Shown here in pieces: positions 1 through 51,156 of a stretch of DNA of 51,156 nt (positions within the stretch are counted from its first letter, which is position 1; every line of letters starts with the position of its first letter). The DNA lies in the IMG/VR virus record IMGVR_UViG_3300028430_000211, positions 1-51,156 of that record. The stretch is one strand, 5' to 3'. The stretch is from a virus. The notes beneath the pieces were generated by a model that was not told the origin of the DNA, searched no databases, and saw only the letters and a program-made list of their open reading frames with translations. The translations under genes and the position numbers were made by a program.

Positions 1-72
1 ACCATCGCCCGCGAGGCCGTCCTAGATAAGCTGGCGAGCGAGGCGCAGGAGCAAGGCATGGGCTATGAGTGA
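1..72 (+). CDS. 3' end of a gene entering from the left edge
   Basis: Frame 1 is open from the first base and ends at a TGA at 70-72. It gives 23 residues ending in EQGMGYE. The start lies outside the window. The end overlaps the ATG of the next gene at 65, as at most junctions here, which supports it being real. The fragment is too short to assign a function. Confidence 0.5.
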   Translation, partial: TIAREAVLDKLASEAQEQGMGYE

Positions 73-283
73 GATTCAAGAAGTTTGGTCACTGGTCATT
101 GTGTTCGGCGTCTTGTTTACGGTGGCGAGCATAGCCGTTGTGGCCCTGCTCTGGGCGGTGTTTTACCTGAACGACGTGATCCGCGACCTGCGCTTTGAAC
201 TTGAAGTCGCGCAGGACGAATGTGATTCGCTGACACGGTGGATCGACACGCTGGAGGTTAGGCTTGAGGAGGATGACCAGTGA
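65..283 (+). CDS. small single-pass membrane protein with coiled-coil tail
   Basis: This 72-residue protein has one hydrophobic segment at about residues 9-35. A charged, heptad-like stretch follows (about 40-70) and ends in EEDDQ. The layout suggests an inner-membrane anchor with a short cytoplasmic coiled coil. The start overlaps the end of the preceding open frame, and its stop overlaps the GTG of the next gene. I recognise no family. Its position among tiny early genes would fit a host-takeover or membrane-associated accessory role, but that is inference. Confidence 0.6.
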   Translation: MSEIQEVWSLVIVFGVLFTVASIAVVALLWAVFYLNDVIRDLRFELEVAQDECDSLTRWIDTLEVRLEEDDQ

Positions 284-459
284 GTGACTTCGCTAAAGAC
301 TTTATTTCGCTGGAAGATGGGTATTACTACTACTGGCCCCATTCCGGGAAGGGTGCCTTCAGCGCCGACAACTTGAGAGCCATCGCAGACGAACTAGATC
401 GAAAAAACAAGCCTTGGGACGATCAGGTGCAAGCATACTTTAATGAGGCCGACCAGTGA
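280..459 (+). CDS. small conserved-type early protein, GTG start
   Basis: This 59-residue gene starts at GTG 280, inside the stop region of the previous gene (GTGA overlap). A GAGGAGG Shine-Dalgarno at 266-272, seven bases upstream, decides the start. The product begins SDFAKDFISLEDGYYYYWP, is rich in aromatic residues early and ends FNEADQ. The helix NLRAIADELDRKN follows a small N-terminal region. Function is not recognised. It is easy to miss because it has no early ATG. Confidence 0.65.
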   Translation: MSDFAKDFISLEDGYYYYWPHSGKGAFSADNLRAIADELDRKNKPWDDQVQAYFNEADQ

Positions 460-629
460 ACTTCCGACGCCCCACCGCCTCAGACCTGCCCGTTCGCTTT
501 GTCGGACACGTTATGCCAAGTCATCCAGCCCGGCCTGTTACAGACTGGATGGAGGCGACAAGGTATCGACCGGACCAGAAAGAGCGGTCCTACGTTTGGC
601 CAAACCTGACACGAAAGGTACCGTGGTGA
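456..629 (+). CDS. small early protein, GTG start
   Basis: This 57-residue frame begins at GTG 456, which overlaps the TGA of the gene before it. GAGG at 445-448 sits seven bases upstream. It ends at TGA 627-629, which overlaps the ATG of the next gene. The product is basic and rich in Arg, Pro and Trp, and ends LTRKVPW. The start/stop coupling on both sides and the ribosome site favour it over the alternative frame starting at 443. Function unknown. Confidence 0.5.
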   Translation: MNFRRPTASDLPVRFVGHVMPSHPARPVTDWMEATRYRPDQKERSYVWPNLTRKVPW

Positions 630-799
630 TGACCTACCCACCCGAACTGCAAGACTACTACGACGCGCACGACGCTATGATGGACGCGGAGCGTTGGGGA
701 TACGAAGCAACGTGGTCTACCTATTACGGCGACTACAAAGTCGCCCGGGCGAGCGCCGTCAAGGCTGGCCATCTGCCTGAGAAGCCGGAGTTTGGATGA
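629..799 (+). CDS. small tyrosine-rich early protein
   Basis: This 56-residue protein starts MTYPPELQDYYDAHDAMMD and is rich in Tyr, Trp and Asp. The ATG at 629 overlaps the stop of the previous gene (TGATG). The same frame is open back to 443, but the residues before the ATG look like random Arg/Pro/Ser-rich shadow sequence, so the short start is preferred. The end overlaps the next ATG. No family recognised. Confidence 0.55.
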   Translation: MTYPPELQDYYDAHDAMMDAERWGYEATWSTYYGDYKVARASAVKAGHLPEKPEFG

Positions 800-993
800 T
801 GCCCGCGCATACGACTTGGACGGACGAAGAACACGAGACCCTTGTACATATGTGGGGGGCAGGGCACACCGCCGCCGAGATCGCTAAGGCTCTAGGAAAG
901 ACCCGGTACTCCGTGCTCGGGCGCGCCCACAGACAAGGTATTAGCCGTAACGGAGTACCCCTGTCGTGGTGGAGGAAGCCGGATGAAGGTTAA
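796..993 (+). CDS. GcrA-like DNA-binding protein (mini-GcrA)
   Basis: This 65-residue protein is almost entirely one helix-turn-helix unit. The core TWTDEEHETLVHMWGAG, then TAAEIAKALG, then a YSVLGRAHRQGI recognition helix closely follows the N-terminal domain of GcrA (W-TDE...LKKLW...SASQIA..LG.VTRNAVIGKVHRLGL). GcrA is an alphaproteobacterial regulator that binds promoters and sigma70. The long C-terminal part of GcrA is missing. A GGAG at 787-790 supports ATG 796; ATG 799 is the alternative. It probably acts as an early transcription regulator or anti-host factor. The family resemblance is by eye. Confidence 0.6.
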   Translation: MMPAHTTWTDEEHETLVHMWGAGHTAAEIAKALGKTRYSVLGRAHRQGISRNGVPLSWWRKPDEG

Positions 994-1231
994 GGAGGTT
1001 CACGCCGGGAGGCTGTACCGGGTAAAAACGCTCGGGCTTTTTGGGTTCGACGCCCTACCGGGCGGGTACCTGTGGGTGGCGGAAGAGTCCGGGCAGTTAT
1101 CCACCAAAGGGGGCAGCTACGTTCGCACGCCGTTCCCCTTTCGCTCTGTGGCTACTGGAGAAGTCCTTGAAATGTCTCCAAGGTATCTGGATCAGCTCGG
1201 GCTGGAGGAAGCCGATGGCGGCGACACCTGA
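983..1231 (+). CDS. duplicated small protein, copy 1
   Basis: This 82-residue protein is a paralogue of the next gene. Both have AGRLYRV, then GYL(W/Y)VAEESG, then PFxSVATGE, and end LEEAD(G/D)GDT. The glycine- and beta-rich pattern suggests a small barrel-like fold. GGAGGA at 971-976 drives the ATG at 983. The last bases overlap the start of copy 2, so the two genes and their ribosome site duplicated as a unit. Function unknown. Confidence 0.65.
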   Translation: MKVKEVHAGRLYRVKTLGLFGFDALPGGYLWVAEESGQLSTKGGSYVRTPFPFRSVATGEVLEMSPRYLDQLGLEEADGGDT

Positions 1232-1463
1232 GATAATCATAGCGGGGAGGCTGTACCGGGTAACGCATGATCCATACGGGGCGTTCGCGGGTCACCAAGG
1301 GTACCTTTACGTCGCGGAGGAGTCCGGGAGGGTAAGCCGTAGGGGTATCCCGTCGGCGGCACCAATTCCTTTCCTATCCGTGGCTACCGGCGAGACGCGC
1401 TACATATCCGGGTTGGCGATAACCTTTTACCAACTGGAGGAAGCCGATGACGGCGACACCTGA
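1215..1463 (+). CDS. duplicated small protein, copy 2
   Basis: This 82-residue protein is a paralogue of the preceding gene (AGRLYRV, GYLYVAEESG, PFLSVATGE, QLEEADDGDT). The frame is open upstream to 1041, but the ATG at 1215 matches the coupling used by its neighbours, with GGAGGA at 1204-1209. It overlaps the end of copy 1 and the start of the nuclease gene. The two copies have diverged most in the first third. Function unknown. Confidence 0.65.
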   Translation: MAATPEIIIAGRLYRVTHDPYGAFAGHQGYLYVAEESGRVSRRGIPSAAPIPFLSVATGETRYISGLAITFYQLEEADDGDT

Positions 1464-1746
1464 GAAGAAGGTTAAGGCCCGGGTGGAGGCCATGCTCAAG
1501 GCTAGGGGGGTTTACTATTTCTTCCCGGCCACGCATGGTTACGGACGGAGTGGAGTCCCTGACATCGTCGCCTGTGCCCGTGGGCAGTTCCTAGCCATAG
1601 AGTGCAAGGCCGGGAACAATAAACCCACGGCGCTACAGGTACGGGAACTGGAGCGCATAAAGCAATCCGGTGGTGTAGGATTAGTAATCCGTGAAGACAA
1701 CTTCGACGAGCTAGAGCAACTGCTGGAGCAACTATGCCGGTCCTGA
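1447..1746 (+). CDS. VRR-NUC domain nuclease
   Basis: This 99-residue protein is a minimal VRR-NUC (PD-(D/E)XK superfamily) enzyme. The catalytic pattern is visible: GVPDIVAC (the Asp) and FLAIECKAG (Glu-x-Lys), followed by a helix and GVGLVIRED. Such stand-alone phage VRR-NUC proteins are thought to cut branched or structured DNA, and they commonly sit beside phage polymerase and SNF2 genes, as here. The start is coupled to copy 2 of the duplicated gene. The end overlaps the polymerase ATG by 13 bases. The substrate is inferred from the family. Confidence 0.85.
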   Translation: MTATPEKKVKARVEAMLKARGVYYFFPATHGYGRSGVPDIVACARGQFLAIECKAGNNKPTALQVRELERIKQSGGVGLVIREDNFDELEQLLEQLCRS

Positions 1747-3599
1747 CCATCGACTTCGAAACTTATTACGATACGGACTTCAGTCTGTCCAAGATGACGA
1801 CTGAGGAATACATCCGGAGTCCACGGTTCGAGGTGATCGGGGTAAGTGTAAAGGTAGAAAGCGAACCCCCCCGCTGGTTCTCCGGCAACCTGTCCGACAC
1901 CTACAAGTGGCTCCTGCGCTTCCCGTGGGCTACCTCCATCGCCGTGGCGCACAACGCCGCCTTCGACATGGCCATCCTGAACTGGATTTTCGATATCCGT
2001 CCGGCGCGGATCGCGGACACGCTCTCTATGGCTAGGGCGATAGACGGACCGGATGCAGGGAACAGCCTCGCCAAGCTGGCGGAACGCCACGGCCTCGGGG
2101 TCAAGGGCAACGAGGTCATCAACGCGCTAGGCAAGCGCCGACTGGATTTCTCCCCGGCGGAACTGGCGAGGTACGGGGAGTACTGCTGCAACGACGGCGA
2201 CCTGACCTACGACCTGTTCAACAAGCTGGCGACCGGGTTCCCCCTAGCGGAGCTGCGGACCATCGACCTGACCATCCGTATGTTCACGGAGCCAGTGCTG
2301 GGTCTGGACCGGGAAGTGCTGGAGGACCACCTCGGACAAGTGCTGGACCGCAAGGCGAAGCTGCTCGACGGGGTAGGCATCTCCTCCGAAGACCTTATGA
2401 GCAACGACAAGCTCGCCCGGGTCATTGCCGACGTAGGCGTGCATCCCCCGACCAAGATCAGCCCCACCACCGGTAAGGAGACTTGGGCCTTCGCCAAGAA
2501 CGACGAGGAGTTCAAGGCCCTGCTGGAGCATGAGAACGAGCTCGTCCAAGCCATCGTGGCTGCGCGGCTAGGGATCAAGTCCACGCTGGAGGAGACCCGG
2601 ACCCAACGGTTCATCGACATTTCCAAGCGCGGGACCCTGCCCGTGCCCCTACGCTACTACGCAGCTCACACGGGGCGCTGGGGTGGCGACGACAAGATCA
2701 ACCTCCAGAACCTGCCCCGCAAGTCTCCCCTGAAGAAGTCCATACGCGCCCCCGAGGGGTTCCTGTTGGTGGACTGCGACTCCAGCCAGATCGAGGCCCG
2801 GACCCTGGCTTGGCTGGCTGGGCAGAACGACCTTGTCCAGTTCTTCGAGAGGAACAACGCCGAGATCGCGGCGGGCGTTGCCAAGGCGGACATGCAGTTC
2901 GACCCCTACAAGATCATGGCCTCCGGTATCTACGGGGTACCTGTGTCGGAGGTGACGGACGACCAGCGGTTCGTGGGCAAGACTACTATCCTTGGCAGCG
3001 GCTACGGCATGGGAGCGGCGAAGTTCCAAGCCCAGCTCAAAAACTTCAAGGTGGATATGGAGCTTGAGGAGTGCAAGCGGATCATCAACGTGTACCGACG
3101 CACCTACCCGCGCATCGTGGACTTCTGGAGTCGGGCCGACATGGCGCTGGAAGCCATGATGCAGAACATGACCGCACCTCTGGACGACATAGGGGTCCTG
3201 CTCGTTGGGCAGGGCAACTCCATCCGCCTGCCGAACTCCCTCCTTATCCGCTACGAGAATCTGCGTAAGTGGGTGGACCCCAAGGACGGCAAGACCCGCA
3301 CCATCTACGACACCAAGAAGGGCAAGAGCATCGTGCCCAAGTCCACGTGGGGCGGCGCGGTCACGGAAAACGTCTGTCAGGCGGTGGCTAGGATCATCAT
3401 CGCTGGGCAGATGCTCAAGATTGCGGAACGATACAAGGTGGTTATGACCGTCCACGACAGCGTGGTGGCCGTGGTTCCGAAGGACAAGGCCGACGAGGCC
3501 CGGGCTTATATTGAGGCGTGTATGAGGACCCCGCCCCCGTGGGCGCAGGGCCTGCCTCTTAACTGTGAGAGCAAGATGGGAGAGACCTATGGCGGATGA
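1734..3599 (+). CDS. DNA polymerase I, family A, with 3'-5' exonuclease
   Basis: This 621-residue replicative polymerase has a proofreading exonuclease in its first third: DFETY (D7, E9), AHNAAFDM and the NDGDLTYDL region. The polymerase core follows. Motif A is DSSQIEAR with D349, motif B is K416 to GYG at 423-425, and motif C is VHDS with H574 and D575. All catalytic acids are present, so it should be active in both functions. No 5' nuclease domain is present, as in T7-type and many phage enzymes. It overlaps the nuclease gene upstream and the next gene downstream. Confidence 0.95.
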   Translation: MPVLTIDFETYYDTDFSLSKMTTEEYIRSPRFEVIGVSVKVESEPPRWFSGNLSDTYKWLLRFPWATSIAVAHNAAFDMAILNWIFDIRPARIADTLSMARAIDGPDAGNSLAKLAERHGLGVKGNEVINALGKRRLDFSPAELARYGEYCCNDGDLTYDLFNKLATGFPLAELRTIDLTIRMFTEPVLGLDREVLEDHLGQVLDRKAKLLDGVGISSEDLMSNDKLARVIADVGVHPPTKISPTTGKETWAFAKNDEEFKALLEHENELVQAIVAARLGIKSTLEETRTQRFIDISKRGTLPVPLRYYAAHTGRWGGDDKINLQNLPRKSPLKKSIRAPEGFLLVDCDSSQIEARTLAWLAGQNDLVQFFERNNAEIAAGVAKADMQFDPYKIMASGIYGVPVSEVTDDQRFVGKTTILGSGYGMGAAKFQAQLKNFKVDMELEECKRIINVYRRTYPRIVDFWSRADMALEAMMQNMTAPLDDIGVLLVGQGNSIRLPNSLLIRYENLRKWVDPKDGKTRTIYDTKKGKSIVPKSTWGGAVTENVCQAVARIIIAGQMLKIAERYKVVMTVHDSVVAVVPKDKADEARAYIEACMRTPPPWAQGLPLNCESKMGETYGG

Positions 3600-4185
3600 A
3601 CCGCAACTGCACGACCTGACCAAGATGCTGCTAACGCGGCTGGAGAGCAACCCGGAGGAGTTTAGTACAGGGAAGAGTAGGTCTAACTTCAAGTGGTACT
3701 ACGCCGTCGAGGCGGTGCGCGAGCATGGGGCCAAGCTGGACAAGGAGACCCTGAACGCCGCCCTGCATAAGTTCCAAATGGACGAGGCGCACGTAGCTGC
3801 GTTGAAGCTGCTTATGGACGCGGCGGACAACCAGAACGAACGTGTAGGTCAAGGTTCTACACGGGTACAGCATAACCCGCCCGGGCATCTGGGTATGTCC
3901 GGTATAAACCAAATGGGCGTCCCCTCTTTCGGCGGTAGCGGCGGCGGTTTCGGGGGTAACGGCGCCGCCAAGGCGTACAGCGATATGCTTAAGCGACAGT
4001 TCGAGCTGGTGCAGCAAGAAAAGGCGTTGGCCCTGTTCAAGTCCCAATACAACGCAGCGCATCAAACCCACGAACTTACCGTGGGTGGCGTAACAGCGAC
4101 GATGACCCGGGATGAAGCCGAAGAACTTGGGCTAAAGTCTAAGGAAACCATCCGCCAAGCACTTAAGAGGAAGCTAGGACTATGA
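3589..4185 (+). CDS. replication-module protein of unknown function
   Basis: This is a 198-residue protein. The ATG at 3589 (MADEPQLHDL) overlaps the polymerase stop; a longer start at 3565 is less likely. The N-terminal helical region (1-95) is followed by a Gly/Ser-rich flexible linker (about 105-130, SFGGSGGGFGGNG) and a C-terminal helical region with ELTVGGVTATMTRDEAEELG and a basic end (ALKRKLGL). It lies between the polymerase and a methyltransferase-like gene. The flexible linker between two folded parts would suit an adaptor or DNA-associated factor; no family recognised. Confidence 0.65.
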   Translation: MADEPQLHDLTKMLLTRLESNPEEFSTGKSRSNFKWYYAVEAVREHGAKLDKETLNAALHKFQMDEAHVAALKLLMDAADNQNERVGQGSTRVQHNPPGHLGMSGINQMGVPSFGGSGGGFGGNGAAKAYSDMLKRQFELVQQEKALALFKSQYNAAHQTHELTVGGVTATMTRDEAEELGLKSKETIRQALKRKLGL

Positions 4186-4778
4186 GCAACGACTACGAGT
4201 TTACCAACAACTGGTTTGCCCACGCGCCGGAGGTCTGGACGCACCTGATCCCCATGCTTCCCGGTACGCCAGGAGAGCGTAGCTTCCTTGAGATCGGCTC
4301 TTACGAGGGGCGCAGCGCCATCTGGATCGCGGAGAACATGATGCAGGGAGACGACAGCCTCTACAGCGTGGATACGTGGGAAGGGGGAGAAGAGCACTCC
4401 GCAGAGGACATGGACGCGGTCCTGCAAAGGTTTGCCCGAAACAAAGAGAAGCTGGAGAACCGAAAGAATGTAAATTGGCGCTATACCCGAGAGGCGTCGG
4501 TAGACGCTCTAGGAGAGCTGTTTTTTATCGGGAGTATGTTCGAGTTCATCTACATCGACGGGTCCCATCAGGCTAAGGACGTCCTGACTGACGCCTGCAT
4601 GGCATGGCAAGTGCTCACCCCCGGGGGCATCATGGTCTTTGATGACTACCTGTGGGGGGACAAGCGGGACGTCCTGCACCGACCCAAACTGGCCATCGAC
4701 GCCTTCGTCAACATCTTCGCAGAGGACCTGACGGTCCTGCATGTGGGTAACCAGCTAGTCGTTAAGAGGAACCAATGA
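4182..4778 (+). CDS. class I SAM-dependent methyltransferase-like protein
   Basis: This 198-residue protein has the Rossmann pattern of Methyltransf_24-type enzymes. SFLEIGSYEGRSA is the SAM-binding loop at about residues 36-48. It is followed by LYSVDTWEGG (acidic end of strand 2), FIYIDGSH (strand 4 with catalytic-type Asp) and PGGIMVFDDY (strand 5). This group often methylates sugars or small molecules, not DNA; no DNA methyltransferase DPPY or PC motif is visible. It overlaps both neighbours by four bases. The substrate is unknown. Confidence 0.8.
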   Translation: MSNDYEFTNNWFAHAPEVWTHLIPMLPGTPGERSFLEIGSYEGRSAIWIAENMMQGDDSLYSVDTWEGGEEHSAEDMDAVLQRFARNKEKLENRKNVNWRYTREASVDALGELFFIGSMFEFIYIDGSHQAKDVLTDACMAWQVLTPGGIMVFDDYLWGDKRDVLHRPKLAIDAFVNIFAEDLTVLHVGNQLVVKRNQ

Positions 4779-4963
4779 CCAACCTTGAGCTTTTTTTCGG
4801 CCTCGGGCTTGTCGGGGCCGCTGTATGGGTGGGTGTCTCCGCTGACATGCTAGCCCGCAGGGACGCGACGATCCGCGAGCTGCGGCATCAGCTTTCTGAG
4901 TTTCTGGATAACGCCCCACCACGGGACGAACGCGGGCGGTTTAGGAAGAGGAGGCCGTTTTGA
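4775..4963 (+). CDS. small membrane-anchored protein with basic tail
   Basis: This 62-residue protein has a hydrophobic segment at about residues 4-24 (LELFFGLGLVGAAVWVGV). A helical stretch follows (RRDATIRELRHQLSEFL), and the C-terminus is very basic (RGRFRKRRPF). It is likely a single-pass inner-membrane protein with a nucleic-acid- or lipid-binding tail. Four-base overlaps lie on both sides. No family recognised. Confidence 0.6.
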   Translation: MTNLELFFGLGLVGAAVWVGVSADMLARRDATIRELRHQLSEFLDNAPPRDERGRFRKRRPF

Positions 4964-5199
4964 CCGCTAAGCAGCCCATACCGGGCATATTACCCGACCG
5001 GGTCCGGGAAGCCCTAGAGGAGACCCTGTTACCGTGGAACCTTGAGATCGGCGGCAAACACTGGAAGATCAAGCTGGACGGGAGGCTTGTCGGCGTCCTC
5101 CCGAAAAGTAAGAAGATGCACGACGCCAGTGGACGGCCTATAAAGAACACCATCGCCCAGATACGCAGGACGGCGAAGGAAATCAGAGGAAGCCCATGA
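4960..5199 (+). CDS. small HicA-like fold protein, TTG start
   Basis: This 79-residue protein starts at TTG 4960, overlapping the stop of the previous gene. The centre (GGKHWKIKLDGRLVGVLPKS) followed by NTIAQIRRTAKE resembles the double-stranded-RNA-binding-like fold of HicA-type proteins (G-x-H-x-x, then a P-S turn, then a basic helix). Without a neighbouring HicB antitoxin, a toxin role cannot be claimed. Small proteins of this type occur widely in phages without known function. Confidence 0.55.
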   Translation: MTAKQPIPGILPDRVREALEETLLPWNLEIGGKHWKIKLDGRLVGVLPKSKKMHDASGRPIKNTIAQIRRTAKEIRGSP

Positions 5200-5387
5200 C
5201 CCCCTGCTCGAAGCCGCCGAGCACCGACAAGCCCATTCGGGTGAGGCTCAGGAGCGGGACCGAAACAGCCGTGTACCGCCCGGTGAAAGATTGGTGGTGG
5301 GGTAAAGCGACCGAGGCCGAGTTTGGCGAGAGTTGGCGGTCCAAGCTCCCGCTTGAAGTAGTAGCGTACGAGGAGAAGCCCGAGTGA
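5196..5387 (+). CDS. small protein of unknown function
   Basis: This 63-residue protein contains RVRLRSGTETAVYRPVKDWWWG, a short beta-rich and tryptophan-rich core. It is coupled by ATGA-type overlaps to the genes on each side. The amphipathic strands suggest a small barrel. No family recognised. Confidence 0.5.
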   Translation: MTPCSKPPSTDKPIRVRLRSGTETAVYRPVKDWWWGKATEAEFGESWRSKLPLEVVAYEEKPE

Positions 5388-6058
5388 CAGCATGGTCCTA
5401 TAGCAGCATCAAGACGTTCGACCAGTGTCCGAAGAAGTTCTTCCACCTACGGGTGGCTAAGGACGTGGAAGATGTTGCGGGTCCTGAGGCGAGCTATGGG
5501 ACCGAGCTACACGCGGCTGCGGAGCTTTACATCAAGGACGGGACCCCCATCCCAGAGAAGTTCGCCTTTATCCGGCCATACGTTGAAGAACTGGATAAGC
5601 GCGCAGGGGTAAAGTACGCCGAGCTGAAGATCGGTGTGCGCAAGGAAGACGGTGCCTACCTGCCCTGCGGGTTCTTCGACAGGGGCGTATGGTACCGGGG
5701 TGTGATCGACCTGCTGGTGGTGGACGGACGCCGCGCGTGGATGATCGACTACAAGACCGGCAAGAGCGCCAAGTACGCCGATATGAAGCAGCTGGACCTG
5801 ATGGCGGGCGCTGTGTTCACCCACTTCCCGGAGGTGGAGGTCATCAAGTCTGGGCTTCTGTTCGTCGTGAGCAAGGAGTTCCCGAAGAAGACCCACGTGC
5901 GCGAGAAGCAGGGGGAGTACCTGTCCGTCTTCGCCACCCAGCTTGACCGACTGGACAGCGCCAAGGAGAATGGGGTGTGGAACCCCAAGCAGGGTCCGCT
6001 GTGCGGCTGGTGCCCGGTGAAAGCCTGCGAGCACAATCAACCGAGGAGGGGCTGGTGA
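5384..6058 (+). CDS. Cas4/RecB-like PD-(D/E)XK nuclease with cysteine cluster
   Basis: This 224-residue protein starts at GTG 5384. It opens with WSYSSIKTFDQCPKKFF, the first-helix cysteine motif of the Cas4/AddB PDDEXK_1 group. GTELHAA supplies the motif I histidine, GVIDLLVV the catalytic Asp and MIDYKTGK the Asp-x-Lys. The C-terminus has CGWCPVKAC, which with the N-terminal Cys gives four cysteines, the pattern used to bind a 4Fe-4S cluster. Such enzymes are DNA exonucleases that process ends during recombination. It sits in the replication module between small genes. Confidence 0.85.
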   Translation: MTAWSYSSIKTFDQCPKKFFHLRVAKDVEDVAGPEASYGTELHAAAELYIKDGTPIPEKFAFIRPYVEELDKRAGVKYAELKIGVRKEDGAYLPCGFFDRGVWYRGVIDLLVVDGRRAWMIDYKTGKSAKYADMKQLDLMAGAVFTHFPEVEVIKSGLLFVVSKEFPKKTHVREKQGEYLSVFATQLDRLDSAKENGVWNPKQGPLCGWCPVKACEHNQPRRGW

Positions 6059-6258
6059 GGCTGGTACGCATCAAGGATTCTAACTTCGGGGCGACCGAAA
6101 ACAGCTACCTGCAACGCAGGAAGGACAAGCACGGCTACATCTACCAAGTCGTAGACGAGCAGGCGCACGGAGCCGTCCTCGTAGCCAAGTCTGTCGCGAC
6201 CGGGGCCGAGATCACGGTCATCAGCGCGCACGTTGAGGATTTACCCGTAGACGCGTAG
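6055..6258 (+). CDS. small protein of unknown function, GTG start
   Basis: This 67-residue protein starts at GTG 6055, overlapping the nuclease stop (GTGA), with GAGGAGGGG just upstream. The frame is open further upstream, but that part is the nuclease gene in another frame. The product (VRLVRIKDSNFGATENSY...) is a basic, beta-rich small protein. It is followed by an 18-base gap before the HNH gene. No family recognised. Confidence 0.5.
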   Translation: MRLVRIKDSNFGATENSYLQRRKDKHGYIYQVVDEQAHGAVLVAKSVATGAEITVISAHVEDLPVDA

Positions 6259-6276
6259 CGGTTATCTTCCACGCCC

Positions 6277-6738
6277 ATGGTCGAGCGTGCTCCCGTGGCG
6301 TGTAAGGTGTGCAGCAGGGTCTTCGAACCCCTGAAGTCCACGCACCTGTATTGTAGCCGCTACTGCCGGGAGCAGCGGCGCAGGATCACGGTCAAGTCCA
6401 CGGAGTATCAGTACCGCAGTATCAGTGGGGACTGGCGCAGGTACTTTGGTCGCCTCTGCGCAACCAAGGGGCGCAGGAAATTTATTACCCCCCAAGACTG
6501 CCTAGACATACTAGAGAAGCAGCAAGGGCGTTGCGCGCTTTCTGGAGAAATTTTGACCTGCCGTTTAGAGCGCGGGAAACCTCGACCCACAAACGCCAGC
6601 ATCGACCGGAAGAACCCCGGGGGGAGCTACGCGCCCGAAAATGTACAGCTGGTATGCTCTGTGCTAAACAGCTTCAGGGGCGCGACCCCCCTCAACGAGT
6701 TCATCAGCTGGTGTAAGAAGGTAGCCGCCCATGGCTAA
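6277..6738 (+). CDS. HNH / endonuclease VII-like protein with zinc ribbon
   Basis: This 153-residue protein has an N-terminal zinc ribbon (CKVC, then YCSRYC, at about residues 9-30). A helical linker follows. The C-terminal nuclease-like region is ITPQDCLDILEKQQGRCALSG, then ASIDRKNPGGSY and PENVQLVCSVLN. The order cysteine-turn, S-I-D-R and N-V-Q fits HNH enzymes of the endonuclease VII type. It could be a Holliday-junction resolvase-like enzyme of the replication module or a homing endonuclease. The next start lies inside its end. Confidence 0.7.
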   Translation: MVERAPVACKVCSRVFEPLKSTHLYCSRYCREQRRRITVKSTEYQYRSISGDWRRYFGRLCATKGRRKFITPQDCLDILEKQQGRCALSGEILTCRLERGKPRPTNASIDRKNPGGSYAPENVQLVCSVLNSFRGATPLNEFISWCKKVAAHG

Positions 6739-7024
6739 GAAGCCCCGCAATTACAAGCGCGAGTACGAGCTGTACCACGGCAAGCCCGAGCAGATTAAAA
6801 ACCGGAACGCCCGCAACGCGGCCCGGGCGAAGCTCATGAAGGCGGGCAAAGTGCATAAGGGCGACGGCATGGACGTGGCGCACACAAAAGCGTTTGACAA
6901 AGGCGGGAGCAACGGCGACGGTGTGCGGGTGGAGCCTGCGTCGAAGAACCGTTCCTTCGCCCGGGACTCGAAAAACAACCTCGTCTCCGAGACAAGCAAG
7001 AGAGAGCGTAAGCGGAGACGGTAG
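6731..7024 (+). CDS. HNH-fold-like basic protein
   Basis: This 97-residue protein is strongly basic. GDGMDVAHTKAFDKGGS followed by VRVEPASKNRSFARD matches the layout of small phage HNH-like proteins (D-H...P-x-x-G-G... then N-R-S-F). The usual zinc cysteines are absent, so catalysis is uncertain. The Lys/Arg-rich ends (KPRNYKREYE, RERKRRR) suggest DNA binding. It overlaps the preceding HNH gene, and the pair may be co-produced. Confidence 0.6.
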   Translation: MAKKPRNYKREYELYHGKPEQIKNRNARNAARAKLMKAGKVHKGDGMDVAHTKAFDKGGSNGDGVRVEPASKNRSFARDSKNNLVSETSKRERKRRR

Positions 7025-7042
7025 GCCACTTGGAGCAAACTG

Positions 7043-8587
7043 GTGGAGATCATCGCCAACCGGGCGCTGCTGGTCAGCGCCGAAGACCCGGACCGTATCA
7101 CCGGGTCCATCCGCAAGAGCGCCGACACCAAGGAGGGCGTGGTCGTCCACTGGGGCCTCGATGAGGCTGAGACGCTCGTCAAGTTGGGCGTCAATGACGT
7201 ACCTTCTCCCATTCTGCGTAACTACGAGTGGACCGGTAAGCTCACCCCGTTCGCCCACCAGAAGACCACGGCCTCATTCCTGTCCCTGCGGCGCAGGGCG
7301 TTCTGCTTCAACGAGCAAGGTACGGGCAAGACCGCCTCCGTCATCTGGGCTGCCGACTACCTGATGAAGCTAGGTAGGGTGAAGCGGGTACTGGTCATCT
7401 GCCCCCTGTCCATCATGCGCTCTGCTTGGCAGGAAGACCTCTTCAAGTTCGCCATGCACCGCTCGTGCTCCATAGCCTACGGGTCGTCCAAGCAGCGGGC
7501 CAAGATCATCGGGGCCGGGGCCGAGTTTGTCGTAATTAATTACGACGGCGTGGCTGTCGTGGAGGAAGAGATCACCAACGGCGGGTTCGACCTGATCGTT
7601 ATCGACGAGGCCAACGCCTACAAGAACGCGCAGACTTCCCGGTGGAAGATCATGAAGCGTGTCATAAATGCCACAGACCCTCGCGTTTGGATGCTTACGG
7701 GTACGCCAGCAGCGCAGAGCCCAGTCGATGCCTACGGACTGGCCAAGATGATCGGAGCGCCCAACTGCCCGAAATTCTTCGGGACCTACAGGGATTCCGT
7801 GATGCACAAGGTCACGCAGTTTAAGTGGGCGGCGCGGCCCGAGGCCAAAGACATCGTGCATCTTACCCTCCAGCCAGCCATCAGGTTCGAGAAGAAGGAC
7901 TGCCTGGACCTGCCAGAGGTCACCCACATGGACCGGGAAGCGCCACTGACGCCGCAGCAGCGTAAGTATTACAACGAGCTCAGGAGCCAGCTGCTTATCT
8001 CTTCCGACGGGGAAGATGTCAGCGTGGCCAACGCTGCGTCCAAGATCAACAAGCTTCTTCAGATCAGCGGTGGGGCGGTCTACACCGACAACAGAGAGGT
8101 ACTGGAGTTCGACGTCTCCGACCGCATCAACGTGGTGCTGGAGGTTATCCGCGAGGCGAGCCACAAAGTTCTTATCTTCGTCCCCTTCACGCACACTATC
8201 GAACTGCTGAAGGAGCGACTGGACAAAGAGGGTATCAGCGCGGCGGTCATCAACGGGGCAGTCCCACCAGCCAAGCGCGGGGATATCGTCCAGCGGTTCC
8301 AAGAGAACCCGGACCCCCACGTCCTTATTATTCAGCCACAGGCCGCCTCCCACGGGCTTACCCTTACCGCCGCAGACACAATCATCTGGTACGCCCCCGT
8401 CACGAGCGTGGAAACCTACCTCCAGTCTAACGCGCGTATCGACCGCGCTGGACAGAAGAACGCCATGACAATCGTCCACGTCCACGGCAGCCCCGCTGAG
8501 CGGCACGTCTACCAGATGCTCCGTGGGAACATTCAGGAGCACAAGAAAATCATCGACCTGTACCGGACGGTGCTTGACGCCGCGTAG
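7043..8587 (+). CDS. SNF2-family DNA helicase/translocase
   Basis: This 514-residue protein starts at GTG 7043, with GGAG nine bases upstream. The helicase motifs are in order: motif I GTGKT (93-97), motif II DEAN (188-191), motif III LTGTPA, then motif V QAASHGLTLT and motif VI QSNARIDRAGQ. This is the SNF2/RapA layout common in phage replication modules that also carry VRR-NUC and a family A polymerase. It probably moves on double-stranded DNA as the replication helicase or a recombination motor; which one is inference. A 48-base gap follows. Confidence 0.9.
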   Translation: MEIIANRALLVSAEDPDRITGSIRKSADTKEGVVVHWGLDEAETLVKLGVNDVPSPILRNYEWTGKLTPFAHQKTTASFLSLRRRAFCFNEQGTGKTASVIWAADYLMKLGRVKRVLVICPLSIMRSAWQEDLFKFAMHRSCSIAYGSSKQRAKIIGAGAEFVVINYDGVAVVEEEITNGGFDLIVIDEANAYKNAQTSRWKIMKRVINATDPRVWMLTGTPAAQSPVDAYGLAKMIGAPNCPKFFGTYRDSVMHKVTQFKWAARPEAKDIVHLTLQPAIRFEKKDCLDLPEVTHMDREAPLTPQQRKYYNELRSQLLISSDGEDVSVANAASKINKLLQISGGAVYTDNREVLEFDVSDRINVVLEVIREASHKVLIFVPFTHTIELLKERLDKEGISAAVINGAVPPAKRGDIVQRFQENPDPHVLIIQPQAASHGLTLTAADTIIWYAPVTSVETYLQSNARIDRAGQKNAMTIVHVHGSPAERHVYQMLRGNIQEHKKIIDLYRTVLDAA

Positions 8588-8635
8588 CTAGCGGTTTACA
8601 AACCTAACTCAGTTTAGGACACAGAGGAGCAAGCT

Positions 8636-9046
8636 ATGTCCGACCGGAAGGTCCTCAACGACCTCGTCAAGGTCTACCGCCGCGTGCGGGAAGCCATCTC
8701 CGAGGCAGAGGAAGAGCACGTCACCAAGATCACTGGGCTCAAGGCGCAGCTGGAACTTGTCAGCCAAAACCTCCTAGAGTTCTGCGAGGAGCACAACCTC
8801 GACAGCGTCCGTACCCCAGATGGCACAGTCTCGCGGCGGGTCCAAACTCGCTACTGGACCAACGACTGGGAGTCCCTTTACAAGTGTGTTGAGGAGCACG
8901 GCGCGTTCCACCTGCTGGAGAAGCGCATCAACAACCACAACATGAAAGAGTTTTTGGAGGAGAACCCGGACGTCCTCCCTCCCGGCCTGCAAGTGGATCG
9001 GAAGTACATTGTCCAAGTCCGCAAACCCACCCGTAAGGATATCTAA
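8636..9046 (+). CDS. coiled-coil phage protein (Gp157/Gam-like layout)
   Basis: This 136-residue protein has a long N-terminal helix pair (about 5-55, charged heptads). A short strand region follows (SVRTPDGTVSRRVQTRYWTND) and a C-terminal helical part with FLEENPDVLPPGLQV and a basic end. This order resembles Siphovirus Gp157 and Gam-like proteins, which associate with DNA ends or protect replication. GAGGAG precedes the ATG. The gene is just upstream of the ssDNA-binding candidate. The match is to layout, not a firm family call. Confidence 0.65.
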   Translation: MSDRKVLNDLVKVYRRVREAISEAEEEHVTKITGLKAQLELVSQNLLEFCEEHNLDSVRTPDGTVSRRVQTRYWTNDWESLYKCVEEHGAFHLLEKRINNHNMKEFLEENPDVLPPGLQVDRKYIVQVRKPTRKDI

Positions 9047-9048
9047 CC

Positions 9049-10020
9049 ATGGGTAACGTCACTATTTTCCACGATCAGTCGTCAGAAGTTGCCGTCGTCC
9101 GCCGCCAGTCCCGGCTCGCGGATAAGATGGGTACTGGTGGGGGCCTCCGCCGCATCCAGCTGAACAAGAAGGGCACGTTCAAGCGCATCGTCAACGGCGA
9201 GCAGGTGGGGGGCGTTGCCCGCGACTTCGCTGACGTCATCATCGTGGACATGCTCCCGGATGTGTCCCGCCAGTTCTACGCCAGTACCTATGACCGGAAC
9301 GCTGCGCCGACGCTGCCGGACTGCTGGTCCAATCTCGGCAAAGCGCCAGAGCCGGGTGCGCCTCGCAAGCAGGCTGCCAACTGCAACGCCTGCCCTAAGA
9401 ACGTCGAAGGCTCCGGTACCGGTGGTAAGGGCCGCGCTTGCCGCTACCTGCGTAGGCTGGCGGTTCTGCTCGTGGGCGATCCCTCTGGTGAAGTCTTCCA
9501 GGTCAACATCCCGGCCAAGTCCCTGTTCGCCAAGGGCGTGGGCAACATCCACGGCTTCGAGAGCTACAAGAACTTCCTGCGCGTCAACGGCGAAGGTGTG
9601 GACACTGTGGTGACCCGCATCATGTATGCTCCGGACGTGGACGAGCTGGAGGTGCGGTTTCAGCCCGTGCGCCGCCTGACCGCCGAAGAAGATGCTCTGG
9701 TGACTGCGGCGCAGGAAGACCCGGAGACCGACCGGTATACCAAGCTGACCGCTGCGGAAGTTGACGGCGTGACCAAGGCTCCGACTGCCCCTACGCCTGC
9801 GGCGGCTCCCGCCCCCAAGGCTTCCGGCTTCTTCAGCGCTGACGCAGGCGAGGACGACGAGGACGAGGACGAGGACGAAGTTCCGGTGCAGGTCAAGGAG
9901 CCTGAACCCAAGAAGCGGGCTTCCAAGAAGACCGAGGCCCCCGCCGCTCAAGCCAAGCCCGAGCTGAACAGCGTCCTGAGCTCGTGGCTCGATGACGACG
10001 CTGATGGCGACGACGCCTAA
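9049..10020 (+). CDS. probable ssDNA-binding protein with acidic C-terminal tail
   Basis: This 323-residue protein has a basic, beta-rich N-terminal core (about 1-215) with a cysteine cluster (CNAC, then a GGKGRACRYLRRLAVLL segment) that can bind zinc. An Ala/Pro linker and a run of about ten acidic residues (near 265-275) lead to a C-terminal tail ending SSWLDDDADGDDA. A folded DNA-binding core plus an acidic tail is the layout of phage SSBs such as T7 gp2.5, where the tail recruits polymerase. Placement beside primase-helicase and polymerase fits. It could otherwise be a recombination mediator. Confidence 0.65.
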   Translation: MGNVTIFHDQSSEVAVVRRQSRLADKMGTGGGLRRIQLNKKGTFKRIVNGEQVGGVARDFADVIIVDMLPDVSRQFYASTYDRNAAPTLPDCWSNLGKAPEPGAPRKQAANCNACPKNVEGSGTGGKGRACRYLRRLAVLLVGDPSGEVFQVNIPAKSLFAKGVGNIHGFESYKNFLRVNGEGVDTVVTRIMYAPDVDELEVRFQPVRRLTAEEDALVTAAQEDPETDRYTKLTAAEVDGVTKAPTAPTPAAAPAPKASGFFSADAGEDDEDEDEDEVPVQVKEPEPKKRASKKTEAPAAQAKPELNSVLSSWLDDDADGDDA

Positions 10021-10029
10021 GGAGCAGAC

Positions 10030-10269
10030 ATGTCCAAAGGATATACGATCAACGTCTACCGTGCCAACGCCGACGCGGACCCCCAGCTTCTGGGGGTCCA
10101 ACTTGGCCGGTACTGCATCGACAACAGTGTAGCTGTCTCAACCGTTGCAGAAGCTCTGGGTGTCACCCGGGCCACAATCTACAACTGGTTCGTTGGGGGG
10201 AATATCGGCAAGGCGACCCATGTCGCGGCTATCAAGGCTTATCTCGGACTTGAAGACGCCGTTGACTGA
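10030..10269 (+). CDS. small helix-turn-helix protein
   Basis: This 79-residue protein has the helix-turn-helix VSTVAEALGVTRATIYNWFVGG, the Cro/CI-like pattern with a Trp in the recognition helix region. A short N-terminal extension and a C-terminal helix (KAYLGLEDAVD) flank it. It is coupled to the primase-helicase by TGATG. It could be a local transcription regulator or an origin-binding factor. No operator sites could be identified with confidence. Confidence 0.75.
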   Translation: MSKGYTINVYRANADADPQLLGVQLGRYCIDNSVAVSTVAEALGVTRATIYNWFVGGNIGKATHVAAIKAYLGLEDAVD

Positions 10270-13112
10270 TGACACCCGCCGAGTTCCTGACCCATCTCCA
10301 GCCCGAGGGGGGCTGGTTCGCCGTGGTCGGCATCAGGTCAGGCGACGTCAAGCAGACGCTTGTGGCTACGCTGGAAGAAGCGGAAGAGACCATTGACTGG
10401 TACGCTTCCCAGCAGCGCGATGTTTATTTCGGGGTAGCCAAGTACAAGAATGGTACAGGCCGCACGAAGGAAAATGTCCGCACCCTCAAGGCTTTCTGGC
10501 TAGATATCGACTGTGGCCCAGCGAAGGCAGCTCCCGACCCAGCGACGGGGAGGCCCGGTGGTTATGTTGACCAAGCCGAGGCTCTCTCCGCCCTGCGGTC
10601 GTTCTGCCGCACCGTGGGCCTGCCCAAGCCGACTGTCGTAGACTCAGGCCGTGGGCTACACGTCTACTGGCCCCTTAAGGAGGAAGTGACCCGCGCAGAC
10701 TGGGAGCCCGTGGCTTCGCGCCTGCGGGAAATCTGCTACGCCCAGGAGTTCTACGTAGATGACAGGGTCTTCGAAGTGGCGCGCATCCTGCGTGTCCCGG
10801 GGACGCACAACTACAAGGGCGAGGAACCCATACCGGTCAGCCTGCTGACCACTGGAGAGCCTACCTCTTACGAGGATTTCCAGAGGCTTCTGGGGGTCGA
10901 CACTACGCGTAAGGCGAGCATTTTTGACCCCAACTGGACTGCGTCCCCGCAGGACGAGGCGCGCATGCGCGGCGTCGGGTATAGCTTCCGGCGTATAATG
11001 CAGCGCACCGCCAAGGGCGACGGCTGTAACCAGCTGATGAACGCCTACGCCAACCGGGCCAGCCTCTCTTACTACGAGTGGTTCTATGCCCTGTCGGTGG
11101 CTGCGCTCTGCGAAGACGCTAGCACTGCTACGCACATGCTGTCGGATGGGTACCCGGACTATGACCCGGACATGGTGAACAAGAAGGTGGCCACCATCCG
11201 CAAGTCCACCAGCTGCGCTAAGTTCCGGGAGGCTAACCCCAACCTGTGCGAGGGGTGCCCCCACCTCGGCCAAATCCTCAGCCCGCGCGATCTTGGCAAA
11301 GTCGCTAAGGAGGCTCAGTCCGACACGGTCGTCGTGGAGGACGAAGACGGGGAGCCCATCGAGACTTACGTCATTCCGCCCTACCCATATCCATACTACC
11401 GGGCGGAGGGCGGCGGCATCTGGAAAATGCCGCCGAAGGATGAACCGGAAGCCGAGCCTATCTGCGTCTACGAGAACGATATCTACCTCGTAAAGCGGAT
11501 GATGGACACGGACCCGGAGGACGGCCAGAAGATGGAAGTGGTGCTTATCCGCCTCCACCTAGCGCAAGACGGGGTGCGGGAGTTCACCGTACCCTTCAAC
11601 AAGCTTACCGATAACAAGTCCATGAGGAAGGTTCTGACCGGTAAGGGGGTGGGCCTGATCGGTGGGTCGATGGACAGGCTGATGGACTACCTCGTGAAGT
11701 CCTTCAACGAGATGCAAAAGGCGAGAAAGGCAGAGATTATGCGCCAACAGTTCGGTTGGGTGGCAAACAGCAGCCGCTTCGTCGTCGGGGATCAGGAGAT
11801 CACGGCGGAGGGTAACATCTACTCCCCTCCCTCCAAGACCACGCAGAAGCTGGCGAAGTACATCGGCCCCGTGGGGTCGTTCGATAAGTGGAAGAGTGTC
11901 GCAGCCCTCTACAGCCAGCCGGGTATGGAACCCCATGCCTTTGCCGCGCTCAGTGCGTTTGGCGCTCCGCTTCTGCGGTTCCTCAACCAGACGGGAGCCG
12001 TCATCAACCTCTACAACCCGCGCTCAGGCACGGGTAAGACCACGATCCTGAACTTCATCAACAGCGTCTACGGTCATCCCAAGGAACTGCGGATGAAGAA
12101 GGACGACACCATCAACGGGCGTCTGATGTGGGTGGGTATCCTGAACAACCTGCCCGCCACCATGGACGAGCTCACCAACATGTCGTCCAAGGAGTTTTCT
12201 GACTTTCTCTACGCCCTGTCCAACGGCAAGGGTAAGGAGCGGATGCAGGCTTCGACCAACGAGCTGCGGGAGAACAACACCACTTGGCAGACCATCACGG
12301 TCTCCACTTCGAACGCGGCGTTTACGGAGAAGCTTACAACCCTGAAGGGCCACCCAGAGGGGGAGCTCATGCGCCTCTTCGAGTACCCCATCAACCTCGT
12401 CGAGACCGTCAATAGCGCCGACGCCAAGCACCTCTTTGACCACGTCCTGATGGAGAACTACGGCCACGCGGGACCCCTCTATATCCAGTACGTCGTCTCC
12501 AACATGGAAATCGTAGAGCGGTGGTGCGCCCAGATACAAGCCAAGATCGACCGCGAGGCCCAGCTGGAACCCAAGGAGCGCTTCTGGTCTGCGAATGTCG
12601 CGGCGAACATCGTCGGGGGGCTGATCGCCCGTCGCCTCGGCATCATCGACTGGGATATCGACGCCATCTACAAGTGGGCCTGCGGGTGCATCATCGACCT
12701 GCGCAAAGAAGCCAGTACCCCTCTGAGTGGCATCGAGCAGGTTGTGGGGGACTACCTCTACCGTAACATGCAGAGCATCCTCGTCATTGACGGGCTGGTT
12801 GACCGTCGCAGTGGCATGCAGCCGCTGCCCAAGCGAGAGCCAAAGGGGAACCTGACAGTCCGGATCGAGCCTGACACCAAGCTGCTCTACCTTGCGGCTA
12901 AGCCGTTTAAGGAGTTCTGCGTGGAATTCCAGGTGAACTATAGCGAGACCGTACGCAAGCTGTCGGAAAAGGGGCTGGTGGTGAACCGCGCCCTCAAGCG
13001 ACTCGCCACGGGTACGAACGTCGTTGCACCGCCTGTGCAGTGCCTCTGCCTCAAGGCAGACGAAGACCTCGTAAACGTGGAAAGCTACTACGAGCCGGAA
13101 GATGCGGATTGA
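10269..13112 (+). CDS. primase-polymerase / DUF927-like helicase fusion
   Basis: This is a 947-residue protein. The N-terminal archaeo-eukaryotic-type primase domain shows motif I WLDID (D79, D81), motif II SGRGLHVYW (H131) and then RVFEVARILRVPGT. A cysteine group near residues 315-335 (SCAKF...NLCEGCP) looks like a zinc-binding PriCT-type region. The C-terminal ATPase has Walker A SGTGKT (K590, T591) and a Walker B-like MDEL (D633, E634), as in DUF927/D5-type helicases. It should prime and unwind at the fork. It is the only primase seen in the window. Confidence 0.85.
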   Translation: MTPAEFLTHLQPEGGWFAVVGIRSGDVKQTLVATLEEAEETIDWYASQQRDVYFGVAKYKNGTGRTKENVRTLKAFWLDIDCGPAKAAPDPATGRPGGYVDQAEALSALRSFCRTVGLPKPTVVDSGRGLHVYWPLKEEVTRADWEPVASRLREICYAQEFYVDDRVFEVARILRVPGTHNYKGEEPIPVSLLTTGEPTSYEDFQRLLGVDTTRKASIFDPNWTASPQDEARMRGVGYSFRRIMQRTAKGDGCNQLMNAYANRASLSYYEWFYALSVAALCEDASTATHMLSDGYPDYDPDMVNKKVATIRKSTSCAKFREANPNLCEGCPHLGQILSPRDLGKVAKEAQSDTVVVEDEDGEPIETYVIPPYPYPYYRAEGGGIWKMPPKDEPEAEPICVYENDIYLVKRMMDTDPEDGQKMEVVLIRLHLAQDGVREFTVPFNKLTDNKSMRKVLTGKGVGLIGGSMDRLMDYLVKSFNEMQKARKAEIMRQQFGWVANSSRFVVGDQEITAEGNIYSPPSKTTQKLAKYIGPVGSFDKWKSVAALYSQPGMEPHAFAALSAFGAPLLRFLNQTGAVINLYNPRSGTGKTTILNFINSVYGHPKELRMKKDDTINGRLMWVGILNNLPATMDELTNMSSKEFSDFLYALSNGKGKERMQASTNELRENNTTWQTITVSTSNAAFTEKLTTLKGHPEGELMRLFEYPINLVETVNSADAKHLFDHVLMENYGHAGPLYIQYVVSNMEIVERWCAQIQAKIDREAQLEPKERFWSANVAANIVGGLIARRLGIIDWDIDAIYKWACGCIIDLRKEASTPLSGIEQVVGDYLYRNMQSILVIDGLVDRRSGMQPLPKREPKGNLTVRIEPDTKLLYLAAKPFKEFCVEFQVNYSETVRKLSEKGLVVNRALKRLATGTNVVAPPVQCLCLKADEDLVNVESYYEPEDAD

Positions 13113-13296
13113 CGGCGTCAGTTATGAGCTGGACTGGCGGAAGTTTAAGCCGGGGACGTCCTTCTTCATCCCGTGTCTTGATGCCGAGAAAGCCAGAGAA
13201 CAGCTAGCGCGAACCACATCCCGACTAGGCGTGAACGTCTTGACGAAAGTTTTGATCGTGGACGGCGTCAGGGGTTTACGCGTCTGGCGGATGTGA
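13102..13296 (+). CDS. small last gene of the early block
   Basis: This 64-residue protein overlaps the end of the primase-helicase gene by 11 bases. The sequence (RIDGVSYELDWRKFKPG, then basic helix and VLIVDGVRGLRVWRM) suggests a small mixed alpha/beta DNA-associated protein. It is the last plus-strand gene before the terminator. Similar small proteins that follow phage primases are uncharacterised. Confidence 0.6.
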   Translation: MRIDGVSYELDWRKFKPGTSFFIPCLDAEKAREQLARTTSRLGVNVLTKVLIVDGVRGLRVWRM

Positions 13297-13345
13297 TAAG
13301 TTCCGCGTTGGAAGTTTGCTCCTTCCTCCGCGCGCTAGCAGCGCC

Positions 13346-13391
13346 GCCCCCGTCGTGGTTTGCTCCCTCTGGCCACGGCGGGGGCTTTTTT
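13346..13391 (+). terminator. rho-independent terminator of the early block
   Basis: A 13-pair stem (13346-13358 with 13373-13385) has one G-T wobble and a 14-base loop. Six T residues follow at 13386-13391. Reading from the minus strand there is no T tract after the stem, so it stops only plus-strand transcription. It overlaps the last bases of the convergent late gene. Confidence 0.9.
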
Positions 13392-16300
13392 ATTGGGCTT
13401 CTTCCACGCGGCGAGCCCCGGCGTAGACGTTCAGGGGGTTCTTGGGATCGAGGGTAAGGCCCTTGATAGCCCCGGCCTGCTCTTCCGCCTTCCGAGCTGC
13501 TGCTTGGCCCAGCGTGTCCAGACCAATGGCGTGCAGCGGATTCTCGGTGTTGAACTCCGTGATGTCATCCATGATCTTGGCGAAGGCTTCGCCGTTCTGG
13601 CCGTCAGTGGCGTTGTAGCGGGTCTGCGCTGCGACATACCGCCGCACAAGCGCGTCTGCCTTTGCTTCGATATTCTTACCGACACCCCTGATCTCGACGT
13701 TCTCGCGCTGCGCTTGGTACGCCTCCGTGCTGCCGAAGCCAGCCGTTTGCGCCGCCAGCTTGGCGAAGCTGTAGAACTCCGGGGGCATGACGGGGATGCC
13801 GGACTTGGTTACCAGACCTTCGCGGTCAAGCCGCTGTGCCGTGATGGCCCCACGGAAAAAGGCAGGTACGACGTACTCAGCGGCGCGCGCGCCATCCCCC
13901 TGCTGCATGTACTCCACCGCTGTGGCGGCGTTCCGCACAAGACCCCCGGCGGGGCCAAGGATGGTGTTGAAGAAAAGTTCCTGCGTCTTCCCCATGAGTG
14001 TATCGGCCCGGAGGTCTTGAGAGAACCACAGACTGGTGATCGACGTCGAAGGCTGAATGCTCAGGTCCGTCAGGGCTCCCACCGGCCCAAACTCCCACAT
14101 CCGGGCAAGCATGGCGGCGTCCTCTGGGGACAGGCCAAGCCCCTGGGCCACGTCGCTGCCTGCGCCAAACATCTCGGGGATGAAGTAGCTGCGGAACCAC
14201 GTGTCGAGGTCCACCCCGCTCAGGGCGCTCGTCGGGTCGTCATCTTCATCCCCAGTGGCTTCCTTCCATGCGTTGAGGGTCGCCTGCGCTACAGCCGCCG
14301 TGGTTAGATACAGCAGCCCCATACCCGGCACGCCCGCGAACACCCCCGTCAGCATCATTGTGCCAAAGAACTTATTGGCAGCTTCCTTGCGCTGCGTCTT
14401 GTCGTTCAGCATCGGCAGCATGCCGAGGAAGTTCCGGGTCAGGTACGACACCATCTGCATGGGGTACATCTGGAACTGGAACGGAATGCGCCACAGCCCC
14501 TTCTTCATGATCCTGGGACGGTTGTAGTAGGTGTAGTTGAAGAGAGCTTCGTTAGTGAGCTCAGCAGCTTCCTTAGACGCAGCTTCCACGGCGGCATCGG
14601 GGCGCATACCCGCAGCCAGTTTCTTGTCGAAGGCCAGTTCGAACGACGCCATGAACATGAGCTCGCGAGACGCCCGCTCCGTCATCTGGAACGCAGCGCC
14701 CATGAAGTTGAACGCAGACCGGACACCCTGTGAAAGGGCGGAGGCGTAGCGGCCCTGCTTCAGGGCCTGCCCAACGCCAAACTCAGCCGTAGGCTCCCTT
14801 GTCCGGTCATTGAGGTCTCCGGAGAAAGTGGACATGAAGATGTTGCGGATATTGGCGTACTCCCATGCTTGGAGCATGGCGGCATGGCGCACCGGGTCCG
14901 ACCGCTCAAGGTCTTTAATGTACCGGGACTCCCGCATAGAGATGTCGCCCGTCCGCGTAATAACTTCGCCTTCTTGGTCTTTATGGGTGAAGGAGAACTG
15001 CTTCAGGGTGAGGAAGTTCCCCATGTACTTGTTCACCATCCCGATGGACTTGGACGCGCCAAACCTTCCGGACAGGACGGGCATACCGATCAGCGGCAGC
15101 TGAGTAAGCTGAATGATAGCCGTCTTGGGCGAGGTCATCATCATGATGAACACGGCTTTGGTTCCCAGCGCGCCGACTTTGTCCCAGTCGACTTCCCCCG
15201 CCTGTGAGTAGTTGGGAGTGATTTCCTCTTCCGCACGGAGCTTGAGCTCCGCCACGATGGGCTCCAGAAGCTCTACGTTGGGCAGGCGCTCTACGGGTTC
15301 CGGACCGCCGTCGTCCTCGGGGCGCGACTTCAGGAGGTCTTCCAGTTGGCTTACAGCGGCCCTGATCTTATAGCCGTTAGCCAGTCGAGCCAGCTGGCTT
15401 GCAGCCGCGTGCTGAGAAACCACGAAGTTCCGCAGGGCGTCCGTGCTCCACCCGGTCTTATACTTCACGGTCATGAACCGCCGACGCATATCCCCTTCCG
15501 GCAGCGTCTGTAGGTACATCTGGAAGATGCTGTCCTTGAAGGTCTCCACGTCGGGGATACCGTTATCCAGCATGCCCAGCACAGAGTTCAGCGCCGCAGA
15601 CGCGCTTTTTTCCCCGGTCATCCGGTCCCGGAGGCCGACAAGGTCGTTACCGATGTTGACGACGCGCCGATCCCCCGCAGCGCGCAGCTCCCGCCCCCTC
15701 TGGATTTGGAAGAGGTTACGCTGGGTTTCGCTCTCGAAAAGGTAGAACTCCCCCTTCTCTCCAGTACCAACAGACGCCCAGAAGCGCCCATGGCGCATGA
15801 AGGGGAAGTAGACTTTGCGGGCGAACGCCGGGGCAAACATCTCCTCGATCCGCGTCATGACCTCGGCGCGACGTTCCTCGGTGCTGTGCGAGGCTTCCAC
15901 CCACTGCTGGATAAGCTCGTAGTGCCGGTCGAGGGAGCTCTTGTATGCGGCCTTGACCATCGCGAAGATGCGCTTGCCTTCGCCGCCGCCAAACTCAGCC
16001 TTGGCTAGGTCGTTCCAGCCGCCGATAACCTCGTGCTCAGCGGTGTTGGCCCCTTGGTAGACGCGCTTGATCTCTTCTTCGCGCGCGGCAATTGCCGCCC
16101 GGTCCGGATTCGGGTTAGCCCGAAGCGCCTGTAGCGCCTCATCGAGCGCCATGTAGGCCCGAGCACTGGGTGCGAGCGTAGGGTCAACGTCGTAGCGCAC
16201 CGACATAGCCATGACGTCAGCGAGAAGCTGGCCGCCGGGCTCCGACTTCTTGTTGAACGCATCCCACTTACGCACGTGCTCTTCCAGCCTGTGCAGCGCT

Positions 16301-19300
16301 TCGACGCGGTCCGTGGTGACCTGCTCTACGGCGTTGTTGACCGGTTTTACGTCCAGGCCCAGGCGCTTGGCGACTACCGTTATATCGTCCGTTGTAAGGA
16401 CGTTAACCACTCCACGCATGCCCTTGCCCGTGAGCGAGCGCCAAATCGCGGTCAGCGTATCCAGCCCCAGCTGCCGGTCGTGGAATATAGAGGCGAGCCC
16501 TCCCATCCCATCCACCATCTCGGAAGCGTTCCGGGACAGCCGCACCCGCTCTTCAAACTCACCGCCCCTGGCGCGCTGCCGGGACACGTCTTGCAGGACT
16601 CGATCAATCTCGTCGTCGCTCAGGAAAGCTTCAGCGTCTTCCTGCACCTCGTCTCGGCTCGCCATCTGGGGGCTACCGTTGAGCACGTTGAGCATATCAC
16701 GGCTGCGGAACCTACCGTCGCTTTTGGCGACACTGTCCAGCGCTCGCACTACGGGGTTGTCGTTGCCCGTCAGCCTATCCGCGATGTCTCGGAAGAACTT
16801 CACCGCCTTCTGGAGCAGGGTAAGCTGCTGCGGGGTAAACCCACCCTCGAAGCGCTGCTGGAGGATCGACGTAGCGTTGACCGCCCAGAACTCAGACGGG
16901 TTGAGATACTGATAGTAGTCAAACGGGACCTTGCCGCCCGTCCACAGCTCGGAGGCTTTCTCTTTAGCAGCGCGCGTCCGCGCGCGAACCAGCTGGAGGA
17001 ACTCTTTCTTGGAACCGTCCGGGTTGCCAGCGAGAAGCACATTGACCTGCTTAAGCCACTGGGCGCGGATAGCGCCTTGGAGCCCGGGGGTCATTACCCG
17101 CTCCATAGCGTGCAGGAGCTCGTGGACGAGCAAAGTGTCCCGGATGTCTTCGCGACCCTCGGTGGGGGGGTTTGCCACGTAGTGCCGGATGGCGTCGGCA
17201 TACAGGCGGACCACATGCTTTCTAGGTTCGTAATCCGCCAGCGGAAGGTTCTTCTCGCCAGTCACCAGCCCAGTATCTTTAACTAGCTCTTTCCGCACGG
17301 AACTCAGGGCTGGGATTACGCTGTTAGCCCAATTAGCGAAATCCTTAGCGTACTCCGTTAGGATAGCGCCACTGGCGGACTCTGCGCTGATGGATTTGGG
17401 AGCTCCCTGCGGCGCATCCTGCCGCGCGCCTATAGCCCACTTCACCGGCCCCCGGATGATAAGCGGTTCTTTGTTCGCTTTCTTCCGGGCGATGAACCGT
17501 TCCAGAACCTCGGGCGACATGAACTCCGCCATCTCCAGGGCTTCGTTGAGCATCTGGACTTGCTCGGGCGTAGCCTTGTCCAGCGACTTGCGACCCATGA
17601 CCGCGCGCTTGATGGCCGCAGCGTGCTTAGGCGCACGCGCCTCTAGGTCCGGCGCAGCCGGGGCGGTGTCTACCTCGGCTTCTTTCGCAGCCGCCCGGGC
17701 TTCCTTCTTGGTGTAGAGCGGCTTGCGCTCCGTGACTTCCCTAGCTGCGCCTTCTTTCGTAATGCCAGAGACTTCTCGCTGGCGGTCCGCAAACTTGAGC
17801 TCGCGCTCTGCGACGGCCATGACCTGCCTACGCCTAGCCGCCACGCTGTCAGTGATTTGCTGGAGGAACTGAGTATCCCCGGCCAGCGTCTTAGCCTGAA
17901 GCTTCTTCGTCGTACCACCGGAGGGCACCAGTGGGGTATCGACGTCCCTGTTGGCCTCGCCGTAGTCGGCAAGCGCCTCCGTATTATAGAGGTCGTCCTC
18001 AACCCGGTACTCGAACTTCCCGTCAGGACCCTCGTCGGCGTAAAGCTTAACCGTGGTCCCGTCGTTCAGCGCTATGGGGAAGAACCAGCTGGCTGAGATA
18101 TCCTCATCCGCCGTGTTGGCCTTACTTTCCTGCTGGGAAGGCTCAATCCGGTCGACAGTCAGCGGCAGGTCCCCGTAGCTCTTTTGGCTGGCGGCGATAC
18201 TCTTGGCGTCCTCAATGAGGCCGGGCGTGCTCGTGCCACGGTCAAACACAGCCACCGTGTCCGGGGCTTCCGCCAGTCGGCGGGTAAAGTCACTCGCCAG
18301 TTGGGTCTCTTGGTCCAGCTCCGTCTCAGGAGCCGGGCGCGGGGTAGGCTCCAGCAGGGGCTCCGCAGGCACCGACTGGTCGTAGGAAAGCACTTCGTAC
18401 GGGGGCAGCTCCGCGTTGGGGCCGGGAGTGGGCGGAGGAGCAGAAACAGGAGCCACAGGCTCGGGGGGAGTAACTTCCGCCACAGGCGCAGGCTGGATGG
18501 GCTCTGGAGCCGGAGGGGGCGCAGCCGTGGGCGCAAGGGGGGTCTCTACCGTAGCAGCTTTGGCCTGTTCGAGACTGGGTACGATCTTCGGGGGAGCCAC
18601 AGGGGCAGCGGGGGCGATCTCCGGTGCAAGGTCCATGGGCGTACCCACGTACGCCTTCAGCTCCGTGACCGGGTCAAACTCAAGGCCCTTAGCAGCTTTC
18701 TGAGCGAGCTGGCGAGCCAGGGGGTCAAGCTTTGTACCCCCGGGGATTTCAACGCCCATCTCGGATGCGAGCTCGGGGAGCGTAGCCTTCCACTGGGCCA
18801 CGCGCTCCTTCATCGGCATCTTAACTTTGGGAGTCAGTTCAACGGGCTGTTCTGCTTCTCCAGCATCAGGAGGGACAGCCAAAGGCTCAACACCTGCCAC
18901 TGGTCCAAGGTCAGGGGCTCCGCCCACGGCGGGAGCTTGTCCCGGGACGCCCCCTCGGACAGGAGCCGAAACGCCTGCTCCACTTGGGGCGCCGACATCC
19001 ACTCCAGCTCCGCCAGCTGCGGGTGGAGCTCCTTCCTCAGTAGGCTCAGTGGTAGCATTGGCGCGCTCCCATACTCTTGAAGCGGCCTCGGCCAGCATTT
19101 CATTGCGGCGGCCCATGACCTCCGCCCGGGCTTCGTCCGGGGTAAACTGGGGGTTCTCAGCCTGAACGACGGCCAGATTGGATTCGAAGATACGCTGGAA
19201 CTCTTCCCGGGTCTGGGCACGAGCCTCTTCAGGAGAAAGCCCCATAGCGGTGGCGGTTGCGCCCGGGGCGGGCGGCTCTACCTTTCGCTCAAACTGGGCA

Positions 19301-20223
19301 CCGACAGCACCCACGGGAGCGCCGACGAGACCGGCGGTCAGACCAGATACCAGATATTCCTTGCGGGCCTCCTCGTCAGCCAGAGGCAGCTCAGCCGCAA
19401 AACGCTCGCCCACTTGCTGGAGCGGCTCAGTGACGGCTTCTTCCGCCGTGCCCTTGACCGCGCCCTTGGCGGTCTGTGTCAGGAAGGTCCGGACAGGCTT
19501 CGACGCGGCCTCGGCGGCCTCTTTACCAACAGTCCTCTTAAGCGGGGCACCAAAGAACCTGCCGACACCGGGGACGAAGCGCTCAGCAACGGTCTCGACG
19601 CCTGCCTGTACCGGCGCAACCGCAACGCTCTTGGTGGCTTCGCTCTTGGTGAGTTTCTCGGTGCCACCCTCCGTGGCGCGGTCCACATTCGACCCGACGA
19701 AGAACGGAGTGGAGGTGACAGTACCCCCAGCAATACCGCCCGCCACAGTACCCACACCCGGGGCGATGGCCGTGCCCGCAGTAGCGCCAGCAAGACCGCC
19801 GATGAGGCTCGCCCCCATCTGGGGAGCGGACACAGCAAGGTTCTCCAGCAGCAGCGCACCAAGACCCGCGTTGCCTTGGGCAAGGTCTTCGATGGACGGA
19901 GCGCCGCCGGGCAGCACGCGCTCGGATTCCTTCTTCGCCTGACGCAGACCCTTGAGGTACTTCTCTTCCTTCTCTGGCGTCAGCGTGCCAGCCAGCTTCT
20001 CGATGGCGTAAGGCAGGCCAGACTTAAGCTGACTACCCGCAAGCGTCATACCCGCAGCCAGAGCGTCCCGCTTACCGGGATTCAGGTACTTAATGATTTC
20101 TTCCGGCGTGTACCCGGACTTCAGCGCGCCCTGAAGATCGAACCCACTTTGCCGAGACAGGTACTGGGCGATCTCCGCATCGGAGTACCCTGCGGCCCTA
20201 GCGCCCTTAACGTCAAAAGGCAT
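13390..20223 (-). CDS. giant internal virion / polyvalent-type protein with zincin motif
   Basis: This 2277-residue protein opens with two repeats of about 24 residues (GARAAGYSDAEIAQYL and GALKSGYTPEEIIKYL). An Ala/Gly-rich, membrane-seeking region (about 55-310) and a Pro/Ala linker (about 390-640) follow. HELLH at 1034-1038, with E1111 in SEFWA downstream, matches a gluzincin zinc peptidase. Long helical regions follow, with YFPFMRHGRFW near 1480 and a C-terminal part resembling large polyvalent-protein domains. It is probably packaged and ejected with the DNA. It is the last gene of the late block. Confidence 0.85.
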   Translation of the reverse strand: MPFDVKGARAAGYSDAEIAQYLSRQSGFDLQGALKSGYTPEEIIKYLNPGKRDALAAGMTLAGSQLKSGLPYAIEKLAGTLTPEKEEKYLKGLRQAKKESERVLPGGAPSIEDLAQGNAGLGALLLENLAVSAPQMGASLIGGLAGATAGTAIAPGVGTVAGGIAGGTVTSTPFFVGSNVDRATEGGTEKLTKSEATKSVAVAPVQAGVETVAERFVPGVGRFFGAPLKRTVGKEAAEAASKPVRTFLTQTAKGAVKGTAEEAVTEPLQQVGERFAAELPLADEEARKEYLVSGLTAGLVGAPVGAVGAQFERKVEPPAPGATATAMGLSPEEARAQTREEFQRIFESNLAVVQAENPQFTPDEARAEVMGRRNEMLAEAASRVWERANATTEPTEEGAPPAAGGAGVDVGAPSGAGVSAPVRGGVPGQAPAVGGAPDLGPVAGVEPLAVPPDAGEAEQPVELTPKVKMPMKERVAQWKATLPELASEMGVEIPGGTKLDPLARQLAQKAAKGLEFDPVTELKAYVGTPMDLAPEIAPAAPVAPPKIVPSLEQAKAATVETPLAPTAAPPPAPEPIQPAPVAEVTPPEPVAPVSAPPPTPGPNAELPPYEVLSYDQSVPAEPLLEPTPRPAPETELDQETQLASDFTRRLAEAPDTVAVFDRGTSTPGLIEDAKSIAASQKSYGDLPLTVDRIEPSQQESKANTADEDISASWFFPIALNDGTTVKLYADEGPDGKFEYRVEDDLYNTEALADYGEANRDVDTPLVPSGGTTKKLQAKTLAGDTQFLQQITDSVAARRRQVMAVAERELKFADRQREVSGITKEGAAREVTERKPLYTKKEARAAAKEAEVDTAPAAPDLEARAPKHAAAIKRAVMGRKSLDKATPEQVQMLNEALEMAEFMSPEVLERFIARKKANKEPLIIRGPVKWAIGARQDAPQGAPKSISAESASGAILTEYAKDFANWANSVIPALSSVRKELVKDTGLVTGEKNLPLADYEPRKHVVRLYADAIRHYVANPPTEGREDIRDTLLVHELLHAMERVMTPGLQGAIRAQWLKQVNVLLAGNPDGSKKEFLQLVRARTRAAKEKASELWTGGKVPFDYYQYLNPSEFWAVNATSILQQRFEGGFTPQQLTLLQKAVKFFRDIADRLTGNDNPVVRALDSVAKSDGRFRSRDMLNVLNGSPQMASRDEVQEDAEAFLSDDEIDRVLQDVSRQRARGGEFEERVRLSRNASEMVDGMGGLASIFHDRQLGLDTLTAIWRSLTGKGMRGVVNVLTTDDITVVAKRLGLDVKPVNNAVEQVTTDRVEALHRLEEHVRKWDAFNKKSEPGGQLLADVMAMSVRYDVDPTLAPSARAYMALDEALQALRANPNPDRAAIAAREEEIKRVYQGANTAEHEVIGGWNDLAKAEFGGGEGKRIFAMVKAAYKSSLDRHYELIQQWVEASHSTEERRAEVMTRIEEMFAPAFARKVYFPFMRHGRFWASVGTGEKGEFYLFESETQRNLFQIQRGRELRAAGDRRVVNIGNDLVGLRDRMTGEKSASAALNSVLGMLDNGIPDVETFKDSIFQMYLQTLPEGDMRRRFMTVKYKTGWSTDALRNFVVSQHAAASQLARLANGYKIRAAVSQLEDLLKSRPEDDGGPEPVERLPNVELLEPIVAELKLRAEEEITPNYSQAGEVDWDKVGALGTKAVFIMMMTSPKTAIIQLTQLPLIGMPVLSGRFGASKSIGMVNKYMGNFLTLKQFSFTHKDQEGEVITRTGDISMRESRYIKDLERSDPVRHAAMLQAWEYANIRNIFMSTFSGDLNDRTREPTAEFGVGQALKQGRYASALSQGVRSAFNFMGAAFQMTERASRELMFMASFELAFDKKLAAGMRPDAAVEAASKEAAELTNEALFNYTYYNRPRIMKKGLWRIPFQFQMYPMQMVSYLTRNFLGMLPMLNDKTQRKEAANKFFGTMMLTGVFAGVPGMGLLYLTTAAVAQATLNAWKEATGDEDDDPTSALSGVDLDTWFRSYFIPEMFGAGSDVAQGLGLSPEDAAMLARMWEFGPVGALTDLSIQPSTSITSLWFSQDLRADTLMGKTQELFFNTILGPAGGLVRNAATAVEYMQQGDGARAAEYVVPAFFRGAITAQRLDREGLVTKSGIPVMPPEFYSFAKLAAQTAGFGSTEAYQAQRENVEIRGVGKNIEAKADALVRRYVAAQTRYNATDGQNGEAFAKIMDDITEFNTENPLHAIGLDTLGQAAARKAEEQAGAIKGLTLDPKNPLNVYAGARRVEEAQ

Positions 20224-20230
20224 GGGCTAC

Positions 20231-21529
20231 CTACCTGTTAAACTCACGGAGCGGGGGTCGGTTTCCGGCAGGAGCAGCGGGAGCGGCGGGAGGAGCAGCG
20301 GAAGAAACGGGGAGACCATCAGGTGAAAACACAGGGATACCTGCTGCCATCAAAGCTGCGTCTTCGATAGCCCTAGCCTCGCTCCACCGCCCTGCGCTCG
20401 TCGCCCGCATATACGGGCCGTTTTGTTTGAGGTTCTCACGAACCCATTTGCGGTTGTTTTCGGACTCTGTGAACGCTTGCTGCCGGGCCAGCTTATCCGT
20501 AGCGCCAGCGTTAGCGTTAGCGGCGTCCCTTTGGGCGCTAGCTCCGATGCTCGCTACGCTCAGCCTGTTGCGCATCTCTTCACGAGCGAGCTGCAAGGCC
20601 TGCTCCAGCTCAATACCCTTCGCCACGGCATCCGCGACCTTAAGCTGCATGGCGTAGCTCATGTTAAGGAGCTCCATACGCTGCTTGTTGGTAGCCCCTT
20701 CTTGGGCCGCCAGTGCGTCCATGGCTTGGCGCATCTCCTGCCTACGCTCCTTGGCCATCTCCTGGGCACCGGGAAGAGCAGACTCGATACCCGCAGCAGC
20801 CCCGCGCAGGAACCCACCGGGGGTCGTCGCCATCTTGGCTCCGATCTGCGCCAGCGTCATCCACATATCCTGCTTCTTGCGGGCAGCCATAGCCTCCGGG
20901 GTCAGCTCGCGCTCGTACTGCTGGCGCTGCATATCCGAGTATTTCGTTTCCCGGGGGGCCAGCTTTTCGAGGTCAACCATACCTCGTTGCACGGCTTCCG
21001 GGTTAAGACGATAGGCTTCGGCCATCCGCTCACCAGAGGTCTTCGGCTTCTTGACCGCGCCTGCTTCCGCAAAAGCCACAATGCCGCCGCCAGCGTAGCC
21101 GCCGTTGTCAGGTTCATCGAACATGCTGGACGGGAGCGGCAGACCCACAATACCGCCAGACGCCATGCTAGGGGGAGGACCCATCGGAGACGGAGGCTCC
21201 ATAGGCGGAGGCGGACCCATCGGGGGGCCGCCCATAGGCGGAGGGGCGGGGGGAGCACCACCGGGCGCGATAGCACCGAGACCTGCATTACCGGGGGGAG
21301 GCATGGGGGGCGCCGGAGGCGCAAAAGTCTGCTGGGCGACCGTCTGTTGGGGGGCGACTTCTTGTTGGGCAGCGGACCGCATGCGGTCAATGAACATACC
21401 CGCAAGGGTACCGGCAGTGGGGTCAATAATCCCCATCTGCATCGCCTGAGCGATCTTCTGCTTGTTACCGCCGTAGTCCTTGGCGATCTGCTCGGGGGAC
21501 TGAAGATCAAACGGCTTCGTTTCCATCAC
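20231..21529 (-). CDS. internal virion or tail-associated protein, Pro-rich
   Basis: This 432-residue protein has a short helical head (1-60) followed by a Pro/Gly/Met-rich flexible segment (about 65-125, repeated PPMGPP units). GGIVGLP and GGIVAFAEAG are glycine turns common in phage internal and tail proteins. A long Gln/Ala-rich helical domain (150-390) and a Pro/Ala tail complete it. It lies between the giant protein and another helical protein and overlaps the latter by ATGA. It is likely part of an ejected core. The exact role is unknown. Confidence 0.7.
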   Translation of the reverse strand: MMETKPFDLQSPEQIAKDYGGNKQKIAQAMQMGIIDPTAGTLAGMFIDRMRSAAQQEVAPQQTVAQQTFAPPAPPMPPPGNAGLGAIAPGGAPPAPPPMGGPPMGPPPPMEPPSPMGPPPSMASGGIVGLPLPSSMFDEPDNGGYAGGGIVAFAEAGAVKKPKTSGERMAEAYRLNPEAVQRGMVDLEKLAPRETKYSDMQRQQYERELTPEAMAARKKQDMWMTLAQIGAKMATTPGGFLRGAAAGIESALPGAQEMAKERRQEMRQAMDALAAQEGATNKQRMELLNMSYAMQLKVADAVAKGIELEQALQLAREEMRNRLSVASIGASAQRDAANANAGATDKLARQQAFTESENNRKWVRENLKQNGPYMRATSAGRWSEARAIEDAALMAAGIPVFSPDGLPVSSAAPPAAPAAPAGNRPPLREFNR

Positions 21530-22836
21530 CCGCCCCTATACATATTGTACATGCTGGCCGCACTGAGGCCCGCGCCCGCAAGCTGTTGGAACATAGACGG
21601 AGCCTGAGTCGCTGTCGTTTGGGTAGCGTTCATCTGAATGGGCAGGCCACGAATGATGTTGCTGTAGTTGCCTAGCTGCTGCATCGGGTAGTCCTGCTGG
21701 CGCAGGAAGTCGTTGTACGACATGTCCATACGCTGCTGCTCTTGGCGCTGCTGCATGCCCGCCGCGTCCCCCTGCGCCTGAAGACGCGAGAGGTTGGACT
21801 GCTGCTGGTACTGGCCGAGGTTACCCAGAGTTTGCGCCATCTGACCTGCGGCTTGAGCGCCAGCCAGACCCTGCTGGGAACCAAACTGGCGCGACTGCTC
21901 CCCGAGGCGCTGCGCCTCAAGCCCCTGAGTGGAGTTAAACTGGGCCGCCGTAAGCGCAGCCTGCTGGTTCGCGATAGCAGCCTGCATCGCCTGCTGGGCG
22001 TTGAGCCCCTGCGTCTGGAGCTGGGCGGCGAGGTTCTGCACCCGCGCCTGACTGTCGGCGTCGAGGTTGGCCAGCGCAGCCTGAAGGCCCGTTTGGGTTC
22101 CAAGTTGCTGCACGCCGAGTTGGGCCTGGAGGTTCGCTTGCCCTGCGGTCATACCCGCAGCGCGGTCGCGCTCGAACTGGGCTTGTGCATTCTCATACGC
22201 CGCCTGAGACCCCCGCCCCTGGATATCCCCCAGCTGCTGGCCGAGGTTCCGCTCGCGCTCAAGAGACGCAAGTAGCTGGCGGCTACCGCCGTAGGTCCCC
22301 TGACGAGCCGCCCCGAGGTCTTGGGCAAGCTGCCCCTGCTTAGCGTCCCGGATGGCCTCACGCTTCTGAATGTCGACGACATTCTGCTGGAACGGCGACA
22401 TGTACTGAGAGGCTTGCTGGCCGCCGAACTGACCCGGGGTCGCCATCTGGTACTGCTGTAGGTTGGCCTGCCAGTTAGTCCGGGCAGCCTGCATCTCCGG
22501 GGAGGTGTACTCCCTCGCTTGAATTTGCTGCGGGGTTACCTCCTGCGCGGCGTAGCTAGTCGGGTTGTACTGAGACGAGGCAAGCGCTTGAAGCCCGGCC
22601 TGCTGCGCCATGGCAGAGCCGACGTTGTATTGGTCTGGGGACTGAAGCCCCATGACGTTCTGCTGGACTTCCAGCTGCGCAGGCGTGAACCCAGCGATGC
22701 GCTCTTGCCCGTAGGGCGTATACTGCCGGTTCGACTCCGCCTGCGCGCGGCGCATGACGTCTTCGTAGAACGGACGAGCGTACTCCGGGACGTTGGAGGT
22801 CGTCTGCGTGACTTGTGAGACTTGCGGCTTGCTCAT
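21526..22836 (-). CDS. glutamine-rich internal virion protein
   Basis: This 436-residue protein is dominated by Gln/Ala-rich helices with many QAA- and LQAQLG-type heptads, and predicts as long coiled coils. The start MSKPQVSQVTQTTSNVPEYARPF resembles the beginning of phage structural proteins found in this position. It overlaps the Pro-rich protein downstream. It is probably an internal core or ejection protein forming a channel. No enzymatic motif is visible. Confidence 0.7.
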   Translation of the reverse strand: MSKPQVSQVTQTTSNVPEYARPFYEDVMRRAQAESNRQYTPYGQERIAGFTPAQLEVQQNVMGLQSPDQYNVGSAMAQQAGLQALASSQYNPTSYAAQEVTPQQIQAREYTSPEMQAARTNWQANLQQYQMATPGQFGGQQASQYMSPFQQNVVDIQKREAIRDAKQGQLAQDLGAARQGTYGGSRQLLASLERERNLGQQLGDIQGRGSQAAYENAQAQFERDRAAGMTAGQANLQAQLGVQQLGTQTGLQAALANLDADSQARVQNLAAQLQTQGLNAQQAMQAAIANQQAALTAAQFNSTQGLEAQRLGEQSRQFGSQQGLAGAQAAGQMAQTLGNLGQYQQQSNLSRLQAQGDAAGMQQRQEQQRMDMSYNDFLRQQDYPMQQLGNYSNIIRGLPIQMNATQTTATQAPSMFQQLAGAGLSAASMYNMYRGG

Positions 22837-22847
22837 TTCAGTCGCCC

Positions 22848-25001
22848 TTACGCCAGACCACGACGAAGCTTGGTGTCTTCACCACGATCAGCCTGCTTAC
22901 GTGCCTTATGCGCGCGGTCCATCATTGCGTACAGCTTGTCAGCCCCGCGCTTGTTGGAGCCCTTGCCGATCCGGTTGACCGCCTGAGGGGGGAAGATGAC
23001 TTCGTCGCGCGCCACGCGCGCTGCCTGCCTACCGCCAATCTTCGCGGGGACAGAATCGCTGACGCCATCGCCCGGGCCTCGGACGGGGCTGCCCCCCATG
23101 CGCGAGAGCATGTCGATACCTGCGTTGCTACTGCCGTTACCCAGCTCGGAAACAGTGCGAGCGTCCACCACGAAGGAGCCGTCGCCCATGTTGACGTGGC
23201 CCCCTTGGGCCATGAGCCGCAAACCGGAGAAATCCATATCGCCCCAGCCTTCGCCGGGGGTGTAGGTGCCGTAGCGCCCGGTCCGCGTGGTGTCGGGCGC
23301 GAACGTGGTGCCGGGTGTAGGAGCGCCGGTGCGCGACTGGCCGTAACCTTCGTTTTTGCCGTGCGTATTGTACCAGTAGTTAGCGTAGGCGTAAGGGTCC
23401 GCGCCGCCGACCCGGTTCATCCAGGCGGTAGAGTTTTTGTCGTTAACGTTCGGGTTGTTGTACTCGGTGAAAAAGGCCTTGTAGACGTCGGGTCGATCCC
23501 GCATCAGCTGCGTCAGGTCGATCCCACCAGACGTCGTGCGTTCCGGAGCCTTACCTCCAAGGACGTTCTTAATATAGTCGTCGATGCCCGGAGCAACCGC
23601 CAGAACATTGTCGCTGGTTCTGTCACCGGTGTAAGTCAGCGTACCCGTATTTGTCGGCGTAGTCGAAGTAGTCGAAGTAGCCGGGGCGGCTGTAGTTTTC
23701 TTTTCCTGCGGCGCGTAGTTTACCGACGCCTTAATAGCACCAGGGTTCTTGCTGGCGTATTGGGCGATAAGTGCTTCTAGGCCGCTGGTCTTAGGCGCGG
23801 AAGCGGAACCACCTTCCGCATAACCCTTCTTCTTATCCTTGATCGACATTGCCTTAGACGGGATGTACGCCGGGACAGGGTTCACAGGGTCAAAGTACAG
23901 GTGCTCGCGGCTGTCGCGCGACGGGTCCCCGGTCAGCGTCTGGTAAGAAACATTGCGGGGGGCGGGGATGTACGGACCCTCGTAAGTGGACTTCTCCTCG
24001 GGCAAGCTGAAGCCTTCCATCTCGGGCTGCATGACGTCGGAAACGGTCCCCATGACCCCCATAGTCGCCGCAGTCGGGGCGTACTTGTACATCATGGAGC
24101 CGGGAGCGGCACTGCCACGGGCAGCGTTAGCAAACTCTCCGCCGAAGGTCTTGACTGCCTCAATCGGGTTTTGCATCGCCTGAGTGCCGAGGTGGCTAAG
24201 GCCTGCCTTCGCGTTGGTAATGGCGGTCCCAGCGGCCTGGCCAATCCCCTTAGCCGCCTCCCCGGAAAACCCACTAGCAAGTCGCCCAGCGTGGGTCCCC
24301 ACCGCTGTAGGCACAGCTTGAGCCAGCTGCCCAGCAGCACCGGCAGCACCGGCAGCACCAGCACCGGCAGCACCAGCACCCGCAGCACCAGCACCGGCAG
24401 CACCAGCACCCGCAGCACCAGCACCCGCAGCACCAGCCAGCTGCCCAGCAGTGGAGCCCGCGCCTAGCGCGGCGTTAGTAGTCACAAGCCCCGGCACCGA
24501 AGCCGGGATGGCGTTTTTAGCCAGGGCAAGACTTTTAGCGCCGACGTTAGCCACGGCGTTGCCGATACCCGCGCCGCCGAAGGCACCGAGACCGGCCATC
24601 AGGCCCTTTTGTAGACTCCCCGTAGCTGCGGTGTACCCAGCGCCCACGAGCAGGGCGGCGCTCAGACCACCCGTGAACGGCGCAAGCACAGCTCCTAGAA
24701 TCGTAGGTAGGAGCTTTTTCAGGAAGTTTGCTTCCGGTAGACCCGTGTGGGGGTTGATAGTAAGCGAGCCACCGTGCGCCAGTGCCAGCTGCTGGAGGCC
24801 ACCAACTTCCTCCGGCGTCATGTGGACGAGCATAGTGTCGCCGTTGCGCCCGTAGCTCTCAAGCTGCTTAGCTATCGGGTTAGCTAGGGCGCTCAGGCCC
24901 CCCGAAGCGGGCATCTCGGAGTTCATCCCAGGTACCTGCGAACCGAGCGACGGGGGTATACCTGTGAAAGACGGGTACTGCTGTCCGGGAGTGTTTTGCA
25001 T
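22848..25001 (-). CDS. large virion protein with Gly-Ala repeat and tail-type C-terminus
   Basis: This is a 717-residue protein. The middle has hydrophobic Gly/Ala-rich helices, including a tandem AGAAGAG tract (about residues 190-225). The C-terminal 130 residues contain NMGDGSFVVDARTVSELGNG, then GPGDGVSDSVPAKIGG and GKGSNKRGADKLYAMMD. This run of motifs recurs at the ends of phage tail and ejection proteins. It is likely an ejected or tail-tip structural protein. A promoter-like element lies just upstream of its start. Confidence 0.75.
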   Translation of the reverse strand: MQNTPGQQYPSFTGIPPSLGSQVPGMNSEMPASGGLSALANPIAKQLESYGRNGDTMLVHMTPEEVGGLQQLALAHGGSLTINPHTGLPEANFLKKLLPTILGAVLAPFTGGLSAALLVGAGYTAATGSLQKGLMAGLGAFGGAGIGNAVANVGAKSLALAKNAIPASVPGLVTTNAALGAGSTAGQLAGAAGAGAAGAGAAGAGAAGAGAAGAGAAGAAGAAGQLAQAVPTAVGTHAGRLASGFSGEAAKGIGQAAGTAITNAKAGLSHLGTQAMQNPIEAVKTFGGEFANAARGSAAPGSMMYKYAPTAATMGVMGTVSDVMQPEMEGFSLPEEKSTYEGPYIPAPRNVSYQTLTGDPSRDSREHLYFDPVNPVPAYIPSKAMSIKDKKKGYAEGGSASAPKTSGLEALIAQYASKNPGAIKASVNYAPQEKKTTAAPATSTTSTTPTNTGTLTYTGDRTSDNVLAVAPGIDDYIKNVLGGKAPERTTSGGIDLTQLMRDRPDVYKAFFTEYNNPNVNDKNSTAWMNRVGGADPYAYANYWYNTHGKNEGYGQSRTGAPTPGTTFAPDTTRTGRYGTYTPGEGWGDMDFSGLRLMAQGGHVNMGDGSFVVDARTVSELGNGSSNAGIDMLSRMGGSPVRGPGDGVSDSVPAKIGGRQAARVARDEVIFPPQAVNRIGKGSNKRGADKLYAMMDRAHKARKQADRGEDTKLRRGLA
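24338..24434 (-). repeat. 30-base minisatellite coding for Gly-Ala repeats
   Basis: Inside the 717-residue protein gene, two adjacent 30-base units (24371-24400 and 24401-24430) differ by one base. Degenerate 15-base units lie before them. The tract is bounded by a 17-base direct repeat at 24321-24337 and 24435-24451. The units encode AGAAG-type repeats without shifting frame. Copy number is likely to vary by slippage. Confidence 0.8.
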
Positions 25002-25023
25002 GTCGCGCCCTACTACTAGGTCC

Positions 25024-25051
25024 TTTATACGCGGTGCCGGGGCAAATCCAA
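25024..25051 (-). promoter_or_regulatory. possible promoter before the 717-residue virion gene
   Basis: The minus strand reads TTGGAT (25046-25051), 16 bases, then TATAAA (25024-25029). The -10 box matches five of six positions and the -35 three of six. It lies in a 71-base gap between two late genes. A weak hairpin near 25060-25075 might end the upstream transcript. This is a candidate only. Confidence 0.35.
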
Positions 25052-25072
25052 ATACCTAAGTAGCCCTAGCCA

Positions 25073-25756
25073 CTACGGCGAAAGGAACTGCACGCCGACG
25101 ATGACCGAAGGCGTAGATGGAATGGCCGGGGTTACGCCCGCTGAGTAAGCTACGGACGGAAGGTGCTCGATGGTTACTGCGGTGTTGGACACCCGGAACA
25201 TGATCTGGGCGTAGTCGTTGGAAGCAACCACATCGACGATAATCGGCGTCACCGCCACAAGGTAGGCAGGCTCCCCGGCGGACTTCCGCGCCGGGATAGC
25301 GAACCGGGTGTTGGACCCAGCCACGTCCGTGCCGTTCTGGCGCAACCAGACGTCGATGGTCTCAAGGTCGTTGCTCGTGCTCTGAAACTGGATGCTATAG
25401 GAGATAATGTACTTGCCCGCGTGGGCGAAGGTTATACGCGAGCTGCTGGTAATGCTGATATCTACAGCGAAGTCTGTGCCAGTGTAGGTAACCGCATAGG
25501 CTTGGTCGATAGCAGCTGCCGACTGGTCTGCGGTACTGACCAGCTGAGCGTAAGGCACGTTAATGCCTTTGCCGTCTCCGATGAACTCCCCGCCCTGAAA
25601 GATATCGGCGGAATACTTCTCGGCATTCTGCGAGGTCCGCGAGTCCAGTTGGGAGAAGTACAGCTCTACGACGCGGACCAGTTGCCGCATATAGCCGGGG
25701 TCGTACTCCCCGGGTGGGTTCGGCAAGGCTGACGCCCTGAAGCGATCCATTGCCAT
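25073..25756 (-). CDS. tail-fibre-like protein with C1q-type beta domain
   Basis: This 227-residue protein starts at ATG 25756, overlapping the stop of the preceding gene (ATGA); 25750 is an alternative. A helical N-terminal part (DPGYMRQLVRVVELYFSQLD) is followed by a jelly-roll-like domain: GKYIISYSIQFQSTSND, then VWLRQNGTDVAGSNTR, and a hydrophobic C-terminal strand. This pattern is typical of C1q/TNF-like trimeric tips on phage fibres. It is likely a minor tail or receptor-contact protein. Confidence 0.75.
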   Translation of the reverse strand: MAMDRFRASALPNPPGEYDPGYMRQLVRVVELYFSQLDSRTSQNAEKYSADIFQGGEFIGDGKGINVPYAQLVSTADQSAAAIDQAYAVTYTGTDFAVDISITSSSRITFAHAGKYIISYSIQFQSTSNDLETIDVWLRQNGTDVAGSNTRFAIPARKSAGEPAYLVAVTPIIVDVVASNDYAQIMFRVSNTAVTIEHLPSVAYSAGVTPAIPSTPSVIVGVQFLSP

Positions 25757-27675
25757 CAGCGTTTGCCGTCCGGTCGGCCATCGAGGCGCGGGGCACCCAG
25801 CTGCCACTGGACCCCGAGGTTCTGAGACTGCACTCTAAGCGCCATCTGCCTCGCGCGTGCACGGACGAAGACCTGATCGGTGAACTGGCCAACCGCCGTC
25901 TGGACGACGCTCTGGGTGTCGAAGCTATCCGACTGGACCGCGCCACCGGGGAAGTTACGCGGGCGCAGGGACATGGTCAGCTGGGGCGTCACCGCCGTAG
26001 ACCCATCGAACGTAATGTCAGGAATGATCCTGCGGGTCAGGATAAAATTGTCCCCGTCATCGAGGTCGAAGTCCGAAGACTGGATGTAGCTGGTCATGGC
26101 CGAGCCATCGTCGTCCACGCCGTTCTCGTGGGAGTAGATGTAGCCCGTAGTCCCGCCGCCCGCCGTGTTGGCTGCTTGCGGGTAATGGCGCAGGGGGGTG
26201 TCAAGCCATGCCGTACGGGCCAGGGTCCCGTAGTACCAGATGCGCTCCAGATGGTTATAGACCACGTAGGCGTCGTTATACTGGCTCGTGGCCGTCGGGT
26301 AGAGCCACCAGATTTCGTTCCACTGCTCGTTGGTGCCACAGATAACCTGATCGGCTTGGGCGAGGTTGATGTTACCGAAAACGTGGTTGCGCAGGGTGCA
26401 GGGCAGGGTCTCCACCCGACCCGTGTAGGCGTAGAACTTATCCTGCCCCATCCAGTAGACCACGTTGGCGGCGGCGACGACCGCTTGCGCCGACATAATC
26501 GAGACGTTGTCCGCGTACTCTTGCAGCCCGAAGACGTCCGTCGTGCCGAGAAACTGGAGCGTGTAGAGGTGGGAGTCCGTCCAGATCAGGTGCTCCTGCC
26601 GGGTGGAAAGAGCCCTGACGATGAGCGAGCCTCTGGATACGCGGATATCTCCAGCGGAATTTGTCGTGCTGGGGGTCCAGTCGCCGGGGGTGTCTTGGTC
26701 TGCCCACCGAATAAGCAGAGGGTCGAAATCCGCCTCGCTCGTGCTGCCGAAAGGCACCGCGCCAAAAGCCAGCAGGTGCTTGTCCTGCTGGGAGACCATG
26801 AGCTGCCCGATCTTTACCGGTACGGCGCTAGCACTAAAACCCTCCGCCGTAGCGTAGTCTTGCAGGGCAACTGCCCGCGTCGCCAGTGCAGTGGTCGGGT
26901 TGTCGATTGTCCCCCGCGCCCACCAGAAAGCGGGGCCGTTGCGGATGTTCATGACGAGGTCATTGTCAAAATTCGAGAACCACCAGCTGCGCAGCGGGAA
27001 GTTAATGGGGGACGTGCTGCTGGAACCCCACGTGCCGCGACCCCACGTGCCCGTACCCCACCCGTAGCCAAAGGTCGTAATCGGGTAACCGGGCTCCAAA
27101 ATGAAGTCGAGCACGATGGCGGTGCCGCCCGTAGACGCCACGGAGGAAGTAGCCGACGTCGTGGTCGGGAAGGTGAAGATGAAATCGTCGACCCGGGTAA
27201 CGGTGTGAGTGGCGTTAATCTCCGAGGTGGGGATGCCCCCGATGGAGGCCCCAGCAACGCCCGAAACAGCCACGCTGTTTCCGGTATTGGCCCCGTGCGG
27301 TGTGGCTCCAAGATTGACCGTGACGACAGCCTGCCCGCTGCTTACGCTGACGCAGTTATTGGTAGTCGGGGAAGAAAGAGTGGGGGTGGACACCCGCAGG
27401 GGTGTGATATCGAAGATGTTGCCACCGACCTCGATATAGACGTTGGAGTTCGTCCCCAGCGCGAGGAAGTCACCCGAGTAGGTCGTGACCCAGTTCCACA
27501 TCTGACGGCAGTAGCCGTTGAACGGCGTAGCCGTGGTCTTCTTCCAACCGCCAAGCTTCTCAGGATACCCGGAGCGGAACCTGATCTTGTCACACGCGCG
27601 CCAGCCGCTCTCATTGGAGTAGTCGGTCTGGTCCCGGTTGATACCGGGCTTAAACTGGAGCTTGATGAACGGCAT
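25756..27675 (-). CDS. P22 gp10-like tail stabilisation / structural protein
   Basis: This 639-residue protein opens MPFIKLQFKPGINRDQTDYSNE and continues with a beta-rich body containing many short Gly/Asn turns and WxxW pairs, as in large phage tail hub proteins related to the P22 gp10 group. A late region (SDFDLDDGDNFILTRRIIPDI) is the type shared by these proteins. In P22 that protein plugs the portal channel and anchors the tail spike. It sits directly before the fibre-type genes in the transcript. The assignment is by overall resemblance. Confidence 0.7.
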   Translation of the reverse strand: MPFIKLQFKPGINRDQTDYSNESGWRACDKIRFRSGYPEKLGGWKKTTATPFNGYCRQMWNWVTTYSGDFLALGTNSNVYIEVGGNIFDITPLRVSTPTLSSPTTNNCVSVSSGQAVVTVNLGATPHGANTGNSVAVSGVAGASIGGIPTSEINATHTVTRVDDFIFTFPTTTSATSSVASTGGTAIVLDFILEPGYPITTFGYGWGTGTWGRGTWGSSSTSPINFPLRSWWFSNFDNDLVMNIRNGPAFWWARGTIDNPTTALATRAVALQDYATAEGFSASAVPVKIGQLMVSQQDKHLLAFGAVPFGSTSEADFDPLLIRWADQDTPGDWTPSTTNSAGDIRVSRGSLIVRALSTRQEHLIWTDSHLYTLQFLGTTDVFGLQEYADNVSIMSAQAVVAAANVVYWMGQDKFYAYTGRVETLPCTLRNHVFGNINLAQADQVICGTNEQWNEIWWLYPTATSQYNDAYVVYNHLERIWYYGTLARTAWLDTPLRHYPQAANTAGGGTTGYIYSHENGVDDDGSAMTSYIQSSDFDLDDGDNFILTRRIIPDITFDGSTAVTPQLTMSLRPRNFPGGAVQSDSFDTQSVVQTAVGQFTDQVFVRARARQMALRVQSQNLGVQWQLGAPRLDGRPDGKR

Positions 27676-28043
27676 CAGGGTGGCACCACTTCAATCCAAG
27701 ATAGCGTCGGCTCGTCCCAGCGGTAGAACTTCCCGTTGTTCGGCATAGGGGTAGGGGGAACCCAATCGTAGGTCGTCGTGTTCAGCGTCCAGCTTGGGTA
27801 GGGTTGCGGCGGAATAAAGGCGTTGAGGGCTGCGTTGAAAGTATAGCCGATACCCGCGTAGCGCACGCGGAAGGTGTTATTGTAGCTGGTCTGCACCCAG
27901 CGGGTGTCAGCGCCAAAGAGGGACTGGCAGAAGGCAATGCCTTTGGCCTCGCTCTCTTGGCCGTTGACCGTAATGTCCTCGTTGTTCACCACGATGACGC
28001 GGAGAACGATGTTGCTGAGATCAAGTTCAGCGAAATGAGCCAT
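27675..28043 (-). CDS. conserved small tail-associated protein
   Basis: This 122-residue protein starts MAHFAELDLSNIVLRVIVVN, contains WVQTSYNNTFRVRYAGIGYTF, and ends with a Pro/Trp-rich segment (YDWVPPTPMPNNGKFYRWDE). Proteins of this layout are frequent beside phage tail fibres, especially in aquatic phages. The repeated W-x-x-P pattern suggests a capping or interaction module. It shares bases with the genes on each side. Function is not established. Confidence 0.7.
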   Translation of the reverse strand: MAHFAELDLSNIVLRVIVVNNEDITVNGQESEAKGIAFCQSLFGADTRWVQTSYNNTFRVRYAGIGYTFNAALNAFIPPQPYPSWTLNTTTYDWVPPTPMPNNGKFYRWDEPTLSWIEVVPP

Positions 28044-29668
28044 TACGCAGTCCTCGTAAACGTGCCTGTGCCTGTAAATGTGTGGACGGTGTAGGAGCCT
28101 GAAGTGGTAACAGTGCCGCCAGACGCGGACATAGTACCGGTCAGATAGCGGATAACCACAACGCCAGAACCCCCGTTGCCGCCGATGCTGCCCGCGCCGC
28201 CGCCGCCGCCGCCGCGATTCGCGGTTGCATTCCCCCCCGACCCCGAGAAAGTACTGTTGCCGTTTCCCGCGTTAGTGCCTCCAGTTCCTCCCCCCGCGCT
28301 ACTAGCGATGCCTCCCCCGCCGCCAGACCCGTATACAGTCGCGGTACCGCTATAGTTATTTGATATGCCTTCGCCGCCGCTACCGCCGACGGAACCCGTT
28401 CCGTCCCCCCCCGCAGCAGAAGCTCCCCCACCGCCGCCAGCGCCGTAGTTTGCGGTACCTGTCCCGTTACCGCCATTGAAGAAGCTCCCACCGCCGCCGC
28501 CGCCTCTGGGGTTTGGGAACCACCCGCTTTTTTGGCCGCCATCGCCGCCAAGGCTGCTGATCGTTACGCCTGACGCCGTAATACTGCTGGTGCTTCCACC
28601 GGGGGCGTAGATACCGCTATTGGCTCCCGCACCGCCGCCGCCGACCGTAACAGTATAAGACCCAACAGCTAGCGCCGTGGTACCGAAAACTGCCCGCCCG
28701 CCGCCGCCGCCGCCGCCGCCGCCACCTTCGTCCGGCGTTGGATCGTTGTATGCGCCGCCGCCGCCGCCGCCGGAAATCAGTACGTCCACGGTTGCGTTGG
28801 GTTTTCCGGACAACACTGTAAACGTACCGGCACCGGTAAACCTATGCACGGTAAAAAAGTTGAGTTGCTCTTTGGTGCCGCCAGTGGCGTCCCCGGCTAT
28901 GGTTGGGTAGCGGAAGGCTACAAGTCCAGAACCCCCATTACCTCCGGACCAGTTGCTTGAATTGGAGGACCCTGCGCCGCCGCCGCCGCCGCCCTGGTTC
29001 GCGAGTGCGTTTTCCCCCGGCCCGGCGAACGTGCCGTTACCAGCACCCGACCCTCCAGCGCCTGCGGCAGTCCCCCCGAACTGCACGTTAACGCCGCCGC
29101 CGCCGCCGGAACCATATGTAAGAGTCGTGTTAGTGGCGACAGAAACCACGCCGGTACCGCCGTTCCCGGCGACAGTTCCCGTTGCGCTTTGCCCCGCAGT
29201 AGATGCTCCACCCCCTCCTCCGCCGCCCCGGCTAGCTATACCCGCGCCTCCGGAAGTACCCTGGCCGGACACCCCCGACCCCCCGGCGTACCCGTTGGCA
29301 CCGCCGCCCCCTGAACCGCCGCTAACCCCGGGGCCTGTTACTGCGCTGTTATCGCCCCCGCCTCCGCCCCCGCCAGTTGCGGTCAGCAAAGTACCCAGGC
29401 TGCTGTTTGACCCTGAGGCCCCTGTCCACGTGGAGCTTGTACCCCCCGCGCCAGCGCCACCCACCGTAATAGTGTACGCTTTAACCGGAAGCTTGAGACT
29501 ACCTGCGTAAGCGCCACCGCCTCCGCCTCCCCCGCCGCCCCCAAACCCCACGGCACCGCCGCCGCCGCCGCCCGCCGCGACAACGTAGTCTACAACCAAA
29601 ACATACTGGGTTCCGAACAGACCAACTGCCCTAGCGCTAGCGGCTGCGCGCGTGCTGAGGACCGCCAT
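28043..29668 (-). CDS. glycine-rich tail fibre / adhesin
   Basis: This 541-residue protein starts at ATG 29668 (MAVLSTRAAAS), overlapping the stop of the previous gene (TAATG). The frame is open further upstream, but there it is the neighbour's shadow. It is built of two similar halves. Each has a V-D-V-L/V strand, poly-Gly runs, (Y)T(V/I)TVGG(G/A)GAG, more GGSGGGG blocks and a closing TVH(T/R)FTG(T/A)GTF unit. Such glycine-rich domains form polyglycine-helix-like adhesin tips on phage fibres and evolve by loop changes. Confidence 0.8.
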   Translation of the reverse strand: MAVLSTRAAASARAVGLFGTQYVLVVDYVVAAGGGGGGAVGFGGGGGGGGGGAYAGSLKLPVKAYTITVGGAGAGGTSSTWTGASGSNSSLGTLLTATGGGGGGGDNSAVTGPGVSGGSGGGGANGYAGGSGVSGQGTSGGAGIASRGGGGGGGASTAGQSATGTVAGNGGTGVVSVATNTTLTYGSGGGGGVNVQFGGTAAGAGGSGAGNGTFAGPGENALANQGGGGGGAGSSNSSNWSGGNGGSGLVAFRYPTIAGDATGGTKEQLNFFTVHRFTGAGTFTVLSGKPNATVDVLISGGGGGGAYNDPTPDEGGGGGGGGGGRAVFGTTALAVGSYTVTVGGGGAGANSGIYAPGGSTSSITASGVTISSLGGDGGQKSGWFPNPRGGGGGGSFFNGGNGTGTANYGAGGGGGASAAGGDGTGSVGGSGGEGISNNYSGTATVYGSGGGGGIASSAGGGTGGTNAGNGNSTFSGSGGNATANRGGGGGGAGSIGGNGGSGVVVIRYLTGTMSASGGTVTTSGSYTVHTFTGTGTFTRTA

Positions 29669-30603
29669 TAGGCAAACCTTACCTGTGCAGCAAGGGCCGT
29701 AAACCCTACACCGGTCTTGATAATAGTGACGGTGTAGGCGTCGATAGAGGAAGCGTTCCCGGCGGCGGGGGTGTCTCCGTTTTGCCACTTAGGCGTTACC
29801 GCTGAGCCGTCAATCTGGAAGGCGGTTTGGTAGTAGGCCGTCGTTCCGTTGGTCACGAGGAAGACCAGGGTAATGCTCTCGCCGGTCGCCATCAGGGTGT
29901 TGAGCGAGGTGGAGCCGCTGCCACGGACGTTGAGCGTCCAGTTGCCGGAAGCGTTCGTGGTGTAGTAGAGAACCGACTGGGTCAGGACATCGTAGTTGAT
30001 GGTGCCGGTAGCCGCCGTGGCCGAAACTGTGACCTTCTCCACGGCGTTTTGAAGCTTGGCCCCTACGTCAGTAGCCGAGCCGTTGAAGGTCTGCCGGGCG
30101 GTAAACGTAGTGGCGTCCGAAGCACCGATAGCCCCGAGGTTTGCCCGCGCTGCGCTAGCAGTCGTAGCCCCCGTACCGCCGCCCGCGACGGAGAGGGCGG
30201 AGCCAAGAAAGTTCATCGCCTGAACCACATTGGTCCCGTCGTTGAACACGATGGTTGCGGCTCCGGCGGGGATAGCAACCCCGGTGCCCGTGGCGTTCTT
30301 GACGGTGATGGTCCCGTCAGTGCCGTTGTTGACGATGTACTGTTTCTCAATCGCCGGGACGACGAGGTTATACCCAGCGGTCGCCGTGCCCGTCAGGTTC
30401 AGGCGCAGATTTCGCGCCGTCTGAGAAGAACTGGAGTTGGTCAGGGTCAAGGTAACGTTGGCGTCGGAAAACGCCACGCTGGCCGAACCGGTGATGGCTT
30501 CTTGGACCGCCGTAAGGTTCGTATTGGTCTTGTCGCCCCACGTGGTGTCGTTCTCACCCGTGGTCATCAGCTCGAACTTGAGGTCGCTGTAGGTACTTCC
30601 CAT
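29668..30603 (-). CDS. tail fibre protein
   Basis: This 311-residue protein has an N-terminal MGSTYSDLKFELMTTGENDTT, which resembles the anchoring start of phage fibres. Beta-repeat segments follow, and then GGGTGATTASAARANLGA, the turn motif of many phage tail fibres, and a C-terminal strand-rich tip. It overlaps the glycine-rich adhesin downstream, so the two probably form one receptor-binding apparatus. The host receptor is unknown. Confidence 0.8.
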   Translation of the reverse strand: MGSTYSDLKFELMTTGENDTTWGDKTNTNLTAVQEAITGSASVAFSDANVTLTLTNSSSSQTARNLRLNLTGTATAGYNLVVPAIEKQYIVNNGTDGTITVKNATGTGVAIPAGAATIVFNDGTNVVQAMNFLGSALSVAGGGTGATTASAARANLGAIGASDATTFTARQTFNGSATDVGAKLQNAVEKVTVSATAATGTINYDVLTQSVLYYTTNASGNWTLNVRGSGSTSLNTLMATGESITLVFLVTNGTTAYYQTAFQIDGSAVTPKWQNGDTPAAGNASSIDAYTVTIIKTGVGFTALAAQVRFA

Positions 30604-30612
30604 CGCCTGTCC

Positions 30613-31248
30613 TTACGTAGGTATCTCTACCCAAACCACGGTGTTGCCGTCTACTACCGGAGTCCAGCCTCCCGCTTGAGCGTCATTGACCGGCTGCCAG
30701 TTCGGCGTCTGGCTCTCATTGACCGGACCCCAGACCAGCGCGGAAGACGTCAGGCCGAAACCCGAAACTCCCGTTGGATATACACTAGCACCACCAGTAA
30801 CGCTAGCCAACGCGCCAACCGCGCCCGTGCCGGAGACACCCGTGGCATCTGCAATGACTGAGCCGCCGCCAGTGGCGACGTTAACCGTACCAAGCTGCCC
30901 GGTGCTTTCAACACCAGTGGCCGGAGTATTTGCCCTGGCGACTGTGCTGGCGGTGTTAACCGTACCCGTGCCGGAGACACCCGTGACCGGAGTATTTGCC
31001 CTGGCGACGACCGAAACAGTTCCGGCTGCGCTAGTAGCCGCAACGCCCGTGACGTTAACGGTAACCGCACCGCCCGTCGTGACATCTACGGTTCCGACTG
31101 CGCCCGTGGCTTCGACGCCGGTAGCCGAGGTGTTCGCTGCCGCGACAACTGTTAGGGTTCCAAGTGCACCGGTAGCCTCAACGCCCGTGACGTTAACCGT
31201 TACGGAGCCTGTACCCGCCTGCGGGGAGAGCAGGGTAAGGAGGCTCAT
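30613..31248 (-). CDS. repeat-built structural protein (TGV-TG repeats)
   Basis: This 211-residue protein contains about seven units of roughly 20-25 residues on the pattern TGVxxTGxxGTVxV, with variants such as TGVEATGAVGTVDV and TGVSGTGAVGAL. The C-terminus is Trp/Pro-rich (WGPVNESQTPNWQPVND). The DNA also carries nearly identical short repeats (near 30921 and 30976). Beta-solenoid-like repeats of this kind occur in phage fibre and capsid-surface proteins. The protein probably decorates the virion. Confidence 0.7.
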   Translation of the reverse strand: MSLLTLLSPQAGTGSVTVNVTGVEATGALGTLTVVAAANTSATGVEATGAVGTVDVTTGGAVTVNVTGVAATSAAGTVSVVARANTPVTGVSGTGTVNTASTVARANTPATGVESTGQLGTVNVATGGGSVIADATGVSGTGAVGALASVTGGASVYPTGVSGFGLTSSALVWGPVNESQTPNWQPVNDAQAGGWTPVVDGNTVVWVEIPT

Positions 31249-31251
31249 GGC

Positions 31252-31542
31252 TTAACTCCGGTCGGAGCGCGGCTTGTCGTACTGTCCCGGGCGCTTACCT
31301 TCGTCGCGCTCAATCGCTTTTTCGCAGTGATGCGGGTCGATCCAATCGAGGATTTTGCAGAGCACGCACGCGAACTTGCGCCCCCGGCGCTTATCCTTAG
31401 CGATCCGGCTGCTGATCGTTTCGTCCTCGTCGCCACCAAAGAGGACGTTCAGAAGCTGATCCGTCGCCACAAACAGCCGCCTAAAATAAGTCAGGATCGG
31501 CCTGCCGGGGACATAGGTCGTGGGGGTCTCAAATTCTTTCAT
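31252..31542 (-). CDS. conserved phage protein with cysteine/histidine cluster
   Basis: This 96-residue protein has a hydrophobic, aromatic stretch (TYFRRLFVATDQLLNVLFGG). ETISSRIAKDKRRGRKFACVLC then leads to WIDPHHCEKAIERDEG. The Cys-x-x-Cys, Pro-His-His-Cys arrangement could bind a metal. Homologue-like sequences are common in short-tailed phages near fibre and lysis genes, without known function. It overlaps the next upstream gene by four bases. Confidence 0.65.
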   Translation of the reverse strand: MKEFETPTTYVPGRPILTYFRRLFVATDQLLNVLFGGDEDETISSRIAKDKRRGRKFACVLCKILDWIDPHHCEKAIERDEGKRPGQYDKPRSDRS

Positions 31543-31961
31543 GGCGGCAGGTTCCCCAGGATTCGCGCAGCGCGGCCAGGATCAAGAAAGCCCATCGCCT
31601 CAAGTGCGGGAAGGCCAGTCAAAATGTCCGGGTCATTCAGGCGGACTATGGGGGCCTCACTCAGCTTGTACTGGTAGACCGCGACCGTTGGGTTGGTTTT
31701 AGCCTCCTCTAGGAGCCTTGCGATTTCCTCGTTTGTGAACAGCCGTAGGAAGTCGATTTTGTTCAGTTCCATGCCGGATTGACCGGATGAACCAGAAACG
31801 CGCGTCAGCACAATGGCTACGCACTCTTCCGCCTCTTCTTGAGTCATAGGCTCGTCGCCGGGTTTATCCGGGTGATATTCTTGCCGGATAATGGGCCAAC
31901 CGTTTTCCAGTATGGCGTAAGCCCACCGGGTATCGACCTGATAGACTTCGGACGTAAACAT
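31539..31961 (-). CDS. structural-cluster protein of unknown function
   Basis: This 140-residue acidic protein starts MFTSEVYQVDTRWAYAILENG and contains a TQEEAEECVAIVLTRV helix and EEIARLLEEAKTNPTVAVYQYKL. The gene is locked between two others by short overlaps. Mixed alpha/beta composition and its location next to a large surface protein suggest a fibre-associated or assembly role. No family recognised. Confidence 0.55.
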   Translation of the reverse strand: MFTSEVYQVDTRWAYAILENGWPIIRQEYHPDKPGDEPMTQEEAEECVAIVLTRVSGSSGQSGMELNKIDFLRLFTNEEIARLLEEAKTNPTVAVYQYKLSEAPIVRLNDPDILTGLPALEAMGFLDPGRAARILGNLPP

Positions 31962-33655
31962 TAGATCAGCACCATCCGTTGAAGTTGCGCCGAGGTGGCG
32001 GACAGGTAAGTGATGAAATTGAGCGACCTGCCGTTGGTCGGGTCGTAATACATATCGAACAGCAGGCGAGCCCCCGCCACCGCCGCGCCCTGCGTAATGT
32101 TGTTGGTCGTGAGCGGAACCAGTTCGTTCTTCGCCACGCTGAACATGAAGAACCGGCCAGTGGCGTCCTTCTGCCCGTAGATTGTGCCGTCGCTGTCAGC
32201 CCAGGTTGAGCCGGTCGTGAAGGTTTCCGAACCCACATAGGTGATGCCGGAATACCAAGTGTTCGCCGCGATGTCGTAAACGTCGAGGGTGCTGGCGCCC
32301 GCAGCCCGGAACGAGTAGATAAAGCGCCCGTTCTGCCTCAGAGCGCCACCGGGGCCTCCCGCAGAACCTACACCGTTCCACGCGCTGTCGGAGACGTTGG
32401 CAATCCAGCTACCAGACGTTCCCGCGCCCGCAGCGCCACCGCGAGCCGCGACAGGCGAGATGGTGGCCCAGGTGTTGCCGCTGATGCTGTATTTGAACAG
32501 GGTGACCGCCGCACCACCGAGGAACCAGAAGGCGTTGTCGTCGGGCTCGATCACATACCGCGTCGTGGAGTCGAAGGCCGTCGTGACGGCACCGAAGGTC
32601 AACGCAGAGGTCGTGTTCGCCGTGATGACGGAGACCTGTCCCGCGCCGGTTCCGGCCACGGCACGGACCTGTTGCCCGATCCACTGAGACGCCGTCCAGG
32701 GTGTGCCTGTGCCCGCCGTGATGGTCGTTGTGGAACCCGCCGAGGCAACGTCCGACCAGAGCCCGCTAACCTCGTATTCGCTGGTCGTGTCAGGGTTGGT
32801 CGTCCACGCCGCGTCAACCGTCAGGATGGTGGCGGTGTTGGAGACGATGTAGCGATACTGGCCCGCACCCGTGCCGCTGACGATGGCGACCATGCGCCGG
32901 GCGAAGCCGTTCACTTCCCAGGAGCGCGTGGCGTCGGTGAGGGTCGAGGCCGCGCCCGCCGAAGCGATGCCGAGTTCGACCACGGTTTCCTTGGCCGGGG
33001 TGCCGATCAGGCAACCCTCGTTGGCCGTGATAGCGGGGCCGGAAGCGACGGAGCGCGAGGTCCAGGCGTTCGTGGCGTAGTCGTAGTAATTGAAGCCACT
33101 GGTCGCGCCCGGCACGTAAAGCCAGAACCGGCCCGTCAAAAGTTGAATGACGCTGGTATTGTCGAAGGCAGTGCCGTAGGTGTCCACCGTGGTAAACACG
33201 GCATTGGCCCCGAAGCCGTTGGCTCGAATGAAGCCTTCGAGGCCTCGGTTGGTTCCCGCCGTCACGCGGAAGCGGTAGCCGCCCACGTTGCGGGCCATCG
33301 TCAGGGTCGAGGTGAAGCTGTTGGTCGTTCCCGCCGATGCGGTGAAGGACGGTCCTGCCGGGTGAACAAAGCCCGCAGCGCCCGCACCATAAGTGCCCGC
33401 CGAGCCAGAGTTGGGAAGCTGGCCGAAGGCTTCTTCCTGCTTGTTATACCAGAAGATGGAAGACACGCCCGTCACATAGTAGGCTTGCCGCCCGGTATCG
33501 ACGGGGAGGTTGGGCAAGATACCCTGCGTTGCGCCAAGATTCAGGTTGTCGCCTACAAAGATTGAGCCCGCAGCCGATGCTACGGGGGCCGGTGTAAATA
33601 CAGGCTCCCAAATCTTGCGATGAACCTTCTTACGGAGATTGAGCGTCAGCGACAT
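31961..33655 (-). CDS. large beta-rich virion surface protein
   Basis: This 564-residue protein is rich in Thr, Ala, Gly and Ser. It has recurring short blocks such as DYATNAWTSRSVA, YSISGNTWATISPVA and DIAANTWYSGITY, that is, Y-D-x-x-x-N-x-W repeats as in beta-propeller (kelch-like) blades. SGTGAGQYRYIVSNTATILTVDAAW and GTGAGQVSVIT are duplicated G-T-G-A-G-Q strands. It is probably an external appendage that touches host glycans. It is followed closely by the next gene in the transcript. Confidence 0.65.
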   Translation of the reverse strand: MSLTLNLRKKVHRKIWEPVFTPAPVASAAGSIFVGDNLNLGATQGILPNLPVDTGRQAYYVTGVSSIFWYNKQEEAFGQLPNSGSAGTYGAGAAGFVHPAGPSFTASAGTTNSFTSTLTMARNVGGYRFRVTAGTNRGLEGFIRANGFGANAVFTTVDTYGTAFDNTSVIQLLTGRFWLYVPGATSGFNYYDYATNAWTSRSVASGPAITANEGCLIGTPAKETVVELGIASAGAASTLTDATRSWEVNGFARRMVAIVSGTGAGQYRYIVSNTATILTVDAAWTTNPDTTSEYEVSGLWSDVASAGSTTTITAGTGTPWTASQWIGQQVRAVAGTGAGQVSVITANTTSALTFGAVTTAFDSTTRYVIEPDDNAFWFLGGAAVTLFKYSISGNTWATISPVAARGGAAGAGTSGSWIANVSDSAWNGVGSAGGPGGALRQNGRFIYSFRAAGASTLDVYDIAANTWYSGITYVGSETFTTGSTWADSDGTIYGQKDATGRFFMFSVAKNELVPLTTNNITQGAAVAGARLLFDMYYDPTNGRSLNFITYLSATSAQLQRMVLI

Positions 33656-33658
33656 GTA

Positions 33659-34153
33659 TCAAACCTGAATGTTTGCGTAGATATGTTGGGGCAAAGATGC
33701 CGGATGATACTGTTGCGATTGTGCAACAACAAGTTGCGAGTTTGCACTGTTCGACGGCGAGAGGCTGCCCAGGGAAGTATGTGGTGTAGCGCTACTGATT
33801 TGGCTGACGTTTACCGCCGCGTTGCTTGGAATGGTAACTTGGAAGTCCGCAGCCGTAGCGTTCCGAACCGTGAGCGAAGGCGCACCCGCCGCTGAACCCA
33901 TCTGCCAGACCGAACGCAGGATCACTGAGATGGTGTTCAGCAACTCTTGCGTATAAGCGTTTTCCTCCACCACCGACCGAACCAGCATGGCCAGTTCGTT
34001 GCCAACCGGATCGGCTGTCCCGCCTTGGGCGTCGCCCTGCGAGACCCCGTCAGGCCCGAGCGTGAGCTTCATGCGCTGGTGCTGGACGCCGCCGATGTCG
34101 TCGGAAGCAACCGTTGCACCGGAACCGGGTGAGTAGCCGAGATTGTCAGCCAT
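33659..34153 (-). CDS. conserved virion protein
   Basis: This 164-residue protein starts MADNLGYSPGSGATVASDDIG, then VQHQRMKLTLGPDGVSQGDA. This head occurs in many unrelated tailed phages as a small structural protein. The middle helix (ELAMLVRSVVEENAYTQELLNTI) and a Ser/Gln-rich C-terminus follow. It is probably a fibre-anchor or surface component. It lies between the lysis pair and the propeller-like protein. Confidence 0.7.
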   Translation of the reverse strand: MADNLGYSPGSGATVASDDIGGVQHQRMKLTLGPDGVSQGDAQGGTADPVGNELAMLVRSVVEENAYTQELLNTISVILRSVWQMGSAAGAPSLTVRNATAADFQVTIPSNAAVNVSQISSATPHTSLGSLSPSNSANSQLVVAQSQQYHPASLPQHIYANIQV

Positions 34154-34161
34154 TGGGCGTC

Positions 34162-34332
34162 TTACTTGCGCTTAGCGAAAACAGACCAAGCCGCAGCCAC
34201 CAGGGTTGCAGCCGCGCCAGCAATAGCCACCGCAGTCTCAGAGTCGACGATGCCTTGCCCGACGAGATAGCCGCCGACGGCGGACAGCAGGGCGCGAGCA
34301 ATACCGTAAACTTCATCCTTGTTGGTAAACAT
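34162..34332 (-). CDS. holin-like small membrane protein
   Basis: This 56-residue protein has two hydrophobic helices (ARALLSAVGGYLVGQGI and TAVAIAGAAATLVAAAWSVF) separated by a short turn, with a basic end (AKRK). The size and two-helix hairpin match small phage holins. The start at 34332 overlaps the amidase stop by ATGA; a longer open frame upstream belongs to the amidase in another frame. Its pairing with the amidase supports a role in timed membrane opening. Confidence 0.75.
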   Translation of the reverse strand: MFTNKDEVYGIARALLSAVGGYLVGQGIVDSETAVAIAGAAATLVAAAWSVFAKRK

Positions 34333-34763
34333 CACTCGATATCTCCTGTTTCTTTGAGCCACGACGTGACGTCGAAGCTGGGGCATGCCTTCCTGACACC
34401 GGGCCAATCCCGGTGCCCACGGATGACGATGTGGGGGTAACGGCTCTTGTACGTGCGGACGAGGGTGAGCAGAGACTTCTTCTGCGCCTCCGTCCGGGTG
34501 TCCTTCGGGTTACCCATCTTATCGACGCCGCCGATGTAGCAGACGCCGATGTTGCCGGTGTTGGCGCGACCCACGTGGGCACCCTTCTCGGTGTCCTTCA
34601 GGGTGCGGACCATCTTGCCGTCCAGCTCTACCACCCAGTGGTAGCTCGTCTGGCCGAACTTGGCCTTGTCCCACTCAGTGATCTGGTCAGCCACCACCTT
34701 CCGCCCCTCGGGGGTGGCGGCGCAATGGACGGTCAGAAACTTGACGGGACCGAGGCCGGGCAT
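34332..34763 (-). CDS. N-acetylmuramoyl-L-alanine amidase (endolysin, T7 lysozyme type)
   Basis: This 143-residue single-domain enzyme has zinc ligands H13 (LTVHCAATP), H117 (RGHRDW) and C127. The catalytic pair is Y41 (TSYHWVV) and K125, in the positions of T7 lysozyme H17, H122, C130, Y46 and K128. It cuts the bond between lactyl and L-alanine in peptidoglycan. There is no signal peptide, so release depends on a holin, which follows immediately. A second T7 lysozyme role, inhibition of a phage RNA polymerase, is unlikely since none is seen. Confidence 0.95.
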   Translation of the reverse strand: MPGLGPVKFLTVHCAATPEGRKVVADQITEWDKAKFGQTSYHWVVELDGKMVRTLKDTEKGAHVGRANTGNIGVCYIGGVDKMGNPKDTRTEAQKKSLLTLVRTYKSRYPHIVIRGHRDWPGVRKACPSFDVTSWLKETGDIE

Positions 34764-35224
34764 CAGGCAATCCGGATGATGGCGGTAGCGGCAGCGGCAA
34801 CCGGGAAGACGACGGTGAAGTCGCCAGCGGTGGAGGTCTTGTCGGAGCCGAAGTCCAGAACCGCCACAGCCGGGTTGGTCAGAGTACCGCCAGCGTTCGA
34901 CAGGGCCGAAGGCGTGGTGTTGTAGATCAGCGCCCCGCGAGCTGTGATAGTAGCCGTCGAGAAAGTCAGGTCCGAGAAGTCGGTAAAGCCCGTCGTGCCC
35001 GAGGTAACCGCGCCGCCAAGGTTACTGAGCGTGCCGCCGCCAGCCGTGTATCCGGTGCCGGACACTTCGTTTGTCGCGGTGTAGGCCGTGGTCGTGGCGT
35101 CGAGATTGGCAGACGAGGTGTAGAGCGCCAGCTTGAAAGTGTCGCCGCCAGAAGCGCGGAAGTCGTGGACACCGAGCAGGACTTCAGCCTTGAAGCTCGT
35201 CGGCATTGCTTGGCTGATGGGCAT
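34763..35224 (-). CDS. virion structural protein, Thr/Ala-rich
   Basis: This 153-residue protein has a short helical start followed by a beta-rich body with Gly/Thr turns (NEVSGTGYTAGGGTLSNLGG, then ITARGALIYNTTPSAL). Homologues by layout occur among tail and capsid-surface proteins. It shares its stop with the start of the endolysin gene. It is likely a minor structural or decoration component; the exact place in the particle is unknown. Confidence 0.65.
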   Translation of the reverse strand: MPISQAMPTSFKAEVLLGVHDFRASGGDTFKLALYTSSANLDATTTAYTATNEVSGTGYTAGGGTLSNLGGAVTSGTTGFTDFSDLTFSTATITARGALIYNTTPSALSNAGGTLTNPAVAVLDFGSDKTSTAGDFTVVFPVAAAATAIIRIA

Positions 35225-35234
35225 ACTAGGTCTC

Positions 35235-35519
35235 CTACAGATCGAGAATGGGAGTAAGGTCGGCGTGCCCGGCCTTGGTAAGCCTGTTGGCCAGTGTGAC
35301 GTTGTGCGACCGCACGGCCTCTTGCAGATAATACACGAGGACTTGGCGAATGCTATCCCTGAACGCTTCTGCCTGATCGCGAATAGCTGGGTGGGCAGAG
35401 CTGCCCACGTGGATGATCTTGTCGAGGGCGCGCTCCGCGATCTCCTCCGGGGTGAACCCCCGCTCGTGGGTGGTGAGGACGTTCACTGCCCCCACCGCGC
35501 CTGTACCTATGTCAAACAT
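35235..35519 (-). CDS. small helical protein of the structural block
   Basis: This 94-residue protein starts MFDIGTGAVGAVNVLTTHERG, then FTPEEIAERALDKIIHVG, followed by a long amphipathic helix (AIRDQAEAFRDSIRQVLVYYLQ) and a short C-terminal part. It is mostly alpha-helical with conserved charged faces. Related small proteins appear near the connector genes of other phages, with unknown function. A short gap separates it from both neighbours. Confidence 0.65.
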   Translation of the reverse strand: MFDIGTGAVGAVNVLTTHERGFTPEEIAERALDKIIHVGSSAHPAIRDQAEAFRDSIRQVLVYYLQEAVRSHNVTLANRLTKAGHADLTPILDL

Positions 35520-35523
35520 CGTT

Positions 35524-36204
35524 TTACCTCACGGGGTAGCGGACTTGCAGGTTGCGGTAGTTGTCCTGCCGGTTCTTGCCTTCACTCAGCTGCTTCAACA
35601 TCCCAAGCGCCTCGTCGTATCGCTTTTGGTACTGGGCGATGACGTCCTGCTCGCCTTTCATAAAGGTGTACGCCTCCAGCAGGGCTCCATAGAGCAGCAC
35701 CGAGTCGAAGTTCGTGCCCAGCCACGACGTGCCCGCCGTCACGATGGACGTAGGGTAGTAGAAGTAGTGTAGCTCGAACTGGTAGGTCGCGTCCGGCGTC
35801 GGGGCCAGGATGAACGAATCCTTGTCGAAGAAGGCGTAGAAGAGCGGCTTCCCGGCGGTGTTCGGGTTCGGGTAGGATTCCCGGAGGAAGCTGACGTCCT
35901 TGTTCAGCAGGTACTCGTAGTTACCGCTGCCGTCGATAACCGCCAGAGAGAAGTTGGCCAGCCAGTCGGCGGGGACCGTCAGGTACTTGTTACCCGAGGT
36001 GCATTGGCCGGTGACGTTCTTCCTCAGGTCCAGCAGCTGCACCGAGTTGAAGATGCGTTGCTCAGCCTGCTGGATGAAGGTGTTGATCTGCTCCGTGGAA
36101 GTCAGCGTAGCCGTTCCCGACCCCGTGGAGTCGGTCCACGTGGTTCCGGGGAAGTCGTTCTCGACGTACCCTTTGATGGTCTCGAACAGCTGCGCGTAAT
36201 TCAC
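35524..36204 (-). CDS. head-tail adaptor protein
   Basis: This 226-residue protein begins with a helix (MNYAQLFETIKGYVENDFPG). A STEQINTFIQQAEQRIFNSV helix, a strand region (YLTVPADWLANFSLAVIDG) and a C-terminal helical bundle (YKRYDEALGMLKQLSEGK type) follow. The four-helix plus beta layout is typical of phage adaptor proteins of the gp6/tail-tubular group that dock below the portal. Its distance to the capsid and portal genes fits. The match is by architecture. Confidence 0.7.
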   Translation of the reverse strand: MNYAQLFETIKGYVENDFPGTTWTDSTGSGTATLTSTEQINTFIQQAEQRIFNSVQLLDLRKNVTGQCTSGNKYLTVPADWLANFSLAVIDGSGNYEYLLNKDVSFLRESYPNPNTAGKPLFYAFFDKDSFILAPTPDATYQFELHYFYYPTSIVTAGTSWLGTNFDSVLLYGALLEAYTFMKGEQDVIAQYQKRYDEALGMLKQLSEGKNRQDNYRNLQVRYPVR

Positions 36205-36207
36205 GGG

Positions 36208-36384
36208 TTAGCCCATCGGCCCGCGAGAGTGGAGCCCCTTCTTGGCAGCGCCCGTGCCGCGCATCTTGATGCCGCCGCCCTTGGCCAGCTTGGTCTTCGG
36301 CTTGCCCGGGTGCATGGAGGACTCGTGCTTATGGACCGCCGAGGCGACCATCTTCTTGTCCTGCTTGAGGTCAGACTTGTTCAT
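36208..36384 (-). CDS. small lysine/glycine-rich virion-type protein
   Basis: This 58-residue protein starts at ATG 36384 (MNKSDLKQDKKMVASAVHKH). The middle HPGKPKTKLAKGGGIKMRG leads to GTGAAKKGLHSRGPMG. The glycine-rich basic end KxGxGAAxKGxxxRGPM is a known signature of tiny phage proteins near connector genes. It is one of several small basic products in this cluster. Function is unknown; DNA or nucleotide contact is plausible from the charge. Confidence 0.65.
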   Translation of the reverse strand: MNKSDLKQDKKMVASAVHKHESSMHPGKPKTKLAKGGGIKMRGTGAAKKGLHSRGPMG

Positions 36385-36386
36385 AG

Positions 36387-36779
36387 TCAGCTTCCTGTAG
36401 TGACGGTGACGGAGCCGACGGCTCCTGTGCATACTAGCGCATTTGGAATGTCCGGCAAACCGAGCGGATTGTTCAGGCCTACTGGGTTCCACCCCCACTG
36501 AATGACGCGGCTACCCTCGCCGGGATTGTTGTTGTCGTTCAGCCCGGACTGGAAATAGCTATTGTCGGGGCGGGGGTTGCGCAGGGCCTGCGGGTCATCC
36601 ACCGGGTACATACCCAGTTGCAGCTGCGGGTGATCTGGCTCCCAGCAGCTACGGCAGACGAGGATATTAACGTTCTTCGTCTTGATCGTGAGCTGGCGCA
36701 GCTCTTTGAGCTTAAAGCGGAAGCCGCACCTGTCGCACTGAGCAATTGCGCGTTTGCCTGTGGCGAACCTGTTGGGCAT
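36387..36779 (-). CDS. zinc-ribbon protein of the tail/connector cluster
   Basis: This 130-residue protein has an N-terminal zinc ribbon (AIAQCDRCGFRFKLKELRQL, then ILVCRSCWEPDHPQ) with two Cys-x-x-Cys pairs. A conserved LGMYPVDDPQALRNPRPD block and a Gly/Asn/Pro-rich C-terminus follow. The ribbon should bind one zinc ion. Similar proteins are found beside connector genes of many phages. It may help assembly of the head-tail joint, but this is inference. Confidence 0.7.
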   Translation of the reverse strand: MPNRFATGKRAIAQCDRCGFRFKLKELRQLTIKTKNVNILVCRSCWEPDHPQLQLGMYPVDDPQALRNPRPDNSYFQSGLNDNNNPGEGSRVIQWGWNPVGLNNPLGLPDIPNALVCTGAVGSVTVTTGS

Positions 36780-36782
36780 GGG

Positions 36783-37490
36783 TCACCAGAACGTCTGTCG
36801 CGGGGCGATGCGGAGGGGAGCCTTCTCACGGTCTTCGTCAGAGGCCAGCTGCCAAGCTTCGTCGTACATCTGCTTGAGCATCCCGGTACGCTCCATAGCC
36901 CCCGGGATTTTCATAGACAGGTGGAAGGCCAGCCCCGCCACCATGGCCGGGAGGAAGCGGAAGGGGATGTCCTGCGTCGTGACGCCGCTACCAGCGTCTT
37001 GAATGCGCCGAAGCCGCCAGTAGACGAAGGTGTAGTAGTTGGACTGGTCCGGCACAGGCCATACGGTGACCCGTGGGGAAGCGACACCCGAAGGCTCCGT
37101 GGCCCCCGACCGGCGCTCGATCCAGACCTGAATTGGCCGCCCCTGGGCGTTTTTGTTCGGAATCGTGGCGTAAGTGTCCACACTGATCCGATTAATGTTG
37201 ATGTCCGTCTGTTGGAGACCCGACTGGGTCCGGATGACGTGGTCGATAAGGTCGATGGTGTCCACGGGCAGGTTGTACGTAGCGGTGCCCGCTACAAGAG
37301 GGATCGACCCCTGGTCGATGGTCCAGAGGTTTACGCCCCGGTTGGCCCACTCGATGGACATCAGGTTCAGGCTCCGGCGAGCCGTGCGAAGATCATAACC
37401 CGTACGCAGCTCAGCACCGCACCTCTCAAACGCCTCTTCTACGAGGGCGTTCAAGTCGAGGTCGAACGTCGCTGTGCCACTAGTGGTCAT
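36783..37490 (-). CDS. tail accessory factor, P22 gp4-like connector
   Basis: This 235-residue protein contains DLNALVEEAFERCGAELRTG, YDLRTARRSLNLMSIEWANRG, VNLWTIDQGSIPL, then a beta region and a C-terminal helix. This matches the head-completion group related to P22 gp4, which binds beneath the portal and can have peptidoglycan-cutting activity in P22. No catalytic pair can be assigned by eye. It supports a short-tailed virion. Confidence 0.8.
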   Translation of the reverse strand: MTTSGTATFDLDLNALVEEAFERCGAELRTGYDLRTARRSLNLMSIEWANRGVNLWTIDQGSIPLVAGTATYNLPVDTIDLIDHVIRTQSGLQQTDININRISVDTYATIPNKNAQGRPIQVWIERRSGATEPSGVASPRVTVWPVPDQSNYYTFVYWRLRRIQDAGSGVTTQDIPFRFLPAMVAGLAFHLSMKIPGAMERTGMLKQMYDEAWQLASDEDREKAPLRIAPRQTFW

Positions 37491-37708
37491 TACTTCTTAA
37501 AGCCCTTAAGCGTTTCTGCGAGCCGAGCACGTTGACCCAGCTTGCCCGGAGCCTTGGCGGCCTTGGCGAGCTTCTTGGCGGGAATCTTCTGCCCTTTCGG
37601 GACGCCCATTTGTTCGCGGAGCGCCCCAGGCTTTTTTATAGCCCCGGCGATCCAACTCCCGCCCTTGGAGGCTTTCGCGGGCATCTTGGACTTCTTTATG
37701 TCGCCCAT
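37490..37708 (-). CDS. small lysine-rich protein
   Basis: This 72-residue protein starts at ATG 37708 (MGDIKKSKMPAKASKGGSW); GTG 37726, overlapping the upstream stop, is an alternative. Almost a third of the residues are Lys or Arg, including KKLAKAAKAPGKLGQRARLAETL at the end. It fits a DNA-binding or packaged peptide. It ends at the start of the P22 gp4-like gene. No family recognised. Confidence 0.55.
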   Translation of the reverse strand: MGDIKKSKMPAKASKGGSWIAGAIKKPGALREQMGVPKGQKIPAKKLAKAAKAPGKLGQRARLAETLKGFKK

Positions 37709-37722
37709 GCCCCGAGAAGTCC

Positions 37723-37824
37723 TCACTTGCAGCCCTTCATCGCCTTGCCGCCCTTGGCCATCTTGACCATCTTCGTCTTGGTCTTGCCCTTGCGGGCGAT
37801 GCCGTCAGCCTTACGCGCTTTCAT
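37723..37824 (-). CDS. very small lysine-rich protein
   Basis: This 33-residue product starts MKARKADGIARKGKTKTKM and ends KGGKAMKGCK. AAGGA lies seven bases upstream of the ATG at 37824, which makes it a likely translated gene despite its size. About half of the residues are Lys or Arg. It may act as a polyamine-like DNA-condensing peptide, which is speculation. Confidence 0.5.
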   Translation of the reverse strand: MKARKADGIARKGKTKTKMVKMAKGGKAMKGCK

Positions 37825-37840
37825 AGCCGTGTCCTTTTGT

Positions 37841-38089
37841 TTAGCTACGTTTACCCATCTCTTCGACCTTCTGCTCAAGGCGCTCGAACGCCCTGTCAAA
37901 ACGATCTCCAAGTTTGTCCACGAGCCCGTTCATCTCTGCCCGGGTCACGTGATCTCTCGCAATCTCCTCACGCGTCTTGTTGAGGAGGATGCTGATCCGG
38001 TTAAGCTCGTCCAGCTTGTGCTTCACAAGGAACCCCAGAATCCCCACAAGGCCGGTAAGGATGAAGTTCCACAGGGTCTCGATGGCCAT
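37841..38089 (-). CDS. small membrane coiled-coil protein
   Basis: This 82-residue protein starts at ATG 38089 (MAIETLWNFILTGLVGIL). It has a transmembrane segment (about 4-22), followed by a long heptad helix (DELNRISILLNKTREEIARD, then DRFDRAFERLEQKVEEM). The layout of a short N-terminal anchor and a long periplasmic or cytoplasmic coil recalls i-spanins, and also generic phage membrane proteins. It is far from the amidase, so a lysis role is uncertain. Its start sits against the end of the gene upstream of it. Confidence 0.65.
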   Translation of the reverse strand: MAIETLWNFILTGLVGILGFLVKHKLDELNRISILLNKTREEIARDHVTRAEMNGLVDKLGDRFDRAFERLEQKVEEMGKRS

Positions 38090-38090
38090 C

Positions 38091-38348
38091 TCAGCAGTTC
38101 CACGCACGCAAACTCTTGTTGATCCGGCTGTTCGGGTCGTTAGCCGTCTTCTTGCTGGTCAGCTTCTTCTTCATACCCGTCATCCGGGCACAGAAGCTAT
38201 CCCGACGAGGTCCCCCCTCGGGTTGCGGGGCCTTGAGCCCCGGCTTGCCCGGGTTCGCGCGGTTGTAGGACGCCCGCCCCTTGGCGTTCAGCCCGCCCTT
38301 GGGGTTCTTGCCTGCCTTACGTGTCCATGCGGGAGACTTGGCCATCAC
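38091..38348 (-). CDS. DUF6321-like small basic protein
   Basis: This 85-residue protein opens MAKSPAWTRKAGKNPKGGLN (after an extra Met). KGRASYNRANPGKPGLKAPQ follows, then RRDSFCARMTGMKKKLTSKK and NDPNSRINKSLRAWNC. The block order closely follows a conserved family of small phage and giant-virus proteins (DUF6321 as I recall it). It has three positively charged segments and two cysteines. Function is unknown. It overlaps the preceding gene by four bases. Confidence 0.7.
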   Translation of the reverse strand: MMAKSPAWTRKAGKNPKGGLNAKGRASYNRANPGKPGLKAPQPEGGPRRDSFCARMTGMKKKLTSKKTANDPNSRINKSLRAWNC

Positions 38349-38872
38349 ACGTACTTCTTCTTGACCTTGCCGCCGCGCTTCAGGGCTTGGCCCTGTTTAT
38401 TGTGCTCGCCCGCAAAAATGTTTCTGTTCGCAAGGCTAATCTCGCGCCCCCGCTTGTCGTACTTTTTCTCCTCTGGGGGTTTCGGCTTCGGCTTCGGCGT
38501 ATCTGACTTCATAGACTCGCGGAACGCTACACTGAAACGCTTACCCGCCGGGAGCCCACGGGTCTTGGGGTCACCCTTCGCAAGGAAATCAACCGCGCGA
38601 CCGACCGAAGTCTTTTGGCTTTCCTTGGAGCGGACGGTGTCACTTTCCGCCATCATCTTGTCGTACGCCTTCTTGTTGTCCATACCCGTGGGGGGACGAG
38701 AGGCGGGACGCGCCGGAGCAGCCCGCTTTGGAGCCGCGACTTCTTCCTTGAGCTTAGTAGTGTAGCTCTTGCCGTTCCACGTGAAGGTCTTTTCGCCGCC
38801 CTTACGAGCAGCGCGGAAGGCTTCGGAGAAGCTGCCACCAGCGGCCATCTTTTTCACGGGCTTCTTAGCCAT
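38345..38872 (-). CDS. lysine-rich protein with FSEAFRAAR motif
   Basis: This 175-residue protein starts at ATG 38872 (MAKKPVKKMAAGGSFSEAFR), overlapping the glycosyltransferase stop. AARKGGEKTFTWNGKSYTTK is a recurring phage motif. A Pro/Ala linker and a basic C-terminus (RGGKVKKKYV) follow. A second FSVAFRESMKS copy lies near residue 125, so the motif is duplicated. These motifs appear in virion-packaged basic proteins. Function unknown. Confidence 0.65.
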   Translation of the reverse strand: MAKKPVKKMAAGGSFSEAFRAARKGGEKTFTWNGKSYTTKLKEEVAAPKRAAPARPASRPPTGMDNKKAYDKMMAESDTVRSKESQKTSVGRAVDFLAKGDPKTRGLPAGKRFSVAFRESMKSDTPKPKPKPPEEKKYDKRGREISLANRNIFAGEHNKQGQALKRGGKVKKKYV

Positions 38873-39585
38873 CACGCGACATCCTTGTTCACGGAGACGA
38901 TGCGGGGGTAGAGGGCGTCCCGACCAAAGTCGCCCTTGTACTCTTGGACACCCATGTGGCCGAGCGGGATGGCGGGGTCCACCCACACCTCAAAGCCGTG
39001 CTCGCGGGCGCGGTCGCAGAAGAGGAAGTCCTCCCCGATGTACCCTTCTTCCGTAAGCATAAAGTCGAAGATGCAGGGCACGGACCGTTCAGAGCGGGTC
39101 TCGTAGTAGCGCCACTCGGGGTGGGCGTCGTTCAGGGTCTCGAAGACTTCGCGGCGGACCATCATGAAGGCAGTCGCCACCCGCTTAGCACGGACAAGGC
39201 CCGCGCCGTTCATGGTCAGCTGGTTATCTTCGTCTTGGTCAAGGGTAGCGATGTAGGTCTTGGTCTCGCTACGGGTACGCGGCACAGCGGCCACGATGCC
39301 CTTCTTGGGGTCCTGGACCCAAGCCATCAGCCGCAGGATGGCCTCCGGCTCGAAGTTGATGTCGCTGTCAATGAACAGCAGGTAGTCGCAGGTGGAGTCC
39401 AGCATGTCCTGCACGAGCAGGTTACGCGCCCGGGACACCACGGAGCATCCGCAGATGCTGCCGATCTGGATGTCGATACCATGGGACTGCGCCGTCTGGG
39501 CAAACTGCGCCAGCGAGACGGCGAGTTTCAGCGAGACCTTAAAGTCGTAGGCCGGGAGAGCGATGAAGAGGCTCTTCCCTGCCAT
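38872..39585 (-). CDS. glycosyltransferase, family 2-like
   Basis: This 237-residue protein starts at ATG 39585 (MAGKSLFIALPAYDFKVSL); GTG 39609 is an alternative. The nucleotide-sugar site appears as CDYLLFIDSDINFEPEAIL, with the D-x-D metal motif. NGAGLVRAKRVATAFMMVRR and EEGYIGEDFLFCDRAREHG (acceptor-side acid) follow. This layout is common in GT2-type enzymes encoded near phage structural genes. It might decorate virion proteins or alter host surface sugars. Confidence 0.8.
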   Translation of the reverse strand: MAGKSLFIALPAYDFKVSLKLAVSLAQFAQTAQSHGIDIQIGSICGCSVVSRARNLLVQDMLDSTCDYLLFIDSDINFEPEAILRLMAWVQDPKKGIVAAVPRTRSETKTYIATLDQDEDNQLTMNGAGLVRAKRVATAFMMVRREVFETLNDAHPEWRYYETRSERSVPCIFDFMLTEEGYIGEDFLFCDRAREHGFEVWVDPAIPLGHMGVQEYKGDFGRDALYPRIVSVNKDVA

Positions 39586-39612
39586 GTTGAAGCCCTGTTG
39601 TGTCTCCACGGG

Positions 39613-39909
39613 TCACCCATAGTAAATGACGGTCGAAGCCACGTTGGTCACGGTGCCCGACAGTCCCTGCTCCGCGAGAATGCCCTCGCCCGGCAGGATG
39701 ATGTAGATGTAGCCGCAGTTGGCGACGGCGGGGGCGTTCATGGTGAACAGGGTTTCAGCCCCGCTCGTGATGGCCACCGAGCCCGCACTCGCGCCGCAGA
39801 CCGCGTAGATAGCCTTGATACGGGTGCGGAACGTGATGTTCTGCGAACTGGTGGTTGTGAACGCCCCCGTCGCGGTAAGCGGCGCGGTTGCTTTGACGTC
39901 TGTTTGCAT
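39613..39909 (-). CDS. small beta-rich virion protein
   Basis: This 98-residue protein contains ATGAFTTTSSQNITFRTRIKAIYAV, SAGSVAITSGAETLFTMNAP and a closing TVTNVASTVIYYG. It is nearly all beta-strand with Thr/Ala/Ser turns, as in small capsid decoration or spike proteins. It lies in the same direction between other structural genes. No family recognised. Confidence 0.65.
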   Translation of the reverse strand: MQTDVKATAPLTATGAFTTTSSQNITFRTRIKAIYAVCGASAGSVAITSGAETLFTMNAPAVANCGYIYIILPGEGILAEQGLSGTVTNVASTVIYYG

Positions 39910-39937
39910 GGCCGATCTCCTTTAGAAGCTGCGCCTA

Positions 39938-40471
39938 TTAGGCGTCAGCGAACGGAGTAGCCAGAGAACCGGAGCCGATCAGGACACCCTGCACGAGGTA
40001 GCGGTTGGCATGGATGGCGGTGATGGTCAGGTACGAGCCAGCGATACCGCCGGTGGTCGTGCCGTTCAGGTTGATGACGTCGTTGGACGAGCCGTTGGGG
40101 ACGTACAGGTTGGAAGCGCCACCAGCGAGCGCCATCACAAGGCCGCCAACAAACAGGTCGCCGGGGTTGCTGCTCGTGGTCCTGATCTTCAGGGTGCCGG
40201 TCGTCGCCTGACTGACGAAGATCGTGTAGGCGACGCCCTCGTTGTTCGAGTTGTTGGGGTCGGAGCCGGGGCCAGTGTGGACCGGATCGTCCGAAGCGTT
40301 AACCGCCGGGAGCGTGATGGTCCCCGAGGTACCGCTATAAAAGATCGTTCTGCCGCCGTGAGTAGCGGGATCAAGGGTCAGGGAGCCGCTAACAGACAGG
40401 GCCATGCCCGGACCCTGCGAGATGAAGCCGTTCAGCGAACGGACGGGACCCTGAAAAGTCGAAATGGCCAT
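39938..40471 (-). CDS. beta-rich structural protein after the capsid terminator
   Basis: This 177-residue protein starts at ATG 40471 (MAISTFQGPVRSLNGFISQG), preceded by GAGGA with seven bases spacing. Strands such as GGRTIFYSGTSGTITLPAV and TGTLKIRTTSSNPGDLFVGG suggest a beta-sandwich. It is probably a surface or decoration protein. It is the first structural gene after the HNH insertion, and may have its own promoter at 40559-40588. Confidence 0.65.
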   Translation of the reverse strand: MAISTFQGPVRSLNGFISQGPGMALSVSGSLTLDPATHGGRTIFYSGTSGTITLPAVNASDDPVHTGPGSDPNNSNNEGVAYTIFVSQATTGTLKIRTTSSNPGDLFVGGLVMALAGGASNLYVPNGSSNDVINLNGTTTGGIAGSYLTITAIHANRYLVQGVLIGSGSLATPFADA

Positions 40472-40497
40472 GCCATTGTCCTCGTGTAGTAGCACTT

Positions 40498-40540
40498 GCT
40501 GCGTAGTCTCTACTAAGTCGTCCGGTCCCGTCTACGCAGC
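40498..40540 (-). repeat. nine-base inverted repeat in a 5' leader
   Basis: GCTGCGTAG at 40498-40506 pairs with CTACGCAGC at 40532-40540 around a 25-base loop. It sits between a promoter-like element and the ribosome site of the gene starting at 40471. It could be an RNA leader hairpin or an operator. The sequence alone does not decide between them. Confidence 0.4.
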
Positions 40541-40558
40541 TAAAAATACCGGTTAAGC

Positions 40559-40588
40559 GGTTATAGCACACGGTTACCTTTCCGCAAG
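40559..40588 (-). promoter_or_regulatory. possible promoter downstream of the HNH gene
   Basis: The minus strand reads TTGCGG, 16 bases, then TATAAC, whose last bases include the HNH gene stop codon. The -10 matches five of six and the -35 three of six. It would restart transcription after the capsid terminator for the downstream structural genes. Other spacings give no better match. Confidence 0.35.
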
Positions 40589-41097
40589 TTGTCGTGTGCG
40601 GTGAGTATCTGAAGATTGTTCTCCACGTGTAGCCCCGACACCAGCCTGCCGTGTAGCGGGATGGTATGATCCACGTGATGCACAATGCCGGTGGCGTCCG
40701 TCAACCGGCGGGCCTCGGCGTATATCTGGACGACAGCACGCAAATCTGCCCACGCTGGTGTACGATTAACCAGGGTTGCGCGGCGTTTAGCCCGCTTAGC
40801 CCGGCTTTTGTCGCGGTTGGCTATATACCATTCCGCCGCGCGCGCCCGCGCCGCGCCAGGGTTTTTTGTATCCCACGCTGAGGTTCTAGCACGGGCCTCT
40901 TCCCCGTGCTCGGTCCGGTACGCGGCCCTTGTAGCGCGTCGCTTAGCCGTATGTTTTTGGTAGTCCTTAGCTGCCAGCCCGCGCGCACATTGGCAGCACC
41001 CGCAATGCGCGGTGTACCGCTCGGTGCCTCCGCAGGTACGACAGGGTTTCCCCCGATACCTAGGATTCCCGCCAGTTATGGCTTCTTGCCTATTCAT
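40561..41097 (-). CDS. free-standing HNH endonuclease (homing type)
   Basis: This 178-residue protein starts at ATG 41097 (MNRQEAITGGNPRYRGKPC). An N-terminal cysteine cluster (C19, C22 and a C32/C34/C35 group) forms a zinc knuckle. A long basic helical region follows, then HHVDHTIPLHG (H141, D143, H144), VSGLHVENNLQILT and NLRKGN: the classic HNH layout of phage homing enzymes. It stands between the capsid terminator and the next structural gene, as expected for an inserted mobile endonuclease. The upstream in-frame extension to 41334 is capsid shadow. Confidence 0.8.
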   Translation of the reverse strand: MNRQEAITGGNPRYRGKPCRTCGGTERYTAHCGCCQCARGLAAKDYQKHTAKRRATRAAYRTEHGEEARARTSAWDTKNPGAARARAAEWYIANRDKSRAKRAKRRATLVNRTPAWADLRAVVQIYAEARRLTDATGIVHHVDHTIPLHGRLVSGLHVENNLQILTAHDNLRKGNRVL

Positions 41098-41196
41098 GCG
41101 CCGCACACCAAACCGGCTCAGCCGGGGACAGCAAAGTCTGCTAGGCCAGTCGGTACGAGTGATTTTCCTAGTGTAGTATTGGTAGCACCGGTCAAG

Positions 41197-41225
41197 AAAA
41201 AGGGGAAGGAGTTTCCTCCTTCCCC
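41197..41225 (-). terminator. rho-independent terminator after the major capsid gene
   Basis: On the minus strand a perfect ten-pair stem (41202-41211 with 41216-41225) closes a GAAA tetraloop. It is followed by five T residues (41197-41201), then CTT. It lies nine bases past the capsid stop. It is likely to let capsid messages accumulate while limiting genes downstream. Confidence 0.95.
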
Positions 41226-41233
41226 CTGATCTT

Positions 41234-42142
41234 TTAGGCTCCGGCGGAGCCGTAGATCGACAGCGGGTCAGACCAGCCGAACGAATAACGCTCGCGAGCC
41301 TTATACCGCACGTTCCCGGTATCGAAGTCACCATCCATGCCGGTGCTCATGGGAGCCCGGACGAAGTGCTTCAGGCCGTTCGGAACGTCCGTGGTCAGGA
41401 ACCACGCGTCCGGGTCGGTCAGGAAGTGGTTGACCGTGTAGCCCCCGGGAATAACGCCCATGGACTTGATGGCGTTGATGTCGTTGTCAGCGGTGCCAAC
41501 ACGGTTGGGCGTGTCGAGCAGGCGTTTAGCGACGAACATCAGGCTCGGCGGCAGGATCAGCTTACGCGGCTTGGCCGCGATGAGCAGGCCGCGCTCGTCG
41601 GTCCACGCAGCGATCTGAATGACGGCGGCTTCGAGAGACGTTTCATTCAGATCAGCGGGGGTGCTGGGGATGTTCGAGTTGAGATCACCGTTAGCCAGTG
41701 GGTGCGAAGCCGAGAACAGGGGCTGGCCGTCGCCGCCAGCGGCAGCAGCGGTGAAGCCGTTGTTCAGAACCGCAGCGCCCTTGGTCTGCTTGGTGTACGA
41801 CATCGCACGGGCCAGAGCCTTGGTGTAGCGCGCCGACAGGGAGTCATAGAGGTTGTCCTCGATGGCCTCTTCCGTCAGCGAGAAACCAAGAGCGATGGTC
41901 TCGTGGTTGTACCGAGCAGTCCAGACTTCCTGACCGTTGTCGTACGCGATGGCAGAACCTTCGTTCTTCACCGGTGCGGCGCTGAAGCCAGCAAGCTTGG
42001 TTTCTTCTTCGAACGAGCGCTCGGAGCTTTCGGTTTCGAAAATCTCCTTATGCTCTTCGCCGTAGCGGCTGTACTCAAGGCCGAACAGGGCGTTCAGACC
42101 CGGCAGGAGTTCCTTGAGCAGCTGTGCGCGTGAAATCGCCAT
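41234..42142 (-). CDS. major capsid protein
   Basis: This 302-residue protein starts MAISRAQLLKELLPGLNALF, then GLEYSRYGEEHKEIFETESS. RYNHETIALGFSLTEEAIED is an alpha-rich spine-type segment. GGDGQPLFSASHPLANGD (loop) and a C-terminal domain with PDAWFLTTDVPNGLKHFVR follow. This is the pattern of Mu gpT-like/HK97-fold capsid proteins. Position after scaffold and portal genes, and the strong terminator right behind it, agree with a highly expressed capsid gene. Confidence 0.85.
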   Translation of the reverse strand: MAISRAQLLKELLPGLNALFGLEYSRYGEEHKEIFETESSERSFEEETKLAGFSAAPVKNEGSAIAYDNGQEVWTARYNHETIALGFSLTEEAIEDNLYDSLSARYTKALARAMSYTKQTKGAAVLNNGFTAAAAGGDGQPLFSASHPLANGDLNSNIPSTPADLNETSLEAAVIQIAAWTDERGLLIAAKPRKLILPPSLMFVAKRLLDTPNRVGTADNDINAIKSMGVIPGGYTVNHFLTDPDAWFLTTDVPNGLKHFVRAPMSTGMDGDFDTGNVRYKARERYSFGWSDPLSIYGSAGA

Positions 42143-42155
42143 TGGTCAGGACTCC

Positions 42156-42749
42156 TTAGACGCCAGTGGGGTTGAGATATTGATGCATACCCTGGTTCCA
42201 CTTCACCACGACTTCCGTAAAGGAACCCGCGCTGGAGGTGGTTTCAGCGATGACATCGACGACGCGGACCGGCCACGTAGACGTGGTAGCGGTGGTCGCG
42301 CTGACCGCGACACGGGAGTTACCCGTAGCGGTGTTGCCAGCGTTTTGAACCAGGACAGCGTTTTCGCCAACCGCAGTGCGGGTGACAGCGCCAATCGTGG
42401 TGCCAGACGACACAACGGCGACCTTGAACAGTGCGTCCGGGTCGTCGACGACCGAAGCCACGATGTCAGAGGCGACGACCGCACCGGGGTAGAACTGCCG
42501 GAAAGCCCTGCCGTAGGTAGGGTCGGTGTACGAGCAGCCAAGGAACACGCCCACCGGAGTGGCCGAGTTGGTGCCGGTGTCCTTGCCGATAGTGCCGTCG
42601 TTGTTCAGCCTCACGATGTCGCCAAAGAAAATAGCGGTCGCAGAGCCAGAGTTGATGGGAAAGTTTCGGGTGGACCCCGCGAAGACTTGGCCACCGATCA
42701 GGTTGATCGGGATAAGTCCGTACGGGGCTGCAACTGAGGGATAGGGCAT
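42156..42749 (-). CDS. capsid-associated structural protein
   Basis: This 197-residue protein starts MPYPSVAAPYGLIPINLIGG. It continues with QVFAGSTRNFPINSGSATAI and a beta-rich body with VAVSATTATTSTWPVRVVDV, ending in HQYLNPTGV. It occurs directly upstream of the capsid gene in the transcript, a place commonly held by a head decoration or capsid-stabilising protein. No cleavage site is evident. The function is inferred from the neighbourhood. Confidence 0.7.
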   Translation of the reverse strand: MPYPSVAAPYGLIPINLIGGQVFAGSTRNFPINSGSATAIFFGDIVRLNNDGTIGKDTGTNSATPVGVFLGCSYTDPTYGRAFRQFYPGAVVASDIVASVVDDPDALFKVAVVSSGTTIGAVTRTAVGENAVLVQNAGNTATGNSRVAVSATTATTSTWPVRVVDVIAETTSSAGSFTEVVVKWNQGMHQYLNPTGV

Positions 42750-42766
42750 AAATAGCTCCTAGAGGG

Positions 42767-43216
42767 TTATCTGCCTTTGCCGAACGAGACGGTAGAACGC
42801 CGTTCCTTGAAAAGGGGCATACGGGCGTCCTGTTCCTTCATGTAGCTGTTGTCCACCGACTCGATCTGAGCTTCGTTCACACGGCCATAGTGCGCTCGCC
42901 GTTGCGCCATAAACTCAGTTGGAATCTTGCAGAGCAGCAGCCCGCCGACTTCAATGTTGTCCTTGAACCGACTTCCCTCATCCGTCAGGTAGCGCAGCCG
43001 GGGCTGCTCTTCGATCCGGACAGGTTCCCAGCCTTCACGGAGCTTGGCCGACATGTTCTTCGGGTCAGCTTCGTTCTCGGCAGAGACACGAATCCACCGG
43101 TAGTCGTATCCGGCTTCCCGGTCGGGCTCAGGGAGACCGGCGGCGGGTTGCCACGACTTGGGGCGTTCGAGGGTAGCGCGAGTGCGGTCTTCGCGAGTGA
43201 GACGAGTTTCAACCAT
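42767..43216 (-). CDS. conserved head-cluster protein
   Basis: This 149-residue basic/acidic mixed protein has PDREAGYDYRWIRVSAENEA and DPKNMSAKLREGWEPVR. The latter resembles a short domain repeated in phage head proteins in which a W-x-P-V-R strand precedes a GLLLCKIP strand. The C-terminus is RMPLFKERRSTVSFGKGR. It is coupled to the scaffold-like gene. It probably assists capsid assembly; no catalytic motif is seen. Confidence 0.65.
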   Translation of the reverse strand: MVETRLTREDRTRATLERPKSWQPAAGLPEPDREAGYDYRWIRVSAENEADPKNMSAKLREGWEPVRIEEQPRLRYLTDEGSRFKDNIEVGGLLLCKIPTEFMAQRRAHYGRVNEAQIESVDNSYMKEQDARMPLFKERRSTVSFGKGR

Positions 43217-44166
43217 TAGCGGGGCTCCAGCTTGAGAACTTCCCGGGCGTATTGCTCGGGGGTAATCCGAAACTTCTTGGCGACAGCGGCCTGAGAAGCG
43301 GTGAGTTGAACCTTTTTGGCGGTTCGGCTTCGGGATGCGGGAGCAACAACGGTTGCAGGTTTCGCCTGACGCGCAGGTCGACCAGCGTTGTCGGTCGTCT
43401 TGTCTCCGCCGAAGTACTCGGGGAAACGCTTGCGCATCGTTTTGTCGATGGCGCTGAAATATTCGTCGGACCCCACAAACTGGGAGCCACGTTCAAGTTC
43501 GAGCTTTTGGTGAAGCCCGAGAGCAGACGCGGTCATCTCTGGGTCCCGACCCCACCAACCCGAATTGCGCTCTTGCCACGCAACGGTCTTGGAGTCGAGC
43601 CGGGGAGGAACCGGTTGTTGGTACTGTTGTAGCTGCTCGTCCTCGTCCTGTAAAGTAGGTGTCGGACGATAATTGGAAATCTGCTCGGCGCGGAAGGTTG
43701 CCCGGTTCAGCTTTTCTTGGGCTTCGACCACCTTATCAACATCGCCAGACTCATACGCGTCCCGATACTCCCGCCTCGCTTGGCTCAGCTCGAAGTCAGC
43801 GTTCTGCTTCACGCTGCTCAGCAGAGAATTCTCACCCTGGGAGATGCTGGCCTTAAGCCTGCGGTTCTCCTCCAGCAGCTGTTGAGCGGCGGCGAAGGCT
43901 TCGTTTTTCTCCCGCTCCTCGCGCTCCTTGGCCCGGCGCTCATCGTGCCAGACCTTCTTCATCTGCTTGAAGCGGACCTTGACCTTCTCAGAGTAGTCGT
44001 CCAGCTCGTCGGTATCCAGCTCCTGGACAATGTCCTGGGGGAGTGGGTCGCGCCCCTGGTCCTCTTCGGGGGTATCGTCGACAATCTCGACGTCAAAAGC
44101 GTCGTCGAGGTCGTCCATGGCGTCTACGGTCGCCATCAGCTCTTCATTTTCGGCTTCGTCAGCCAT
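43216..44166 (-). CDS. scaffold-like head assembly protein
   Basis: This 316-residue protein is strongly acidic at the start (residues 1-55). A long charged coiled coil follows (about 60-170; FKQMKKVWHDERRAKERE, then EAQEKLNRATFRAEQI). The end is basic with a helical cap (ITPQYAREVLKL type). Acidic plus coiled-coil layout and position between portal and capsid genes are typical of capsid scaffolds. AAGGAGACGAAA gives a strong ribosome site before its ATG, matching high expression. Confidence 0.75.
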   Translation of the reverse strand: MADEAENEELMATVDAMDDLDDAFDVEIVDDTPEEDQGRDPLPQDIVQELDTDELDDYSEKVKVRFKQMKKVWHDERRAKEREEREKNEAFAAAQQLLEENRRLKASISQGENSLLSSVKQNADFELSQARREYRDAYESGDVDKVVEAQEKLNRATFRAEQISNYRPTPTLQDEDEQLQQYQQPVPPRLDSKTVAWQERNSGWWGRDPEMTASALGLHQKLELERGSQFVGSDEYFSAIDKTMRKRFPEYFGGDKTTDNAGRPARQAKPATVVAPASRSRTAKKVQLTASQAAVAKKFRITPEQYAREVLKLEPR

Positions 44167-44269
44167 TTTCGTCTCCTTTGTACGGGGTCTTGCCCGTTCT
44201 GCGATGCCACTCCCTAACTTCTTCTAGGGTGGGTGGGCGATAAGGGCGTTTGAGGCGCCCAAAAAGGCT
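44167..44269 (-). other. intergenic gap between GroES-like and scaffold genes
   Basis: This is a 103-base non-coding stretch. On the minus strand it holds two small hairpins (GGGCG...CGCCC and CCCTA...TAGGG) and the strong AAGGAGACG ribosome site for the scaffold gene. No T-tract terminator and no convincing promoter were seen. Confidence 0.6.
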
Positions 44270-44662
44270 TTAGCCGCGCGAAATACCTCGCGGGTCCTCG
44301 ACGACTGACTCCACGGCGTCGTCGTTGATGATTCGGAACTCTTTCCCGTGGATTTTGACCCGGCTACCGGCGTGCGGGCGCGTCAGGATGAAGTCTCCGA
44401 CCTTGCACCACGGTCCAGAGGGGAACTTGGTCGTGTCTTGGTACGCATCCGGCCCCATCTTGAGTACGAAGAGCACCGGAGTGGTCAGTTCTTCGTACTG
44501 CTTGGAGATATCGGCCTTCCAAATACCCCCAGCAGTGCGTTCTTCGACCTCCGGAACCGCGCAAAGCAGCCGGTAACCCGTCGGAGTAGGTAGCTGAGTG
44601 GCCTTTTGGACCTCTTTCTCAGTATCTTCCATGGGTTCAACCGCAACTTCAGAAATCATCAT
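44270..44662 (-). CDS. GroES-like co-chaperonin
   Basis: This 130-residue protein has the GroES barrel pattern: GYRLLCAVPEVEERTAGGIW (roof-side strand and mobile loop), VLFVLKMGPDAYQD, KFPSGPWCKVGDFILTRPHAG and VKIHGKEFRIINDDAVESVV. The mobile loop, which binds GroEL, is at about residues 42-55. Phage co-chaperonins such as T4 gp31 help fold their capsid protein. Its location next to scaffold and capsid genes fits. GGAG precedes the ATG pair at 44662/44659. Confidence 0.85.
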   Translation of the reverse strand: MMISEVAVEPMEDTEKEVQKATQLPTPTGYRLLCAVPEVEERTAGGIWKADISKQYEELTTPVLFVLKMGPDAYQDTTKFPSGPWCKVGDFILTRPHAGSRVKIHGKEFRIINDDAVESVVEDPRGISRG

Positions 44663-44846
44663 CGTTCTCCATGCTCTCAGCGGTAATAATCAGGATGTCT
44701 TTGGCGTTCAGAAGCCCGCGATACCTGCCGCAGGCAAACTTATAATCGCCAATGTCCTTAGCGTGCCCCAGGGCAAGCTGCCTTTCGATTGTCGCGCAGT
44801 CTGCGTCGATCTTGGAAATGAGGTGCCTAATCAGTTCGTTGCTCAT
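44649..44846 (-). CDS. small helical protein between portal and co-chaperonin
   Basis: This 65-residue protein starts MSNELIRHLISKIDADCATI and consists of two helices with YKFACGRYRGLLNAKDILII between them, ending in ENDDDF. It overlaps the portal stop on one side and the GroES-like start on the other. The size and helix content would suit an assembly cofactor. No family recognised. Confidence 0.65.
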   Translation of the reverse strand: MSNELIRHLISKIDADCATIERQLALGHAKDIGDYKFACGRYRGLLNAKDILIITAESMENDDDF

Positions 44847-46420
44847 TTACGTCCTTTCGGGGGCGTTTGCTTACTGGGTTCCGGCTTTTCTCCCCCCTGG
44901 GCGGCCCCAAGGAGGGTTTGGAGCAGGTTCTGCTGCATTTGGGCTTTGTCCTTGGAGACTTGCGCGCCGAGCTTGAGCCCTTCGAGCTCCTGCTGGCCAT
45001 CCATACGGCGCTTTTCGCCCTCGGCTTTGACGCCTGCGTTGAGCCCGGCGATCTCCTTCTGGGCGTCGATGCGCTCGCGCTCGATCTCCAGCTTCTCGGT
45101 CTTCTCTGCCGCAGTCACGGCGAACTGCTGCTTCTTCAGGTCCAGCTCGCCCTGCTTGATAGCCAGCTCCTGCTGCTGCATCTGGACGATGGGGTCCTGC
45201 ATGGCCTGCTGGTTCTGAGCCATCTGGGCTTCGGCTTGGTTCTTCTGAAGCAGCTGGCTGGACGCGGCGGCGGCCAGACGCGAGATGTGAAGCTCCAGCT
45301 CCGGCGTCATCTCAGCATTCGGCGGCGGCAGCGGCACGCCCGCCTGTTCTTCCACCTGTTGGCGGTACTGGAAGGCCAGATGTTCAGCAATGTGCGCCTG
45401 CGCCGCAGCCATCATGGACTGAGCGTTGGGGTTCTGGCCCATCAGCATCTGGACCTTGGGGTCCTGAAGCAGGTTCATATGGACCTGAATGTGCGCCTCG
45501 TGGTCTTGGTAGATGAACGCCTTGACCGGCTTGTTGTTGATGAAGTCCATGTTCTCGGACACGGGGTCGCGGGGCTTCATCTCGTCCTCGTCCTTCACGA
45601 TGACGAGCTTCTCGGCATTCTTGATCCCCAGCGCCTCCAGCATCTGCCGGTGCAGGTAGGGCATGTCGTAGATTTGCGGCGCACCCTGAGCCAGTTGAAG
45701 GACCGCCTGATACTGGACGATCTTCTGGGCCATGGTGGCGGCGTTGGGGTCCGACACCGGGATGACGTCAACCTTGTCGTAGTCGCTCTTCTTGGCTGCC
45801 CGGCCACCCTCGACCGGGTCGTAGTCGTAATCCTCGGGCGTGTAGTCGCGGATGATCCCCTTCAGCAGGCGGAACTCCTGCTTCATGGAGTAGTGCACGC
45901 GGGCCTGAACAGCCGACATCACCTTCAGGGTGCGCTCAAGGATGGCCAGCGTAGTGCCCACGGGAGCCTGCGCCGACATGTCGCTGATCTTCATATCCGC
46001 CGCAGAGGCGAACCGGCGGCCTTCCTCCACGATTGTGCCTAGGAGGCTATACAGAACCTGCGACGGCTCTTTGTATGGGAGCGGCATGATGTTGTCGCGC
46101 ATGGTCCCGCTGGCCACATCCACGTCCCGCCACTCGGCAGGTGCGATGGGGGTGTCGTCGCCCTTGACCCGCAGCCCCTTAGTCTTGAAGCCCCCGGGCA
46201 GGTTGCTCAGCGTGCCTGCGTCCACCAGCTGGCGGATTAGTGAGGTACTGGATTTGGCGAAGGCCCCGATCAGGTGGATCAGGCCGAAGGCGTAGAAGCC
46301 GAAGCCCGGGACATAACCGTAGTGGACGAAATGGTTCCGACGCTGCTTCAGGTCGTCTTCCGGGTCCCAGTTGCGCCGGATGGACAGCACCTTCTGCGAC
46401 GACTTCTCGATGGTCACCAC
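44843..46420 (-). CDS. portal protein, C-terminal part (frameshifted)
   Basis: This 525-residue frame starts at an internal GTG/ATG-like position (MVTIEKSSQKVLSIRRNWDP) but is the downstream part of the portal. The same frame reads back to 46531 and continues the upstream frame (QCYDHDRYKLLELHVEISIP). The body carries FYAFGLIHLIGAFAKSSTSL and TLAILERTLKVMSAVQARVH, typical of phage portals. The last 200 residues form a long Gln/Glu/Lys coiled coil (EKTEKLEIERERIDAQKEI), like the barrel helix of P22-type portals. See the finding on the frameshift. Confidence 0.8.
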   Translation of the reverse strand: MVTIEKSSQKVLSIRRNWDPEDDLKQRRNHFVHYGYVPGFGFYAFGLIHLIGAFAKSSTSLIRQLVDAGTLSNLPGGFKTKGLRVKGDDTPIAPAEWRDVDVASGTMRDNIMPLPYKEPSQVLYSLLGTIVEEGRRFASAADMKISDMSAQAPVGTTLAILERTLKVMSAVQARVHYSMKQEFRLLKGIIRDYTPEDYDYDPVEGGRAAKKSDYDKVDVIPVSDPNAATMAQKIVQYQAVLQLAQGAPQIYDMPYLHRQMLEALGIKNAEKLVIVKDEDEMKPRDPVSENMDFINNKPVKAFIYQDHEAHIQVHMNLLQDPKVQMLMGQNPNAQSMMAAAQAHIAEHLAFQYRQQVEEQAGVPLPPPNAEMTPELELHISRLAAAASSQLLQKNQAEAQMAQNQQAMQDPIVQMQQQELAIKQGELDLKKQQFAVTAAEKTEKLEIERERIDAQKEIAGLNAGVKAEGEKRRMDGQQELEGLKLGAQVSKDKAQMQQNLLQTLLGAAQGGEKPEPSKQTPPKGRK

Positions 46421-47391
46421 GTAGGGAACGGCGATGCCGTCCTTGACCTCATCCTTGGTGTACTTGTCGTCCGGAATGCTGATCTCGACATGCAGCTCCA
46501 GCAGCTTGTACCGGTCGTGGTCGTAGCACTGAAGCCCATCTTCTCTGCGATGGCTTTCTCAATCTCGTCGAAGGCGTCGTCCGGCTCCGGCAGGTCCACG
46601 TCACAGTAGAACCCGGAGGTCTGGAGCCTGCGCAGCTCGTTCTCGGTCTTGCGCATGACATGCGTGACGCGAGGGCTCGTCTCCAGATTAGACGCCCCGT
46701 AGGGGACCACGACATCCTCGGCGGGGATATACATCGACACCTGCCGCCCCAGCGACGGGTCGTAATAGACCTTCTTGAAGGCGTTGCCCGCCAGACCCAG
46801 ACCCCACAGCATCCGCTCGTGCTCGGGCCGATACTCCACCATGACGTCGGTCAGCTGGTAGTTCATATCCTCCTGCACGCGCATAGCGGCGTCCCGCTTC
46901 TCGGGCGTCTCTTTACCGATAATCTCCGTGCGGACCGGACCCTGCGCCGGAAAGGTCTCCATCATGGTCTCGGCTTGGAACTTGACCAGGGCTTCGCTCA
47001 GCATGGGGTGGTAGACCCCACAGGCCCCCGGCCACGGCTCGGTCCGGTCCTCGACCTTCATCCCCAGCAGCTCAAGGCCGTCTACGTAGGTCTGAATCCA
47101 GTCCTTCCGCGAGGTGACGTCGTCTTCGAAGTCGCTCATCAGGTCCGAAGCCAGCTTCGACAGGACGTCGTCGTCCATCTCTTCCGCGAGGTTGTTGGCG
47201 AAGTCGTCTTCTTCCTCGTCCTCTTCTTCCTCGTCCTCGATCTCTTCCGCGTCCGGGTCCTCGATCTCGATCTCGATTTCCTCGACCTCCGGGGCGTAGT
47301 CGTCAGGCAGGTTGACGCCCGGCAGGGCTCCGCCGGAGAGGGTCCCATCCAGGCCAAGCGGGGCTTGGTTAAGCGACTTGTCGATAGCCAT
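46414..47391 (-). CDS. portal protein, N-terminal part (frameshifted)
   Basis: This 325-residue frame has genuine portal sequence through about residue 287: an acidic head of 70 residues with EDEEEEDEEEDDF, then DVTSRKDWIQTYVDGLELLG, YHPMLSEALVKFQAETMMET and LWGLGLAGNAFKKVYYDPSL. After the ATG-GGC-TTC at 46531-46539 the frame turns into an Arg/Ser/Thr-rich shadow, while the proper reading continues in the -1 frame. The full product would be about 849 residues. The portal is the ring through which DNA enters the head. Confidence 0.8.
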   Translation of the reverse strand: MAIDKSLNQAPLGLDGTLSGGALPGVNLPDDYAPEVEEIEIEIEDPDAEEIEDEEEEDEEEDDFANNLAEEMDDDVLSKLASDLMSDFEDDVTSRKDWIQTYVDGLELLGMKVEDRTEPWPGACGVYHPMLSEALVKFQAETMMETFPAQGPVRTEIIGKETPEKRDAAMRVQEDMNYQLTDVMVEYRPEHERMLWGLGLAGNAFKKVYYDPSLGRQVSMYIPAEDVVVPYGASNLETSPRVTHVMRKTENELRRLQTSGFYCDVDLPEPDDAFDEIEKAIAEKMGFSATTTTGTSCWSCMSRSAFRTTSTPRMRSRTASPFPTW

Positions 47392-49859
47392 CAGTAGTAT
47401 CCCCGTCCTCGGCTGGACTTGAAGTATTGAATCTCGTCGGGCTCATCGAGGTCGGCGGCGATGTAGCCGCCTTTGCGGAACCGCATGAGCGCCATGGACA
47501 CGGTGTCCACATAGTCGTCGTGCTCGCTGCCCGGAAAGCTGGCCACCTCGTCGATGACTTCTTCCGCCCAGCGTGTGTCGGGAGCCCAGACGCGCCCGGA
47601 GGCAAACAGGTCCGAGACCGCGTTAAGCCTACTAATCTTGTCGTTACCCCGGCTGGGGGTGAACTCCTGCACCGGTACGCCCATAGACCTAAGTTCGTAG
47701 ATGAGAGGAGCTCCGGACGCCTTCTTCTCGACGATTAGCCCATCTGGCTCCCACTCCCGGTACTCCCTGAGCACAGTCCGCTTGAGCTCCGGAAACTCCA
47801 TCCGGTCTCGGAACGCATTAAGGAGGATGATGTTGGCTTGGGTGGTGCCGCTGTCGTCCGGGTGGTAGAAGACACCCCACGTAGTGCAGGCTGAGTAGTC
47901 CGCCCGCTGGGTCTTCTCGAAGGCCGTATCCCAGGCCTGGAGGATAAACTCACACTTGGGCGGGTCGGACCTTTCCCAGGTTTGCCACCACTCCCGCTTG
48001 ACGATAGCGCTCTGATCCCCGGTGGGGTTCTGCTGGTACTGCGCCATCCACTTGGAGTTGGGCAGCTCCGTCTTGAGCGCGCTTAGCTCGTCCAGCGACC
48101 AGAACTCGGGCCACAGCGGATTGCCGCTCGGCAGCAGGGCCGGAAACTCAATAACCTCCCACTCGTCCCCGCCGCGCTGGGCGGCAGCCTTGATGACCTT
48201 GGCCGTCAGGTCGCGCTGCGACCACCGCGTCATGACGATGACGATAGCCCCACCGGGCTGAAGGCGCTGACGGGGGCCGGAGGTGTACCACTCGTAAGTC
48301 TTGTCGTAGATGTCCGGGTTGGACTCCGCCAGTGCAGCCTCTTGTTCGGAATTATGGGTAACAACGTACCCACGGCCAGCAAGGAAAAGGCCGTCTTCCC
48401 GCTCCACGGTGATGCACTGTACTGAGCCGCGTTGCTCCGTCTTCTGGGCCGTAATCGACCGGTGCTGTTTGTCGTGGGTCGTGCGCGTTCGGTATCGCTT
48501 GCGGGGCATAAGGGCGCAATCTTTCAGCTTGAAAGTCACCCGGTGCATCTCGCACGTACCGAACTTGCCCTTCGTTGTGTACGTACGCCGCTGGCACTTG
48601 CGCCCTAGCGACCGTAGCAGCTCCACAACCTGCTCGACCAGCTCAGCGTCTCTGTTGTGGAACACGCACTGCCCAGACGCAGTCACATTGCCGTCTGTAT
48701 CCATAAGCCCGCACAGAAGGTCCATCCGTTGCAGGAACGACGCGGTCATATACTGCTCGGGGATGTGCTTGTTGCCGAGGACCCCCAGCGTTTTTAGCTG
48801 GCTCCAAAGCCCTTTCACTCCAAAATTAAACTTGTCCGCTAGGTCTGTGGTCTCGTACCCACGACGTTTGAACTCGCCCCGCATAAACACCGCGTCATCA
48901 GGGTGCGCGGTCATACGCCCTAGGCACGACGTCCCGTCCCCGAGCCACGCCCCGAGCACCCACGGGTCAATCGGGAGGTCTATGTGGGGGTACTGCACCG
49001 CTGAATGGCGCGGGATCATGAACGCGCTGGACCGGGACTCGGTAAGTTCTTCGGTAGTCAGGTTTCGGTAAGGGTCCTTGGTCCGGGTAGACGTACGCAC
49101 ACTCCACAAGTGCTTGGCGTCAGCGTAAATAATCTCGCCATCGAACGTCCTGACCTCGAACAGCTCGCGGTCGTGGTAGACTGGCGACTTGGCTACTACC
49201 TTGGTAGGCCACCCATCGGGGCCAAAAACTTCGTCACCGACCTTAAGGTCACCCAGCGCCACAAACCCATTCGGCGTGGCAATCGGCGTCGAGACCTCAA
49301 GCGCGTGCGGGTCGTCAATAATGAGCAGGTCAGCGCCCTTACCCGTCACCGCACCGCCGACACCGATGGCGAAGTAGTCGCCGCCCTTGGAGGTGTTCCA
49401 TCGCCCAGCCGCCTTGGAGTCCGCGCTCAGCACGAGGTCCGGGAACACTTTCTGATATGCCTCGGTGTCCACGAGGTTCCGCACCTTCCGCCCGAAGCCC
49501 ACGGCAAGCTCAGCGGTATGCGAGCACTGGATGACCTTCTTGTGCGGGAACCGCCCGAGGAACCACGCGGGCAGCAGGTAGGACGCGAACTCCGACTTTG
49601 TATGTCGCGGCGGCATATTAATAATGAGCCGCTTGCAGGTACCGTCTGCTACGCGCTCAAAGGCTTCCGCCATCTTGGCGTGGTGCCGTCCTGCGATGAA
49701 GGTCGGCCACATGGCCTTGACGAACGGAATGTACTTGGTCTGGTTGAGCTTGCGGTCCTTGAGTTCCTGAAGCCGTTCCAGCTCAGCCAGCAGCACTTCC
49801 TGCTCTTGCAGGGGCAGGAGCGGAAGAACCTTGGGGATGTCCGCGAGAGAGACGTTCAC
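47391..49859 (-). CDS. terminase large subunit with intein
   Basis: This 822-residue precursor gives about 504 residues after splicing. The ATPase has NMPPRHTKSEF (81-91), the phosphate-binding loop, and LLIIDDPH (178-185), the Walker B acids, then VMTRW (542-546). The nuclease has AWDTAF (D644), LIVEKKASG (E711) and HDDYVDTV (D781, D782). Both activities are needed to package and cut DNA. An intein of 318 residues interrupts the ATPase immediately after H185. The start overlaps the small subunit gene by four bases. Confidence 0.95.
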   Translation of the reverse strand: MNVSLADIPKVLPLLPLQEQEVLLAELERLQELKDRKLNQTKYIPFVKAMWPTFIAGRHHAKMAEAFERVADGTCKRLIINMPPRHTKSEFASYLLPAWFLGRFPHKKVIQCSHTAELAVGFGRKVRNLVDTEAYQKVFPDLVLSADSKAAGRWNTSKGGDYFAIGVGGAVTGKGADLLIIDDPHALEVSTPIATPNGFVALGDLKVGDEVFGPDGWPTKVVAKSPVYHDRELFEVRTFDGEIIYADAKHLWSVRTSTRTKDPYRNLTTEELTESRSSAFMIPRHSAVQYPHIDLPIDPWVLGAWLGDGTSCLGRMTAHPDDAVFMRGEFKRRGYETTDLADKFNFGVKGLWSQLKTLGVLGNKHIPEQYMTASFLQRMDLLCGLMDTDGNVTASGQCVFHNRDAELVEQVVELLRSLGRKCQRRTYTTKGKFGTCEMHRVTFKLKDCALMPRKRYRTRTTHDKQHRSITAQKTEQRGSVQCITVEREDGLFLAGRGYVVTHNSEQEAALAESNPDIYDKTYEWYTSGPRQRLQPGGAIVIVMTRWSQRDLTAKVIKAAAQRGGDEWEVIEFPALLPSGNPLWPEFWSLDELSALKTELPNSKWMAQYQQNPTGDQSAIVKREWWQTWERSDPPKCEFILQAWDTAFEKTQRADYSACTTWGVFYHPDDSGTTQANIILLNAFRDRMEFPELKRTVLREYREWEPDGLIVEKKASGAPLIYELRSMGVPVQEFTPSRGNDKISRLNAVSDLFASGRVWAPDTRWAEEVIDEVASFPGSEHDDYVDTVSMALMRFRKGGYIAADLDEPDEIQYFKSSRGRGYY
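48351..49304 (-). other. LAGLIDADG intein in terminase (class 3 features)
   Basis: Residues 186-503 of the precursor form an intein. It begins with Ala (ALEVSTPIATPNG), not Cys or Ser, and ends VVTHN followed by Ser504 of the terminase. Block A GDLKVGDEVFG, block B ADAKHLW, block F VQCITVE and block G GYVVTHN are present. W252, C482 and T501 make the W-C-T set that marks class 3 inteins, which use the block F Cys as first nucleophile. The homing endonuclease shows VLGAWLGDG (301-309) and LLCGLMDTDG (381-390), both with their acids. Confidence 0.9.
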
Positions 49860-50467
49860 TCGTCGTCCTCGTCGGCGGTTTCGTCGTAAGGTTCTTGTCC
49901 AGCGCGGGGGTCAAACACGCTAAGCTCGTCGTCGAGGTCCAGACTGACCGGGGTGACGTCGATGACGTCTGCGTTGAGCAGGCGTTTAACCCGGGCGGTA
50001 ATGGCGCTCTCCAGCGCCTCCGGCGAGTTGTAGTTGATGTTGATCTCGCTGCGCTCGGTGAACAGGCCGATGTCCGAGTGCTTGCCCAGCAGCTCGATGG
50101 CCTTCAGCTCGTACTTGGGCTCGCCGCAGTTCGCCAGTTCCATGAGCTTGTTTGTCAGTGCCGATCTGACTTGCACCACGTCGGCAGCCAGGGCTTGACC
50201 ATACTGCTTCAGGAACGCGCTCGCCCCCAGGGCCGTGGGGTAGTTCTTAAGGGGGGCCTTTTGCTGCTGCTTGGCCACGGCGTCAATAAACGCCTTCTCC
50301 CGCTCCATGGTGGTCGGGTCCACCTCCGGCAGTACACCAAGTCCTTCCAGCAGGTCAGCGGTCGCGGCTGATACACTCAGCTCATCGAGGAAGGTCGACG
50401 GGGTTTCGTCTTCCAGACGATAGGGGAGCGGATGCTCCGCCGTCGGCTCGATCTTCACAACTGGCAT
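49856..50467 (-). CDS. terminase small subunit (probable)
   Basis: This 203-residue protein has a flexible N-terminus, then a helical domain (about 75-130; FIDAVAKQQQKAPLKNYPTA and SAFLKQYGQALAADVVQVR). AIELLGKHSDIGLFTER and an acidic C-terminus ending ETADEDDE follow. The helix-turn arrangement and the place four bases ahead of the large subunit are those of a DNA-recognition small terminase. It is the first gene of the late transcript. No cos or pac site could be recognised. Confidence 0.75.
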   Translation of the reverse strand: MPVVKIEPTAEHPLPYRLEDETPSTFLDELSVSAATADLLEGLGVLPEVDPTTMEREKAFIDAVAKQQQKAPLKNYPTALGASAFLKQYGQALAADVVQVRSALTNKLMELANCGEPKYELKAIELLGKHSDIGLFTERSEININYNSPEALESAITARVKRLLNADVIDVTPVSLDLDDELSVFDPRAGQEPYDETADEDDE

Positions 50468-50502
50468 AGGTGCAGCGTCCGGTTTGGGGGAAGCAGACCT
50501 TC

Positions 50503-50531
50503 GCTATACGTGCGCTCGTAACGGTAGACAA
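50503..50531 (-). promoter_or_regulatory. probable late promoter, sigma70 type
   Basis: On the minus strand TTGTCT (50526-50531) and TATAGC (50503-50508) are exactly 17 bases apart. Each matches four of six consensus positions. It begins five bases beyond a strong terminator and drives toward the terminase genes. Position, spacing and isolation from upstream transcription make it the best late promoter candidate in the window. Confidence 0.6.
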
Positions 50532-50535
50532 GAAT

Positions 50536-50573
50536 AAAAAAGAACCCCCCGGAAGCCAGCTCCGAGGGGTTCT
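50536..50573 (-). terminator. rho-independent terminator before the late promoter
   Basis: On the minus strand a 13-position stem with one mismatch (50541-50553 with 50561-50573) closes a seven-base loop and is followed by a run of T residues (50536-50541), then ATTCTT. It ends transcription from the gene at the right edge. The late promoter follows immediately. Confidence 0.9.
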
Positions 50574-50766
50574 AAGAAGCGCCCCGCCGACCAAAGCGAA
50601 GCACAGGGGCCTACCACGGGGGGATATTATCCAGCCGGGGAGAAATGGCAAGGGCCGAGGTTTCCCCCGGCCCTCGAACCGCCAGCACGCTGACGGCGGG
50701 TATCTGTCGGCGCAATTCGCGCGCCGGACGTCCAAGCGAAAAGTAGCGCGGCGAAAAGCCAAGAGG
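50574..50766 (-). other. non-coding region with GC-rich inverted repeats
   Basis: This is a 193-base gap between the last minus-strand gene and the terminator. It has at least three inverted repeats: 50651-50657 with 50668-50674, 50679-50683 with 50695-50699, and 50708-50713 with 50721-50726. A palindrome GGATATTATCC lies at 50622-50632. A promoter-like pair, TTGCCA (50646-50651) and TAATAT (50624-50629), lies 16 bases apart on the minus strand. I see no coding frame I would defend. Confidence 0.5.
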
Positions 50767-51156
50767 TCATTGTGCGGCCTTTCCATCTCTGTAGGCGGCG
50801 AGGGCTTGGGTGGCGCGCTCCCTATAATCTGCGTAGAGAAAAAACCCGTCCACCAGTCTTGTGACATACTCCACCAGCACCTTAGCCCGCTCCTGCTCCT
50901 GCTCTCGGGCCATGCGGGCTCCTTGGACAAAGACCTCACAGAGCAAGTTGTCGTAACGGTTTTGTTCGGTCGCGGGTCTGGGCTTGAGAGGGTTCGTATC
51001 CATCCACTCCCGATACGCCAGCACATCCGGGTCAACCGGCTCTGGCGGGGTCCAGCCTTCGCGGGCTAGGCGGGCGGCGGTTCGGGCCAGTTCCCCGAAC
51101 TTCAATCCGCCCGGCCTTTCCTCGCAGATGCGCAAAGCCTCTCGGCCAATGGCCCA
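50767..51156 (-). CDS. gene entering from the right edge, 3' part
   Basis: The minus-strand frame is open across the right edge (the edge codons read WAIGREALRICEERPGG) and ends at 50767. The visible 129 residues include KFGELARTAARLAREGWTPP, then DPDVLAYREWMDTNPLKPRP, and end AALAYRDGKAAQ-like. It is mostly helical and charged. The start lies outside the window. It resembles small early phage proteins of unknown role and points divergently from the early block if the genome closes. Confidence 0.6.
   Translation of the reverse strand, partial: WAIGREALRICEERPGGLKFGELARTAARLAREGWTPPEPVDPDVLAYREWMDTNPLKPRPATEQNRYDNLLCEVFVQGARMAREQEQERAKVLVEYVTRLVDGFFLYADYRERATQALAAYRDGKAAQ

Follow-up and report, generated by a model that had tools for sequence, protein, structure and literature searches.

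A peptide tag of 16 or 17 residues is appended to different small basic proteins in the head gene region of a phage lineage; the tag is conserved as a peptide, and many of the protein bodies that carry it are not joined by blastp. It was recognized from IMG/VR virus record IMGVR_UViG_3300028430_000211, of which a stretch of 51,156 nt (here called the window) was analysed. We tentatively read the locus, with a little under an even chance of being right, as encoding small basic proteins that vary between phages and are carried in the virion as cargo, targeted by their C-terminal tag; they would work like the internal proteins of phage T4 while belonging to another family.

The locus and its small basic proteins

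All features of the locus are encoded on the minus strand. The upstream border is the major capsid protein gene (41234..42142; Phage_capsid_4, E 1e-12; phrog_371, E 4.9e-20). The small basic proteins are p175 (38345..38872), recognized by its translation and homologs and containing an F..AF..AR / TFTWNGKSYTT module (38741..38830, located by regular expression); a DUF6321 protein of 84 aa (38091..38345); p33 (37723..37824); p72/p78 (37490..37726); and p58 (36208..36384), a 58-aa protein with an HKHE module, also recognized by its translation and homologs. This cluster is interrupted by three other genes: an 82-aa protein that is hydrophobic in one N-terminal segment and charged in its tail (37841..38089; phrog_7885, a family of unknown function, E 1.3e-4), a SU10-type head-tail adaptor of 235 aa (36783..37490; PF24175, 44.7 bits, cut-off 27), and a 130-aa protein with a CxxC...CxxC Zn-ribbon-like N-terminus (36387..36779; Pfam Zn_ribbon_CSL, E 0.033, below cut-off). 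Homologs of the Zn-ribbon-like protein were found in 80/80 adaptor loci and those of the 82-aa protein in 27/80. Next to p58 lies a second connector of the SU10-adaptor family (226 aa, 35524..36204; PF24175, 93.8 bits, cut-off 27).

A first-pass annotation of this DNA had proposed five small basic products in a head and assembly context, and all five frames are present among the adaptor and connector genes. The sizes of 58, 33 and 175 residues stand; the product given as 85 residues has 84 (ATG at 38345), and that given as 72 probably has 78, because 42 of its 75 homologs keep the N-terminal motif [MVL]RxxRG[MI]G. The probable GTG start of the latter at 37726 (alternative ATG at 37708) overlaps the stop codon of p33. 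The good ribosome site attributed to the 33-residue gene was also found, as AAGGA seven bases 5' of its ATG. Lys and Arg together account for 14/58 residues in p58, 20/72 or 22/78 in p72/78, 13/33 in p33, 21/84 in the DUF6321 protein and 45/175 in p175; Gly accounts for 9/58, 10/72, 5/33 and 9/84 in the first four and only 15/175 in p175.

Homologs of all five were found on the gene strand and none among reverse-strand ORFs: 142 homologous ORFs in 114 loci for p58, 75 homologs in 75 loci for p72, 72 ORFs in 71 loci for p33, homologs at 193 loci for the DUF6321 protein, and 17 ORFs in 16 loci for p175. The small genes are thus conserved in relatives, and the objection that their protein sequences might lack conservation, which had been named as a possible refutation, therefore fails. 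In every comparison pN was lower than pS (121/121 for p58, 79/79 for p72, 124/124 for p33, 195/195 for DUF6321 and 25/25 for p175), in stretches that were picked by protein similarity, a selection which favours pN<pS; for p33 these stretches span few codons (16-24 in the best ones listed), and some of them are tags of other proteins. One contig, L001, is 99.9-100% identical in the aligned stretches and is without the 33-aa gene; it was judged misassembled because its deletions also disrupt the capsid and 175-aa frames. It is still counted among the loci in the adaptor-locus and tag counts and dropped out of the pN<pS comparisons through its near-zero pS.

Forms and conservation of the C-terminal tag

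Form A of the tag has 16 residues, resembles RADGCATKGKTKGRFV or ASKRADGCATKGKTKGRFV, and is located at or near the C-terminus of many small proteins. Form B, RGTGAAKKGLHSRGPMG, has 17 residues and ends p58 (36211..36261; profile match E 1.0e-13). The second tagged protein of the window is p33, which consists of a tag copy (KADGIARKGKTKTKMV, 37765..37812; E 2.4e-5, 24.3 bits) and a short KMAKGGKAMKGCK tail. Two of the recurring signatures pointed out in the first-pass annotation are versions of this one mobile C-terminal tag, which is carried by many different proteins and had been overlooked.

The 16-residue tag was found on 475 unique ORF products; blastp sorted their longer bodies, 437 in number, into 186 clusters (475 and 437 are counts of unique proteins; loci of the same contig were left unmerged, so that other locus and ORF counts hold duplicates). 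Up to six tagged proteins occur per locus, and 405/442 within-locus body pairs fall in different blastp clusters. Tag domains of at least 8 bits numbered 546 in 11,324 forward ORFs and 0 in 13,394 reverse ORFs; together with the one-stranded homologs of all five small proteins, this excludes chance low-complexity ORFs. The exact C-terminus lies four residues past GKT[K/R] in 282/417 pattern-matched tags, and most of the others are within about 30 residues of the C-terminus.

The F..AF..AR / TFTWNGK module was matched in 24 forward ORFs, all but one of them tagged, and in no reverse ORF, and 14/17 ORFs homologous to p175 are tagged; p175 itself ends in GGKVKKKYV and bears no tag. Among p72 homologs, 0/75 were scored as tagged. 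In this phage the DUF6321 protein, p72/78 and p175, three of the five small proteins, are without the tag.

For tag cores, which were chosen by residue pattern so that pN is lowered and pS unaffected, pS was 0.746 and pN 0.228 in 22,825 between-locus pairs, and 0.658 and 0.192 in 180 within-locus pairs. A DNA or RNA repeat in place of a peptide is excluded by the near-saturated synonymous sites. Recent copying of the tag inside one genome is not general, given the within-locus pS, although 4/180 within-locus pairs are identical in DNA.

Among 145 representatives of the clusters, selected by their profile score, two Gly and one Thr are invariant, and Asp, Ala and Lys each reach at least 90%; conservation was taken from these representatives because the pattern behind the 417 tags fixes [DN]G, G and T. 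The tagged proteins have a median length of 108 aa and a median net charge of +14, and 433/437 bodies are positive. Such charge agrees with the earlier proposal of DNA-condensing peptides. Extended to the tag, this explanation would have the proteins and their tag neutralise or bend packaged DNA, the tag being a DNA- or phosphate-binding motif and not an address label. The pattern [AG]x4GK[ST] is a phosphate-binding pattern, and the tag core fits it in 401/417 cases, in a set preselected by a pattern in which its Gly and Thr are already fixed; no NTPase domain turned up. The invariant and nearly invariant residues, however, exceed what charge needs, and a pure condensing role leaves the restriction of the tag to one capsid lineage unexplained; we regard this explanation as rather unlikely. 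By its composition alone, the tag might bind DNA or RNA equally well.

Form B behaves differently from form A in copy number: one match was found in each of 14/33 records, 12 of them at E<=1e-6 and the weak ones at E 0.003 (G003) and E 0.007 (W03). Its length to the stop codon is 17 residues in all 68 regex matches among the 142 p58-homologous ORFs. This constancy would suit assembly factors, meaning peptides that resemble a scaffold or associate with the connector, help to build the head or neck, and may then leave the particle; this is most plausible for p58, which occurs once per record and adjoins a connector gene. The copy number of form A and the variability of its bodies are unsuited to a fixed assembly step, and this explanation appears quite improbable.

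Database and literature searches added little. In Pfam and PHROGs, 145 of the 186 cluster representatives (longest first) gave only DUF6321, an acyltransferase chimera and three weak Pfam rows, and PHROGs searched with tag pieces gave nothing relevant. The 15 PDB rows that matched the tag profile all belong to a single dehydrogenase subunit (E ~0.63); a PDB sequence search gave two chance-level rows for p58 and no match for DUF6321. When named phages were searched by tblastn with p58 or the tag, there was no match, probably owing to the low-complexity filter. No description of the tag was found in the literature, nothing relevant to its letters was among the matches listed, and the accessible text of PMC9599517 holds nothing on the small proteins. 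One ORF counted as tagged, L174, seems to be an acyltransferase to which a phage start and the tag have become joined.

DUF6321 proteins

The 84-aa protein of the window is a full-length member of DUF6321 (PF19846, profile positions 1-72 of 72, E 2.7e-20, 73.2 bits against a gathering score of 28.5), and it shows the C-terminal W-x-C in its ending SLRAWNC. In T4-like and T7-like phages, DUF6321 members are encoded beside genes for the head, the neck or the terminase. Most PHROG matches to DUF6321 are at or near the C-termini of longer proteins, and in those T4-like cyanophages that were translated it is the C-terminal domain of proteins of 271-490 aa, whereas it stands alone here. In relatives of this phage the protein may bear an extra tag, added past its normal end in 14/108 cases. 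A Foldseek search with a model of moderate quality (pLDDT 74, pTM 0.48) gave two rows with E >7, and the literature search found no paper on DUF6321.

Gp137 of cyanophage S-CREM2, which ends in DUF6321, was detected in the virion by mass spectrometry with 4 unique peptides and 4.1% coverage (PMC10665884, Table 3); this detection concerns the DUF6321 protein of another phage. The homolog in S-B43 is annotated as a structural protein (T4-GC0119). For S-SCSM1, 45 virion proteins were reported, and the accessible text of that paper makes no statement on DUF6321 among them (PMC9602691). The earlier suggestion that the small proteins are packaged has indirect support from this published mass spectrometry and annotation of DUF6321 proteins in other phages. 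No report of tagged proteins, or of members of this lineage, in virions was found in the literature, and no virion study of the lineage was among the matches listed.

Distribution of the tag and the capsid lineage

In 101 loci, where stretches preceding the capsid gene are under-sampled, 263/276 tags lie between the capsid and adaptor genes, 13 after and 0 before. In whole records, all 59 tag matches (E<=1e-3) follow the capsid gene on its downstream side and are close to the adaptor, which in G004, G024 and G028 holds only with a circular reading of the record. When viral contigs were scanned with the tag only, the best 80 of 199 confirmed loci all had a capsid, adaptor, Zn-ribbon or connector homolog. 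The tag was present in 23/23 records whose capsid is at least 74% identical to that of this phage (8 of them recruited by the tag itself and 5 having contributed rows to its profile), in 0/5 records with a capsid 63-67% identical, and in 0/16 records without such a capsid, all 16 being DUF6321 phages. Synechococcus phage MinM2, to which Planktothrix phages Pag-Yong1 and Pra-JY27 are related, has one tagged protein as well as a DUF6321 protein. Tag and capsid lineage could co-occur through descent alone.

Instead of being virion proteins, the tagged proteins may serve in host takeover within the infected cell, where the tag would bind to a ribosome, polymerase, protease or chaperone of the host. 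Variable bodies fit an arms race with the host, and the missing virion detection for this lineage would agree. Nevertheless, the genes sit among head genes with overlapping stop and start codons, the tag tracks the capsid lineage, and four of the 43 pattern stretches in a species-genome collection were confirmed and examined, of which three have genes of the lineage close by and one is likely a chimera. This explanation is considered unlikely.

Proposed function and comparison with T4

Under the cargo reading that we prefer, the locus would be a variable cassette of small basic proteins extending from the capsid to the adaptor and connector genes. The docking partner of the tag would be a component of this lineage's head, be it capsid, scaffold, portal or connector; docking would bring the bodies into the particle as minor cargo of the virion, where their charge would keep them among the packaged DNA, possibly to be ejected together with it. 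P33 would be a near-minimal tag and p58 the bearer of form B, with the DUF6321 protein, p72/78 and p175 belonging to the cassette as untagged members. Against this reading count these three untagged proteins, the p72 homologs, none of them scored as tagged, and the C-terminal place of the tag, which in T4 is N-terminal. Should the tag be an address label, it would single out at once, as candidates for virion proteins, hundreds of products of uncultured phages, whose 145 scanned representatives match almost nothing in Pfam or PHROGs; it would also be a signal for packaging into phage heads that can be moved to other proteins, and point to a locus for searches of injected anti-defence proteins. 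If it is a mere DNA-binding tail, it would still offer small basic phage peptides a motif that is defined and can be tested.

Reportedly, a paper on phage P1 virion proteins uses the term capsid targeting sequence (PMC9024508); the likeness of those proteins to the tagged ones is that of the term. In T4, according to the accessible parts of the sources, the internal proteins IPI, IPII and IPIII and Alt are diverse head cargo sharing only a short terminal peptide (PMC3012670; PMC7697877; PMC9391042), and this capsid targeting sequence of about 10 residues is N-terminal and cut off by the head protease (PMC7697877). The proteins described here likewise have different bodies and in common a single conserved peptide, short and terminal. 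Compared by description and not by alignment, the tag differs in its length of 16-17 residues and its position at or near the C-terminus, and it is known from sequence alone. A further proposition, doubtful at present, is that in a widespread aquatic phage lineage a C-terminal signal for capsid targeting arose independently of that of T4, and that the lineage loads with it fast-changing small proteins (several per phage, with 186 body clusters in the present sample) that are injected with the DNA, for example against first-line host defences. Among the window structural proteins scanned, a subset of the window proteins, no separate prohead protease was named; the capsid protein itself, when aligned to two capsid-protease fusion families, matches their second half.

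Gene Order and Coding Status of the Small Basic Proteins

The window comprises an entire virus record (51,156 bases). Its minus strand carries head and neck genes in the series terminase large subunit, portal-like ORFs, GroES-like protein, acidic 316-aa protein (read as scaffold-like) and capsid protein, followed by small proteins, a putative glycosyltransferase, the small basic cluster and two adaptor/connector proteins of the SU10 family (PF24175). The GroES-like co-chaperonin (44270-44662, minus strand; phrog_3188) is located between the portal-like and scaffold-like genes; the annotations of HTVC027P and HTVC023P likewise include GroES.

The cluster (36208-38872, minus strand) was described in the first-pass annotation as five small products very rich in Lys and Gly. 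The five frames and their Lys content were recovered in the window, the Gly content of p175 is only modest (15/175), and the product given as 72 residues is probably 78 aa (p72/p78). These frames are genes, since ORFs homologous to the five were found on the gene strand only and each comparison, for each of the five proteins, gave less nonsynonymous than synonymous change, the stretches compared having been picked by protein similarity, which biases them toward low nonsynonymous change. Stop and start overlap by TGATG at glycosyltransferase/p175 and p175/DUF6321 (PF19846), by GTGA at p33/p78, and by TAATG at p72/adaptor.

Among the best 80 adaptor-recruited loci of a longer list, tblastn relatives were detected for p58 in 42, p72 in 47, p33 in 33, DUF6321 in 44 and p175 in 10. 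In these and in further DUF6321-recruited loci, a series of small basic proteins lies between the capsid and adaptor genes; the proteins vary from phage to phage, and their ends are alike. One contig (L001) nearly identical to the window lacks four stretches of it (132, 117, 139 and 52 bases); the capsid and p175 frames are broken by these gaps, which are likely an assembly artefact.

A Conserved C-Terminal Peptide

The shared end is a 16-residue C-terminal peptide, hereafter the tag, which is present in p33 (form A) and, as a 17-residue version, on p58 (form B); these are the only tagged proteins of the window phage. A profile of 35 distinct 16-residue rows, whose selection pattern left out the commonest form 'ADG', gave at 8 bits or more 285 domains in 278 of 7,914 forward ORFs, against no domain among 9,241 reverse ORFs (top score 7.4). 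With tag-recruited loci included, the totals were 546 domains in 11,324 forward ORFs and none in 13,394 reverse ORFs. Of the loci that span capsid to adaptor, 32/33 adaptor-recruited and 25/29 DUF6321-recruited ones had at least one tag (maximum five per locus), as did 33/33 tag-recruited ones (maximum six). Some of the loci counted here and below come from the same contig.

The commonest residues are ASKRADGC-A-x-[K/R]-G-K-T-[K/R]-G-[K/R]-M-V. The pattern [DN]Gxxx[RKQ]G[KRH]T[KR] fits 417 of 475 unique tagged products, 282 of which stop exactly at the V of the tag; those outside it include GGGIExRGKTKG-type forms. A second class, to which p33 belongs, has a short Gly/Lys tail after the tag, often with a final Cys. 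Across 145 cluster representatives aligned without use of this pattern, the two Gly and the Thr never vary, and conservation of Asp, Ala and Lys is at least 90%. Of 142 ORFs homologous to p58, 68 match the pattern of form B, and in each of these the tag spans 17 residues up to the stop. Synonymous sites of the tag are near saturation and its residues are held, which indicates that the peptide itself is what is conserved. The C-terminal end of HTVC023P gp51 (L170, 15981-16364), NYSRGGGAAVRGMGFKGVF, is a distant form of tag B (E 0.007).

The bodies to which the tag is attached are diverse. Clustering by blastp of 437 bodies no shorter than 25 aa gave 186 clusters, of which 152 were single and one had 161 members joined by single linkage; this family count may be too high or too low, since short, basic, low-complexity sequences may be wrongly split or joined. 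Pairs within a locus fell into different clusters in 405/442 cases. A few small modules recur, none of them in reverse ORFs: an HKHE stretch, present in p58 too (50 forward ORFs), KGAPKSMxKHE (48), the GGxPGQWSARKA stretch, which we take to be DUF5872-like (38), and the F..AF..AR/WNGK unit of p175 (24, of which 23 tagged). The tag follows the normal final Cys in 14/108 DUF6321 proteins (15 by script, one of which proved false on visual inspection). No tag was scored in any of the 75 p72 homologs; in one ORF (L068), residues typical of the p72 end are joined to the tag.

Distribution of the Tag and Its Possible Role

All 59 whole-record tag matches at E<=1e-3 (36 + 23) fall in the adaptor region, on the downstream side of the capsid gene, with G004, G024 and G028 doing so only when the record is read as circular and with one match of G015 just past the adaptor; weaker matches lie partly elsewhere, e.g., G027:31296 (E 0.03). 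The capsid protein was used as a second query in 44 records, which may be fragments, with tags counted at E<=1e-3. Tags were present in 23/23 records whose capsid is 74% or more identical (of the 23, 8 were recruited by tag and 5 were sources of profile rows), in 0/5 with a capsid 63-67% identical (HTVC027P, HTVC023P, 023Pt_psg01, DSL-LC04 and G019, the last with a best E of 0.0064), and in 0/16 without a capsid match (best E 0.020 and 0.030), all DUF6321-recruited and three chosen as lacking lineage genes. For 19 adaptor- or DUF6321-recruited records of the first whole-record scan, the figures were 13/13, 0/1 and 0/5, respectively. A tag-only scan of viral contigs found a lineage gene (homolog of the capsid, adaptor, Zn-ribbon or connector protein) in 80/80 loci, the best 80 of 199 confirmed. 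In a species-genome collection, 43 stretches fit the tag pattern and four were confirmed, three near lineage genes and the fourth in what looks like a chimera.

A conserved peptide is carried by many different bodies, is clustered by the capsid gene and was found in one capsid lineage in this sample. By analogy with the internal proteins of T4, the tag may be recognised by a head component, and tagged proteins would then be loaded into the particle. T4 internal proteins are reported to be loaded via a conserved capsid targeting sequence (PMC3012670, PMC7697877, PMC9391042) and to be injected, IPI inhibiting a restriction system (PMC9391042). No membership of the T4 family is claimed, the T4 peptide being at the opposite terminus and cleavage of the tag hypothetical. 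The tag or its proteins may instead act in DNA binding, host targeting or assembly.

DUF6321 in Other Phages

In unrelated phages, DUF6321 has head, neck or terminase genes nearby. It precedes gp16 in P-SSM2 and the terminase large subunit in P-TIM68; in P-SCSP1m it lies between the genes for capsid and tail tube, and in HTVC304P between those for scaffold and capsid. In MaMV-DH01 it is away from such genes. The DUF6321 protein of S-H34 matches S-CREM2 108049-109518 at 49.4%, and the translation of S-CREM2 ORF137 (108049-109521), listed as a virion protein (4 unique peptides, coverage 4.1%) in Table 3 of PMC10665884, has DUF6321 at its end. The homolog in S-B43 bears the annotation of a T4-like structural protein, GC0119, and the P-SSM2 DUF6321 protein is T4-GC 119; for S-SM1, 41 virion proteins were reported by Sullivan et al. 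(PMC3037559). Virion detection and structural annotation bear on DUF6321, not on the tag, and no published mass spectrometry for the lineage of the window was found in the literature searched. A fold search with the predicted DUF6321 model (moderate confidence) returned no match. A four-Cys variant occurs in MaMV-DH01, S-H34 and S-CREM2 (L085 3501-3764; L088 2328-3749; L257 1550-3022), in which the four Cys could form a metal site or disulfides.

Other Features of the Window

Within the terminase large subunit (47391-49859, minus strand, 822 aa), residues 381-432 are LAGLIDADG-like (Hom_end 366-426), and the subunit's best relatives align as two pieces that together cover about 60%, so that the insert looks like an intein. 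The portal gene appears to be split or frame-broken, because two adjoining ORFs (46414-47391 and 44843-46420, minus strand) match successive parts of one profile (phrog_1216, 121-268 and 352-704 of 714). A long minus-strand ORF (40561-41334), for which an HNH match was sub-threshold, extends over the end of the capsid gene, and the 2277-aa ORF at 13390-20223 (minus strand), with a sub-threshold LPD39 polyvalent-protein match, possibly encodes an ejected protein.
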